Shown here one piece after another: positions 1-64,000 of a stretch of 64,000 bases of DNA. The notes beneath the pieces are model-generated. The model was not told the origin of the DNA. It did not search any database and was given only the letters and a program-made list of their open reading frames with translations. The position numbers and the translations under genes were made by a program. This DNA comes from Malania oleifera (Eukaryota; Streptophyta; Magnoliopsida; Santalales; Ximeniaceae), in assembly GCF_029873635.1 (NCBI RefSeq), contig NC_080423.1:90317191-90381190 (forward strand), read 5' to 3'. Every line of letters begins with the position of its first letter. The first letter of the stretch is position 1.

Positions 1-3000
1 TTCTTGTATTTATTTATTTTAATATTATAGTCGTCAATAAGCTCATAAACTCTTCTTTAAGATTTTTCATTTCAATTACTTCAATATCCTTGTATTAATT
101 GGGATAAGTGACTTTCCATATATTGAACAAGGATAAATTTTCTTCTTATATTTAAATTTGACTATGTTGAATCTTGTAGACTATTCCTAATATCTTTAGA
201 GTGAATTAGGCCTTTTATCTAGGTACCCATACTTTCTTGGGTCTAGATGGTTTAACAAGTATGTTTCTTTTATTCTCCAAACTTGTCTGATTTTTACACC
301 CTTTTTTTTAAATGGACATTCAAACTTAATGTGTCCTTTCTCTTTACATAGAAAACATGTAGTATGTGTGTAAGCATTTGAGGAGGTGCTAGCATAGTCT
401 TTCGAGGCTTTTGCAAAGTACCCCATGTAGAAGTTCTTTTTCCTTGTGTTCTCAACTCCATTGAATCTTACACCTTCTTTATTCAAGAACATTCTTTGTG
501 CGCCAATCATTTTATCAAGATTTTCTTTTCCTTTAGTGAAGTTGTAGATGATTTTGGCTTGATCCTCAATTTTTCTCTTAAGATCACAGATTTCTGAGTT
601 TTTTTATATTTTTACCCTTTTCTTAATTTTGAGACATTTTGCTGATTTTGTTTTCTAGTTCAGAAATATATAGATCTTTCTCATTATCAATGGAAGTTTG
701 GGATCTTAGATCTTCCAATTCTTTCATCACCTTTTCATTCTTGCTTTCTAATCTCTTTATTTTTAAATTCTTTTTTTCTTTCAGCAAGATTTTTAGATTC
801 TAATTCTTTCATTACAACTTCATTCTTATTTTTCAATGAAGTGTGTCGTTTAGTTACTTTAACTAGAATTTTATGAGCCTTGAATAGTTCATTTTGTAAT
901 TCTTCATAAGATGACATACTCTCATCATTGGATTCATCAGATTATCAAGATTCATTGCATGAGTCATTTAATGATTTGGATATAAAACTTTGTTCTTCAT
1001 CATCGTCCCATGCCATAAAGCAAGTATAAGCAACCTCTTGGTTACTTGATTCACTTTCTGAATTATTAGAACTTATATTGTCCCACGTAGTTACCTTCAT
1101 TGCCTTTTTCTTTTTCTTCTTAGAATCCCTCTTAAGCTGTGGATAATCCGGTTTAATATGCCCAACTTTCTTACAATTATAACAAGCAGGGGGGTTCATT
1201 TTTAGTTTCCTTTTTACTTATTTCCTTTTCATTTGATTTGGAGTCCCTGAATTTTCTTATAAAATTTATTCTTCTTTCTAAGGATTTTTACAAGTTTCTT
1301 GGTTATGAAGGCTATATCATTTACATCCATCACTTCTTCATCTTCATCATTAGAGCTTTCACTTGAGGCTTTAAAAGCAATTGATTCCTTGTTTTTAAAT
1401 TTTCCACTTCTTTCGTTTATTGTCATCTCATAAGTGATTAGAGAACCTATTAATTCATCTAGGGAGGTGTTTTTTAAATTTCTTCCTTCAGTTATTGTAG
1501 TGGCCTTAGGTTCCCAAATTGGTGGAAGTCCTCTAAGAATTTTTTCAGATCATTTCATATGTTGAGTAATTCCTTCCTAAGGCATTGAGGGAGTTTATTA
1601 TGTGGGAGAACCTAGTGTTCATACTAAGGATGGTTTTATCCGGGTTCATCCTAAAAGCCTTATACTCGCTTGTGAGCATGTCGATTCTATTATCTCTAAC
1701 ATCAACCGTTCCTTCATAGGTTACCTCTCGTTTATCCCATATTTCTTTAGCTGATTTACATGTCATGACCCTATTGAATTCATAGCACTTGAATTTACTT
1801 GCAACATCTTATGGTCATTGTCGGTCATCTCTTTTTCCTCTTTAACTATTTCTTTGTTATCCATGTTTTTGGTAGGGACAAGGTTACCATGTGTAACGAC
1901 TTTTCAAGCTTTCCAATTCATGGTTTGCAGGTATATCCTCATTTGTTGTTTTTAAAAAGTATAGTTCACACCGCAAAAGAGGGGTGGTCTATAAGAGGAT
2001 TGACCTTCGGCAAAGGGAGATACACCTAGGTGTGCCATAGAAATCTTTATATAGCTTCTAAATTAAGATTTGCTATAACCCTGCTCTCATACCAATTGAA
2101 AAGTAAGGTGTACTCCCAAGGAGGGGGGTTAATTGGGATTTAAAAATTTCTTTGGAAATTTTAATCTAGTATAACCCTTTTAAGTTAATTACAATCAAAA
2201 CTCAATTTAATTTGATATTGATATAATTATTATCAACCACCTTATTTATATTACCCAATAATCAATATGATGTTATCAAGTCAATATATTTGAAAGTCAC
2301 TCATGATCTCAACAAACTAGCTTTAATAAAGTAATTCACTTTACAAGATTAAACTCAACAACTCCATAAGTACAACCAACTATCCTTTGTATGATTAGAT
2401 AATGTCTCAATCAAATTTAATCCTGTATGGATGAACAATATCAGTTTGTCAAAATTCCTTTCAGCTGTGACATTCAAAATCAAAGAATTACTTCTTGAAT
2501 ATGTCAATCCAATCAAAAGGATAAACTTGATTTTACAATATAAAACAAATCAGAAATTTTAGCAAGCTTTTAAATTTGATTTCCGCAAAGATCAATCAAT
2601 GTAGTCCCTTTTTGGTTTTTGCAAAGATTAATCAACGTACTCTCGTTACAATTCCCAATCACAAGTTAGTTTTCTCAAATTAAACATTTATCCACGCAAT
2701 TTATATATGTGCAGGAAATTAAAGAGATTTAGGAAAAGAGAGAGACATAAGGATTTTTACGAGGTTCGGTTATACCCGCCTATGTCCTCGCTTTAGGCAA
2801 CACACCTAAGGATTACACTATACCACTCCTTTACGGGCGGAGCAAACCTTTACAACACTCCTTCAATAGGATAGAGCACTCCTCTCCAAGCGATACCTCA
2901 TGCTCGGTACACTCCTTCAACTAGGGTGGAGCCCCCTCTCCAAACGATACCCGACGCTCGGTACAACGATTCAACAATCCTGAACCATCAAGAAAATCAA

Positions 3001-3362
3001 GAAACAAATTGGTGTAGAAAGACACTCTTAATAAGAGCAAATTAGTACAATTGAAAATAGTATACTTCAATCAAATAACAATATAGAAAGATGAAGCTCA
3101 GGTGTATATCATCGGGTTCTTTCTTAGATTGAAATATTTAGAATTTGTGCACAAAGATTGGTGAGAAAATAACAGCAAGACTCGGTAGAAAACTTCATCA
3201 AGTATGTGAACAAGAGAGCTTTTGAAGATTGTGAGCAATAAGGCTTGATTGCTAATTTTGATTCTTGGTATATTGAATCCTTTGTCTTGGGGGGTATTTA
3301 TAGAGTTTAGAAAGTGTATTTCGTGCTCCCCAAGTGACTTGGAGTGACCATTCATCCATCTC
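1..3362 (-). mobile_element. Sirevirus-like Copia LTR retrotransposon, 5' part (LTR plus gag), runs off the left edge
   Basis: Read on the minus strand, the order is LTR (about 3362 down to 2097), primer-binding site (2096-2081, the tRNA-Met-type TGGTATGAGAGC) and gag (about 1770 to 190). Gag shows a UBN2-type region (SAKEIWDKREVTYEG), a first zinc knuckle (CYNCKKVGHIKPDYP, near 1140-1190), an acidic serine-rich stretch, a coiled-coil-like lysine/glutamate region and a second knuckle (CFLCKEKGHIKFECP, near 300-360). Two knuckles separated by a coiled segment is typical of Sirevirus/Maximus-lineage Copia gag. Protease, integrase and reverse transcriptase would lie left of the window. The coding part is broken in several places, so this is a fossil. 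The far LTR edge abuts another LTR at 3363, so its true terminus is uncertain. Confidence 0.85.
2097..3362 (-). repeat. 5' LTR of the left-edge Sirevirus-like element
   Basis: The LTR begins, on the plus strand, at TGAAAAG right after the primer-binding site. It carries the terminal G-run motif seen in all the long Copia LTRs here (AAGGAGGGGGGTTAATTGGG near 2117). The leader contains two related units of about 65 bases around 2860-2970. It also contains an inverted repeat CGAGG (2760-2764) / CCTCG (2786-2790), part of the hairpin reported below. It appears truncated or interrupted at 3362 by the next LTR. Confidence 0.7.
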
Positions 3363-4934
3363 TGATACCATAAATATCATCCAAACAGCAGAATATAAAT
3401 AAACATCCTCAAATAAATACCATAGTACTAATTTATACAACCAAAAAGAGTATATCCATTCCACTATATTACATAACTGATACTATATAACATAATCAAA
3501 ATACATTTGAGTTCTACAACCACTCACTCTAAACTATACAATCATCCCACTCTAGAGCTCGCTAGGCTTGATCACAAGACGGTCCTGAAAAATGAGTTGT
3601 ATATTAGGGTAAGACACTTCTCAGTAAGGATGGAATAAATTATTATCAGTGTGTGGCAATATGAGTTTTAGTGTATACAAAATATAACTGTTTGTTAATT
3701 AACAGCAGCAGTAAGGAAACTTGTAACTATATGTACACACATTCAACATCAATCATACCACAGAATCTGCATACACATATACCACAATACATCCACAATT
3801 ACCATACATTCAAACCACATTCATGCACTCACACCCACAAATGAAAATACACATTTACTTCACAACCCGTGGTTCTCAGGGCATCCCTCCCTATCGTTCC
3901 CCCTACATTTTTACTTCACACACTTCCACAGTTACAACACACAAGACCTAATTCATAGTAAAACAGTAAAACGACCTCCTCGTGCCTGCCAACGTCTTAC
4001 CCCTTCTATATAAATGACAATATAACAACCTCCTCAAATCCTGCCAACGTTATATTGCAATTTATAACATGTACAATATAACGAACTCCTCACTCCTGTC
4101 AGTGTTATATTGCAATTTACATGAATAACAGTACAATACCATAATATATTAGTTAAATGCACCACAACAATCACAATCAGTTTATTATAAAAAAGTTAAT
4201 CTTATGCCACAAGATTTAAGCATTAAACCACACTTACTAAATTGAGATGGTCAACCCTACTCACTTTAATTCTTTACAAAATATGCATAATAAACCAAAC
4301 CAATAATTTTAACCGGTCAAATCATTCAGAAAATCCGTTACCTTAATCCTACAATCCTATACTTTAGTTTAATCAATTCGTTTTGGAAATAATTACCAAT
4401 AACCTAACCCTAGCCTCAAATACTTTAGTTTAAACTGTTGGTTTTCGAAACACAATCGGTAATTATTATAAAATCCCTAGGCTCACAAATGCCAGTTTAA
4501 TTAACTCATAATAATAACAATAATCTAAAATCCAATTTCCATATATCGAATACCCAAAAAACATATGTATCAATTTTTGTAATCACATATTAAATCAGTT
4601 GAATTTTAGAAAATTATTGACATAATTTATTCCCCTTACCTTAGCCTTAGATTGGTGCCTAGGTAGCCCAAACCTAAAATCTACTTCGATTAATTTGCTT
4701 AGGATCGAAGTCGGGACCTCGTGGTGGTGTTCATTTTTCGATTCGGCTTACGGATGAAGAAATAATCTAGAGAGAAAGGGGGAGGGGGAAGGATGGAGGA
4801 GAGAGAGAGAGAGAGAGGGAGAGAGTGAGTGTGAGAGGCAGAGAGGGGCGTGAGAGAGAGGGGGGTTCCTTAGTAAGGAAGTTAAGACTTCCCTTAACTT
4901 TATATATAATATAATATTATACCATACTATATTA

Positions 4935-4973
<39 letters not shown>

Positions 4974-5096
4974 TATGCACAAATAAGTTTATACCATTAT
5001 TTATTTTATTTAATTAATTAATTAATTTAATTTAATAATATTTATTTAATTAATGAATGATTATTATTTTTTCTTTCCTTGGTTCGGGTTACTACA
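3363..5096 (-). mobile_element. Solo LTR, chromovirus-like, related to the LTRs of the large Gypsy element
   Basis: The block runs from TGATACC to GGGTTACTACA. Its end resembles the chromovirus LTR ends at 26282 and 55371 (GGGTCACTGCA and GGGTCACTACA). It shares the landmark 'CTCAGTAA...GTGTGTGGCAATATGAG' with 24580-24625 and 53620-53655. It contains a GA-rich run (4797-4862) and a TA microsatellite (about 4940-4975). No coding sequence is attached, so it is a solo LTR or a fragment. No convincing 5-base target duplication flanks it. The strand is inferred from the match to the minus-strand Gypsy LTRs. Confidence 0.6.
4797..4975. repeat. GA-rich run followed by TA microsatellite inside the solo LTR
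   Basis: A purine-rich GA/GGGA stretch at 4797-4862 is followed by alternating TA around 4940-4975. Both lie inside the solo LTR and look like ordinary simple-sequence expansion. Confidence 0.8.
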
Positions 5097-6408
5097 CTTC
5101 ATTCTAGCTTGTTTTGATGATAACAACCCATTCAGTGCTTTTTTGATTAACTGATATTTTTCCTCAAGTTCAGTTCAAATAAACAGGATAATACCAAAGC
5201 AAGCATAAGGATAAAATGTACCTCTATGAAATAATGGGCCAAAGCATGCACAAGGAATACTCAAGGCACAACCAACCAAAGTCAACATAAAGTCTTATAT
5301 GTATAATGGATTATGAGTGAGGTAGAATATTCCTGTAACTCTTGAGGCATGATGTTGATAAGAATACTTAGCAAGAGTTGAGCAATTGCATCTGCATGAT
5401 AGTTTTATGATATCATTAAAAAACTCAATAAGTTTTCAAATATGCTTTTACAAGATATCCTATACCTAAACAAACTTTCATAAGGACAAGTTTTAAACAA
5501 GATTAGTATTTTGATAACTCACAAACTTGGTCCCCATTTTGTTTAAACAATGGTTAAACACCCAAAGGAAATGGATCAAATCAAGTGCTTAGATGGTCTT
5601 TTAAAAAGGGTCCGTCCTACAGAAAACCATCGACAATTTGGGAACAGTTCAGCCATCGACGATTTGGACCAAAATATGGCCATCCTATAGAAAATCGTCA
5701 ACGATTTTGTAGAAAGGCAGACTCTAATAAATGTGCTAAAACGACTAGTTTTTTTTTTTATTTGTATTGCCTCATTAAATGCCCAATGGCTAACCAACGG
5801 CTATTTCATCTCCTTGGCCATAAATATACTCCTTTAACATTCATTAATACATTGATTGAGCACTTATTATTTGAGAATTTAGTTAAAGCATTCATTCTTG
5901 TTTCCACTTGCTCAAAACTCTCTTACTACTTACTCTTGTCTACATATCATTTGTTGAAAGAGAGTAGTGTGGGGTTTTATTTGTATCATCAGCTCAAGTA
6001 TGAGCATCATCTTGTAATCTTTACATTTGTTGTTGCTTGTATACCTTAAAGTTTCTTGGTGAGCTTTCGTTAAGGTGATTCTTGGTGAACACCTAGTTGA
6101 GGCTCTCGATGAGCAGCTGGGTTGTGTACCCTTGCTGTAAAGGTTTCTTTAGCTTAAAAGGAGATTCTTTAGTAGATTTTGGAATCCTTGGCTTAGAGCT
6201 AAGGCGTGGACGTAGGCTTGGAGCCGAACCACATTAAATTTCTGTGTTGTGCTTCTCTCTCCCTTATGTTGTTATTTGTTGTGATTATTTGTTTTGTCTT
6301 TCATTGTGATGTTTTTCACTTGCTTCTTACCAAAGCTTTTATTTTGTAGCAATCTTTATTGTTCGCAATGAACATCTATTCAGCCCCCTTTAGGAGCACA
6401 CTAGGGTC
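5097..6408 (+). mobile_element. Copia-type LTR fragment, plus orientation
   Basis: It starts with the common LTR-start phrase TTTTGATGATAACAA near 5112. It contains a TCGACGAT-type palindrome cluster (5620-5705) and the leader hairpin motif GTGGACGTAGGC...CCAC (6206-6232). It ends with a CCCCCTTTAGGAG-like terminal motif near 6390. No primer-binding site or coding sequence follows, so it is a solo LTR or a truncated copy. The right edge runs directly into the residual LTR of the next element. The 154-codon open frame across it (5585-6049) is not a gene. Confidence 0.6.
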
Positions 6409-6469
6409 GATAGATAATTTTTTACATAAATATCCCCTAAATCACTCTAAGATACTCATGATTTCTACA
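6409..6469 (-). repeat. Remnant of the 3' LTR of the short-LTR Copia element
   Basis: It matches 11083-11143 closely and is preceded, on the minus strand, by the polypurine tract. The rest of this LTR is missing where the neighbouring LTR fragment begins. Confidence 0.8.
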
Positions 6470-9400
6470 CTCCCCCTAAAGTTGGATCATAGATATTGAT
6501 CATATCCAACTTGCAGATGAAATTATCAAAACTCTGTTAGGCTAACCCTTTAGTAAATATGTTTACTATTTGTTCCTTAGTAGGAACATAAGTCATACAA
6601 ATGGTTCCCTCTTCAATCTGTTCTTTAATAAAGTGTCGGTCCACTTCAACATGCTTAGTCATGTCATGTTGAGCTAGATTGAAAGAGATACTTATGGCTG
6701 CTTTATTATCACAGTAGAGTTTAATAGGGAATTTCACTATGATCTATAGAAGTTTTCGTAACCACAGCCCTTCACATATCCCTTGTGTATACCCTAAACT
6801 CACCTTTAGCACTACTTCGAGCCATTACATTTTGTTTTTTACTCCTCCAAGTCACCAAATTTTCCCATACAAAGGTGCAATACCCGGTGGTAGACCTTCT
6901 ATCTTCCAAAGATCTTGCCCAATCATCATCTGTGAAAACTTCTACTTCCTTTCTTTCACATTTCTTGAAGAAGAGTCATTTGCCCAAAGAACCCTTGAGA
7001 TACCTGAGAATCTTGTACACAGCCTCTAGGTGAGTCTTCTTTGGTGAATGCATATGTTGGCTTACCACACTTACTGCAAATGCGATGTCGGGTCTGGTAT
7101 GTGATAGATAGATTAGTTTACCAACCAATCTCCGATACCTCTCCTTTTCAACCAATATTCCGTAGTATTCAACTCTCTTTACTGCTTCAATGGGGGTTTC
7201 ACTATGTTTGCATCCAAGCATGCCTATTTCGGTTAGGAGATCAAGGATATAATTTTGCTAAGAGACACTGATACCATTTTTTGATCTAGCAACTTCCATT
7301 CCCAAGAAATACCGTATTCATCCCAGATTTTTAACTTCAAACTCAGCGGCTAGGACTTTCTTCAATCTTTTCGTCTCCACTGTATCATCTTCAGTTAGGA
7401 TTATATCATCAACATACACTATCAGAATTGTTTTCTTCTCACTTTCAAATAGTTGGAAAAACATAGTGTGATCTGATTGTCCACGTCGATATCCTTGGTT
7501 CTTTATCACCTTCACAAATTTATCGAACCATGCTCTAGGAGATTGGTTGAGTCCATACACGAACTTCTTGAGTTTACATACTATGTTTTCTTCACCTTTA
7601 TTACTAAAACCTATTGGTATCATCATGTAGACTTCTTCCTCTAACTCGCCATTTAGAAATGCATTCTTAATGCCGAGTTGCTGAAGTGGTCAATCCAAAT
7701 TGGCTGCCAAGGATAAGAGAACCTTAACTATATTCAATTTTGCCACTGGTGCAAATGTCTCTATGCAGTCAATGTCATAGGTCTATGTAAACCTTTTTAC
7801 AACAAGACTTTATACCGTTCAACTATCCTATCAGCTCTATATTTCACCATGAAGACCCATTTTTAGCCTACTGGCTTCTTCCCTCTCGGTAAATTCATAA
7901 TATTCCAAGTTCCATTCTTTTCCACGACTTGCATTTCCTTCATAACGACTTCCCTCCATTCGGAATCTCCAAGGCTTCGTGGATATTCTTTGGAATTTTT
8001 ATCCTGTCAAAGTTAGAGGTAAAAGCACAACACCTTGTAGACAGAGATTTATAAGACATGTATTTTGATTAGGGGTAGAGAGTACATGACCTAGTTTGTT
8101 TTTTGAGAGCAATATGTAAATTGATGTCATTAGGAGCAAACTTATTAGAAGGAAGTTCATAGACATTTGGATTTATTACCTGATCAAGATTGGGCATAGA
8201 CTCGTGGTTGCTTAGAGCTATCACCAATTTTAACTCTCTTGGTGCCTCAGGTATGAGATTCTCCCTATTCTTTGTTTTTGGCTTCCTTAAGTAAGCAAGT
8301 ATCTCCTTGTTATTTTGTTTTTCTGCATTGCCCCCCCCCCCCCGCGGGAGTTTAAGTGGTCTTTTGTACATGAAAGATTAGTGAAGGATGCAGTGGTGTT
8401 GACAGACTTAGTATATGGCACGGATTCATCAATAGAGAAATCAAAGAACCGATCTTCACTCCAATTCTCTCCCTGAAAAGAGGGCTTTTGGAAGTAAGGA
8501 GTAGTTTCAAAGAACGTGACATCAAGGCTAATAAATAATTTTTTTTGTGCCAAGATCATAACATTTATAGCCTTTCTAAGTAGGAGAGTAACCAATAAAA
8601 ACACACTTAATGGCACGAGGTTCCAATTTATCCCTATTGTGAGCATGAACATGTACAAACGTAGTACACCCAAAAATTTTTAGGGAGAGATTGGAGTTGA
8701 GCCAAGAGGTGGGAAAACATTCTTGGAATTTTTGGAGAGGAGTGACAAAAGAAAGAACCCGACTAGGCATTCTATTAATGAGATATGTAGCTGTTAAAAT
8801 GGCATCGTCCCAAAAATATTTTTTCATATTTGTAGTGAACATCAATGGCTGAGCTACTTCAAGGATATGCTTATTCTTTCGTTCGGCAATCCCATTTTGT
8901 TGAGGGGTATCCACACAAGAGCTTTGATGGATGATTCCATTTTTTTAAAGATAATTTCCCAAGATATTATTGAAATATTCTATACCATTATCAGTACGCA
9001 AGATTTGAATATGAGTTTGAAATTGTGTTTGAATCATGGAGTGAAAATTGATAAAAAGAGAACAAACTTCAGTTTTATCTTTCAACAGGTAAACCCAATA
9101 AATACGAGTGTGATCATCAATAAAAGTTACAAACCATTTCGTATGAGTGTGATTAAGGAAGCATGAGGGTCCCCATAACTCACTATGAATCATAGTAAAA
9201 TGTCTGGATGATTTGTATGTGGATTTTGGAAAGGAATTACGTTGGTGTTTTGCAAGTTCACAAATCTCACATTGCAAATCATAAGACGTCTTATTTGAAC
9301 AAACAGAAGGAAATAAACTTCTTAATTATTGAAAATTTGGATGACCAATCCTAGAATGCCATAACAAAATTTCACTATCCTTAGAAATAGATGCAGAATC

Positions 9401-10955
9401 ACAAATAGTAGTTTGACATTGTTTACTCATATTCACCTCTTTAAAGTAGTAGAGTCCTTCCCACTCCGTAGCACTGCCAATCGTTTTCCCTGATGATAGG
9501 TTCTGAAAAAAATAGTGAGAGGAAACGAATTTAGCAGAGCAATTGGAATCTTTTTTCAACTGGCTGGTGGATAACAAATTGCAAGACAACTTAGAGTTGT
9601 GTAGGATAGATTTTAGAGTTATAGAGTCAAAGATTCTAATACTCCCTTTGCCTGCAACAGATGAGAGGGATCCATCTACAATTTTAACTTTCAAATTTCC
9701 AGCACAAGGTGAATAGGATGAGAATAAATGATAGGAATTGGTCATATGATCAAGGCACCAGAATCAATTATCCATAGTGATTTGTAACGAGAGATGGTAT
9801 TTAAGGCTGTTAAAAAATTACCTTGGTGGGCTAAAGAACTAGAAGGAATACTTATGGAAGACTGACTCGATGTTTGAATGGTAGAAAACATTTTACAGAG
9901 TTGCTCCAACTGTTCTGGAGTGAATGCGCCACTTGAAGTGGAATTGTTTTTTTTTTCTCACCTTGTGATTTTTTTTGGCTGGGTTATCAATAGCAGCTTG
10001 GTAGCCACAATTTTTTTGATTCTTTCTCAGCTTCCAATCTGTGGGCTTCCCATGTATTTCGTAGCAATTATCTTTTGAGTGGCCCGATTTACGACAGTGC
10101 TCATACCAGGGTCTTCCTTTTTGTATTTTTTTGGCTTCTCCCAGCAAGAGTTCTTGAAATAAGGGCAGTCATTTCAGGCCCACTGTTTCCAATCAACTCC
10201 TTCAAAATCACCTTGCAATAGTTCTCCTCTCACCTCACCTCTGAGAAAACTTCTAGAGTTGAAGGCAGAGGACGTCGGTCGAGAATCCTCCCTCGCACCT
10301 TGTCCAAGTCTTGGTTGAGTCCGGCCAAAAATTCGAAGACTCGTTCATTGTCAAGTCTTTTCTTGTATTGCGCACTATCTCTAAGGCATTCTCATTCTTC
10401 CTCGATGCTCAGGTTGAGTTCTTGCTAGAGATTCATCATCTCCATATAGTAGTCGGTGACGTCTTTTTCTCCTTATCGCATATGCTATAGCCGAGTTTTG
10501 ATCTTAAAGATTTGAGAGTAGCTTTCAACGTCTGAGTATATCTCTTGGACAACATCCTAAACATCCTTCACCATCGGTAGGAACAGATAGGTCTTGCTTA
10601 TTGAAGGTTTCATGGAGTTTACTTGCCACGCAGTCACCATGGAGTTCTCGAACTTCCACTTGTACAGAGTTACATCATCGGTTGAGGCAGGCTTTTTCTT
10701 CTTGCCGATAAGGTAGCCTAACTTTCCTTTGCCGTCAATCACTAGTTTGATTGACTGAGCCCAGTCATGGAAATTCTTTCTGTTTAGTCTCTCCACTGAG
10801 AGTCGAAAGGACAAGCTATCTAGCCCATTCAAACTCAAGGTGGAGGTGGCTTTAGTCTCACCCTCGAGAGCTTTAAAGGTGCTCTACCCTTTACTTTTGA
10901 TGGCTCCTTCTGCCATCGTTAACTAGGATTATTAGAAACCCTAACTCTGATACCA

Positions 10956-11143
10956 TGAAATCAGAATAGGTATTCTGTATTTCTTGAAATTGAATTTATT
11001 TGTACAAGTCAGTACATGATACTTATAATACAATTGGGTATGCTAAAGATGGAAACAATCTCCTAAAATAATCTCTCTTAATAATAGACAATTCTCTACA
11101 TAAATATCCCCTAAATCACTCCAAGATACTCGAGATTTCTACA
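10956..11143 (-). repeat. 5' LTR (188 bp) of the short-LTR Copia element
   Basis: It is bounded by TG at 10956 and CA at 11143 on the plus strand and lies next to a tRNA-Met-type primer-binding site. Its outer 60 bases (CCCCTAAATCACTCCAAGAT and neighbours) recur at 6409-6469, which identifies the remnant 3' LTR. Confidence 0.85.
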
Positions 11144-11168
11144 TTTTATTTTTTAGGCATTTGAGTGA

Positions 11169-11321
11169 CAACATCTCTCAAGATTCACGATTCACATCAT
11201 GGTGACATTATTGAGCTTTGATGCATGAACATTAGATCCACATTGTACAACATCTTTCAAGATTCACATCATGTTGACATGATTAAGCTATGATGTGAGA
11301 TAATTAGATCCACATTTTTAT
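11169..11321. repeat. Imperfect tandem duplication, unit about 79 bp
   Basis: Both units begin CAACATCT(C/T)TCAAGATTCAC (11169 and 11248) and both end near ATTAGATCCACATT. The copies differ by several substitutions and short gaps. Confidence 0.7.
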
Positions 11322-13020
11322 TCATGTGTAAGTGAGAATGTGATGATGATATCATCTTAGGGGCAACACGAGGTGAGGGGTCTACCTCCCCAATGTCCTT
11401 TTGAGTACTAAAAAAGCACCCTAATGAGCATTCAAGGGTGGGCTCTTGATATCTTTGAAGGTGTCTTGGGCTTCCATGTGGGATTGATAGTCTCGTGGAC
11501 AACTTATTAGAGAATGAAGTTACACATCACTCTTAACCCAGATGTTGGGACGTATGCTCACGTTGACCCTTAGGTATACTCTTGGGCAACATTGTCTCAT
11601 ACATAAATAGATTACTGGGGGACATGAAGTCTTTTTATATTTGACTCAAGTAGTGTACGATGACACTTCCTTTAGTTTTGGCTACTAGGTGGTAAGTGAT
11701 AGATGATATTACGGGAGGATTGTGTCATAGGGATGAGACTAAGCTAGCGGTCTACAAGGTGCTTTTGCCAAATATTGTTAGTGTCAAATTAATCTGGGAT
11801 CACCAATAACTAAGCAACATTCGTCATTTGGGATAGTGTGTTTTAATCTCTCAAGGTGGCACTAAAAGAAAATTTCCCCAATGTGCATTGACCTTCCATA
11901 CACAATATGACCGATTAATCAATCTCCAAGTTATCTTGGGGATTGACAAAATTTCACAAACAAATATTCAATTACATTGAAAATAAAGAAGATTCCAATC
12001 TTGTCAAACATGAAAATTTCAAGAATCCTTTATTGGTTAATTATATTAAGGATTATGAGGATTCCAAGCCTATTAATCTTGAATGTTATATTAATATAGC
12101 AAGTGATGGAAGCAAGTCTTAAATTGTGTCCTCAACTCTGGATCAATTAAATGTGCTTTTACATATAGTCAAAGTTATATGAGTTGAAGGACATTGTTTG
12201 TGCCATATATGTGCTTCAATTACGGAATAAAAATATTATCCAACCCAATTCAAGTAGCGTAACCAATTAATATTGCTTGAATTGTAATAAAGCAAAGAGT
12301 TAGTTGAGATGTATTTGTAAGGTTCGATTTCATTCTTGAAATATCTATCTGTAGTAATATTCTTATGCATGTTAGATAAAATAATAAAGAATATACAAGG
12401 AATAACTATACTATCTATTTCTAATTTTTTTTTTATTGTATTTCATTTTATTTTAAAGAATAGCTAGTTTGTGAAGAAGGCCTAACCTAAGTATCTTATG
12501 TGGTGATAGAGACTTGTTACATGTTTACATTTGAATTCAAAAGTGCTATAGATTTAAATTGTAAGGATATTTATATAGATTTAAACTATTTACTTCCATG
12601 TGCTACAATATGATGGAAGGGAAACATATGATTGAAAAAGGAATTTAATCAAACGAAACAAGTTTGGTTTATAATTTGGTTCATAATACAAATAGTAGTA
12701 TTTTGTAAATATGAATAAATGTAATAAATTTCACATAAGAGTCAAACTTTTATACCTAAAAACAAAACAAAACAAAACAAAGAAAAACAAAGGAAACCAC
12801 TGATTGAAGTGCACGTACCCAAAAATCCACTAAGATGCATAGGATTCCATTGGGGAACCAAAGAATGCATCTAAATCAGACTCCTAAAAAATGGAAAAAA
12901 ATAAAAAAGGATGACTCATTTTCATCACATTTAGAATTTAGGAAACATGTACACAAACAGTTTAAGAGACAAATCTCCTATATAATTTCCCATCTATCAT
13001 ACTCAATTTTAAATATAGAA

Positions 13021-13134
13021 ACTCAAATAAGTAATGAGGTTTCATTGGCGAGTTTAGTTGTACGTTTAAATACAAAAACTCAAATAAGTAATGGGATTTC
13101 ATTGGCGAGTTTAGTTGCAGGTTTAAATGCAAAC
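13021..13134. repeat. Tandem duplication, unit 57 bp
   Basis: ACTCAAATAAGTAATG starts at 13021 and again at 13078. The two 57-base units differ at only a few positions, and both carry TTTCATTGGCGAGTTTAGTT. The repeat length is a multiple of three, so an open frame on the plus strand runs through both copies. I do not consider that frame a gene. Confidence 0.85.
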
Positions 13135-14046
13135 TAATTCAGGTTGGATTGTCTTCAAATTTCTTGAGTGTTGGAGTAAAAAAAAAAAAAACAAATCACC
13201 CTATCTATGCCATTTTACAAAATTTTGCTAATTGACATTACAACAATTTTTTTTTTCTTCTCCTCCTTGCCCCTTTTTCTTCTTATTTTATCTTTATAAA
13301 TACACTCTTATCTCTTCCCTTCTTGAATCTAACACATTTCCTTTCTTTTTCTTTAACCTCATTCTCTCCTCTATTCCACAATATCTCATATATCCTCTTT
13401 TAAAAGAAGTTTATTGTCAAATGAACACCATTTTGGCTAGGTGGTCTTCGAGTCAAAAATAAAAATCCTTTTTTTATCTTCATCCTCTTTATTTTTATTT
13501 TTCAAAAAGCATCAACATGAAAGCTATCTCTTAAGAACATTCACACACTTAAAACTAAAAACTTTTACGTTAGGTGACTCAGATTTAAATGTCACAAAAA
13601 AAAAACATAGTCATGAGATAGAAGATGACTTACCTCCAATTTTTTGTATAGCCCAAGCTGAATAAACCAAAAATAAGCACCCTCACGGACCTTCAATTCT
13701 CCGAACCAAAATCTTTGTCAACAATTATTCGGACAAATTTTACAACTTTCCAAATTGAAGCTAATATTGAAAAAATTCATTTGTTCACAACAAAAAGTCA
13801 AGCCAAACAACAAGACAATTCTATATATTATTATGTTGAAAAAAATTTTTGTGCTTGTATATTACCAGACCACTTTCAAATCCACTCTATACAAACCATC
13901 GAAACCAAACCCAGACTGTACATTTAAAGAACCCCAAAAAAAATAAAAAAAAAATAAAACCATAAAACTCCAAAAATAAGAATCCCACTATAAAAGTGTA
14001 AATATTTATGGTGTGTTTGGATGCCCTTAAATTCTTTAAACAGTTT

Positions 14047-14141
14047 TTATGCGCTTGTAAACTGCGAAGATATGAACACAAAAAATTCATATAGAATTGC
14101 CATGATCACCGCGGCTAAAATCTGATCTTTTATGAAGATCA

Positions 14142-14187
<46 letters not shown>

Positions 14188-14316
14188 ATTAATGTTGGTA
14201 AGATCATTGAAAGGCCAACACTTGTGGTGTATGGAGAAGGAGACTTGGCTTCCATGGATGTCTTGCTCAAAGATCACTTCCCCAGCAGCTGATTTGAATT
14301 CTCCCGAGCTCCATTC
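14047..14316 (-). CDS. Exon 3 of the dioxygenase-like gene
   Basis: It begins EWSSGEFKSAAGEVIFEQ right after a CTGCAG acceptor in phase 0 with exon 2. It continues to a run of asparagines encoded by an AAT repeat, then KLIFIKDQILAAVIMAILY and a stop at 14047. Whether the natural stop is here or in a further exon cannot be decided without transcripts. Confidence 0.75.
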
Positions 14317-14587
14317 CTGCAGTCGTGCCACCAAGCTTAAATAAGTTGAAGAAAATAATTTACAAACTGATTTATAAACGTTAAAGCATAGCATTTAACT
14401 CTCTAAGACTCGTTTGGTTGTAAGAACAGTTTATTTTTTATTTTTTATTTTTGAAAAAATTAGGAAGAAATCGCTCACCTTACTTTTTAGTTTTGCAATA
14501 CTTATGTTAAAAAAAAATTTAAAAATAAATATTTTTGACATTGTTTACTAGTGGGAAATAGTTCTGTTTTTCATTTTAAATTTTAAA

Positions 14588-14628
<41 letters not shown>

Positions 14629-17600
14629 GTATGTATATGTATATGTTTTGGGCTTGAAAGTTAGTTAGCCCACCCAACATATGGCCCAATCTCAATATTG
14701 GGCCTCTCCATGACTCACAAAATAGCCCAAGTTAGAAAAGCATGCCCCCACAAATTTTCTACAAAACAAGGAAAATAGTGTTATTTACCTGGAACAGTTT
14801 TCCAAGAGTGACAACAATGGTGTCCGGGCCTGTTTGGAAACAGAAAGGATCCTGCCCTGATTGGACACGGAACTCATTTTGCTGAAGGAGAAGGTGGAGG
14901 CTCAAAGTTTGATCATTTGATTTGTAATTTTTCTCATTGACCGCTTGATCCTGTTTGTCCATGAAATCATGATCATGATTATATCTAAACAAGCTCAAAA
15001 TTGATGTTTTCTTCTGGATTTCTTTCTGAAATTTCTCATCCATAATTTCACAGAAAACCATGCCTAATTCTTGTGCAACTGCATCGAGTTTATTTGCAAT
15101 ATTATCCAACTTTTCCCTGCAAGCAAAAATTATAGTTTATCGAGAGCGCTTAATACTTATTAAGGTACATTTTTTTTTTTATAACTAGAATATACAGAGT
15201 GTTGACTTTTTGAGTCCGATCTCTATTTTGATGTTCACAAACACAAGTGTCTCATGTGTATGTTTAGTGTTTTAAACAGATTTACAATTCAGAATGCACG
15301 CACAGAAGAGGAAGATGGAAGCTAGAAATGACTTAAAGCTCACGTCATACTAGCATATTCCATGAAGAAAAGAGCAAAAAAGAAGAAAACACATTTTGAT
15401 GTTATCTGTATTGCATTTAATTTTTTATTAATTAGTCTGTAATGCATACATCTGCATGATATGTATTGATTGCTCAAACGATCTTAGATTGACCTTAGGG
15501 ACCTAACCATCCACATAAAACTTTTTTCAAAATTACCTAAATTACACAAAGGTTTTCAAAATAAATTAAGATAAAAAATTAGGGCTTAAAGGTCGACCGA
15601 CGTTCGATTCTTGATCTCAATTTAAAATCTCGGTCGACCAAACAAGTCAGAAGTCAACATATTGACTTCGTTTGGTCGACCATACTGAATTGAATGCACC
15701 GTCCTCAGTCGACCGAACCATTAACTTCTAACACTCCAACTACTTGGTCGACCAAACCTTGTAGTTCAAATTGACCTTAGTCGACCGAATCTATATGAAT
15801 GGTCAACCAATCTTTGCCTTGGTCGACCGAACCCACGAAGGGTTCAAAAACACCTTGATATGGTCAACCGAACCTCTCAAGTTGACTTAATTTTTAACCG
15901 CCAATCGTCATTAATTTTTCACTTAAATATTTTCAAAATGACGAGCGTGTTCCTCAACAGTCAGATTTCCTAAAAATCTATAAATACCCTCTCCATAACT
16001 CATATTAGCAACTTTGATTAGTTTTAAAAACCTCTCAAATTATTTCTTAATCAAAGTTTCCCCAAAATATTTTTCATTGCAAAAATCCTTCTTTGGAGCA
16101 AATTTTTTATACTCTCATTCTCTCTTCACTTTACTTACAAATTTTTTGGAAGAGAGCATTTAAATTTTTGGGCATTCATTTTCATTTTATTTGCATATAC
16201 TCTCACTTATCCGTTAATTTTTGAAAATCATTTTTGAGAGTACTACTTAAGTTTCTCCCAATTATTTTCTCGATAAATATTTTTGGGAGAAATTATTTAT
16301 TACACAAATATTTTTCTTGAGCTTAAACTCTAGATTCTTTAAACGCTTTTATTTGCAAAATGTTTGTTGGAGAACATATTTATCATTTATATATATTCAT
16401 ATATTTTTATTTGTTCAAAATTTGTTGAAGGGCAAAACCCTAGATTCTCCTATATTTTTATTAAAATATATTTTTGGAGAAAATTTCTTACTAGGGTTTA
16501 AATTTATTTTGAAAGCACCCTTACTCTACTGATGTTGACTTTTTGAGTCCGATCCCTGATTTTGATAATAACAAACCATAAGTTACTTATGTGTGTAATT
16601 AGTGATTAAACAAATTATAATTCAAACACACACATAAAGGGACTGAAAATGGAAGCCAAAGACGCATAAAGCTCATATGATCGGCTGTTTTCTATGAAGA
16701 TTAAAGAGAAAAGAAGATATAGAAGACATTTGTTTTTAATTTGTATTGCATTTAAATTTGGGCTGCAATATAATGCATTGCATGCATGATGTGGATGAAA
16801 AGCTTAATATGACCATAGACTGACCGTAGGGAACCAAACCAGACTTCGGTCGACCGACATTAGATTTTTAAGGGCATAATTAGGGTCAAAATTATGTTTT
16901 GAATAGCTCCGGTCGGCCGAACCCTTCTGGTAATAACCATCTTAGTCGACTGAACACGTAGGCTGAAAAGACTGAACCTCAGTCGACCAAACCCCTGGCA
17001 GTGTAAAAGTTTTGGTTGACCGAACCAATCAGAAGTCAACATGTTGACTTGACGCGGTCGACCATTCCGAAATGAACGTATCGTCCTAAGTCAACAGAAC
17101 TAAAATGTGTTTGACCCCCTAACTGTCCAATCGACCAAATGTGTAGTTCTTTTTTGCCACGATCACCGAACCTAGATGAGTAGCCGACCATCCTTTGTCT
17201 TCGTCGACCAAACTTATAAAGGGTTCAAAATCACCTTGCGACGGTCGACCATATCTTCAGTTCAAAATTGCCGCACTCGACCAAACTTGTTAAAGTGGTC
17301 GACCGAACTTCTCGAGTTGGTCAGATTTTTACCTTGGTTAACTGAGATTAAAATTAATTAAACTTTATTAATCTTTTTCCAAAATAACCTCCATGTTCCT
17401 ATCGATTATATTTTTTGCAATATCTATAAGTACCCCTTCATTTGTCTTAATTAGGACAAGATTAGCAAAAATCATTAAGAAAAATTCTCTGAAATTTTTA
17501 ATACTCGTACTCCTCTTGTTGCTCAAATTCTTTCAATCTTTTTCAAGCATACTACTCATACTCTCTTACACTCGTTTGTTTTAAAATCATTTTGAAGAGA

Positions 17601-19834
17601 ACATTTAACTAATCTTTGGGCATTTATTTTCTTCATCCAAAGCTTATACTCTCACTTTTTTTTTTTTTTTTGTGAAAATTTATTTTTGAGAGTTAGCTTC
17701 TTGGATCTCCCATATATTTTATTAATAAATATTATTAGGAGAAATTTTATATTAGTTATTTTTGAAAGAGTTGAGCACATATAATTTGTATTAGGAAAGT
17801 CTTATTGCAATCGTTCTTACACTCACACATACTATTTTTGCAAGTTCATTTGTAAGTAAAAACCCTAAATTCTCCTGCACTTTATCTGCGAAAAATATAT
17901 TTGGAGAAATATTTTGTTAGGGTTTAAATCCTTGAGCTTCCATCATTATATTTTTATTTAAGGATTATTTTAGTAAGAAAATCATCATACTTACATTAAG
18001 CTTCATTTCATATCATATGTGAGACACATCTGCTTAGCATAGAAGCATTCTTTGTTGTATGAAAAATATTTCATTTGATTATCTATTGTATTGGGTTGTC
18101 GGAAGAGGGAGACTAGCCCTGTGAATAGTCTCAGATTTGCTTAGATCCGGTTAGGAGAGCACCATACTGGTTCAAATCTGGTTAAGAGAACTAGGTGCAT
18201 CATCCTAGTAAGGTGTTGTAAAGGTTGAGGTCAGCCCTATTAATCTAACCTGGGTATTCCCTTACCCAGTAAGGAGAGGGAGGTTGTAAACGGTATCGCT
18301 CCACCCACAAGTGAGCAATCTTAGAAGAATAATTTTACTTATGAGCTTGAGATGGGGACGTAGGCAGTATTGGCTGAACCCTGATAACATATCTAGTGTA
18401 ACTTTTATTTTTTTGCACTTTCAATTTCTGCACATGTATGTTTTATGTTTGATTTATTATGTCCAATACATCTATTTAATTGTTTGAATATTTAATTAAG
18501 TTTATGATTATATAGAAAGATCCTACGCTTGTGTAATACTGTTTGTGGAATTTGGATTGACTTAGGAGAAAAGTTTTAAATACCAAATTCACCCCCTCTT
18601 GGTAATACACCAATTTCAACAACCGAGCACAATTCATATCATAAGATAGTGCATGTATTTGAGCTTTTAACGTGTACATTCCTGCTTGTACTTAAAAATA
18701 TTGCATTATGTACAAAAATGATTTTAATGTACTGGTTGGGCTCAGCCCGAAATTGAACTGGGGAATCTTAGCCTTGTAAGTGAGACTGATTCGGTTTAAC
18801 CTAGAAATTGAACTGGGGTGTCTCTGCCCCGTAAGGAGACCAGTTGGGCTCAACCTAGTAATTGAGTTGGGGTTTACCTTGCCCCGTAAGGATAGGTTGT
18901 AGCGGCTTTGCTCTGCCCTTTTAAGTAAACAAGGATAGTGAAATCTTTGGAGGGTTATGCCCAAGGCGGGAACATAGGCTGGTTTGGTTGAACCTCGATA
19001 ACAAATATCGTATGTTGCTCTCTCTGTCTCATTTATATTTCTACACTTAAATTTTCGCATGTGTATGCTTTCATTTATAGTTATAATTATTTGCATGCAT
19101 ACTTCTATTTCAAATGAGATATCTTGTTGGCTTTATGGGAAGTCAGCAGTCAACCGTGTTACGAGAAATCGTAGCAATAGGCCCCAACTCAACAGTGCAT
19201 GGCATGCCAGCCCATCGGCACCCTTGCTTGGAATTGGTGCAACCCTTCATGTCCACCCGATGCTTAGTGTGAGGCTTTGCGTTGCCATTTAAAGGAAAAA
19301 GTTACACCTCTTCTACCACCAATTGGTTTTAGAAGAACCGGTAGTGTTTAATCTTGACAAGTGGTATCAAAGCGAAGTCACGGGTTCGAGCGCTCCTAGG
19401 GTAGCTTCTGGGGGTGATTGTTGGCTTTATGGGAAGTCAGCAGTCAACCTTGTTGCGAGGGATCGTAACAGTGGGCGATAGTGCTTGGCGTGCTAGTCTG
19501 TCGACACCCTTGCTTGGAATTGGTGCAGCTCCTCATGTCCACCCAACGCTTAGTGTAAGGCTCTGCATTGTCGTTTAAAGGACTCTTCTATCACCAATTG
19601 GTTTTAGAAGAATCGGTAGCTCTTGATCCTAACATATGTTTTACGTGTATGCTTGCATTTATCGTTTTATTAATTACATACACGTTTGTATTATGAATGT
19701 GATATGAACTGTAGAGAATCAATATAAATGTTTAAATTAGTCGAAATATTTTTAAAACTCAATTTGCCCCCTCTCTTGGGATCACACCAATTCCAACACG
19801 AAGCTTGACCGAATCGAGTAGACATGCATTGTAC

Positions 19835-19865
<31 letters not shown>

Positions 19866-20706
19866 TATTATTATTATTATTATTATTATTAAAGCAAAAA
19901 AAGGCACTCACTTTTACCTTGAAAATCTCAATACTAATTTCTAAAAAATTTAATTAAAAATAGAAAAATATATATCAACCAATCAAGAATTTCTTGCACA
20001 ATTAAATATATAAATAATATACTTATTAATAATTCCTTACGACATTTATGAAATTTATTTAATAAGTTATTTTTCAAAGGGTGCATTCATTAAATGCAAG
20101 GTTGAAACATAAATTAATTGCATTATTTTTTTTCCCAAAAAGTTTAATTTTGAAAAATAATTGTAAGTCACTATTTTAATATTTTTATTCTTCAATTACA
20201 ATTCCATCCATCCTACCACGCATGCTATTTTGTTGATGTTGTGATAAAATATTTTTTTTTTATATAAATAATATATTTATAGTAATGACCATACATATTT
20301 AATGCGTTCTTTTTAAAAGAAAATATTCAACGTTCTCATAATGTCTAAAAAAATAACTAAGACGCCTACATATTTATTATTATAGTAAAAGGAAACACAT
20401 TTATTTAAGAATTCAATAAACTTATTAATATTTCATTTTTAAAAAATTAATTGTGAGTTTAATTTTTGGCATAAACTAATATTCACCTAGATAATACTAA
20501 GTTTTAAAATATATATTAAAATAATACCCTATGTATCGCCCGTGTCTATCGGTTATTTTATATATATATATATATGAATGGTCTCTATTTAGCATGGAAA
20601 AATTAAGTGCTAATTTTTTTGAATTAAAAATAAAACAAATTTTAAGAATCAATCAAAAAAAATCATACAATTAAATATATAAATTATTGGCCTACACAAT
20701 TTATGT

Positions 20707-20746
<40 letters not shown>

Positions 20747-22596
20747 GGGTTTTCTGAATATATTCATTAAATGCATGAGTTGACATATAAATTAATTATA
20801 TATATTTTTTATAAAATAAAAGATAACAAAAATTACATTTGTAATTTGTTACTATTATGCTTAAATTATAATTTTTATCCCATATATCTCACATATGTTT
20901 GTTATTTTTCTCGAAAACAAAACTTAAATATTATTTCATTTACAGGGCTTTTAGGATTCTAGAAGAATTATATTGTGTTTGATAGCATTAATTTCAAATC
21001 TTAAATTTAAATTTGGATAAATTTACATAAATTTCAATACAATTTTATGTTATATCTTATCTAAATTCGACACAAATTCAAATCTAAGGTCTTTCCAAAC
21101 ATATGATTGTAATATTTTATCTAATATTTGTTTTGGCGACAAAAAGGTTTCATTGTAATATCACATTTTCTTGAAATTTATAGTATAAATCAAAATAAAA
21201 ATATTCTCATTTGATTAAAATTTTACTTTAAGATGACATCTTACAAATTTCACAAATCAAATTCAAACAAAAAAATATTAAGCAATGGGCATATAAGTGT
21301 GTGTTTGGTATTGTTGTTATTTTTTCTGTTTTTATTTCCCCACATACAGCCAAGAAACGAATTATAAAAATGCATTTATATATTTATTATTATTTTTTAT
21401 TTTTATTCTCAATTTTTCGTTATTCGCCAACAAATTGAAATCCAAAATTATAGTTTTCAACTGTGTTGACAATTTGTTGTTAGAATTTAGAATAATTTTT
21501 TTGAATTAAATTATTCATTTTATACACTTTTAAATTAAAATCAAAATTAAATGGTCACATGAATTTAAATATAATTAAAAGGAAAATATACATAAATTTT
21601 AAAAAATAATAGTAAAGCCAATTATAAAAATATTTTTACTTTTTTTTATTGTTATATTCAATAAAATTTGTATTGTAAAGTATATTTTTAAAATAGAACA
21701 ATTAAGTAAAATGTTTATAATAAATTTTATTTGTATTATATTAATTTTTTAATGTGTATTATTTATAATTTTATTAATTTAAATATAGTTTTATGATATT
21801 TTTTTTTAAAGACGAAAATAACTGTTTTTAATTGAAAAATTTATAAATATTAACTAAATAAATTGCTGGTTTTGAATTTTTAATTTTCATTTTTAACTTT
21901 ATTTTTTTCTAATTTTTGATAATCATGCCAACGAGTTTCCTATATGGGTTTTACGCTACGGCCCAAGGGCCCAAGTATTGGGCTTGGGCAGCTAAGTCCA
22001 ACTTTCAGAACTTGTCAAAAGACTCGAAATAATAAAATAGAAAATATCGGTCTTAAAAATTCGGCATATCGGATTAAAAATTCCGGGCTATACCTGAAAC
22101 TCCGATATTTCCTGGCCCCGATAACTTGTCGTGCAAATTCCGACATCATCTCGTCAGAGCGAAACCACGCGAACTCCTCCACATTACGGTTGCGCATAAA
22201 GTAGTTTCGGCTAAACTTCGCCTTTTGTTCGACCGAGATTCCGAAAACCCATTCGGCTTCTTCGACCATAGACAACAATTCGTCGACCGAAATCCCGTGA
22301 CCTATGATTCGAACAGCACCAAATCGTTTAGCTGATTGCAAAAACCGGACGACCGCGTTTCCATTTCTTGCCACGAGTGACCGGAAATCGATTGTCGCCG
22401 GGCTCGGGCGGTGCGTACCTGCCGAAAAGTATGGCGGCGCTGGCAGAGTCAGCTCCGGCACTTGCAGTGATTTCTCGAGCTGCTGGGAGAAGATCTGGTC
22501 GTCGACGGCGGCGGATCGCGAACCTTTTGCCGTGGGGATGGGAGAGGGAGGCGGCGCCGAAACGGGTAAGCGAGCGCTGGTGCGTAAGGTAGCCAT
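14047..22596 (-). CDS. 2-oxoglutarate/Fe(II) dioxygenase-like protein, three exons, 366 aa
   Basis: Exons on the minus strand are 22596-22094, 15116-14789 and 14316-14047. Introns are GT-AG (donors CAG|GTATAG and CAG|GTAAAT; acceptors TTGCAG|GG and CTGCAG|GA). The phases fit, giving 366 residues, close to the family's usual 300-380. Residues about 65-170 look like the N-terminal dioxygenase domain (ATIDFRSL at 67-74, FGAVRIIGHGI at 92-102). Residues 168-200 match the helix linking to the jelly-roll core, and 237-290 match core strands (GPDTIVVTLGKLFQ, SSGEFKS). The iron-binding HxD...H is not evident: the usual KS..HR position reads KSAAGEV, and no HTD lies upstream. A polyasparagine tract (about 320-335) and a hydrophobic tail (about 340-360) follow. 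The family fold is fairly sure; substrate unknown, catalysis doubtful. Start: first ATG (CCATGG context) opening the frame. Confidence 0.8.
14144..14185. repeat. (TTA)14 microsatellite, coding for polyasparagine on the minus strand
   Basis: An uninterrupted TTA run of about 14 units lies in frame within exon 3, so it reads as AAT (Asn) codons on the coding strand. Length variation here would change protein length in single-residue steps without shifting the frame. Confidence 0.9.
14590..14645. repeat. TA / TATG microsatellite in intron 2
   Basis: Alternating TA (14594-14616) passes into four GTAT units. It lies within the 472-base second intron (14317-14788) of the dioxygenase-like gene. Nothing else was recognised in that intron. 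Confidence 0.85.
14789..15116 (-). CDS. Exon 2 of the dioxygenase-like gene
   Basis: It encodes residues 168-277, from EKLDNIANKLDAVAQELG through SLFRYNHDHD to VVTLGKLFQ. The acceptor is TTTTTGCTTGCAG and the donor CAG|GTAAAT. Its 5' phase completes the split arginine codon left by exon 1, which strongly links the two exons across 7 kb. Confidence 0.85.
15979..15985 (+). promoter_or_regulatory. TATA box of the outer intronic solo LTR
   Basis: TCTATAAATACCC lies about 110 bases downstream of the palindrome cluster, the same layout as the other long Copia LTRs in the window. It points antisense to the dioxygenase-like gene. Activity is not known. Confidence 0.55.
16533..18621 (+). mobile_element. 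Copia-type solo LTR (2089 bp) inserted in the older solo LTR
   Basis: It runs from TGTTGACTTTTTGAGTCC to ACACCAATTTCAACA. The flanking bases ACTGA (16528-16532) and ACCGA (18622-18626) match at four of five positions, consistent with a decayed target duplication. It has a dense GTCGACCGA-type cluster (about 16845-17330), a TATA-like TATAAGT (17425-17431) and the leader hairpin (18353-18383). It belongs to the same family as its host LTR (same first 20 bases), so a new copy landed inside an old one. Confidence 0.85.
18732..18893 (+). repeat. Three 54-bp tandem units in the LTR leader
   Basis: Units start at 18732, 18786 and 18840. Each contains a variant of GGTTGGGCTCAGCC, AATTGA(A/G)(C/T)TGGGG and TGCCCCGTAAGGA. 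Shorter or more diverged versions occur in the same leader position of the other Copia LTRs (42660-42770, 53100-53190, 33050-33190, 39600-39760). Confidence 0.8.
19125..19634 (+). mobile_element. TRIM (terminal-repeat retrotransposon in miniature), 510 bp, structurally whole
   Basis: Two direct terminal repeats (19125-19359 and 19419-19634) both begin TGTTGGCTTTATGGGAAGTC and end in CA. They enclose 59 bases holding a primer-binding site (TGGTATCAAAGC, 19362-19373, tRNA-Met type) and a polypurine tract (CTGGGGGTGAT, ending at 19418). Flanks TATCT and TATGT agree at four of five positions. There is no coding capacity, so mobilisation would depend on an autonomous partner. The internal segment also contains GGGTTCGAGCGC, which resembles a pol III B box. 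Confidence 0.88.
19838..19892. repeat. (TAA)n followed by (TTA)n, a self-complementary microsatellite
   Basis: About nine TAA units (19838-19864) are followed at once by about nine TTA units (19865-19892). A single strand can therefore fold into a near-perfect AT hairpin. It lies 40 bases outside the intronic solo LTR. Confidence 0.9.
19920..20810. repeat. Pair of diverged direct repeats of about 200 bp in intron 1
   Basis: 19920-20130 and 20590-20810 share, in the same order, AATTAAAAATA..., CAATTAAATATATAAAT, TTATGNNAT..., CATTAAATGCA and ACATAAATTAATT. They are interrupted by different AT expansions (the second has a long TA run at 20716-20743). The family is unknown; this may be an old MITE-like or intron-derived duplication. 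Confidence 0.45.
22094..22596 (-). CDS. Exon 1 of the dioxygenase-like gene
   Basis: It encodes residues 1-167 plus two bases of codon 168. It starts with MATLRTSARLPVS, a proline/serine/alanine-rich leader of about 60 residues that could be a transit peptide or simply disordered. It is distinctly GC-rich compared with its surroundings and ends at a clean CAG|GTATAG donor. Confidence 0.85.
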
Positions 22597-24190
22597 GGAA
22601 GCAGCTGGCTTTTGGAGAAGAGGAAAGTGAAAAAGGATAACGAGGAGTAAGAGTTGCAGAGAATGCAGGGGCCCCAGCGGCTGCGCACGTTTGGCGTAGC
22701 AGGCACGTCTTCGCTATGGGTTTACCTCACCATCCGCCTCCATTAGGTTCAACTCTTCTCTTCCCTCGGTGTTAGGCGAGATGAAGATGCCCCACCATGC
22801 ACATATACATAGTTGCATGTATTATATATATTTGTGTATGTATAATAAAAATATTATTTGTTTTAGAAAATTAAGTTTTATTTTTAAATATTTTATCATT
22901 AGATGAGGTGTAAATTATTAAATTAAAATTTTGATTCAACAATAAAAAGATCTGCCACAAATCTGGATAATCTCTTTTCTTTAGCCTTTTAAATCTTGAG
23001 AAAGCCTATGTAAAACATAGGGTCACCTTTGCCTTTGATTTCTTAGAAGTATGCACAAGACATGATCTCAATAATACCGTACTAAAATGAATTATCAGTA
23101 CTTTATGAAAAAATCATTTTAACTTTGGGAAAACTTACACAAGACAAAGAATTCCTCCTTGTAATTTTGATTTTTGGAGATATGCACAAGACATAACCTC
23201 AATATTCTATCTATATATCAACAATGAGGCGAATAGAAAACCAAAGTCATCTAAGTAAACACTAGAACAACAAAGGTTAATGCCAAGTGAAAATTATGAA
23301 AATACTATCAATATTATCCAAAATTCAATTAAAAGGAGTTTCAATATTTCAAAATTATTTTTATAAAATTATAAAAAAAAAATTATGTGTTTTTGTGTTT
23401 TTTTTTTTTTCCAATTTTCTTTGATTCTTAAAATTTTTTCTCTAATTTTTCTTAGACTCATATTATTTACGAAATTTATGTACTTTAGAATTTTATAGCC
23501 TTTATGATTTTTCCTATAATTTTCTAAAACTTTTCCTAATTTTTATCAATTTCCCAAAATTTTATCATTTTAAACTTCATTTTATTACTCTTATTTTCCA
23601 TTTAAAAGAAAATGGCCAAGTGGCCACATCTCGGCTGACCAACCAAGCTGCTTGGGTAAACTAATCTAATAACTTGTTCGTCATATATATATATATATAT
23701 ATATTAAATGCATGTACGCAAGGGAGGGCTTATTCCTTTCTCTCTTGAATCTTCAATTGCTTCTTTTCATTCCTTTTTATAGGGGCACCTAAATAACCAC
23801 CCCAAAAGTGCGGAATCTTCCTTTTCCCACCCAATACAGTTATGCTACGACTGTAATTACCCTTGCCAAATGACCAATCTGCCTTTGTTAGATTTTTTAC
23901 GTCCAAATATGCCCTTTGTTGAATTACTCTCACCATTTTAATGATGAGCATCATTTAAACAATACTCTCACCATTTTAATGATGGAGTCAAACATTGGTT
24001 TAAAACCATCTCAAATTATAATAACTGTATAATAAATAACTTATGGTGACGCTTGTCGTAAACACAATTTTGGTCTAAACAAGCATTGTTATTGTAAAAC
24101 CTTAATGATATTTAAAACTAAAATTATAACAACAATTACAAGGAATTCCACTGACATATTTTCATTATTCTAAAGTGTTCTTTGGGCAAG
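22597..24190. other. Upstream region of the dioxygenase-like gene
   Basis: The first 150 bases continue the GC-rich character of exon 1 and probably hold the 5' untranslated region. A TATA-like AT stretch lies near 22820-22836 on the minus strand. The rest is AT-rich, with a TA microsatellite at 23683-23704, and no gene or known repeat was recognised. The left end of the chromovirus target duplication (ATATC) is at 24191-24195. Confidence 0.5.
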
Positions 24191-25169
24191 ATATCTGTAA
24201 TAACCTGCTTATTTTACCATTTTTTTTTCCCATAATAACAAAGCCAATATAATAAACCCATCAGATCATAATCAACCTGAACCCGTGGATACCAGAGACA
24301 CATAAAAAACACAACACGGAAGCCTAAGTAGTAGGAAATATAAAATTATATACATCCCAATGCACCATTTAACACAATACCAGAGTTACTACATTCATCA
24401 TATACAACCCAAAACAGTCAAAAATCAGTCCTAGGGTCATCACCCAAAATCCATCTGACCCTAGCAAGTACTTACCCTTCAGAAAGGGTAGACTAGTTGT
24501 AACTACCTCAGCAGAGCTTTATCCGCTCTCCTATCAGGGGCTCCTGAAATGTTTATATAATTCGGGGTGAGCAACCTCTCAGTAAAGGAAAATAAACTAA
24601 TATCAGTACGTGGCAACATGAGTATTTCCGTGTTATACATAAAAGCATACGTAGACATATTTAATAAAATTGTCCGTATCATTTCTGGGGAAAACATGTA
24701 TAATCATAGCATAGCAGAACATACAGGATTTCCATAAGAATAATTCATCTCATATAATAATTATACAAAAACAACCCTGGAAGGTTAGATGGCTGGTGTC
24801 ATGTATTACCCCCACATGATTGAGTTGTGTGGCCCGAAGGCATGACCTAACAATGGTTGGCCGACTACTGGCAAGTCAAAAGTACAGTCTGTAAGTACGA
24901 TGGGTCTGCCAAACCTGGTTCGTACACCAGGGGCTCCAACACTTCAATAACCACATCAACTATCCATGCTCATGCGACCCCGTATGACAACGATGACACA
25001 ATATCATGATGATCATGAACATATAGCTACGGTACTGTACAAGTGCAAGCCTAAACCAAGCCAACTAGGTTATGATAACAGATAACGTATTCCAAATTGT
25101 GATACATTGCTATTCAATAATAATAATTGTTAATTCAATATCATCATATCACATTTCATTTACATAACA

Positions 25170-25440
25170 TGAAAATCATCAGCTCGTACGCTGGCATTTC
25201 ATATTTTATCAATCACAGCCCGTACGCCGTATCACATATCAAATAAGAGGCCCGGCCCGTACGCCGGCATATCATGTAAATGGCTCGACCCATATACCGG
25301 AATATCATGTAAGAACATCCTCGACTTGTACGCCGGTATATCATATAAAACTCTCGGCCCGTACATCGGTATATCATATAAAAACCTTTGGCACGTACGC
25401 TGACATATCATATAAAAACCTTCGATCCGTTCGCCAATTT
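25170..25440. repeat. Tandem units 'GCCCGTACGCCGGNATATCAT' in the chromovirus LTR
   Basis: Units of roughly 40-50 bases occur about eight times. The same array is present at 54200-54460 in the partner LTR, with different point changes, so it predates insertion. Confidence 0.85.
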
Positions 25441-26030
25441 ATCATTATACAACTCTGTATCATTTAACATTTTCCCAGAAAACAGTAATTCATAATAAAT
25501 ACTACTCATGCCACACAAAATGGGTATTACACATATTTGAAACATATCGTCATTTACCACTGTATTTTCCAAATATAATGCATATATATTCCTGAAATCA
25601 AATGTTGTGAGATTATACATACATTTTCATTAAAAAACTAGTTTAGTTTATCCCCTTACCTAATTCCTAAAAATGCCCTTAAAACAATCACTCCAACTCC
25701 CACAGGGTTCCCTGGTCAACACCTTGAAAACAACATCTCTCAGAACTAAATTTCAGTATTTTTTCGTTTATAACATTTTCTACAACTATGGTAAAGCCAA
25801 ATTCTGAATAAAAAACCTTACCTTGAATCCAGGATAAATTTCAAGCTCATCCCATCGACAATCCACTCTAGCAGATATGCAGAGAACTTTCCCAAGAGTG
25901 TCGTGGTGGCTTCAGATCGTCGATCTGGCGAAGAACAGACCCATAAATTAAGAGAGAAGGGTAGGGAACTGAAGAGGAGAGAGAAAAAGGGAGTTGTGCG
26001 TGAGTTTTCGGCCAAAAATTAAAATTTGGC

Positions 26031-26040
26031 CTATTTATAT
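26031..26040 (-). promoter_or_regulatory. TATA box of the chromovirus 3' LTR
   Basis: ATATAAATAG on the minus strand, conserved as GTATAAATAG at 55110-55101 in the 5' LTR. Transcription from here would run toward the dioxygenase-like gene, whose start codon is about 3.4 kb away. Confidence 0.55.
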
Positions 26041-29000
26041 ACTGGCTTTCGTCGACGAACCACATCACCTCGTCAAAGAGGTCAAGAAGGCAGTTCGTCG
26101 ACGAACTTTCCCTTCGTTGACGAAATTCAGATTTTCCAAAACATCCTCTCGGTATCCTCTCGTCGATGAGCCCCTCATGTTCTCTCGTCAACGAACCCCC
26201 TGTACTCTTCGATGAGGCCCTGATACATTTTCATTTTTCCTTTTTCTTTTATTATATACTATAATTTCTCTGGGTCACTGCATTCTCCCCTCCTTATAAA
26301 ATTTCGTCCTCGAAATTTTCTATTCATGTGATTTATCATCCCTAAAAAGTAAAACGGTCTACTTATTTTATTCCTTACCCTCACTTATGGCGGAGGAATA
26401 CCGTGGTTACATCCCAAGCCTGAGAGATTACATATACAAAATAAAATTCTCCCAAAACTAAAAGACTACTTATTAACTCAACCGCTACATATACTTGTAA
26501 AAGAAACATTACCTACTACTTACATTCCCTTGAATAATTGTGGATATCTTTGCTTTATCTGTTCCTCAAGCTCCCAAAAAGATTCTTCTATTGCATGATT
26601 TCTCCATAAGACTTTCACCATAGAAATCTTCTTATTACGTAATTCTTGTTCTTTCCTATCTAGAATCTATATTGGCACCTCCTCATAAGCTAGTGAATCA
26701 CTGAGCTCTAATACACCATAACTGATCACGTAAGAAGGGTCTGGGACATATTTCCTCAACATAGAAACATGGAATACATCGTGGATTCTAGACAACACAG
26801 GTGGCAAAGCTAGCATGTAGGCAACCGACCGCACTTTCTTTAGAGTCTCAAATGGACCGATAAACCTAGGGTTAAGTTTACCCTTCTTCCCAAATCACAT
26901 AACCCCTTTTTAACGGAGCTATTTTCAAAAATACATGGTTACCGACATCAAACTCCAATTTCTTGCGATGGTATCAACATAACTTTTCAGTTGGCTCTGA
27001 GCTGCATTGATTCTATCTCTGATAAGCCAAACCTTATCACACGCTTGCTGAACAAGCTCTGGTCCCATAAATTGCCACTCACCCACTTCATCCCAAAATA
27101 AAGGAGAAAGACATCTCCTACGATAAAGCGCCTTGAAAGGTGTCATGCCAATATTGGCCTAATAACTGTTATTGTACGAAAATTCTACCAGCGGCATAAA
27201 CTAAGTCCAACTACCCCCAAAATCTAATACGCACGCTTGGAGCATATCTTCTAGTATTTGTATCGTCCTATAAATCTGCTTGGCTGACTGAGGATGGAAC
27301 GCCGTGCTAAAAGATAATTGAGACCCTAGAGCCTTCTACAAGCTCCTCCAAAATCATGACGTGAAACGTGGGTCTCTATCTGACCCTATAGACACTGGCA
27401 CGCCGTAAGAATGGACTATCTCCTAAATATATATCTCTGCTAGTTTGTCCATGGAGTAGCTGATCTTGATGGGAAGAAAATAGGCGGTCTTGCTCAAATG
27501 GTCAATAATCACCCAAATGGCATTCTAGTCGTGCAACGCCATCAGCAGTCCTAACACAAAATTCATAGATATATGATCTCACTTCCACTCTGGGATAAAT
27601 ATTGGCTACAACTGCCCTACCGGCCTCTGGTGCTCAGCTTTTACCTACTGGCACGTCAAACACTGGGTTACATACTCGATAATCTCTTTCTTCACACCAC
27701 TCCAACAATATGACTCTCGCTGATCCCTATACATTTTCGCGCTACCTGGATGAACTGTGTACAAAGATCTGTGACCCTCCTCTAAAATAATCTTCCTCAT
27801 ATTAGTATCGGCGAGAACACATAATCTGGAACGGAACTGCAATGCTCCATCATCTGCAATACTGAATTCCTCTCCCTGACCAGTCTGCACTATGTCCATC
27901 ACCTCTGCTAATTTTGGATCTTCCTTCTGAGCGGCTTTAATCCTTTCCTGCAGAGTAGGTTGCACTACTAAACTAGCGATACATACTTGAGAATTACCCT
28001 CGACTAATTCGATACCGAGTCTCTTCAGATTTATCATGATCGGATACATAGCCGCCAATACTGGTCCCACAGACTTCCTACTCAAACCATCAATTACCAC
28101 ATTTGCCTTCCCTGGGTGGTAACTAATAGTGCAGTCAAAATATTTAATAAGCTTCAACCACCTTCTTTGCCTCATATTCAGTTCCTTTTAAGTGAAAAAT
28201 AACTTTAAACTCTTGTGGTCGGAGAAAATCTCACACTGCTCGCCATATAGGTAATGCCTCCAAATCCTTAATGCGTATACCACTGTAGCCAATTCAAGAT
28301 CATGGGTAGGGTAGTTCTTCTCATAACCTTTCAATTTCCTGGAAGCATATGCTACTACCTTATCATGCTGCATCAGCACAAAGCCAAATCCCTTCAAAGA
28401 TGCATCACTGTAGATAACATAACCCTCACCCCCTGACGGGATGATCAGTACTTGCACTACGACTAGCCTCCGCTTCAATTCCTAAAAATTCTGCTCACAG
28501 CTGTCGTCCCATTCAAATATGACATTCTTCCTAGTTAGTCGTGTCAAAGGCCCTAATAATGCTGAGAATCTCTCAACAAAACAATGGTAATACCCAGCTA
28601 ACCCCAAGAAACTCCTGATCTCCTAGACATTCCTCAGTCTAACCCAATCCACTACCGTCTCAATCTTACTAGGATCCATAGATATACCATCTCCCGAAAT
28701 GACATGCCCCAAAAACACAACTTTCTCAATCCAAAATTCACATTTACTAAACTTAGCGTACAACTCCTTTTCCTTGAGCGTCTGTAGAACCTGCCTCAAG
28801 TGCGTCTCATGCTCCTCACAACTCCTTGAATAGACCAGTACATCATCAATAAAAACAACAACGAACTGGTCTAAGTATTGGTGAAATACTCTATTCATCA
28901 GATCCATAAATACCGTAAGAGCATTCGTCAGACCAAACGACATAGTGAGGAATTCATAATGCCCATACCTGGTCCTGAAGGCTGTCTTCGAGACGTCTTC

Positions 29001-31241
29001 TCCTTTCACTTTTACCTGATGATAGCCTGATTTGAGGTTAATCTTAGAATACACCCGTGTACCCTGGAGCTGATTAAACAAATCATCTATACGGGGTAGA
29101 GGATACTTGTTATTGATTATCACTTTATTAATTCCCCTATAATCTATACACATCCTCATAGATCCGTCCTTTTTCTTCACAAATAGAACTGGGGCTCCCC
29201 ACAGAGATACACTAGGTCGTATAAAACCCTTATCAAGCAAATCTTGCACTTGATTCTTTAATTCTGCCAACTCCGCCGGCTCCATTCGGTAAGGTACTTT
29301 AGAAATCGGTGTTGTACCTAAAAACAGTTCAATAGGAAAATCTACCTCACGATCAGGTGGCAAGCCTGGTAACTCATATGGAAAAACATCTGTAACTCTT
29401 TTACTACTAACGTGCTAGTGAGTTTCAATTCATTCCCTGACATCTTCTTCACAAAAGTCACGAACTCTCGAAAACCACTCAACAATAGTCTCCTCGCCTG
29501 AATAACTGAAACTAACTGGGGTAAAGATTGCACTCGTGATCCTACGAATCTGAATTCTGCTCTTCCTGGAGATCTGAATATCACTTCTTGTGAATGACAA
29601 TCTGTAGTGGCAAAATTAGCTACTAGTCAATCCATGTTGAACATTACATCAAACTCATGCATGCCTAGCACTATCAGATCGGCAGACAGAATTTCCCCTT
29701 GAATATCAACTGGGTAACCTCGGAGTACCCTACTACACCTCACTACGAACCCAGTCAGTGTAGACACTAACAATTCGGTATTTAACAACTGAGTTTCTGC
29801 CCCGCACAATTTAATACACCCCCACAGATACAAACGAATGCGTAACTTATGAATCAAACAGTATAATAACTTTAAAAAAAAACATGCTAACCATACCTGT
29901 CACCACGTTGTCGGTTGTCTCAGCATCACCCGGGGTCAAAGCAAAAACTCTAGCTAGAGCCATATTCCTCTATTGGCCCCCACATGGCGCCTGATAACCT
30001 CCCCGGTATGGTCTAGGAGTAGGAGTTGCATTAGGTCGTGTAAGGCAATCTTGCATCAGATGTCCCTGTCTACCACAATGATAGCAGACAACTCCACCTA
30101 CTCAACACTCTCCCCAGTGTCTCCTCCCATAAGTCTGAAAAATAAGAGGACTCTGCACTACCTGAACCTCACGACCTCTAGTCTCCTGCCTCCTTCCTCT
30201 GTCATGGTTTTCTCTCCTCCACTGACTCTGTCTAGGACCCTGCTGCTAACCTGAAGATGCAGATCTCTTTTTCTGTCCTTGATCCTCTGCATCCATAAGC
30301 TCACCAACCTTTGCCAAGACTGCTTTGTCGACTAGCTCAGCCAAATCCTGGATCTTTAGCACCACTACCTGCTTGAATATGCTTCGCCTCAACCCTCTTT
30401 CAAACGGTCTTGCCATTTTCACCTCATCAGGAACAATATACGGAGCAAAGCGAGAGAACTCTATAAATCGCACCGCATACTGCTTAACCGATAACTGTCC
30501 CTGCTTCAGATTTAAGAACTCTTCCACTTTAGCCTCCCTGACAGTAGCTGGAAAATATCTATCAAAGAACAACTCTTTAAACCGATCTTAAGTCATGGCT
30601 ATCGACGTCGACCTCTGCTGCTCCAGAAGTCTCACAGCAGTCCACCACCTCTCGGCCTCGCCCGTTAGTTGATAGGTGGCAAAGAGAACCCTCTGTTCTT
30701 CCATACACTGCAACAAGGCTAAGACTTTCTCGACCTCCTACATACAATTCTCGGCAAGTGCAGGATCGACTCCTCCTGAAAATTCTAGAGGATTCATCTT
30801 TGTAAACTTCTCTATGGTACACCCATGACCTACATACGGACCACCCTACGTAGTACTGCGTCAGAGTCAGTCCTGCCTGCATCCGAGGGCCCTGCTCCAT
30901 CACTGCCACTCAAATGGGCACTACCTCCTCCTAGATCCATCCTGAAAGACACAAACGTAACTTAGAAATCCTATCCTTATAATTTACCTGCCTAACATCA
31001 TTACTTATCTTAACTTCCTCAGCTCATTCCTAACCCCAGTCCTACATTTTAGGAACATACTCGACAATAGTTTACTATGTTTTTCTTGAAATCGTCACCC
31101 TAGGAAAAATACAGAAACCACCACGGAAGTCTTGCATCTAGACTGTAGAACAAATCTCAAATTCTTTTCCTATACTATGGTTTCGTTTTTGCTGCATTCT
31201 AAATTCTACAGAACCTAGCAACTTAGGCTCTAATACCAAAC

Positions 31242-31517
31242 TGTAACGACCTGCTTATTTTACCATTTTTTTCCATAATAACAAAACCAATATAATAAAC
31301 CCAGTAGATCATAATCAATTTGAACCCATGAGTACTAGGGATACATCAGAAACATAACATGGAAGCCTAAGCAGCAAGAAACATAAAATCATATACATCC
31401 CAATGCACCTTCAACACAATACCAGAGTTACTACATTCATCATATACAACCCAAAATAGTCAAAAACCAGTCCTAGGGTAATCGCCCAAATTCCATCTGA
31501 CCTTAGCAATTACTTAC
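31242..31517 (-). repeat. Chromovirus 5' LTR, inner piece
   Basis: It matches 24196-24475 from TGTAAC(G)ACCTGCTTATTTT onward and stops at CTTAC (31513-31517), the target site of the nested Copia-type element. The remaining LTR resumes at 53509. Confidence 0.9.
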
Positions 31518-32631
31518 TGTTGACCCTATGGGTCATACCCTATTTTGATATAACAAAAACTCGGGTATTTAATGTCTACCGAGTTTATGTGCAGGTATAC
31601 TAATTGGCAGATCATAATAATGGCACAAGGAATTGAAGTTGAAGATCCAATTTATGTTGTATTTAATTTTATTACTCTTTAAGGGTCTGTAATAGTAAAT
31701 AGGGCTTGGCTTGTAATATTCATACGCACCACCTGCATGATACAATAAGTAAGCTCGAACTAAAAAGGATAAGCTCAAGACCGTAGTTGGACCTTAGGGA
31801 AAACCCTTCGGTCGACCGAAGTCGACCGACATTGAATTTTTTCAGTGTCCTAAAGAAGGCTTAGAAATGACCTTAGGACACTCATGCATTCACATGTTTG
31901 ATTATTTGAAATGGGGTGTTTCTTGGATGAAACAGGACCCGAACTGCACAAAATGTGCACCTTCGGTCGACTGACCTATGTAGTTCATTCTTGCCCCAGT
32001 CGACCGAACTTGGTCTAGGTCAACAAGCTGACCATAGTCCGGTCGACCGAACTGTGTAGTTCATTTGGCCTTGATCGACTGAACCTCCTAGGAAGTCAAC
32101 ATTTTGACTTCCTAGCGACCGAGCACTTTTTGTATTGCACCAACCTGGTCGACCGAGTTCCCACGTGTGGGAACCCAACGGTCTGGTCGCCGACCAGTAT
32201 AGTTCAAAATGACCCTAGTCGACCAAACCTCGCAAAATTGGAAAAATCGCCTAGGACATACATGTTCGGTCGACTGAACCGGTAGTTCATTTTGGGCCCA
32301 GTCAACCAAACCCCAAGAACTTGGGTCGACCGAACTTGTCCTGGTCGAGCAGTTCTCTCGAGTTGGACGCATTTTTTACCGTGGTTAACTCTATAAAACG
32401 GAGTTAAAGTAATTAAAAATCATTAAAACATTCCTAATTATTCCAATCATGTCCCTAACGGTTATATTTCAGGGTAGTCTATAAATACCCCTTCATTTGG
32501 AGTAATTAGTAAGGGATTAACAATCTTGATTAAGAAAAATTCTCTAAAATTTCCAAATCCCAAAATACTCATTTCTAAGCCCTATTCACTCATACTTACC
32601 TTCTACTATTGCCTAAATCCTTCGTAAGTTT
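31518..32631 (+). repeat. 5' LTR of the nested Copia derivative, first piece
   Basis: It starts TGTTGACCCTATGGGTCATA. It holds at least nine GTCGAC-core palindromes (31808-32350) and a TATA box (32480-32486, CTATAAATACCCC). It stops where the non-coding element begins. Confidence 0.88.
32480..32486 (+). promoter_or_regulatory. TATA box of the nested Copia derivative LTR
   Basis: AGTCTATAAATACCCC lies about 130 bases after the last palindrome of the cluster. The same box is at 52380-52386 in the 3' LTR. Confidence 0.6.
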
Positions 32632-35311
32632 TGTTGGAATTGGTGTGATCCCAAGAGGGAGGTGAATTGGGTTTTAAAATATTTTTTACTAATTTAAACA
32701 ATTACAATGATTCACTACAGTTCATATCCCATTCAATATTGAAAATGTGTATGTACAATGACAAGGTTATCAGTGTGTGCATACATACACATGTGCTGCA
32801 TATCTCATTAAAATTAGTTTTGTGTGCATGCAAGATGGTTATAATAAAACATGTACAAGCATACACATACTGGAATTTAAGGGCAGGAACTTAAATAAGA
32901 TAGAGAGATGAATGACACACATACTTGTTAATGAGGTTCAACCAATATTGCCTACGTCCCCGCCTTAGGCATATCTCCCAAGGATTCCACTAAACCTGCT
33001 CACTTAACCGGGCGGAGTAAAAGCCTTTTACATCCTCTCCTTATGGAAAATCCCAGCTCAATTACTAGGCTGAGCCGAACTAGTCTCACTTACGGGGCCG
33101 AAACTCCCCAGTTCAATTTCGAGCTGAACCCAACCACCACGCCTTACCAGGATGACACACCTAGCTTTCCTAACTGGGTCTAAGCTAATCTGAAACTCTT
33201 CACGGGGCGAGTCTCCCTCTTCAAGCCACGCCTGGAATACACATATATTTAATAGAATTTGCGTACAAATAAATGCTCTAAAACTAAGTAAGGATGTACA
33301 ACATTAAAATTTAATATGCACTCTTATATGATTTTGAGATGAAGCTCATGTAAAGTATGGGTTTTCTCTCAAAATATTTTTTCAAGTAAAACTTGAGAGT
33401 TTGGAAAATGATTTCTTTTCTAAAATGATCGACCTTTTCAGATTCAAATCAAAAGGCTACCAAGCAAAAATGAATATATGCTTTAGCCTTTCCTTTTTTT
33501 TTTTTCAAGAAGTTTTTCAAGCCAATATATATTAATGAATATATGTTCAAAGCTTTTAAATAACCCAAAGAGTTTCTCCAAAAATATACTTCAAGATAAG
33601 TAGGAGAAACTAGGATTTTGCTATCAAAATGATTGATTTTATAAAATAAAAGAAAAAGTCTCTCAAGCAAGTATATATTAAATTGATATATGCTCAAGGC
33701 TCCCTCTTGTATAACCCAGAGAAATTGTCCAACAAATATATTTCAAGATAAGGGTAGGAGAATATCAGGATTTTCTTCAAAATGATTAACCTTAGTAAAA
33801 TTAATCCCAAGAAGGCATTCAAGCAAAATATATAAGCAAGAATATTAGCCCAAGCCTTCAAGACATTATTCACAAGGAATTTCTCCAACAAAAATATTTT
33901 TCCAAATAAAAAAATATGGGAGAAATTTAATCTTTGAAAACATGAAAAATAGAGAGGCCTTCAAGCAATATACATATAGAGAATGTTATATGCTCAAGCC
34001 TCTTCAAATATAACCCCAAAAATATTTTCCTCAAAAATGGTTTTCAAAAGAAGAGAATAGGAGAAATTTTGATCTTTGACAATATATCACAAATGAAAGA
34101 AGAAGGTCATCAAGCAATATATATGTATATGATATATGCTCAAGCCTCTTATCATAAAATCCCCAAGAATATTTTCTCCCAAAATGATTTTCAAATAAAA
34201 GAATAATAGGAGAAAAATGAGAATTTAAAGAACAAGTGGGGTATGAAGTGTGGGAGAATCATAGAATGATAAACTAAATTAACAAAGGGTTTCTCCAACA
34301 ATTTTCAAGTATTTTGGAGTTGTATTTATAAGCAAAAACCCCTTGTGACCAGTATATAGTTGTTGGGACCTTAAAATATGTTTTTATTTTGAAAACTAGC
34401 CATTTTTCGGCCGTTGGGACGTCTTCCTGAGAAGGTCAGTTGACCAAGCTCAAGGTTCAGTCGACCGAGGCTTGAAATCCGCGAGCTTCGATTGACCGTA
34501 ATGAAGGTTCAGTCGACCGGCCTCGACTTTTCTACGCGGACACTGTTCAGTGTTTTGGCCATAACTTTTTATATATAACTCTAAATTCGATTTTCTTGAT
34601 GTCAATAGAAATATAATAGAAAATACCACAAGGTTTATGTTGAACACATTTTAATATAAGAAGTTTTAGATTAATAAAAATGCCCATCAGTGGGATGAAA
34701 GAAACATGAAGGAGGTTTTTCTGTTACGGACCCCTTTCCGTTTTTTAGCCATAACATTTTGTGTGTAACTCCAATTTGAACGTTCTTGGTATCAAACAAA
34801 AGATAAGGGAAAATTCCACAATTTTTATGTTGAACATATTTTGAGATGAGATCAAAATTACTAAGAAAATTGTTCATTTCTAACATTCAGTCGACTAGCC
34901 GGTTGACCGACCCCTTTGAAAAATTTAGTTTTTTCCTTCTTTTAACTTTAAAACCATTTAAAAACCTTTTTATAAGTTAGACATTTTATGAAAATGGTTT
35001 TTCATGTTACTTGGAGGTCCTATGGTCAATCTAAGGTCAGGTAAAGTTTTAATTTAAATCATGTAAGATGCATGCACATTTAACCCTAATTACTATTATA
35101 ACCCAGAAAATAAATAAAGTTTTTATGTCTTCTGCTCCTTAATGCTCCATGGAATATGCCGATTGGTGTTCTTCTTAGTGCTTTTTACGACTTGCATTTT
35201 GCATTCATAACTTGTGTTTACAGAAATATAAACCTGTTCACACTCAGTTACACAAGTGGGATACAGTGGTTTGTCATTATCAAAATAGGGATCGGACTCA
35301 GAAAGTCAATA
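32632..35311 (-). repeat. 3' LTR of the non-coding element
   Basis: It runs from TGTTGGAATTGGTGTGATCC to a CAATA terminus. It holds the leader hairpin (32933-32961), five degenerate units of about 150 bases (33517-34260), a TATA box on the minus strand (34330-34323) and a few GTCGACCGA palindromes upstream of it (34430-34530, 34890). Confidence 0.88.
33517..34260 (-). repeat. Five degenerate tandem units of about 150 bp in the LTR leader (copy 1)
   Basis: Units begin TCAAGC(A/C)A at 33517, 33663, 33819, 33961 and 34110. Each carries an ATATATGCTCAAGCC-like segment, a run like TTTCTCCAACAAAAATATTT and a GGAGAAA block. The same array, with spacings differing by at most 1 base, is at 40072-40800 in the partner LTR. 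Confidence 0.85.
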
Positions 35312-36082
35312 ATCTCCCCTTTTTGATGATGACAAACATAGAAGCAAAATTGGGATTTCCTGATAAGGTTCCCCCTTACAATATGCATAAATTCAAAATG
35401 ATATTAAAAAAATCTCAATCATAAACATGAAGACTTCACAATCAAGTTGACAATTAAACTCAGTGATTCAATGTGCAGTTTATGTTTGAGGCTATTTTAA
35501 CAAAATATTCAAGTTTGTGCATTTGTCATTTTCCATTTTGAATAACAAAAGGCAGAGGCAGAGAGATAAAAGGGGTTTATAATTTTTCTCAAGAAACATC
35601 TCCCCCTTTTGTCATCAACAAAAGGGCTAAACTGAGTAGAAAATAATTTTATCATTTAAAATATACTCAGGAAAGAGAACTCCCCCTTTTTTAAGAAAAG
35701 AAAAACTCTCCCCTTATGTGATATAACAGTTGGGCATAAAAATTTTAATACTGTTTAAAAGATATAACCAGTAAGCATACAGAATAGTTTAACTGACTAT
35801 TTAAAAGGTTAAAATGACATATAAACAAGGTTAGACCATAAGCATGCACAAATTGTTTGCAATTTAAACATATCATATAACCCGTGGAAGATTTGAGTTA
35901 AAGGCATACGACATATGATACCAAAGGGAGGTTTGAGCATAAAAATAGTCTAATAAGTTTACATGCATTTTCATATGAAATTACCGAACCAGTTATGCAA
36001 TTTTATAACTCATATGTATATAATAATAATAATAAGGCAAGAGAAAAAGTTCTAGTTTTAAAATAAGTTCTTGCCATAAAGT

Positions 36083-36125
<43 letters not shown>

Positions 36126-38348
36126 CCTTATAATGTTTGCTTAAAAAACTGGGGGTTTATGGATATTAAATAAATTTAAGAATGGGGATCATATGGCAAA
36201 ACCCAAAACACTGTAGCAAACAAAATATTTTTATTTATTATATTCAATGAAGACATTACAATTAAGCACAAGCCACAATGAATTCAAAAACCAATTCTAA
36301 GCTAGAAATGTTGTGAGCACAACAAGATAGAAAAATAATTTTTAGGTGCTCCCCCAATCAATGTGAATACTTATATTGATATAATTTGTGAAAGTCCAAA
36401 TAGTATAAGTATTAATTTCAAATTTTACTCGATATGTGTTAGTCGAATATATTTCACTAGTAAAATGTTCCTAAACACACATACATTAAATATCAAGTAC
36501 TAAGTCATGCATGGTGTTCATGTGTACCCAAAACAAACCATATCAAAGATGTTTAGCAGAGACAGGATATGATGTTCAAGGTATTTAGAAAGGCTTCACA
36601 CTTAAAAAGTAGAAACAATAGAAATAATGTGAGTCCATGGGTCAGGTGATTCTTATCCTTTTTCAAGGATAAGTCTTAACCTCCCCGGTATAGTCTCAAG
36701 TATACAAAAGTGTATTAACGTTCAAGGGTGGATTTCATTTAAGCACACTCAACACATGTTCATTCTTCTAAATATTACTTAGCATGCAAGAGATTATAGG
36801 CATTAAGTTCATTTTCCTTAAAAGTGGGGCTTAAACTCTCCCTGTATATTTGCATGCATACATACTTGTATTAAGTTCAGGATAGTCATTCAAGAACATT
36901 CCTAAAAAATTCATCCTTTCAAAAGATTTTCAGCATGTAACAAATATAGACATTTAGCACATACTAGCATGACATATTGCATTTCAATTTTAATACACAA
37001 TAGACAAACAAGACTATACTCAAGGGTAATGCAATAGGGGTTCAATAAGGATGACACAACTCAAAATTCACAATGGTGTGTGTGAAATGAAAAACTCCCC
37101 CTAATTCATGCAAATTCCTTATTCAATGGACCATCATCAAAATATGGGGCGTTCAATTTAAAAGGGATGATGCTCTACCATTTGGGTCCGTAGTGAAAGT
37201 ACATATCCCGAGATTAGGACCGAATGGTGTCCATGAACTAAGTTTTTCCTAAGTCCATAAAATGTGTACATGTTTTTAGTTCTGCACAAACCAATAGGAT
37301 TCTACATGTACAAATCTATTTAATTATCTAGCAACCTAGGAAATGACATGAAGATTGTGCATGTCTTTCTGTATTAAACATATACCATTTAAAATTTAAC
37401 ATGCACAAGTGGACGGTTCAGCATACACCTATAAGTAAGGATGAAAATTAATATTCTTTTATGATTCACTCATCCTTTCAAAAATATTTTAGCATGCATT
37501 ATATTATTATCCTAATACATGGTTTCATTTTTGAAAAAAAAAAAAAAAACCACTGAAATTTTGGCAGCATTTCGATTGTAAATTGAACATTTTCCCATTT
37601 TTCCATGTACCTAAATCCGGATAGATTCACACAATCAACACATGATAATTCAATTTAAGCATGCGAGAACCTATTTCCACTACCAGCATGCAATTCCCAT
37701 CAATTGCATCCGCCATGTAGGAGGCATTCTAGACTAAGCATGCAATCAGGTAGTTCAATCAATATATCACATAAAATATAAACTATCCATACGAGGATAT
37801 AATCATCAGGCAAGTGATGGATAGTGACATTCAGCTCAAAGCAGATCAAATTTAAAGAATATCCATCCATCAGAAAATATATTCATTTAGCACACATGGA
37901 TATTTGCATTCAGCTCATACAAAACATCCAATATATATGAAATAATAAGCACAATACAACAAAATGCATATTGGATGAATTTTCAAAACATATTGCTCCC
38001 CCTTAATTGTGCAATCAAAAAATTTTATATTCAATAATAGTATTTGGAATAACAAATTTTTCGAATATGGGGATGAGCTTTAAGTTCCATTGTAAATTTA
38101 GGGCTATATGATATATATAATGTTAATTCCCTAAACACAAAATCTGTGTGAAGGACAAGTCATGCTATATTTAAGATTTTTAAATTTAGGCATATATAAC
38201 ATCAAAAATCATATAACAATTAAAACATTTTGCCCATTTGAATGAGATTTATTTAAATATGCTTATGAGGTTTAACTTAAGAACTAATAATGATATAAGC
38301 ATGCACTAGCCAACATTATCATATATTAACCAATCATAATTATATGCA

Positions 38349-38407
<59 letters not shown>

Positions 38408-39180
38408 CTTAGATTTGATAAGATCATTAAAACTTACATATTGGCTAGATTTTCTTAGGGTTCTCAAAATGGTCATAGTGTATATTAAGGTTTGGAATTT
38501 TAAGCATTATACACTATTTAGGCATTTAAAGTATTCTAACCCTATGTACAACAATTTCTAAGATCTTATAAGTATAAGAAATTTCCTTGAAATATTTCTC
38601 ATAAGATGACATGCAAGCAATATCCAATATATCATGATTCATAAAAATTTAACACAACACAAGTCATACAAATCATGACATAGAATTTTCAACAAAGTTG
38701 AAGGAGAAAGATATACCTTTACAATTTACTCCTCCATAATAGTTCATGCTCAGAGTGGAGTCTTTTTCTCTCTTAATTTCTCAAAATCCTTATGATTCCC
38801 AAAATCCTTAGCACATAGAAGAATATACACTCATAAAAGCATTAGTGACTAAGGCACAGTAAAAGTATGCATGGCACTCAAATGATATGTATTGAAACAC
38901 AAGTCATGCAAATTTAATTCATTTTCAAATTTTGGGAAATTTGCAATTTGAAAACATTTTCAATGGTATATGATATGCATGACAAACACTTTCCAAATCC
39001 TCCAATCATTTGATTTTACAAAATTATTTTCGATAATCACATGGTAAAATCTATGCAATAAAACCAATGGAGGATTTGTAAGGCACTGACCCTCAAAACA
39101 GGGATACACCGAAAAATGAGTCGTTGCAATCTTTATGCAAATAGCGGTTAAGCTTATTGAAACTAGGCTCTGATACCAAT
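35312..39180 (-). other. Internal region of the non-coding element
   Basis: About 3.9 kb, AT-rich, without a credible open frame. On the plus strand it repeats CTCCCCC-type tracts at about 35313, 35601, 35682, 36122, 36353, 37094 and 37988 (polypurine on the element's coding strand). It has AT microsatellites at 36091-36122 and 38349-38403. It shows a fairly even scatter of TTTAGCATGCA-like words. Confidence 0.75.
38349..38403. repeat. (AT)n microsatellite
   Basis: About 27 uninterrupted AT units inside the non-coding element. A shorter run lies at 36091-36122. Confidence 0.95.
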
Positions 39181-41867
39181 TGTTGGAATTGGTGTGATCC
39201 CAAGAGGGGGGTAAATTGGGTTTTAAAATATTGTTTACTAATTTAAACAATTATGCCGATTCACCACAGTTTATATCCCATTCAATATTGAAAACGTGTA
39301 TGAACAACGACAAGGTTATCAGTGTGTGCATACATACACGTGTGCTGCATATCTCATTAAAATTAGTTTTGTGTGCATGCAAGATGGTTATAACAAAACA
39401 TGTACAAGCATACACATACTAGAATTTAAGTGCATGAATTTAAATAAGATAGAGAGATGAATGACACACAAATTTGTAAACGAGGTTGGGCCAATACTAC
39501 CTACGTCCCCGCCTTGGGCATACCCCCTAAGGATTCCACTAAACCTGCTCACTTAACCAGGCGAAGCAAAAGCCTTTTACATCCTCTCCTTACGGGGTGA
39601 GGAAAACCCCAGCTCAGTTACTAGGTTGAACCGAACTAGTCTCACTTATGGGGCTGAGACTCCCCAATTTAATTCTAGGCTGAACCCAACCATCACGCCT
39701 TACCAAGATGACGCACCTAACTTTCCTAACCGGGTCTAAGCCAATCCGGGACTCTTCATAGGGCAAGTCTCCCTCTTCAGGCCACGCCTGGAATACATAT
39801 ATATTTAATAGAATTTGCATACAAATAAATGCTTCTAAACTAAGCAAGGATGTACAACATTAAAATCTAATATGCACTCTCATATGATTTTGAAATGAAG
39901 CTCATGTACAGTATGACTTTTCTATCAAAATATTTTTTCAAGTAAAACTTGAGAGTTTGGAAAATGGTTTTCTTTTTTAAAATGATAAACCTTTTCAAAT
40001 TCAAATCAAAAGGCTACCAAGCAAAAATGAATATATGCTTTAGCCTTTTTTTTTTTTTTCCAAGAAGCTTTTCAAGCCAATATATATTAATGAATATAAG
40101 TTCAAAGCTCTTAAATAACCCAAAGAGTTTCTCCAAAAATATACTTCAAGATAAGTAGGAGAAACTAGGATTTTGCTATCAAAATGATTGACCTTTATAA
40201 AATAAAAGGAGAAGCCTCTCAAGCAAGTATATATTAAATTGATATATGCTCAAGGCTCCCTCTTGTATAACCCAAAGAAATTCTCCAATAAATGTATTTC
40301 AAGATAAGAGTAGGAGAATATAAGGGTTTTCTTCAAAATGATTGACCTTAGTAAAATTAATCCCAAGAAGACATTCAAGCAAAATATATGAGCAAGAATA
40401 TTAGCCTAAGCCTTCAAGACATTATTCACAAGGAATTTCTCCAATAAAAATATTTTTCCAAATAAAAAAATATGGGAGAAATTTAATCTTTGAAAACATG
40501 AAAAATAGAGAGGCCTTCAAGCAATATACATATAGAGAATGTTATATGTTCAAGCCTCTTCAAATATAATCCCAAAAATATTTTCCCCAAAAATGGTTTT
40601 CAAAAGAAGAGAATAGGAGAAATTTTGATCTTTTAAAATATATCACAAATGAAAGAAGAAGGCCATCAAGCAATATATATGTATATGATATATGCTCAAG
40701 CCTCTTAACATAAAACCCCCAAGAATATTTTCTCCCAAAATGATTTTCAAATAAAAAAAGAGTAGGAGAAAAATGAGAATTTAAAGAACAAGTGGGGTAT
40801 GAATTGTGGGAGAATCAAATAATGATAAACTAAATTAACAAAGGGTTTCTCCAACAATTTTCAAGTGTTTTGGGGTTGTATTTATAGGCAAAAATCCCTT
40901 GTGACCATTATATAGCCGTTGGGACCTTAAAATATGTTTTTATTTTGAAAACTAGCCTTTTTTTGGCTGTTGGGACGTCTTCCTGAGAAGGTCGGTTAAC
41001 CAAGCTCAAGGTTTGGTCGACCGAGGCATGAAATCCGTGAGCTTCGGTTGACCGTAATGAAGGTTCGGTCGACCAGCCTCGACTTTTCTGTACGGACACT
41101 GTTTAGTGTTTTGGCTATAACTTTTTCTATATAACTCCAAATTGTATTTTATTGATATCAATAGAAATATAATAGAAAATACCACAACGTTGATGTTGAA
41201 CACATTTTAATATAAGAAGTTTTAGATTAATAAAAATGCCCATCAATGAGATGAAAGAAACATGAAGGGGGTTTTTCTGTTATGGACACCTTTCCGTTTT
41301 TTAGCAATAACTTTTTTTGTGTAACTCCAATTTGGACGTTCTTGGTATCAAACAAAATCTAAGGGAAAATTCCACAATTTTCATGTTGAATATATTTTGA
41401 GATGAGATCAAAATTACTAAGAAAATTGCTCATTTCTAACATTTGGTCGACTAACTGGTTGACCGATCCCTTTGAAAAATTTAGTTTTTGCCTTCTTTTA
41501 ACTTTAAAACCATTTAAAAACCTTTGTATAAGTTAGACATTTTATGAAAATGGTTTTTCATGTTACTTGGAGGTCCTGTGGTCAATCTAAGGTCAGGTAG
41601 AGCTTTAATTTAAATCATGTAAGATGCATGCACATTTAACCCTAATTACTATTACAACCTAGAAAATAAATAAAGTCTTTGTGTCTTCTACTCCTCAATG
41701 CTCCATGGAATACGCTTATTGGTGTTCTTCTCAGTACTCTTTATGACTTCCATTTTGCATTCATCACTTGTGCTTACAGAAATATAAACTTATTCACACT
41801 CTGTTACACAAGTGGGATACTGTGGTTTGTCATTATCAAAACATGGATCAGACTCAAAAAGTCAACA
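39181..41867 (-). repeat. 5' LTR of the non-coding element
   Basis: It begins right after the primer-binding site complement (CTCTGATACCAAT). Features mirror the partner LTR: hairpin 39481-39511, 150-base units at 40072, 40219, 40375, 40517 and 40666, and TATA on the minus strand at 40886-40879. Confidence 0.88.
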
Positions 41868-42276
41868 AGTTTGTTTTGAGTGATTGTTTGCTTAAAAAGG
41901 GTTTGCTTTCATTTGGTTTGTGATTGCTTGATATAATTTTTCTAGAGAGCCAAACCTAAGTATTCTTAAGAGACTTTGTTAGTAAGTCTATTCTAAGAAG
42001 ACTTTGTTAGATCTTCTAAGATTGCACCTTCATTGCAACTTCTTAAGAAGCTCGTATTTTATTTTGGTTGCAAAATCTTTTCAAAATTATTTTCAAATAT
42101 CTATTGTGTTTTATCTTGAAAAATATTCGAAGAGTTATTTGTTCATGAGTTAAAAAATCTTTGTGGCAATATTCATTGAATTATATCTTCTACTGGATAC
42201 AAAGATTAAAATTCTTTTTGCAAACCCAATTTATACTGTGCTTAAGCTTTATACTATTGAGAAGATCTGCTAGTTG

Positions 42277-42336
<60 letters not shown>

Positions 42337-43087
42337 ATTGGCTGATTTCTTTGTTTGAGTATTTATATATAATACATTTTGTGATACAATGATTCTATTG
42401 GTTTGCACTCTCACGCACTGATTACATCGATTGCAAATATATTTGAGAGTTGATATATTAAATCACATTGAGCACTTATTATATCTTATTGGTGGTGTAT
42501 GTGATTGTGTGTAACTGAGTACACATCTGCTTTGTATGAAAGCAAAATCACTGTACCATTTCACTGATTGTGAATATACTGTTGTATTTCCAGGCATGGG
42601 CCTGAAGAGGGAGACTAGTCTTTTGAAATAGTCTTGGATTGGCTTAAACCTGGTTAGGAAAGCTAGGTGCACCATCCGGGTAAGGTGTAGGTTGAGATCA
42701 GCCCCGCTAATTGACCTGATTGTAAAGGTTGAGGTCAGCCCTATGGTAATTGACCTAGTTGTAATCGGTGCCGCTCTACCCGTTAAGTAAGCCTTTAGTG
42801 GAATCCTCGGGTTTGCGAGCTAGAGGCGGGGACGTAGGCACATTTTGCCGAACCCCGATAACATATCGTATGTCTATTTATATTTTTGCACTTTATATTT
42901 ACTGCACGTGTATGTTATGGTATGAATGATGTGCATGATTTAAATTTCCGCATATTTTATTTATAGGCACGTTTGGAATTGTATAGAAAGACCCTAGGGT
43001 GTATTATACGACTATATCATTTACCCTAGGCGATAAATTTTAGAATTCCAGTTCACCCACCCTTTTGGGAATACATCAATTCTAACA
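41868..43087 (+). repeat. 5' LTR of the nested Copia derivative, second piece
   Basis: It resumes the LTR interrupted at 32631 and ends CATCAATTCTAACA at 43087, next to the primer-binding site. It includes a long AT microsatellite (42279-42335) absent from the 3' LTR, the leader hairpin (42827-42857) and the terminal CACCCACCCTTTTGGGAATAC motif. Confidence 0.85.
42279..42335. repeat. (AT)n microsatellite in the 5' LTR
   Basis: About 28 AT units. The matching place in the 3' LTR (about 52740) has only a short ATTTATATA, so the array expanded after insertion. Confidence 0.95.
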
Positions 43088-43142
43088 ATTGGTATCAGAG
43101 CCTCAATGCACTAGACTTAAACATTTTTACAAAAAGATCGCA

Positions 43143-43862
43143 ATGGCTCAATTTGGTGTATCCCCATTCGGTGAGGGACAGTCACCGTCTAGTCCTCCAT
43201 TGTTTTGTGGTGTCGATTACACCACCTGGAAAATTAGGATAAGCATATTTATAAAATCAATGGATTGGATGGCCCGGCGAGTGATTGTTAATGGGATTCA
43301 CATTCCCTTAAATGAAAATGATACTAGGTTAATGCATATGAATTCATGTGCCATGGACTTATTATACTGTGCTTTAGATTCTAATATTCTACTTGAGTTT
43401 ATGGCATGTTATAGTGTACAGGAAATGTGGGATGAACTAGAAAATAAATATGGAGAATCCCAGAAGAAGGAGATCGTAACTCCTCCAAATGCTCCAAGCT
43501 CAATTGATCAGGAGGAGGTCAATCATGAGCTTAAAATCAATGAGGAGGTATATGATATTCACTCTAGTTCATTTGATGATTTTTCTGCTGAATACTGTGT
43601 TGTTACACATGCTGAATCATCTATTAAACATAATGATAATTCTTTTAATATTGCATGTGTTGATTCATCTGTTGATTCCTATAATATATTTTGTTATGAA
43701 TCTTCAAATGTTTCTTTTAATGATGATGGTGCGAATGCATGCAATGATTCATGTGCTTTTCAATTTGATAAATCCTGTGATGAATCATTTGATGAGATGC
43801 CTTCATATGGAAAACTAGAAAAGACTTCATTTAAAATGCATAAAATCCTAGTTGAGATATAG
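43143..43862 (+). CDS. Gag-like open frame of the nested Copia derivative (239 codons)
   Basis: The frame starts MAQFGVSPFGEGQ shortly after the primer-binding site. Residues about 18-125 resemble the N-terminal region of Copia gag (LFCGVDYTTWKIRISIFI; MDLLYCALDSN; SVQEMWDELENKYGE). The rest is acidic and rich in serine, aspartate, asparagine and cysteine, with repeated short phrases such as SFDDF, DSSVDS and CDESFDE. It has no zinc knuckle and matches no Copia domain I know. The frame overlaps the start of the inserted LTR at its 3' end. It is part of a fossil element; whether a protein is made is unknown. Confidence 0.6.
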   Translation: MAQFGVSPFGEGQSPSSPPLFCGVDYTTWKIRISIFIKSMDWMARRVIVNGIHIPLNENDTRLMHMNSCAMDLLYCALDSNILLEFMACYSVQEMWDELENKYGESQKKEIVTPPNAPSSIDQEEVNHELKINEEVYDIHSSSFDDFSAEYCVVTHAESSIKHNDNSFNIACVDSSVDSYNIFCYESSNVSFNDDGANACNDSCAFQFDKSCDESFDEMPSYGKLEKTSFKMHKILVEI

Positions 43863-44965
43863 GTCACACCCGGTTTTGATAATGACAAATACTCATTATA
43901 TCCAATGGGTGTTTGAGGTTTTGTGTAGGAATTATAAGTGACAGATCATAATGCACAAAGAGAAGATCAAAGATTGAAGACCTAATGTCTATTGTATTGT
44001 ATTTCATATTCATTTATATTTGGGTCTGTAATATTTAAGTAAGAAAGGTCTGTAATAGTAAATAGGGCTGAAATGAGGAATAGCTTCCCAAGAGGGGGGT
44101 GAATTGGATTATTTTTAAATTTTAATGATTTTTTAAGCTATTGATTTTAATTACCCAGAAAACAAGATATATAAATGATAACTACACTTAAAAATACTAA
44201 AATTTAAATTCACGAGTCAATTAATGAAATCAACGCAATTCAATCACTCAACCAAAAATATTAGAGCTTTAGTTGATTTTTCTGTAAACTCTTAGTATGC
44301 ACTTTACTTGATCAAGATTTTTGCAGATTAACCAACGTACTCCCTTTTTGGCTTTCTGCAAATAATTAATCAAAACGTACTTTTTAAATATCAAGTACCT
44401 TTGTTTCTTTCTCACTTAAGAATCTGCAACCTGCACATTTAAATCATACCACAATAGCAAGTAAATAATATAAAGTAAAGCAGAGAGAAAGACACAAGAT
44501 TTTTACGAGGTTCAGCTTCAACACAGCCTACGTCCTCGCCTTTGGCAAAACACCAAAGGATTCCATTATATCAGTTCCGTTACCTGGTGGAACAATACCA
44601 ATTTACAACCACTCCTTCTGTCAGGCTAGAGCCCGCCTCTCCAAACAATAACCCCTTGTTTGGTTCAACGATTCAATAACTCTGAATCGTTTAAAAATGA
44701 TGATAAAGAAATTTGTGTACAAAAGAGAACTCTCATAATAGAGTAGATTAGTACAATGATCAGCTCACTTATACTCCAAAGTAATTCAAATATAAGAAAT
44801 TTGAAGCTCAACGTTTAGTATGAATTACCAAATGATTTTTCAAAGAAAATGAAAGATTCTGATTTTTTAAAGCTTTGCTTCAAAAAATATAAATCAATAT
44901 CACATCAGAAAGTTTAAGCACAAGAAAATTTTAGATCCTTTGAGAAATTTGAATATTTGAAAATC

Positions 44966-45115
44966 ACTTGATCTAAAAACCTTTGAAAAATAGCTTGATC
45001 TAAAAACCTTGAAGATTGCTTGATCTTAAACTTTGAAAATTGTTGGATCTTAAACTTTGAAGATTTCTGGATCTAAAACTTTTGAGAATTGCTTAATTTC
45101 AAAAACCTTTCAATA
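44966..45115. repeat. Minisatellite, about six 25-bp units
   Basis: Units start at 44966, 44993, 45018, 45042, 45066 and 45091. The consensus is near GCTTGATCTTAAACTTTGAA followed by five variable bases. Confidence 0.85.
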
Positions 45116-45235
45116 TTGCCTCTATAATCATTATTTTAAACCTTTGAAGCTTTTGACTATTTATAAATATTTTTAGAAGCCATCCATTACTCTCAAAGAT
45201 TCCTAAAATTCATTTCCAAATATTTTGAAATAAAT

Positions 45236-45400
45236 ATGTTTAAAAACATGGTTTAAAAAATCTTCCCTTCTTAAGCCCTTTTTATTTAGTAAAAAAAAAA
45301 ACTTTTTAGAGTATATATGTTTAAGAAAATGGTTTAAAAAATCTTCCCTTCTTAAGCCCTTTTTATTTATTAAAAAAAATACTTTTTAGAGTATATATGT
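45236..45400. repeat. Tandem duplication, unit 81 bp
   Basis: ATGTTTAA...ATGGTTTAAAAAATCTTCCC starts at 45236 and 45317. The two copies are nearly identical apart from the length of an A run, so this is a recent duplication. Confidence 0.88.
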
Positions 45401-47816
45401 TTAACAAAAATATTTTTGATTTTCTATGAGCTTCAAACCACTTTATATTTGAGTTTAACCTTTGAAGTACTTCCATTAAGAACATCCTAAAATATAATTC
45501 TTTAATCTTCAGTCTTGTTCTTCCATCATCTTTATTGTTTCAATCTTTTATTTGAGTTTTTCACCAGTATAATTTTATTCCTCGTGCTCTTTGTAATCCA
45601 TAAGCTTTTCTTTGTGTTCTTCAAGGATTTTTTGTAATCCATAAACTATACTTGTGTTCTTCAAGAATTCTTTGTAATCCATAGGCTTCTTTATACACTT
45701 GGGCTTTGTCACTTTCCTGAAAAAATTTTACTTGAAACATATTAAACATATCATTGATTTGTTATCATCAAAATAAGAATTGTAAACCTTATTAGGCCAA
45801 CAAGGGTTTTGATTGTAATAATTGCATGCATCACTTGCATGACTTAATACATAAGCTCAACCAACACCGGATTTTTTCGGTGTCTTCAAAAGGACCCATA
45901 AATGACCCTAAGACACACACATTTGCACATATGTATGTTAGGCACTTGAAAAGGGCTTGTATGTTTCAAAATGGTACCGAAATGCACACTTTGTGCACTT
46001 TCGGTCGACCGAACCAAGTAGCTCATTCTGTCCTAGTTGATCGAACCAGACCTGGGTCAACTATTGACCAAGGTCATGGTCGACTAAACCTATGAAGTTC
46101 AAAACCCCCTGGTCGACCGAAACCTCTCTAAGTCAACATTTTGACCATCTAGTTGATCGACCCTTTTTGTACTCCAACTACTTGGTCAACTGAGGGTCCT
46201 CGGGAGAAATCCCAGCTGCCTGGTCGACCGAACCAGGCAGTTCAAAATGGCCTGGTAGACCGAACATCGAAAAATTGAGAAATTGCCCTCTCTTGGTCGA
46301 CCGAGCCCTCAGTTCAAAATTCCCCTCGTCGATCGAACCATATGAGACTTGGTTGACCAAAACATTTCTGGTCAACCGGACCTTTTGAGTTGCCCTAATT
46401 TTTACCGCAGTTAAATATTTTTTAAACGGGGTTAAAATACTAAAAACATCATTAAACTTTCTTAATAATACCCAATAGGTCTCCAACGGTCATATTTTCT
46501 CACATGTCTATATATATGAGATCATTTGTGAAAAAGGAAGTATGATTAGCCACTTTGATTAGGGGAGAATTCTCTGAAAACTCAAAAGCCTATACTACTC
46601 ATTTTTTAGCCTCATTCACTCAAACTTACCCTCTATTAGTGTCTAAATATTTGTAAGTGGATTAAGTGTCTGATTGCAAGGGTCTGCTCTCCTTGTTTTA
46701 TTTGCTTAACACGATTTTATTTGAGAGCAAAACCTAAGGATTCTTAGGGGACTTTGTTGATAAGTCTATCCTAAGAAGACTTTGTTAGATCTTCTAAGTT
46801 TGCACCTTCATTGCAATATTCTGAGAAGATCGTATAGTATTTTGTTTGCAAAATCTTTTCAAAATCATTTTCAAATATCTAGTGTGGTTTATATTGATAA
46901 ATATATTTGAAGAGATATTTGTTTATGAGATAGTGGTCTTTGTTGCAATATTCTTTCACTCATATATTATTTGTTGAATACAAAGATTACACATCTTTTG
47001 CAAACCAAACATATATTTTATTTGATAGTCACATGCTTGAGACTTCTTATTGATTGAAATACTTGAGACTTGACATCTTTGTGTGAACTTATTGGCTGAA
47101 TATCTTGTGATACAAAGATTACTTGTTTGACACTCTTATGTATGCATTACACTGATAGAAAATACTTTTGAGAGTTGAACCATCAAGACCACACTGAGCT
47201 TACATATTGAATCATATTGTGGTGTATGTTATTGCGCGTATTTAGGTACATATCTACTTTACACGAAAGCACAATCACTGTACCATTTGATTATATACAC
47301 ATTTGTTGTATTTTCAGGAACGGGCTTGAAGAGGGAGACTAGTCCTGGAATAGTCCCGAATTGGCTTAAACCCAGTTAGGAAAGCTAGGTGCGTTGTCCT
47401 GTTAAGGCGTGTAGGTTGAGGTCAGCCCCACTAATTGACCTGGTAAAGGTTGAGGTCAACCCTGTGTTAATTTGACCTGGTTGTAAACGATGCCGCTCCA
47501 CCCTTAAGCGAGTTATTAATGGAAACCTCGGGCTTGCGAGCTAGAGGCGGGGACGTAGGCACATTTGGCCGAACCCCAATAAAATATCATGTGTTCATTT
47601 ACATTTCCGCACTTCATATTTACCGCACGTATATGTTATTATGTGAATGATGCGTTTGATTTAATTTCCACATCACTTTTATCTACGCATTAGGAAATTG
47701 CACAGACAAACCCTAGGTCGTGTATATATCGCCATTGGATAGATTTACCTAGGAGAAAAAGTATAAAATTCCAATTCACCCCCCCCCCCCCTCTTGGGAA
47801 TACACCATTTATAACA

Positions 47817-50800
47817 TCAAATAAGAAAACATTTTTGAAAAATGAAAATGAAAAGGTGGCAAAGCACTAAAATGATTTGGAAGAATATCAAGCCACTCTA
47901 AAAAGGAGAAAAATTGAGAAGGTTTTAAAATTCATTTGCTTAGAAAGAAAAATTGAAAATTGTTCTAAAATGTTTTTCAAATCCTCAAGTTAGAAAGACA
48001 ACCTAAACAACCCTTTGGACTTAAAAATAATATTCTTTTAAAAAAGGATTCAAGTTGTTTGCATAAAACCAATAGTCTAGCCTCACTGAAGAAAAATAGA
48101 ATAAATAAGCACAATCTTTTATGTATATTCAATACCTGCTTATTTTGCAAAACTATGTGCACGTATTGTTTAAATTGCTTACTTAGAAGTGCCAGAGGCT
48201 TAGAAAAGGAAATGAAATGGACAATCAACAAAGCAAACCCCGTAAGTCCTAAGGAAAAATGAATTTAAATTAATTAATTATTTGATGCTTCCTTAGATCC
48301 TAGGTTTAGGTTTAGGGGGTTGTGATGACTGTAGGTTTGGGAATTGATTGTTGCTTAAAATGAAAATCTTAGTATACACACTCACTAAACTATCTTGTTA
48401 TACTAAGACTCTTTAACCACTTCCAAATGGACATGGCATCTATGCCTTGCACTTAATTATAAATGCTTAACCCATGCTAACATGAAAATCACAAAGTTAA
48501 GCAACTGTTGTCCATTACACAAAATAGAGTGTTAAGGTTCCATTTTATATCATATATCACTATACCCTAAACTCACTTTTAAATATGAAAAGTCTAAATC
48601 AAAATTAAGTCATCACTCTAGGCTTAAAGTACCATTGATCATAAATGACTAATATATATTAAGTGCTTCTCATAACTATAACCAAATTAGAGGCATCCAC
48701 TAGGGGATTGGTCCCTTTGAGTTTAAATTGTAAAACCTTTAATTTTGGTTTAATCGCTCCATCGGAAATATTTACCAAACCACGATCATGTCAGGTATAG
48801 ATTCATCCTTTCCTTGGTTTGTATCCTTATTCCAAATTGTGATAATATCCAAAGGATACTTTCCAATCACCAAAGAGTATTGTTCACAACATTCACATAT
48901 CCTATATGCTCTTTGCCCAACCATGGACATAATTATCATCACAAAAATATTTTGAAAAATGCCCTTCCTATCTTAAATACTCTTTTGAACATAATAGAAA
49001 TTTATTTATTAAGAGTATTCAATTTTCCACTGAGCTCTCAAATTTTATATAAAATCATTTAGAGCTTCATCCTCATGAAATAAGTTAAATGGCTAAAATG
49101 ATTAATATAGGTTTCAATCTAGACAAATGTACAAAATTCAAAGAAACCTATACATGAACCTTAACATTCAAAGCCATTTAAACTTAGGCCTCTCACATAT
49201 TGCAAATCATAAGAAAAGAGGCAAATATAGGCTTAGAACTCTAAAAGAAATAATCATTGTGACTTTTTGGTCCGTTAAGCCTAAGAATTCACGCCAAGAT
49301 TAAACCATTGAAAATCTTATGACTCTTGACTAAAGAAATTAGAAATTGAAAAAGGCATTAAATGAGTTAAGTACATAACTCAGGGGGAGCATTTCTCTTT
49401 TATGACTATTTATATTAAATGCTCTTATGACCATAGCTTATATGCCTTAATGAATTACAACACTAAACTCATAACTATCCACTATTATTTATTGTTCATA
49501 TTATATCTTGATGGATAGTGATTTATGATTATCTAGTATTGTGAGTTGTTATTGAATATATTGTTTGATAATACTGGATTGCATGGAACGCCATCTGTAA
49601 GGCTGTTGCAGAAACTTATTTACTTGCATGCTTGTATGGAACGCCAACTGCATGACTGATGCAGAATGTTGTGTATTGCATGTTGGTAACAAATATAGGT
49701 TCTCGTGTGCCTTGAACTTAATTATAAATTGCTTAATTGAACCTATCAAGTACAAGTTTTATGGAAAAATGTCCTATTTACAGACGGCATACTGCCGAAA
49801 TTTTGACAAGAATTTTCCCAAAATAATACCTTGTGCTAAAGATGATTATGATAAAATTAATGTTAAACATTTTTGAAAGGATGAGTGAAACCAAATAGAT
49901 AATTAAACTTTATCCTAGCATAATTGGTCAACCATTTAGAAAGGCTCAGATCCATCCCTATAGGAAGCGCATAAATGATCCATATGCATCACTTTCACTT
50001 ATTAAATATCGAGGCTCTTGAGAATACCCAAACATTATATCCAGTGCTTAAAGGCTTATGTTTTGATATGAAATGTTCTTGGGTCATGAACATTATTGCA
50101 CGCCTCAATATATACTCTCTGATGCATCTATGATCTATAAGGACAACTATACTAATCAAGTGACAAATGCAATTGACAAATACTCAGAATAGTTGATTTT
50201 AAAGATTTAGATTGATGGCTTATACTACTAAGCATAATGAAATTAATCTTTGGTTAGTATAAGTAGTTAAAGAATCTAAGCACGTACTCAAATTGACAGG
50301 GGGAGCATCTAGACATAAATTCCTATCTTGTTTTGCTCACGAATATTTTTAGCTTAGATCTATTGTGAACTCACTGTGGCATATGCTTAACCGAAATGAT
50401 CTTTGTGAAAATCTTAAGCTGAAATATATTTCCTTGCCACATGTTGTTTGTGCTTGCCATGTGATCCTTGCTTTAAAGTGTTTGACATCTTTATGATCAT
50501 TGTGGTTGTGATTTTCTGGTTATATTTTAGCATATGTTTAATGGACAAACCAGAAAACTTTTACTTGCTTGCTTTAAATAAAAATCTTATTTTTCCAGCT
50601 AGCAACCCCTAGTACTTTTTGCAAATATCAAAGGGGATATATTTTTAATACTTGTATATATATATTATATATATTTTTACTATATTATAGCAAGAAATGC
50701 TTTTAAACTAAACATGTTTTTGTTCTTGCTTGTGTGCTAAAGGCTTTCATGACTTGTGTTATCTATGCTTTATAATTTTAAGTCATGAAGTTATTTTTTG

Positions 50801-51412
50801 TTTGTTCTAAAAAATTTACAAAGGATGTTGCATAACTAGTTCATGGATCTTACATGAAAATGCATACAAACTAACTAGATCGTTTTTATGCTCAAACCTA
50901 CTATTTGGTATCATATGCCATGTATTTTAAACTCAAATCTTTCACAGGTCTTATGATATGTTTCAATTGCCATGGCTTGTGCATATTTATGATTTAATTT
51001 AGTTTTCATGTCATTTAAATCATTTAAATGGCCCGTTGTATTGTTTGTGAGCTAATCGGTTGAAGTTATCTTTGTCATTCATTTTGCATTGTATGTACAT
51101 TATATTTCTTGAATGATTGAAAGTTATACTTCTATTTTATATTTTGATCATACTGGAACTGTTTGAGTAGTTGTGGATAAACTGCTAGGATTTATAAACT
51201 CAAACAGGTTATTATTTATACAAGATTGGTTTTGGAAAGTCCTTTTTTCAAATGGCACTCTGCCAAAATTTTTCAAAAACTTTCCAAAACTTATAATGTA
51301 TAAATATAATGTTTACCCATTACCTAAAGCTCTTAACTCTTATGGCCCTTTTTGCTGTTGCCAAAAGGGGGAGAAGTAGGCAAGTATTTCTCATCATCAA
51401 AAAAAGGGAGAT
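47817..51412 (+). other. Internal, mostly non-coding part of the gag-only element
   Basis: No protease, integrase, reverse transcriptase or RNase H motif was seen on either strand. A degraded gag-type C-terminal trace lies near 48060-48260. Three AGGGGGAG tracts (49383, 50299, 51366) suggest repeated polypurine tracts. The sequence between them is AT-rich and unassigned. Confidence 0.65.
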
Positions 51413-53503
51413 TGTTGACCCTATGGGTCATACCCTGTTTTGATTATGACAAATACTCTGGTATTTAATGTCTGTTGAGTTTATGTGTAGGTATACTGAT
51501 TGGCAGATCATAATAATGGCACAAGGAATTGAAGTTGAAGACCCAATTTATGTTGTATTTAATTTCATTACTCTTTAAGGGTCTATAATAGTAAATAGTG
51601 CTTGGCTTGTAATAATCATATGCACCACCTGCATGATACAATAGGTAAGCTCAAACTAAAAAGGGTAAACTCAAGACCGTAGTTGGACCTTAGGGAACAC
51701 CCTTTGGTCTACCGAAGTCGATCGACACTGAATTTTTTCGGTGTCCTAAAGAAGGCTTATAAATGACCCTAGGATACTCACTCATGCATACACATATTTT
51801 ATTATTTGAATTGGGGTGTTGGTTGGATGAAACAGGACCGAAATGCACAAAATGTGCACCTTCGGTCGACCGACCTATGTAGTTCATTCTGGCCCCAGTC
51901 GACCGAACCTAGTCTGGGTCAACAAGTTGACCATAGTCTAATCGACTGAACTGTATAATTCATTTGGCCTCGGTCGATCGAACCTCCTAGGAAGTCAACA
52001 TTTTGACTTTCTAGTCGACCGAACACTTTTTGTATTGTACTAACCTGGTCGACTGAGTTCCCACATGTGGGAACCCAGTCTGATCGACCGACCACTATAA
52101 TTCAAAATGACCCTGGTCGACCAAACCTTGCAAAATTGAAAAAATCGCCTAGGATATACATGTCCAGTTGACCGAACCCGCAGTTCATTTTTGGCCCGGT
52201 CGATCGAACCCCAAGAACTTGGGTCGACCGAACTTGTCCTAGTCGACCGATGCTCTCGAGTTGGACCTATTTTTTTACCATGGTTAACTTGGTAAAACGG
52301 GGTTAAGGTAATTAAAAATCATTAAAACTTATTTAATTATTCCAACCATGTCCCTAACGGTTATATTTCAGGGGTAGTCTATAAATACCCCCTCATTTGG
52401 AGTAATTAGTAAGGGATTAACAATCTTAATTAAGAAAAATTCTCTGAAATTTCCAAATCCCATAATACTCATTTCTAAGCCCCATTCACTCATTGCAACA
52501 TCTTGAGAAGCTCGTATTTTATTTTGGTTGCAAAATCTTATCAAAATCATTTTCAAATATCTATTGTGTTTTATCTTGAAAAATATTTGAAGAAATATTT
52601 TTTTATGAGTTAAAAAATCTTTGTGGCAATATTCATTGATTTATATCTTTTGTTGGATACAAAGATTAAAATTCCTTTTGCAAACCCAATTTATACGGTG
52701 CTTAAGCTTTATATTATTGAGAAGATCTGCTAGTTGAAATATTTATATAAGGATTGGCTTATATCTTTGTTTGAGCATTTATATTCAATACATTTTGTGA
52801 TACAATGATTATACTGGTTTGCACTCTCACGCACTGATTACATCGATTGCAAATATATTTGAGAGTTAATATATTAAACCACATTCAGCTTACTTATTAT
52901 ATCTTAATGGTGGTGTATGTGATTGCGCGTAACTAGGTACACATCTACTTTACATGAAAGTATAATCACTGTACCATTTCACTGATTGTGAACATACCGT
53001 TGCATTTCCAGGCACAAGCCTGAAGAGGGAGACGAGCCCTTTGAAATAGTCTCGGATTGGCGTAGACCTGACTAGGAAAGCTAAATGTACCATCCTAGTA
53101 AGGTGTAGGTTGAGGTCAGCCCCGCTAATTGACCTGGTTGTAAAGGTTGAGGTCAACCCTGTGGTAATTAACCTGGTTGTAATCGGTGTCACTCCACCCA
53201 TTAAGTGAGCTTTTAGTGGAATCCTCGAACTTGCGAGCTAGAGGCGGGGACATAGGCACAGTTGGACGAACCCCGATGACATATCATGTGTCTGTTTACA
53301 TTTCTGCACTTTATATTTACCGCACGTATATGTTATGGTAAGAATGATGTGCATGATTTAAATTTCTGCATATTTTATTTTTAGGCACATTATGAATTGT
53401 ATAGAAAGACCCTTGGGTGTATTATACGGCTATCTCATTTACCCTCGGCGATAAATTTTAAAATTTCAATTCACCCCCTCTTGGGAATACACCAATTCTA
53501 ACA
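51413..53503 (+). repeat. 3' LTR of the nested Copia derivative (2091 bp)
   Basis: It runs from TGTTGACCCTATGGGTCATA to CACCAATTCTAACA. It keeps the palindrome cluster (51705-52255), TATA box (52380-52386) and hairpin (53245-53275). It lacks about 200 bases present in the 5' LTR between 41868 and 42040. Confidence 0.9.
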
Positions 53504-53508
53504 CTTAC

Positions 53509-54610
53509 CCTTTAGAAAGGGCAGACTTGCTGTAACTATCTCAGCGGAGCTTTATCCGCTCCCCTATCAAGGACTGCTGAAATGTTCATATAATTTGGGG
53601 TGAGACGCCTCTCAGTAAAGGAAAATAAACTAATACCAGTGTGTGGCAATATGAGTATTTTCGTGTTATACATAAAAATATACATAGGTATATTTAGTAA
53701 AACTGTCTATATCATTTATGGGAAAAACATGTATAATCATAGCATAACAGAACATACTAGATTTCCATAAGCATAATTCATCTCATATAATAATTATACA
53801 AAAACAACCCTGGAAGGTTAGCTGACTGGTGTCATATATTACCCCCACATAACTGGGTTGTGTGGTTCGAAGGCGGGACCTGACAATGGCTAGCCGACCA
53901 CTGCTAAGTCAAAAGTACAGTTTGCAAGTACGATGGGTCTGCCAGACCTAGTCTGTACACTAGGGCAATAACCACATCGACTACCATCCTCACGCTACCC
54001 CGTATGACAGCGATAACACAATATCATGATAATCATGAATACATAGCTACGGTACTGTGCAAGTGCAAGCCTAAACCAAGCCAACTAGGTTCTGATAACA
54101 TATAACATATTCCAAATTGTGATACATTGCTATTCAATAATAATAATTGTCAATTCAATATCATCATACCACATTTCATTTACATAATGTGAAATTCATC
54201 AGCCCGTATGCCGATGTTTCATATTTTATCAATCACGGCCCATACGCCGTATCACATATCAAATAAGAGGCTCAGCCCGTACGCCAGTATATCATGTAAA
54301 GGGCTCAGCCCGTACACCGGTATATCATGTAAGGACATCCTCGACCTGTATGCCGGTATGTCATATAAAACTTTCGGCTTGTATGCCGGTATATCATATA
54401 AAAACCTTCAGCCCATACGTCGGCATATCATATAAAAACCTTCGGCCTGTACCCTGATTTATTATTATAAAACTCTGTATCATTTAATATTTTCTCAGAA
54501 AATAGTAATTAATAATAAATACTAATCATGCTACGCAAAATAGGTATTACACATATTTGAAACATATCGTCATTTACCACTGTATTTTCCAAACATAATG
54601 CATATATGTT

Positions 54611-54663
<53 letters not shown>

Positions 54664-55371
54664 AAATCAAATTCTGTAAGATTATACATACATTTTCATA
54701 AAACAACTAGCGTAGTTTATTCCCTTACCTGATTCTTGAAAAAGCCCCTAAAACAATCACTCCAACACCCGCAGGGTTCCTTGGTCAACACCCTGAAAAC
54801 AACATTTCCCAAAACTAAACTTCAGTATTTCTTCATCTATAACATTTTCTACAACTATGGTAAAACCAAATTCTAAATAAAAAGCCTTACTTTGAATCTG
54901 GGATGAATTTCAAACTCGTCTCACCGATGATCCACTCCAGTAGATATGCAGAGAACTTTTCCAGGAGTGTCGTGGTGGCTTCGGATCGTCGATCAGGTAG
55001 AGAACAGACCTAGAAATTAAGAGAAAAGGGTAGGGAACCGAAGAGGAGAGAGAGAAGAGGGAGTTGTGCGTGAGTTTTCAGTCAAAAATGAAGATTTGGC
55101 CTATTTATACACTGGTCTTCGTTGACGGGTCACGTCACCTTGTTGACGAGGTCAAGAAGGCAGTTCATTGAAAAACTTTTGCTTCGTCGATAAAATTCAG
55201 ATTTGCTAAAACATCCTCTCGGTATCCTCTCGTCAATGAAACGCTCCCTCGTCAACAAGCCCCTCATGTTCTCTCGTCGACGAACCCCCTGTACTCGTCA
55301 ATGAGGCCTTGATACATTTTACTTTTTCCCTCTTCTTTTATTATATACTATAATTTATCTGGGTCACTACA
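53509..55371 (-). repeat. Chromovirus 5' LTR, outer piece
   Basis: It continues 31517 after the nested insertion and its CTTAC duplication (53504-53508), matching 24476-26282. It includes a TG/TA microsatellite (54610-54660), the palindrome cluster (55105-55305) and the end GGGTCACTACA. Confidence 0.9.
54610..54660. repeat. (TG)n(TA)n microsatellite
   Basis: TG repeats pass directly into TA repeats inside the chromovirus LTR. The partner LTR has no such expansion at the same place (about 25590), so the expansion followed insertion. Confidence 0.9.
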
Positions 55372-55376
55372 ATATC

Positions 55377-55829
55377 ACTTTTACAATGCCACAAGAGACT
55401 ATTTTTATTATAGTTTTAATCCCCTCTTTGAATCATTGTGATATCTTGTCAACTTTGATTGAAAATTGTTTGACCTATTTCTCTATGTTGTCCTTTCAAA
55501 CATTTGAAAAGGATTGTGTGATATTGATAATGCACAAACACTAAGCTCTCCAATCCAATTTTTCAATAGAGATCCAAGTGCAAATCAATAAATCATTTTA
55601 AATAAATACATCGCGTGCTACAATTTATTTATATGCATAATATCCTCATTTTTTACAATAATAGGATATCCACATTACATACTCATATGCTACTTATAAA
55701 CCATTCATTCTTTATACACATTCTTTTCACAAGTGTAGCCCACAAACACATTAATTAGACACACCACAAAGAATCCCTAAGTATGATGATTCATAGTTCA
55801 AAGAGACCGATATTAATTTATTGATAATT
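55377..55829. other. Short intergenic stretch between the chromovirus and the WNK stop codon
   Basis: About 450 AT-rich bases with no gene seen. This is where the 3' untranslated region and polyadenylation site of the minus-strand WNK gene should lie. Confidence 0.6.
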
Positions 55830-56263
55830 TCAACATTCAAATCTTGCCTTTTCACCTTCATCAAGTGATCTAGAAGAAGATCCATTGCCTAGTAATAACC
55901 TGCTAGAAAACTCACTTGGTTCCTGAAACCCAATGTTCTCAAGAGCTCCAATTGTCTTAAATAAGCGTCGCTTGTTTATTTCCTCCACCAAAGATTGATG
56001 CAACAATTGGCTACGCACATCTATTAGTGATTTGATCTTGGTCATCTTCCTCTGTTGGTAGGTTTTATAATTATCTACCCTCATGCCTTTTACAGTAGAA
56101 ACCCTTGTGGATTTGTGGGTGTTTTCTATGAAGATATGATCTCCCTTTCCAAGACTTAACTCTAAATCATCATCATTTCCTGAATAGTAATTTAAATTGT
56201 AGCACTTGTGAGAGTTTAAAGAGCCTTGAGAACTTGCATCATCATTAAAAAGGACTAGATTTT
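55830..56263 (-). CDS. WNK exon 7 and stop
   Basis: It encodes the variable C-terminal tail with [12 protein letters not shown] and a basic, coiled-coil-like stretch ([30 protein letters not shown]), as in other plant WNK tails. The stop codon is at 55830-55832. Confidence 0.9.
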
Positions 56264-59200
56264 CTGCACCAATTAGGAAATGTATCAAATTTAATAAAGA
56301 AGAAGTCAACTCAAATATACACTAAGAGAATGAGACGCACCTTGAAGCCAGTCATGGCTAAAAGTGGCATTACATGTTGGATGAACCCTTGTCTCATATG
56401 ATGTGCTAAAACCAAGGAGAGAAGCATGGGAGGAAGAACAAGAGGAGAAGGAGCAAAAGGGATAGAGTGATTCATCGCAATTCTCTTCATAACTAAGGAA
56501 ATCCGCATGGTGAGTAACAAATGAGCCCAATTCCTTCCAAGATGGAACCAAAGAAGATATCTCCTTTTCTATCATCATAGCGATCTCCAATGGATCCCAA
56601 TCATTGATTTCTAACTCTTTTACCATCTCCATTGCAACATCAATTGCAGTGTCATTGCGAGTGTCAAAGGGAAAGTATATATTTCTAGCATTACCTATAA
56701 AATGTGCATGGATTAACCAATTAATTTGGAAAAAAAATGAAAAATGAAAAATTCGACTAAAATTTGGGAAAGGAGAAGTTAATTGGAGGGATACCATCTT
56801 TGTCAAAAAATTGTACTTTCAAAAAAAGTGTATCATCTTTAGGGTCCATGCTCCCTGTGATGGTCATGTTTGTAGTCCTTTGAGGGTCAGCTAGAAAAAG
56901 TAGTGGCATCTCATCCTTTGTTTCATTCAGAGGACCCTTTTGAGTAGGAGCCCTTGGAATTAGTAATGGCTCTCCTTCATGCGATGCTAAAAAAGAATCC
57001 AGCAAGAGCATTTGTGCTGGTAACCTCTTCGAAGCATTCTCAAGACATTTTCCCACGAACGTTCGTGCTTCCAAATCTTGAATCTTATAGAATGCCTCTG
57101 GCAACCTTCCCTGTTAAGTCATAAAGTGTCATATATTATGGTCAAATTCCTATTAACAAACAAAAATTTAGGAATATGCTAAAGATGAAACTCACTGAAG
57201 TCACTCTCTTGTATATTTGTGCAGGGTTTGAGCACTCGCTATATGGATAGTCCAAAGTAAGCATCTCGAGCACACACATGCCCAATGAGTATATGTCTAC
57301 AAGCTCACTATATTTTTCTTCATACATTTCTGGTGCCATGAACTCTGGTGTACCTTTTACAAGTAAAAAAAGATATGTCGACATGAACAGTACTTTTAAT
57401 TAAGGACCTTATATATATATGCATAAATAAATAAATAGGTATATATATCAAGAGCTTTTGGTATAACTTGAGAATCAGAGATTTTCCGTAGTAATTAGTG
57501 TGAAGTAAGTTATAGATAGCTATAATGATTAGCACCAACATCCTAAAGTTGGAAGTTTTCCACTATTAAGCATGCAATCATGCATACGAGCTCTGGTAAA
57601 TGAGATTTTGAAAAACCAAAAAAAAAAAAAACAAAAACAAAAAAGGAATGATTGAATGTGATGTTGGTAAATGAGATTTTGAACTCTTAAAATACTAACT
57701 TTTAACTATTTAAAAGTCTATTAAAAATTATGATTTGAAATTTTTAAAAGGTAAAGAGCTGATTTTCTAAAGGATGAACACACCTATGACGCTATGGGCT
57801 TGTCGAGAGGCTCCAAGAATAGTGGCTAAACCCAAATCACCAATCTTCACCTGACCTAGATGGCCATTGACAAATATATTATCACACTTGAGGTCTCTGT
57901 GAATAACTGGAGGGTCGTGACCATGCAGGTAAGCTAGCCCATGCAGGATCTGTCGAACCCATTTTTTGACAGCTCCAATTTCTAAGTGCTTGTGCTTCTG
58001 CCTGTACCTGCATGCATATCATCCAATTTCACTTTTGATTCGACTATGAGATGCTAATTTGCCCCTACGTCCCTAACTAGTTTTTTTTTTTTTCTTTCTT
58101 TCTTGTTGATTAAATTAGAAAGTCAATCGTGAATCTCCATTTATTTAAGGCAAGTTGAAGGATCCACTCTGTATTTTGATTAGTTCTAATCAATGCTAGA
58201 GAATCATTGCAGAATAAGGGGTTTTAAGTAGCTAGCATCATTAAAATTGGTAGCAAGCTAGTTGTTCATCACTTTTGGAAAATGATTTCTCCCAATTTTT
58301 TTTTTTTTTTTTTGAAAAATAACAAAAATATCATGTTATTTTTTCACCATGGTATAAAAAAACTAGAAATTATTGAAATGATCTTTTCCAACTTTTCAAT
58401 ATGAATGCAGGGATACCAGTTATGGAAAACAATTTCACTTCTTATTTTTTAATTTTTCAAATAATTATAGAAATACGAGCTCGGTTTTTGATTTTTCAGT
58501 ATAGAAAATGCAGAAAATAATAAAAGATATTTGAAAAATTAAAAATAAGATGATATTTTTGAAATATTAAGAAAATTGAAAATAAAATAAATAAAAATTC
58601 GCAACCGAGCATAAAATAATTAGTGGTAAAAATGAAAGGGCTTGATAAGATGAATATTAAAGATTAATTACTGTCGAAGGGTGCCGGAGGTGAACATTTC
58701 AGTGATGAAGTTGAAGGTTGATCCATGGACATCGATCCAAGATGCATAGTATCGCATAATGGAGTCGTGGTTTAGGGTTTTAAGGAGATGGACTTCAGAG
58801 TAGAGCCGCTGCAGTTCCCCTGGAGATTTCAAGACATCGTGAAGCTTGACCTGGTTCCAGGCCACCTCCATCCCCATCGCCATATCAAATCCCTTGTACA
58901 CTGTCTTCATGGCCCCTTTTCCTAGTGTCTCTCTAAACTGAAAAAAAAAAAAATGTAATTATGTTTTCAAGAAATGGATAATAATTATTTATGTGGAAGA
59001 TTATCATTGCTGCTGCTGCTGTTGTTGTTTTTATAAATAAATTCAGTAGTTTAATTCCAACAAATATATAATTTCAAATTTAAATTTTGAATACTATGGC
59101 GTGGCACCAAACTCGGAAGTGAAAGTCACTACCCCATTGACGCAGCTGTATTAATTTATCAGGGTAAACTCTCAAGAGAAAATCGAACACGTAACCATAA

Positions 59201-59395
59201 GGTCACCAAACTCACAAGTTGCTCTTACCACTTAAACCAACCCGGCTGGACATATTAGTATTTGGAAGGGATCAGATATGTCAGACCTCTACTTAGGAGA
59301 CATTTGAATGTTAGAGGAGACCATTAACTTGAGGAAATTTTAAATGAAGTTTAGTTAGAGTTTATGTAAATTATGCCGAATAAAAACCAAAACAT

Positions 59396-59454
<59 letters not shown>

Positions 59455-61297
59455 CCTAGAGAGAAAATTTGGCCTTTTAAACATTCTAAACACAATTAAA
59501 ACAATATGTAACAAAGAGAAGAAAAATAATGACATGTGAGTCATGTGACACTAAAATATTTACATAGAAAAAACATAAATAAACTCGTTCTACTTTTACA
59601 TTATTACATCCATAATTTAAAATAAGAAAAAAATGAGAAAAAGCTTTGATTTCTAGATTTACACCTATATAAGTGTTTTTCTTTTTCCTATCTTGTTCAT
59701 TTAAAATTTAGCCGTAGAAGAGATGAAAAGAAACATGAGATAGAGATAGGCACTAGCACTACTCTTTTGCAAGTTGTATATATAACCTAGACTTTTCATA
59801 GGCCTCTAATTTCAGCTCTAAGCAATTATAGTCTACAACAATTTACAAAGCATTAGAACACCATCTCCATATTGGATAAATATTCGATGAGCATATGTAT
59901 ATATTTATACAGAGAAAATGCATACCACTTTGGTGTCCACTTTTTGTTTTGTGAAGCGCATCTATATAAATATTAAAATTGATTGCTAAATTTTCTCTCA
60001 TTTTACCAACTAATTTCTCACTCCTTCTAAAAAATTTAAACTTTTGATTTTCAAACTCTTAAGGCCCCATTTGAACATCAAAAAATATTAGGGAAAGGAA
60101 AGAAAAATATCAAGAAATCCTTATTTTTATGTTTATACTATCAAGGAAAATGAGAAAGAAAATAAAAATTATATCAAAATTGTAAACAAAATTTTGATTT
60201 TACCTATAATTTATGTTTAATTTTTCTCATTTTTTAATCATATTAAAATCAATTTTCATTTTTTATAGTATTTAATAGAGAATGATAATACAAGGGAAAA
60301 CAATCTTCCTCCTTATTTTCTTTTCTTTTTCTTTTCTCATGTAAAATCCTTGACCCAAATGGATCTTAAGAGGGTTGAGAAGGAATATTGGATTGTTTTG
60401 TGTAATCCAAACTCATCAGGCCTTTGGAAAACTCAAAAGAGTGAAAAAAGAAAAAAAAAATCAGTTTAGATATGAGAAAATGTGAGAAAGGAAAATAAAA
60501 TACAAAGGATCCATATTTTCATGTTTAATTATCCTGAAAAGTGAGAAAAAAACATTTAAAAAATACAAAATAAATGAACAAATTATAATTTTATACATTA
60601 TTAACATTTATGTTTTAAAATTTGTAATCATGTAAAACAAAATTTTATTTTAACAATGTTTAATGTAAAAAAAAAAATATATTTAAAAATTAAATATTTT
60701 TTTCTAAATAAAATCCTCCATTCAATTGTGCCCACTACAAAAATTTTCTTCGTAACAAGAAAAAAGAAAAAAAAAAAATGAAGAATTTTTCACTAGTTAT
60801 TTGATATTTTACAACGTGGGTAGAATTATTGGGTCTAAAAAGTCTAACTGTCCAGCACCGAGGAGGATCCCGTGTCACAATGTGAAAAAGAATTATGATG
60901 ATTTTCCCATCACCAATAAAAACGTAAAAAAAGAAAAACAAAGAAGCTAAAGCGTTGACCCGTGTAAAGCTTTCAAAGCTTCTACTCATTTAAGCCTACA
61001 TAGAGCTACAGCATATATTCCCCCAATAAGAATTCATCCAAAAATTGAAAAGGATGCTGTTCAATTCATTTCAATTGAATTCAGGAGAGAGAGAGATCGA
61101 GAGATCATAATGAAATTTAAATCTAAAGCAACTAATTAGAAAAGCTTCAGATTAGCGTGCATATATAATAATTCAAAATAAATTAGTAAGGAACTCACGC
61201 GTCCATAGCGACCGGATGGATCAGTTTCGATGTACCCGGACAGCACCTGTGCTTCACCAACACCATTAATGGCTTCTCCCAACCGCGATTTCTGCAT
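55830..61297 (-). CDS. WNK: WNK (with-no-lysine) serine/threonine protein kinase, seven exons, 616 aa
   Basis: Exons: 61297-61199, 58937-58672, 58007-57784, 57353-57196, 57110-56795, 56694-56341, 56263-55830. All introns are GT-AG and phases join without a gap. The kinase domain covers about residues 34-290. The catalytic lysine sits in the glycine loop ([12 protein letters not shown]44) and the usual subdomain II lysine is asparagine ([10 protein letters not shown]61), the hallmark of WNKs. The catalytic loop is HRDLKCDN (D160), the metal-binding motif DLG (D179) and the activation segment [12 protein letters not shown]2/OSR1_C-like domain with [16 protein letters not shown] and [13 protein letters not shown] follows at about 340-405. 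Plant WNKs act in the cytosol on flowering time, circadian and stress signalling; this gene's role is not shown. It looks closest to Arabidopsis WNK4/WNK5-type proteins by memory. It appears intact. Confidence 0.93.
56341..56694 (-). CDS. WNK exon 6
   Basis: It encodes the rest of the PF2-like domain ([38 protein letters not shown]), then a serine-rich variable region ending ATFSHDWLQ. Confidence 0.92.
56795..57110 (-). CDS. WNK exon 5
   Basis: It encodes the end of the kinase domain ([29 protein letters not shown]) and a linker leading to [10 protein letters not shown], the first strand of the PF2-like domain. Confidence 0.92.
57196..57353 (-). CDS. WNK exon 4
   Basis: It encodes the activation segment and lower C-lobe, from [16 protein letters not shown] to [11 protein letters not shown]. 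The acceptor is GTAAAAG and the donor TCA|GTGAGT. Confidence 0.92.
57784..58007 (-). CDS. WNK exon 3
   Basis: It encodes [16 protein letters not shown] through the catalytic loop [20 protein letters not shown] and DLGLA to HSVI. The acceptor is GCATGCAG and the donor G|GTGTGT. Confidence 0.92.
58672..58937 (-). CDS. WNK exon 2
   Basis: It encodes residues 34-121 and part of 122: the glycine loop, the asparagine at the lysine position, helix C ([14 protein letters not shown]) and the hinge ([14 protein letters not shown]). The acceptor follows a run of T residues; the donor is CA|GTAATT. Confidence 0.92.
58938..61198 (-). other. WNK intron 1 (2261 bp)
   Basis: A long first intron holding a GA microsatellite (59402-59452) and AT-rich DNA. 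No transposon was recognised, in contrast to the dioxygenase-like gene. Confidence 0.85.
59402..59452. repeat. (GA)n microsatellite in WNK intron 1
   Basis: About 25 uninterrupted AG/GA units. Confidence 0.95.
61199..61297 (-). CDS. WNK exon 1
   Basis: It encodes [13 protein letters not shown] through [12 protein letters not shown] (33 residues) and ends at a GTGAGT donor. The next exon starts [11 protein letters not shown] in phase, matching the WNK family order ETDP-GRYGRF. Confidence 0.9.
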
Positions 61298-61345
61298 GGG
61301 TCTCTTATGCATCAGTCAATCAATCAACACCCCAAACTCTATTCT

Positions 61346-61370
61346 GCTTCTTCTTCTTCTTCTTCTTCAG
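61346..61370. repeat. GAA/CTT microsatellite just upstream of the WNK start codon
   Basis: Seven or eight CTT units on the plus strand read as a GAA-rich purine tract in the sense direction of the WNK gene. Confidence 0.85.
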
Positions 61371-61698
61371 TTCTTCAGAGTTCAGACACGACAGGGCTAG
61401 TTGTATAAAATATATTATTTATCTGTATAATTTGATTTTTCAATCCGATCGATGAGGAGCAGAAGCTACTAATATATCTGTATATGACGGAACTAAAGAA
61501 TTATGGATATATGTGCTAGAAGATCCGAGGCTTTCCCTCGTGGTTTTCGTAGGAGAAGACGCGAAACAGCAGCCAGAACAGCCTCGAGTAATCAATCCTC
61601 ATTACTATCCATCCCATTATTCCTATCATCACTATCCTTCCTCCTGCTGCCTGCTCGTATTCCTTCCCTGCTACCATTTGTCTCCCCCCAAACACAAG

Positions 61699-61840
61699 AA
61701 TTGAGAAGAATTTTGTTTCGTATATATATGTCAAGTGGGTGATGATGAAAAAGCTGGGAGAGGAGAAGAATTGAGAAGCGAAAACTATTTTGTATAGATA
61801 TGTCAAGTGGGTGATGATGAAAAAGCTGGGAAAGGAGAAT
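61699..61840. repeat. Tandem duplication, unit 72 bp, upstream of WNK
   Basis: TCAAGTGGGTGATGATGAAA starts at 61731 and 61803. Both copies are preceded by a TTGAGAAG...TTTTG...TATATG segment and followed by AAGCTGGGA(G/A)AGGAGAA. The copies are nearly identical. The unit is a multiple of three. Confidence 0.88.
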
Positions 61841-62340
61841 TTTTAGGCTCTCGGTAAAATCAAACAGTACAGATCGATCAATTGGAGTCGAAATACAAAG
61901 TGGGGATGGCGATGGCGGTGGGGATGGTGGTGGGTCTGAACTTGAAGAATCTGTGGCCACGCTTTGCTAGCATCCTTAATTAATTTGTGGGGTTCAAGCA
62001 AAAACCTGCTGCAGGAGAGAATAATCCAGAAAAAGATGTCGGACCCAAACAGCGATCAAAAGAAACAAATCCAATTTCTTTCTAAGGCGCAGAGAGCGAG
62101 AGAGGTTGGAAGAGGGGGGTGGTATGGTGGGGAGGAATGTTTTGAGTTGAGATTTATGGCAGGCGAAGGAAGAAACGGGAGATATGTGAGAACTTTTTTT
62201 GAAAAATGGGACGATGACATGCACGTTTGATCTATTGACATGGTCCACAAGGAAATTTTCAATTTTAAAATATAAATGTACGAATATAATTTGTGGATGA
62301 TGATGTATGGTGGCATGTGGCTTGAGGATTTCGCCTCTCG

Positions 62341-63120
62341 CGTGTCAGCTCTGTTCTGCTCGCTGGTCTAATGGCTGAGGCCTGAGGGCCACACAACAAT
62401 TACTTAATGGTATTTTTTGTGCTTTGGGTGTCTACTTTAAATTATTACTATTCTTGCCTAATGATTGACGACAAAAACTAAGCCAACACAGCTTCCTTAA
62501 GGTGGTGAGATTCTCAATTGATTGGGGCGTCCCATGCCTTGTGTCATATTATTCTCTTTTTTTTAAAAAAATAATTAACTAAAAGAGTTGGCTAGATTCA
62601 ATTTTTCTAGTAAAAGTTATAATTTAAGCTATGTGTTAGGGAATGATAATGTAATGAGTTAAAGCAAGAGAGATATAAACTTTATATGTATCCTCTAGAA
62701 ATTTTTATTGACTATTAATCAATATGTAATGATTTATGTATTGTTGTTCTCTTAATTGAATAAAATAGAGAGTATTTTTCATTACTATATCTTATTATGG
62801 TCGATTGTGATATAATTTATTGATCTGTGATTGTTTTCTGTATGAATATCTCTTTTCTATGTGAATTATGATTGTCTAAAATAACACTTTCATGGCTACC
62901 ATGTGGTTAAAAAGACTTATGTTATGCTCATGCCTGCCAGGTTAAAGTGAAATCATTGGCTGACTTGATTGGGAGAAAGCTCTCGAAAAGTGTCACGTGA
63001 TCATTATTAGAGTCATTATTTGAGGGTTTGTGACATTATGTCATATAAATAAATAAATAATAGTTTCACAAAAAAAATTAAGACACTAAGAATAATTTTA
63101 TTTTTTCTAATAATACTGTT
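62341..63120. other. Intergenic DNA without a recognised feature
   Basis: AT-rich sequence between the WNK upstream region and the right-edge LTR pieces. I see no gene, RNA or known repeat in it. Confidence 0.5.
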
Positions 63121-63121
63121 A

Positions 63122-63158
<37 letters not shown>
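63121..63158. repeat. (AT)n microsatellite
   Basis: About 15 to 18 AT units next to the left end of the right-edge LTR piece. Confidence 0.9.
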
Positions 63159-63773
<615 letters not shown>

Positions 63774-64000
63774 TGTTAGCCTTGGTGTATTCCCAAGGGG
63801 GGTGAATTGGATATTTAAAATTTTGTCCTAAGTTTAGCTAATCCAACAACAGTATTTCACAACGTAGGGTCTTTCTATATACACATAAACCCAAATGCGC
63901 AGATAATATGCAAAAATTAAATCATGCACAATATTCATAAAATAACATACACGTGTAGAAAATAAATTACGGAAAAGTAAAGTGCACACACAATATGTTA
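63774..64000 (-). mobile_element. Copia-type LTR, partial, runs off the right edge
   Basis: It begins TGTTAGCCTTGGTGTATTCC and carries the terminal AAGGGGGGTGAATTGGAT motif, as at 32632, 39181 and 44069. The orientation is therefore minus. The sequence that follows (ACAACGTAGGGTCTTTCTAT) is the reverse complement of the U5 region of the plus-strand Copia LTRs (AAAGACCCT...). Confidence 0.7.

Follow-up and report, generated by a model that had tools for sequence, protein, structure and literature searches.

The small RNA hairpin H2 recurs in the long terminal repeats (LTRs) of plant Copia elements, and our analyses support the view that its fold is maintained by selection, with compensatory changes in its stems; that H2 is a selected RNA structure in the leader we regard as very probable. 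The hairpin has an outer stem of at most 5 bp, an internal loop (ACGTA/GAA), an inner stem of 3 to 4 bp, and a free apical loop. There is good support for placing it in the LTR, 5' of the tRNA-iMet primer-binding site (PBS) and on the strand of that site, and it most likely lies in the transcribed leader (R or U5). The best explanation, to which we give a probability of about 0.5, is that H2 is a cis-acting hairpin of the Copia transcript whose loop would be docked by a protein, most likely Gag/nucleocapsid or the reverse-transcription complex.

H2 and its neighbor H1 in the window

The window is the whole stretch of DNA analyzed, 64,000 nucleotides. A preliminary description placed ten copies of the hairpin in it, and reading both strands confirmed all ten positions and orientations. 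A search of the window with a covariance model, R1, constructed from 45 copies that all lie outside it, used default filters and an E limit of 1 and matched exactly these ten sites (E 5e-9 to 0.003). The copies are as follows.

42827..42857, plus strand: reference copy of H2 (R1 43 bits, E 5e-9)
42827-42831/42853-42857, plus strand: outer stem of the reference copy, CGGGG/CCCCG
42832-42836 / 42850-42852, plus strand: internal loop of the reference copy, ACGTA / GAA
42837-42839/42847-42849, plus strand: inner stem of the reference copy, GGC/GCC, closing the apical loop
47548..47578, plus strand: H2 copy, CGGGG/CCCCA (R1 41.4 bits)
53245..53275, plus strand: H2 copy, CGGGG/CCCCG, loop ACATA (R1 30.3 bits)
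6205..6233, plus strand: H2 copy, CGTGG/CCACA, inner stem GGCT/AGCC (R1 40.1 bits)
44506..44538, minus strand: H2 copy, CGAGG/CCTCG (R1 39.9 bits)
2760..2790, minus strand: H2 copy, CGAGG/CCTCG, loop ACATA (R1 31.8 bits)
32932..32962, minus strand: H2 copy of the minus element 41865-32631, in its 3' LTR (R1 41.2 bits)
39481..39511, minus strand: H2 copy of the minus element 41865-32631, in its 5' LTR (R1 33.4 bits)
18353..18383, plus strand: H2 copy, TGGGG/CCCTG (R1 33.5 bits)
18967..18997, plus strand: weakest H2 copy, loop ACATA (R1 21.1 bits, E 0.003); absent from the single-sequence fold

The last of these had already been called weaker, and its R1 match, at 18966-18998, is indeed the lowest. 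The exact motif pair of the strict pattern occurs twice in the window and in none of 100 dinucleotide shuffles; with a shorter gap, the exact motif has one further occurrence, at 6208, and the remaining copies have mismatches. RNAalifold recovered H2 unprompted on two different alignments, one of them that of the ten window copies. The minimum-energy fold has the exact H2 shape in four of the ten (6.2, 42.8, 44.5, and 47.5 kb), and the folding z-scores of the ten range from -3.1 to +0.6.

Several particulars of the preliminary description needed adjustment. Its outer stem (GGGG/CCCC and variants) is present, but extends to as many as 5 bp (CGNGG/CCNCG) rather than four. The ten sites stand; however, they had been counted as ten LTR copies, and those at 32.95 and 39.50 kb belong together as the LTR pair of a single minus-strand element flanked on either side by AAACT, so that at most nine independent insertions are represented. 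Compensating changes had been reported across the ten LTRs: one H2 pair (42829/42855 in the reference copy) is altered on both sides (GC 4, GU 3, AU 2, UA 1), but it is the only such pair, and H2 covariation among the ten copies is marginal, 15 of 500 shuffles being as high. Wobble forms had been offered as evidence for pairing and had to be set aside, since C to T at CpG yields wobbles for free. The earlier case for H2 from ten copies is correct in direction and thin.

A second hairpin, H1, absent from the preliminary description, lies directly 5' of H2; RNAalifold predicts it together with H2, unprompted, on the ten copies.

42805..42826, plus strand: reference copy of H1 (RNAalifold, covariation)
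47526..47547, plus strand: H1 of the 47548 copy (alignment/fold)
53223..53244, plus strand: H1 of the 53245 copy, weakened (alignment/fold)
6186..6204, plus strand: H1 of the 6205 copy (alignment/fold)
44539..44559, minus strand: H1 of the 44506 copy, CCTTTGG/CCAAAGG (alignment/fold)
2791..2811, minus strand: H1 of the 2760 copy, CCTTAGG/CCTAAAG (alignment/fold)
32963..32983, minus strand: H1 of the 32932 copy (alignment/fold)
39512..39532, minus strand: H1 of the 39481 copy (alignment/fold)
18945..18966, plus strand: H1 of the 18967 copy (alignment only; not in the single-sequence fold)

At the H2 copy 18353..18383, H1 is mostly lost. Among the ten window copies, five H1 pairs are changed on both sides, and 0 of 500 shuffles were as high; covariation support within this set is stronger for H1 than for H2. 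When H1 and H2 are combined, 91.3% of cells pair in the ten copies, versus at most 55.7% in slid versions. H1 is not general: in the larger sample of 118 copies described below, a stem of at least 6 pairs is found in 62 (644 of 2360 among shuffles), and 41 have fewer than 5 pairs. Upstream of H1 (∼42590-42800 and equivalents), short stems can be paired by eye (CAGGC..GCCTG, GGGAGACT..AGTCYC, and GCTC..GAGC). A third upstream hairpin, H0, was inspected; it is absent from the RNAalifold prediction for the wider alignment, and we do not claim it.

Covariation of the stems and conservation of the internal loop

The genome from which the window derives (1.494 Gb) was scanned on both strands, with the backwards pattern as a control. 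The pattern GGACGTAGGCN{8,16}CCGAACC gave 5923 + 6020 matches versus 0 for the control. With the outer stem mostly free, ACGTAGGCN{6,16}GCCGAA gave 7566 + 7674 matches (control, 2 + 6), and with the inner stem free, GGACGTAN{10,22}GAACC gave 19685 + 20015 (39,700; control, 762 + 722, or 1,484). We sampled 109 distinct copies from 120 loci (L043-L162; the rest were the same places found twice) in the first 9 Mb of one contig, C1, in listing order except for L162, which was hand-chosen. L153, which lacks family resemblance, was removed, and the remaining 108 were joined with the ten window copies to give 118. The search fixed GGACGTA..GAACC in 85 of the sampled copies (set A) and ACGTAGGC..GCCGAA in the other 23 (set B); invariance of these letters within the sets proves nothing, because the search pattern imposed it. 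Flank identity divides the 118 copies among 34 clusters, and two of these account for 65 copies.

The clearest signal is at outer pair O3, which is a standard pair in 113 of the 118 copies versus 61.7 expected by independence (AT 40, TA 33, GT 22, GC 17). When the changes in each column were randomly re-placed on a FastTree tree, from which one identical row had been dropped, none of 1000 nulls reached the observed pairing or mutual information at O3. The majority pair at O3 is standard in 32 of the 34 clusters, the other two being one-to-one ties with a nonstandard pair, and T-A, which requires transversions on both sides, is the majority or tied pair in 20. Outer pairs O1 and O2 could hardly covary, because the searches fixed most of their letters; O4 and O5 showed no covariation in the 118 copies. 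Among the inner pairs, standard pairing was seen in 105 copies at I1 (101.3 expected), 111 at I2 (106.9), 108 at I3 (98.3), and 76 at I4 (53.7), and I5 pairs below expectation (36/84 versus 45.5). On the tree null, the mutual information of I4 (p 0.032) and the pairing of I1 (p 0.024) would lose significance once corrected for nine pairs and two measures; I2, I3, O1, O4, and O5 are not significant in 1000 nulls, and only O3 is clear.

A second alignment, A3, holds 45 copies hand-picked for variety over the clusters, not every cluster being included. Of its 392 pair cells, 87.2% are standard versus at most 39.5% in any slid version; 48 cells are double-changed versus 20.0 in shuffles (0/500 as high), and covariation is 0.377 versus 0.197 in shuffles and at most 0.108 when slid. 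Seven pairs carry a double change, a number that is unremarkable, as 121 of 500 shuffles reach it. Folding the 118 copies singly gave the first three outer pairs in 82 copies and the two stems together in 68, with a median z of -1.0.

Support for the inner stem rests mainly on a compensated swap. With the other letters fixed, the whole genome contains 131 copies with CC..GG, none with GG..GG, and none with CC..CC; the canonical GG..CC was not counted with identical anchors. The swapped stem reads CCTCAA/TTGAGG (for example, in L160 and L161). It represents one or few events, because the 100 of the 131 swapped copies that were listed resemble one family. Within this family (L163-L177 and further places), several places form same-strand pairs separated by ∼4.7 kb, the arrangement expected for the two LTRs of an element. 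The preliminary description had read covariation as the trace of selection on RNA structure, a reading that the 118 copies, the 34 flank clusters, the tree null, and the genome-wide swap together support; it had also staked its claim on significant covariation in a larger alignment, and such covariation is present at O3 (0/1000 tree nulls).

To look at the internal loop, one kind of stem (CGTGG/CCACG with GGC/GCC) was fixed and the loop left free, which gave 884 + 934 (1818) genomic matches and 0 for the control. Among the 100 matches listed, the 5' side of the loop is ACGTA in 61, ATGTA in 16, ACATA in 10, and other in 13, and the 3' side is GAA in 80, AAA in 17, and other in 3. Within the same 100, U stands at position 4 of the 5' side in 97 and A at position 5 in 95; on the 3' side, position 2 is A in 100 and position 3 is A in 99. 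Single CpG transitions account for 26 of the 39 altered pentamers in these matches, and the CpG transition to AAA accounts for 17 of the 20 altered trimers. Because genomic copies are mostly dead, CpG methylation decay is expected to give one-sided changes of G-C to G-U and of ACGTA to ACATA or ATGTA, and the loop changes appear to match it, as expected; the ATGTA loop may in addition be characteristic of a family, that with CCAATTTT-type loops. Stems that drift around an internal loop held nearly constant are the sign of a recognition site. The loop-E/bulged-G (sarcin-ricin) motif has GUA opposite GA as its core, and H2 shares with it such a core flanked by Watson-Crick stems. By sequence, the counts for this core among the 100 matches listed are G 83, U 97, A 95 and, opposite, G 81, A 100. 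H2 is likened to the motif by sequence alone, and its loop, ACGUA/GAA, has one 5'-side nucleotide more than usual.

Two explanations would dispense with a selected RNA fold. If there were no selection, shared ancestry and CpG decay of a few amplified families would have to mimic covariation; 65 of the 118 copies do fall in two clusters, the wobbles and the ACATA and ATGTA loops are mostly CpG transitions, the ten window copies covary marginally, and O3 alone clearly beats the tree null. The T-A pairs at O3, however, need two-sided transversions, occur in 20 of 34 clusters, and were matched by no tree null, and decay cannot produce CC..GG with both half-swaps absent, so that we consider this account highly improbable. 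Pure CpG decay was rejected, since transversion pairs and the inner-stem swap are required. The alternative at the DNA level, to which we give equally little credence, treats GGACGTAGGC as a transcription-factor site with an ACGT core, whose pairing is the by-product of a near-palindrome. ACGT is a known bZIP core and the motif is conserved in sequence, but the stems vary and yet stay paired across a variable apical loop, slid pairings collapse, and one family has a swapped inner stem of which neither half-swap occurs. A transcription-factor site was rejected as the whole explanation, because the stems covary.

Position within the LTR and the host element

The elements behind and around the hairpins of the window give the following landmarks.

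43090..43101, plus strand: primer-binding site TGGTATCAGAGC, following the LTR end; the GGACG start lies 260 nt upstream
43089..43859, plus strand: Copia-type gag reading frame behind the PBS (PF14223, E 1.6e-5, 24.9 bits, just under the 27-bit cutoff)
32631-41865, minus strand: element with LTRs 32631-35309 and 39180-41865 (2.7 kb, 92.5% alike), flanked by AAACT on both sides

TGGTATCAGAGC stands directly behind two window LTRs, at 43090 (plus) and 39178-39167 (minus), and the distances from H2 to the PBS in these two copies are 260 and 330 nt. The minus-strand element has 3.9 kb of internal DNA with no listed stop-to-stop frame of at least 120 aa and is possibly nonautonomous. Near the LTR ends (43050-43069 and equivalents) is a C-rich stretch of the ATTCACCCCC..CTCTTGGG kind, which resembles the integrase signal outlined for Sireviruses in the portion of the article available (PMC2829016). 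Elsewhere in the window, ACACGTAGGCTGAAAAGACTGAACC lies within a longer inverted repeat, TTAGTCGACTGA..TCAGTCGAC, at 16942-16990 (plus), which has no R1 match and is probably unrelated; 27648-29414 (minus) carries other retroelement fragments (RVT_1, Integrase_H2C2), probably of Gypsy type.

Position was also examined starting from the PBS, with no hairpin required. The first 20 of 4715 genomic places with an LTR end and PBS, on C1, were taken with 469-490 bases upstream. R1 matched 14 of these 20 LTRs (E up to 0.0012), all 14 on the sense strand, and 6 gave no match; R1 is not fully independent of this sample, as L179, L182, and L189 overlap the training copies L085, L065, and L138 and others share training families. 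A simple hairpin score of at least 15 was reached in 13 of the 20 LTRs, 0 of 20 reverse complements, and 4 of 500 shuffles, and by eye H2 is recognizable in 16 of 20, 101-293 nt before the PBS. Starting from the hairpin, a PBS with at most one mismatch was found downstream in 11 of 63 distinct 3-kb loci, at 101-931 nt, versus none upstream and 3 antisense anywhere; the remaining loci are probably 3', solo, or decayed LTRs. Nine of the 11 PBS-bearing loci were taken further, and the reading frames behind hairpin and PBS contain PF14223 Copia gag in eight of the nine.

A place between the TATA box and the LTR end had been proposed. The part of this claim that concerns the PBS is well supported, upstream and on the same strand; a position downstream of a TATA box is supported for only part of the copies. 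TATAAATA lies upstream of the hairpin in 19 of the 63 loci, 13 of the 21 boxes standing at 486-613 nt, mostly in one large family, and one at 183; the same loci hold 8 sense boxes downstream of the hairpin and 32 antisense boxes anywhere. In the window, the 2.8-kb copy is preceded at 515 nt by an uncertain TATAAA-type box, and the 53.2-kb copy by another at 868 nt, which is separated from it by a self-alignment break at 52490.

Proposed function and relation to known elements

H2 looks like a dock for a protein, because the module floats ∼100-300 nt before the PBS, its internal loop is kept, and its apical loop varies. The ACGUA/GAA loop, closed by G-C pairs, would form a non-Watson-Crick platform that is rigid and probably resembles loop E (bulged-G, core GUA/GA). 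A protein would dock on this platform, the likeliest partner being the element's own Gag/nucleocapsid or reverse-transcription complex, and docking might then select the full-length RNA for packaging and for priming with tRNA-iMet. Granted a selected leader structure, packaging or Gag docking is the foremost single use, at somewhat less than an even chance; a host factor for export, stability, or translation is possible but doubtful, the reverse-transcription complex is unlikely, and something else is improbable. In our ranking, Gag packaging precedes a host factor, and a host factor reverse transcription. The preliminary description had named packaging, dimerization, or translation, rightly labeling these roles as inference. 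Dimerization through the apical loop is disfavored and was rejected, since the apical loops are variable; no shared palindrome was seen by eye.

The host-factor alternative, in which a plant RNA-binding protein on H2 would favor export from the nucleus, RNA stability, or translation without taking part directly in packaging, is a tentative one that we think rather unlikely. H2 is common to many Copia clusters and to Citrus LTR primers, as would be expected of a conserved host protein versus a fast-evolving Gag, and in the 16 recognizable copies its distance before the PBS (101-293 nt) would put it inside a leader; nothing in these sequences, however, ties it to any host protein, and the Copia gag in eight of nine frames fits either partner. 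Leader and U5 structures assist priming or strand transfer in retroviruses and Ty elements, and H2 might similarly position the tRNA-iMet primer or aid first-strand transfer. It does lie upstream of the PBS, on the same strand wherever a PBS was found, and in some families only ∼100-130 nt away. Its distance from the PBS nevertheless varies (101-293 nt in the recognizable copies, 260 and 330 nt in the window, 101-931 nt in the 11 loci), and because of this variation a modular site fits better than a fixed complex; we regard a reverse-transcription element as unlikely.

We put forward, as a speculation we would sooner doubt than accept, that most plant Copia elements share one ancient leader module, a loop-E-like loop between drifting stems, read by Gag or by one conserved plant protein to select RNA. 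Recognition of the loop across families by the Gag of one of them would, if it occurs, explain the packaging in trans of nonautonomous elements. Copia elements make up a large share of many plant genomes, and an RNA feature recognized for their packaging is hardly known; a 31-nt module that occurs in strongly diverged families, matches the genome tens of thousands of times, and has just two stems and one loop to probe makes packaging recognition directly testable. The H2 RNA model also marks strand and leader region in LTRs that otherwise share little sequence.

Searches beyond this genome were as follows. Rfam gave 0 matches at gathering score in the window; on six loci at E up to 1 it gave 13, every one of them a microRNA model that scored below gathering and fell at L181 102-188, apart from the L181 hairpin at 368-401. 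Pattern scans of viral contigs returned 33 and 1 matches, none Copia-LTR-like by eye and their count near chance by a rough estimate; the PBS pattern matched twice in viral contigs. A pattern scan of genome contigs returned 6 records, all bacterial or MAG by title. No description of the H2 hairpin was found in the literature searched, most subscription journals being outside its scope. In a Citrus marker paper, as far as its available text goes, parts of the motif are found in four of 28 LTR primers; the inner stem is covered by two of them (GACGTAGGCTAAAAGCCGAACCA and GTAGGCGGGGATTGCCGAACCA), and the other two extend to the outer arm CCACG, whose partner is not visible (PMC7876178).

The comparison with known systems brings out what is particular to H2. 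Retroviral leaders carry packaging and dimerization hairpins (psi, DIS/SL1), and H2 resembles these as a small leader hairpin near the PBS of an LTR retroelement. It differs from them in its fixed internal loop, its place inside the LTR, and its variable apical loop, in which no shared palindrome is visible by eye; where DIS has a conserved self-complementary apical loop, the apical loops of H2 differ between families in length and sequence, as judged by eye with no statistic. Among plant Copia LTRs, Sireviruses offer a likeness in that motifs are conserved in otherwise unalignable LTRs. The accessible sections of PMC2829016 describe palindromic CGG-CCG boxes upstream of the TATA box, an inverted repeat at the PPT, and, close to the end of the LTR, a C-rich integrase signal; none of the motifs described there corresponds to H2, and the CGG-CCG palindrome of the RM box is absent from H2 sequences. 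Hidden Markov models of plant Pseudoviridae LTRs likewise capture conserved LTR parts in the Sire and Retrofit groups, with TATATA, CAACAAA, and TGTAA motifs and no such hairpin in the part of the paper available (PMC3601003). The ENE of Arabidopsis Copia93/Evade is, like the role proposed for H2, a functional RNA fold that aids the mobilization of a plant Copia element; as set out in the available extracts, it follows the reading frame and precedes the downstream LTR, and its U-rich internal loops form a triple helix with poly(A), whereas H2 has ACGTA/GAA instead of a U-rich loop, lies upstream of the PBS, and does not belong to the ENE class (PMC12501189). In the main text of a study of barley BARE2, the words "hairpin" and "stem-loop" are absent (PMC3735527). 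That source, in the portion available, invokes packaging and dimerization signals in a plant Copia leader for the packaging of BARE2 RNA by BARE1 Gag, and it is to these signals, by their description, that H2 may be likened (PMC3735527).
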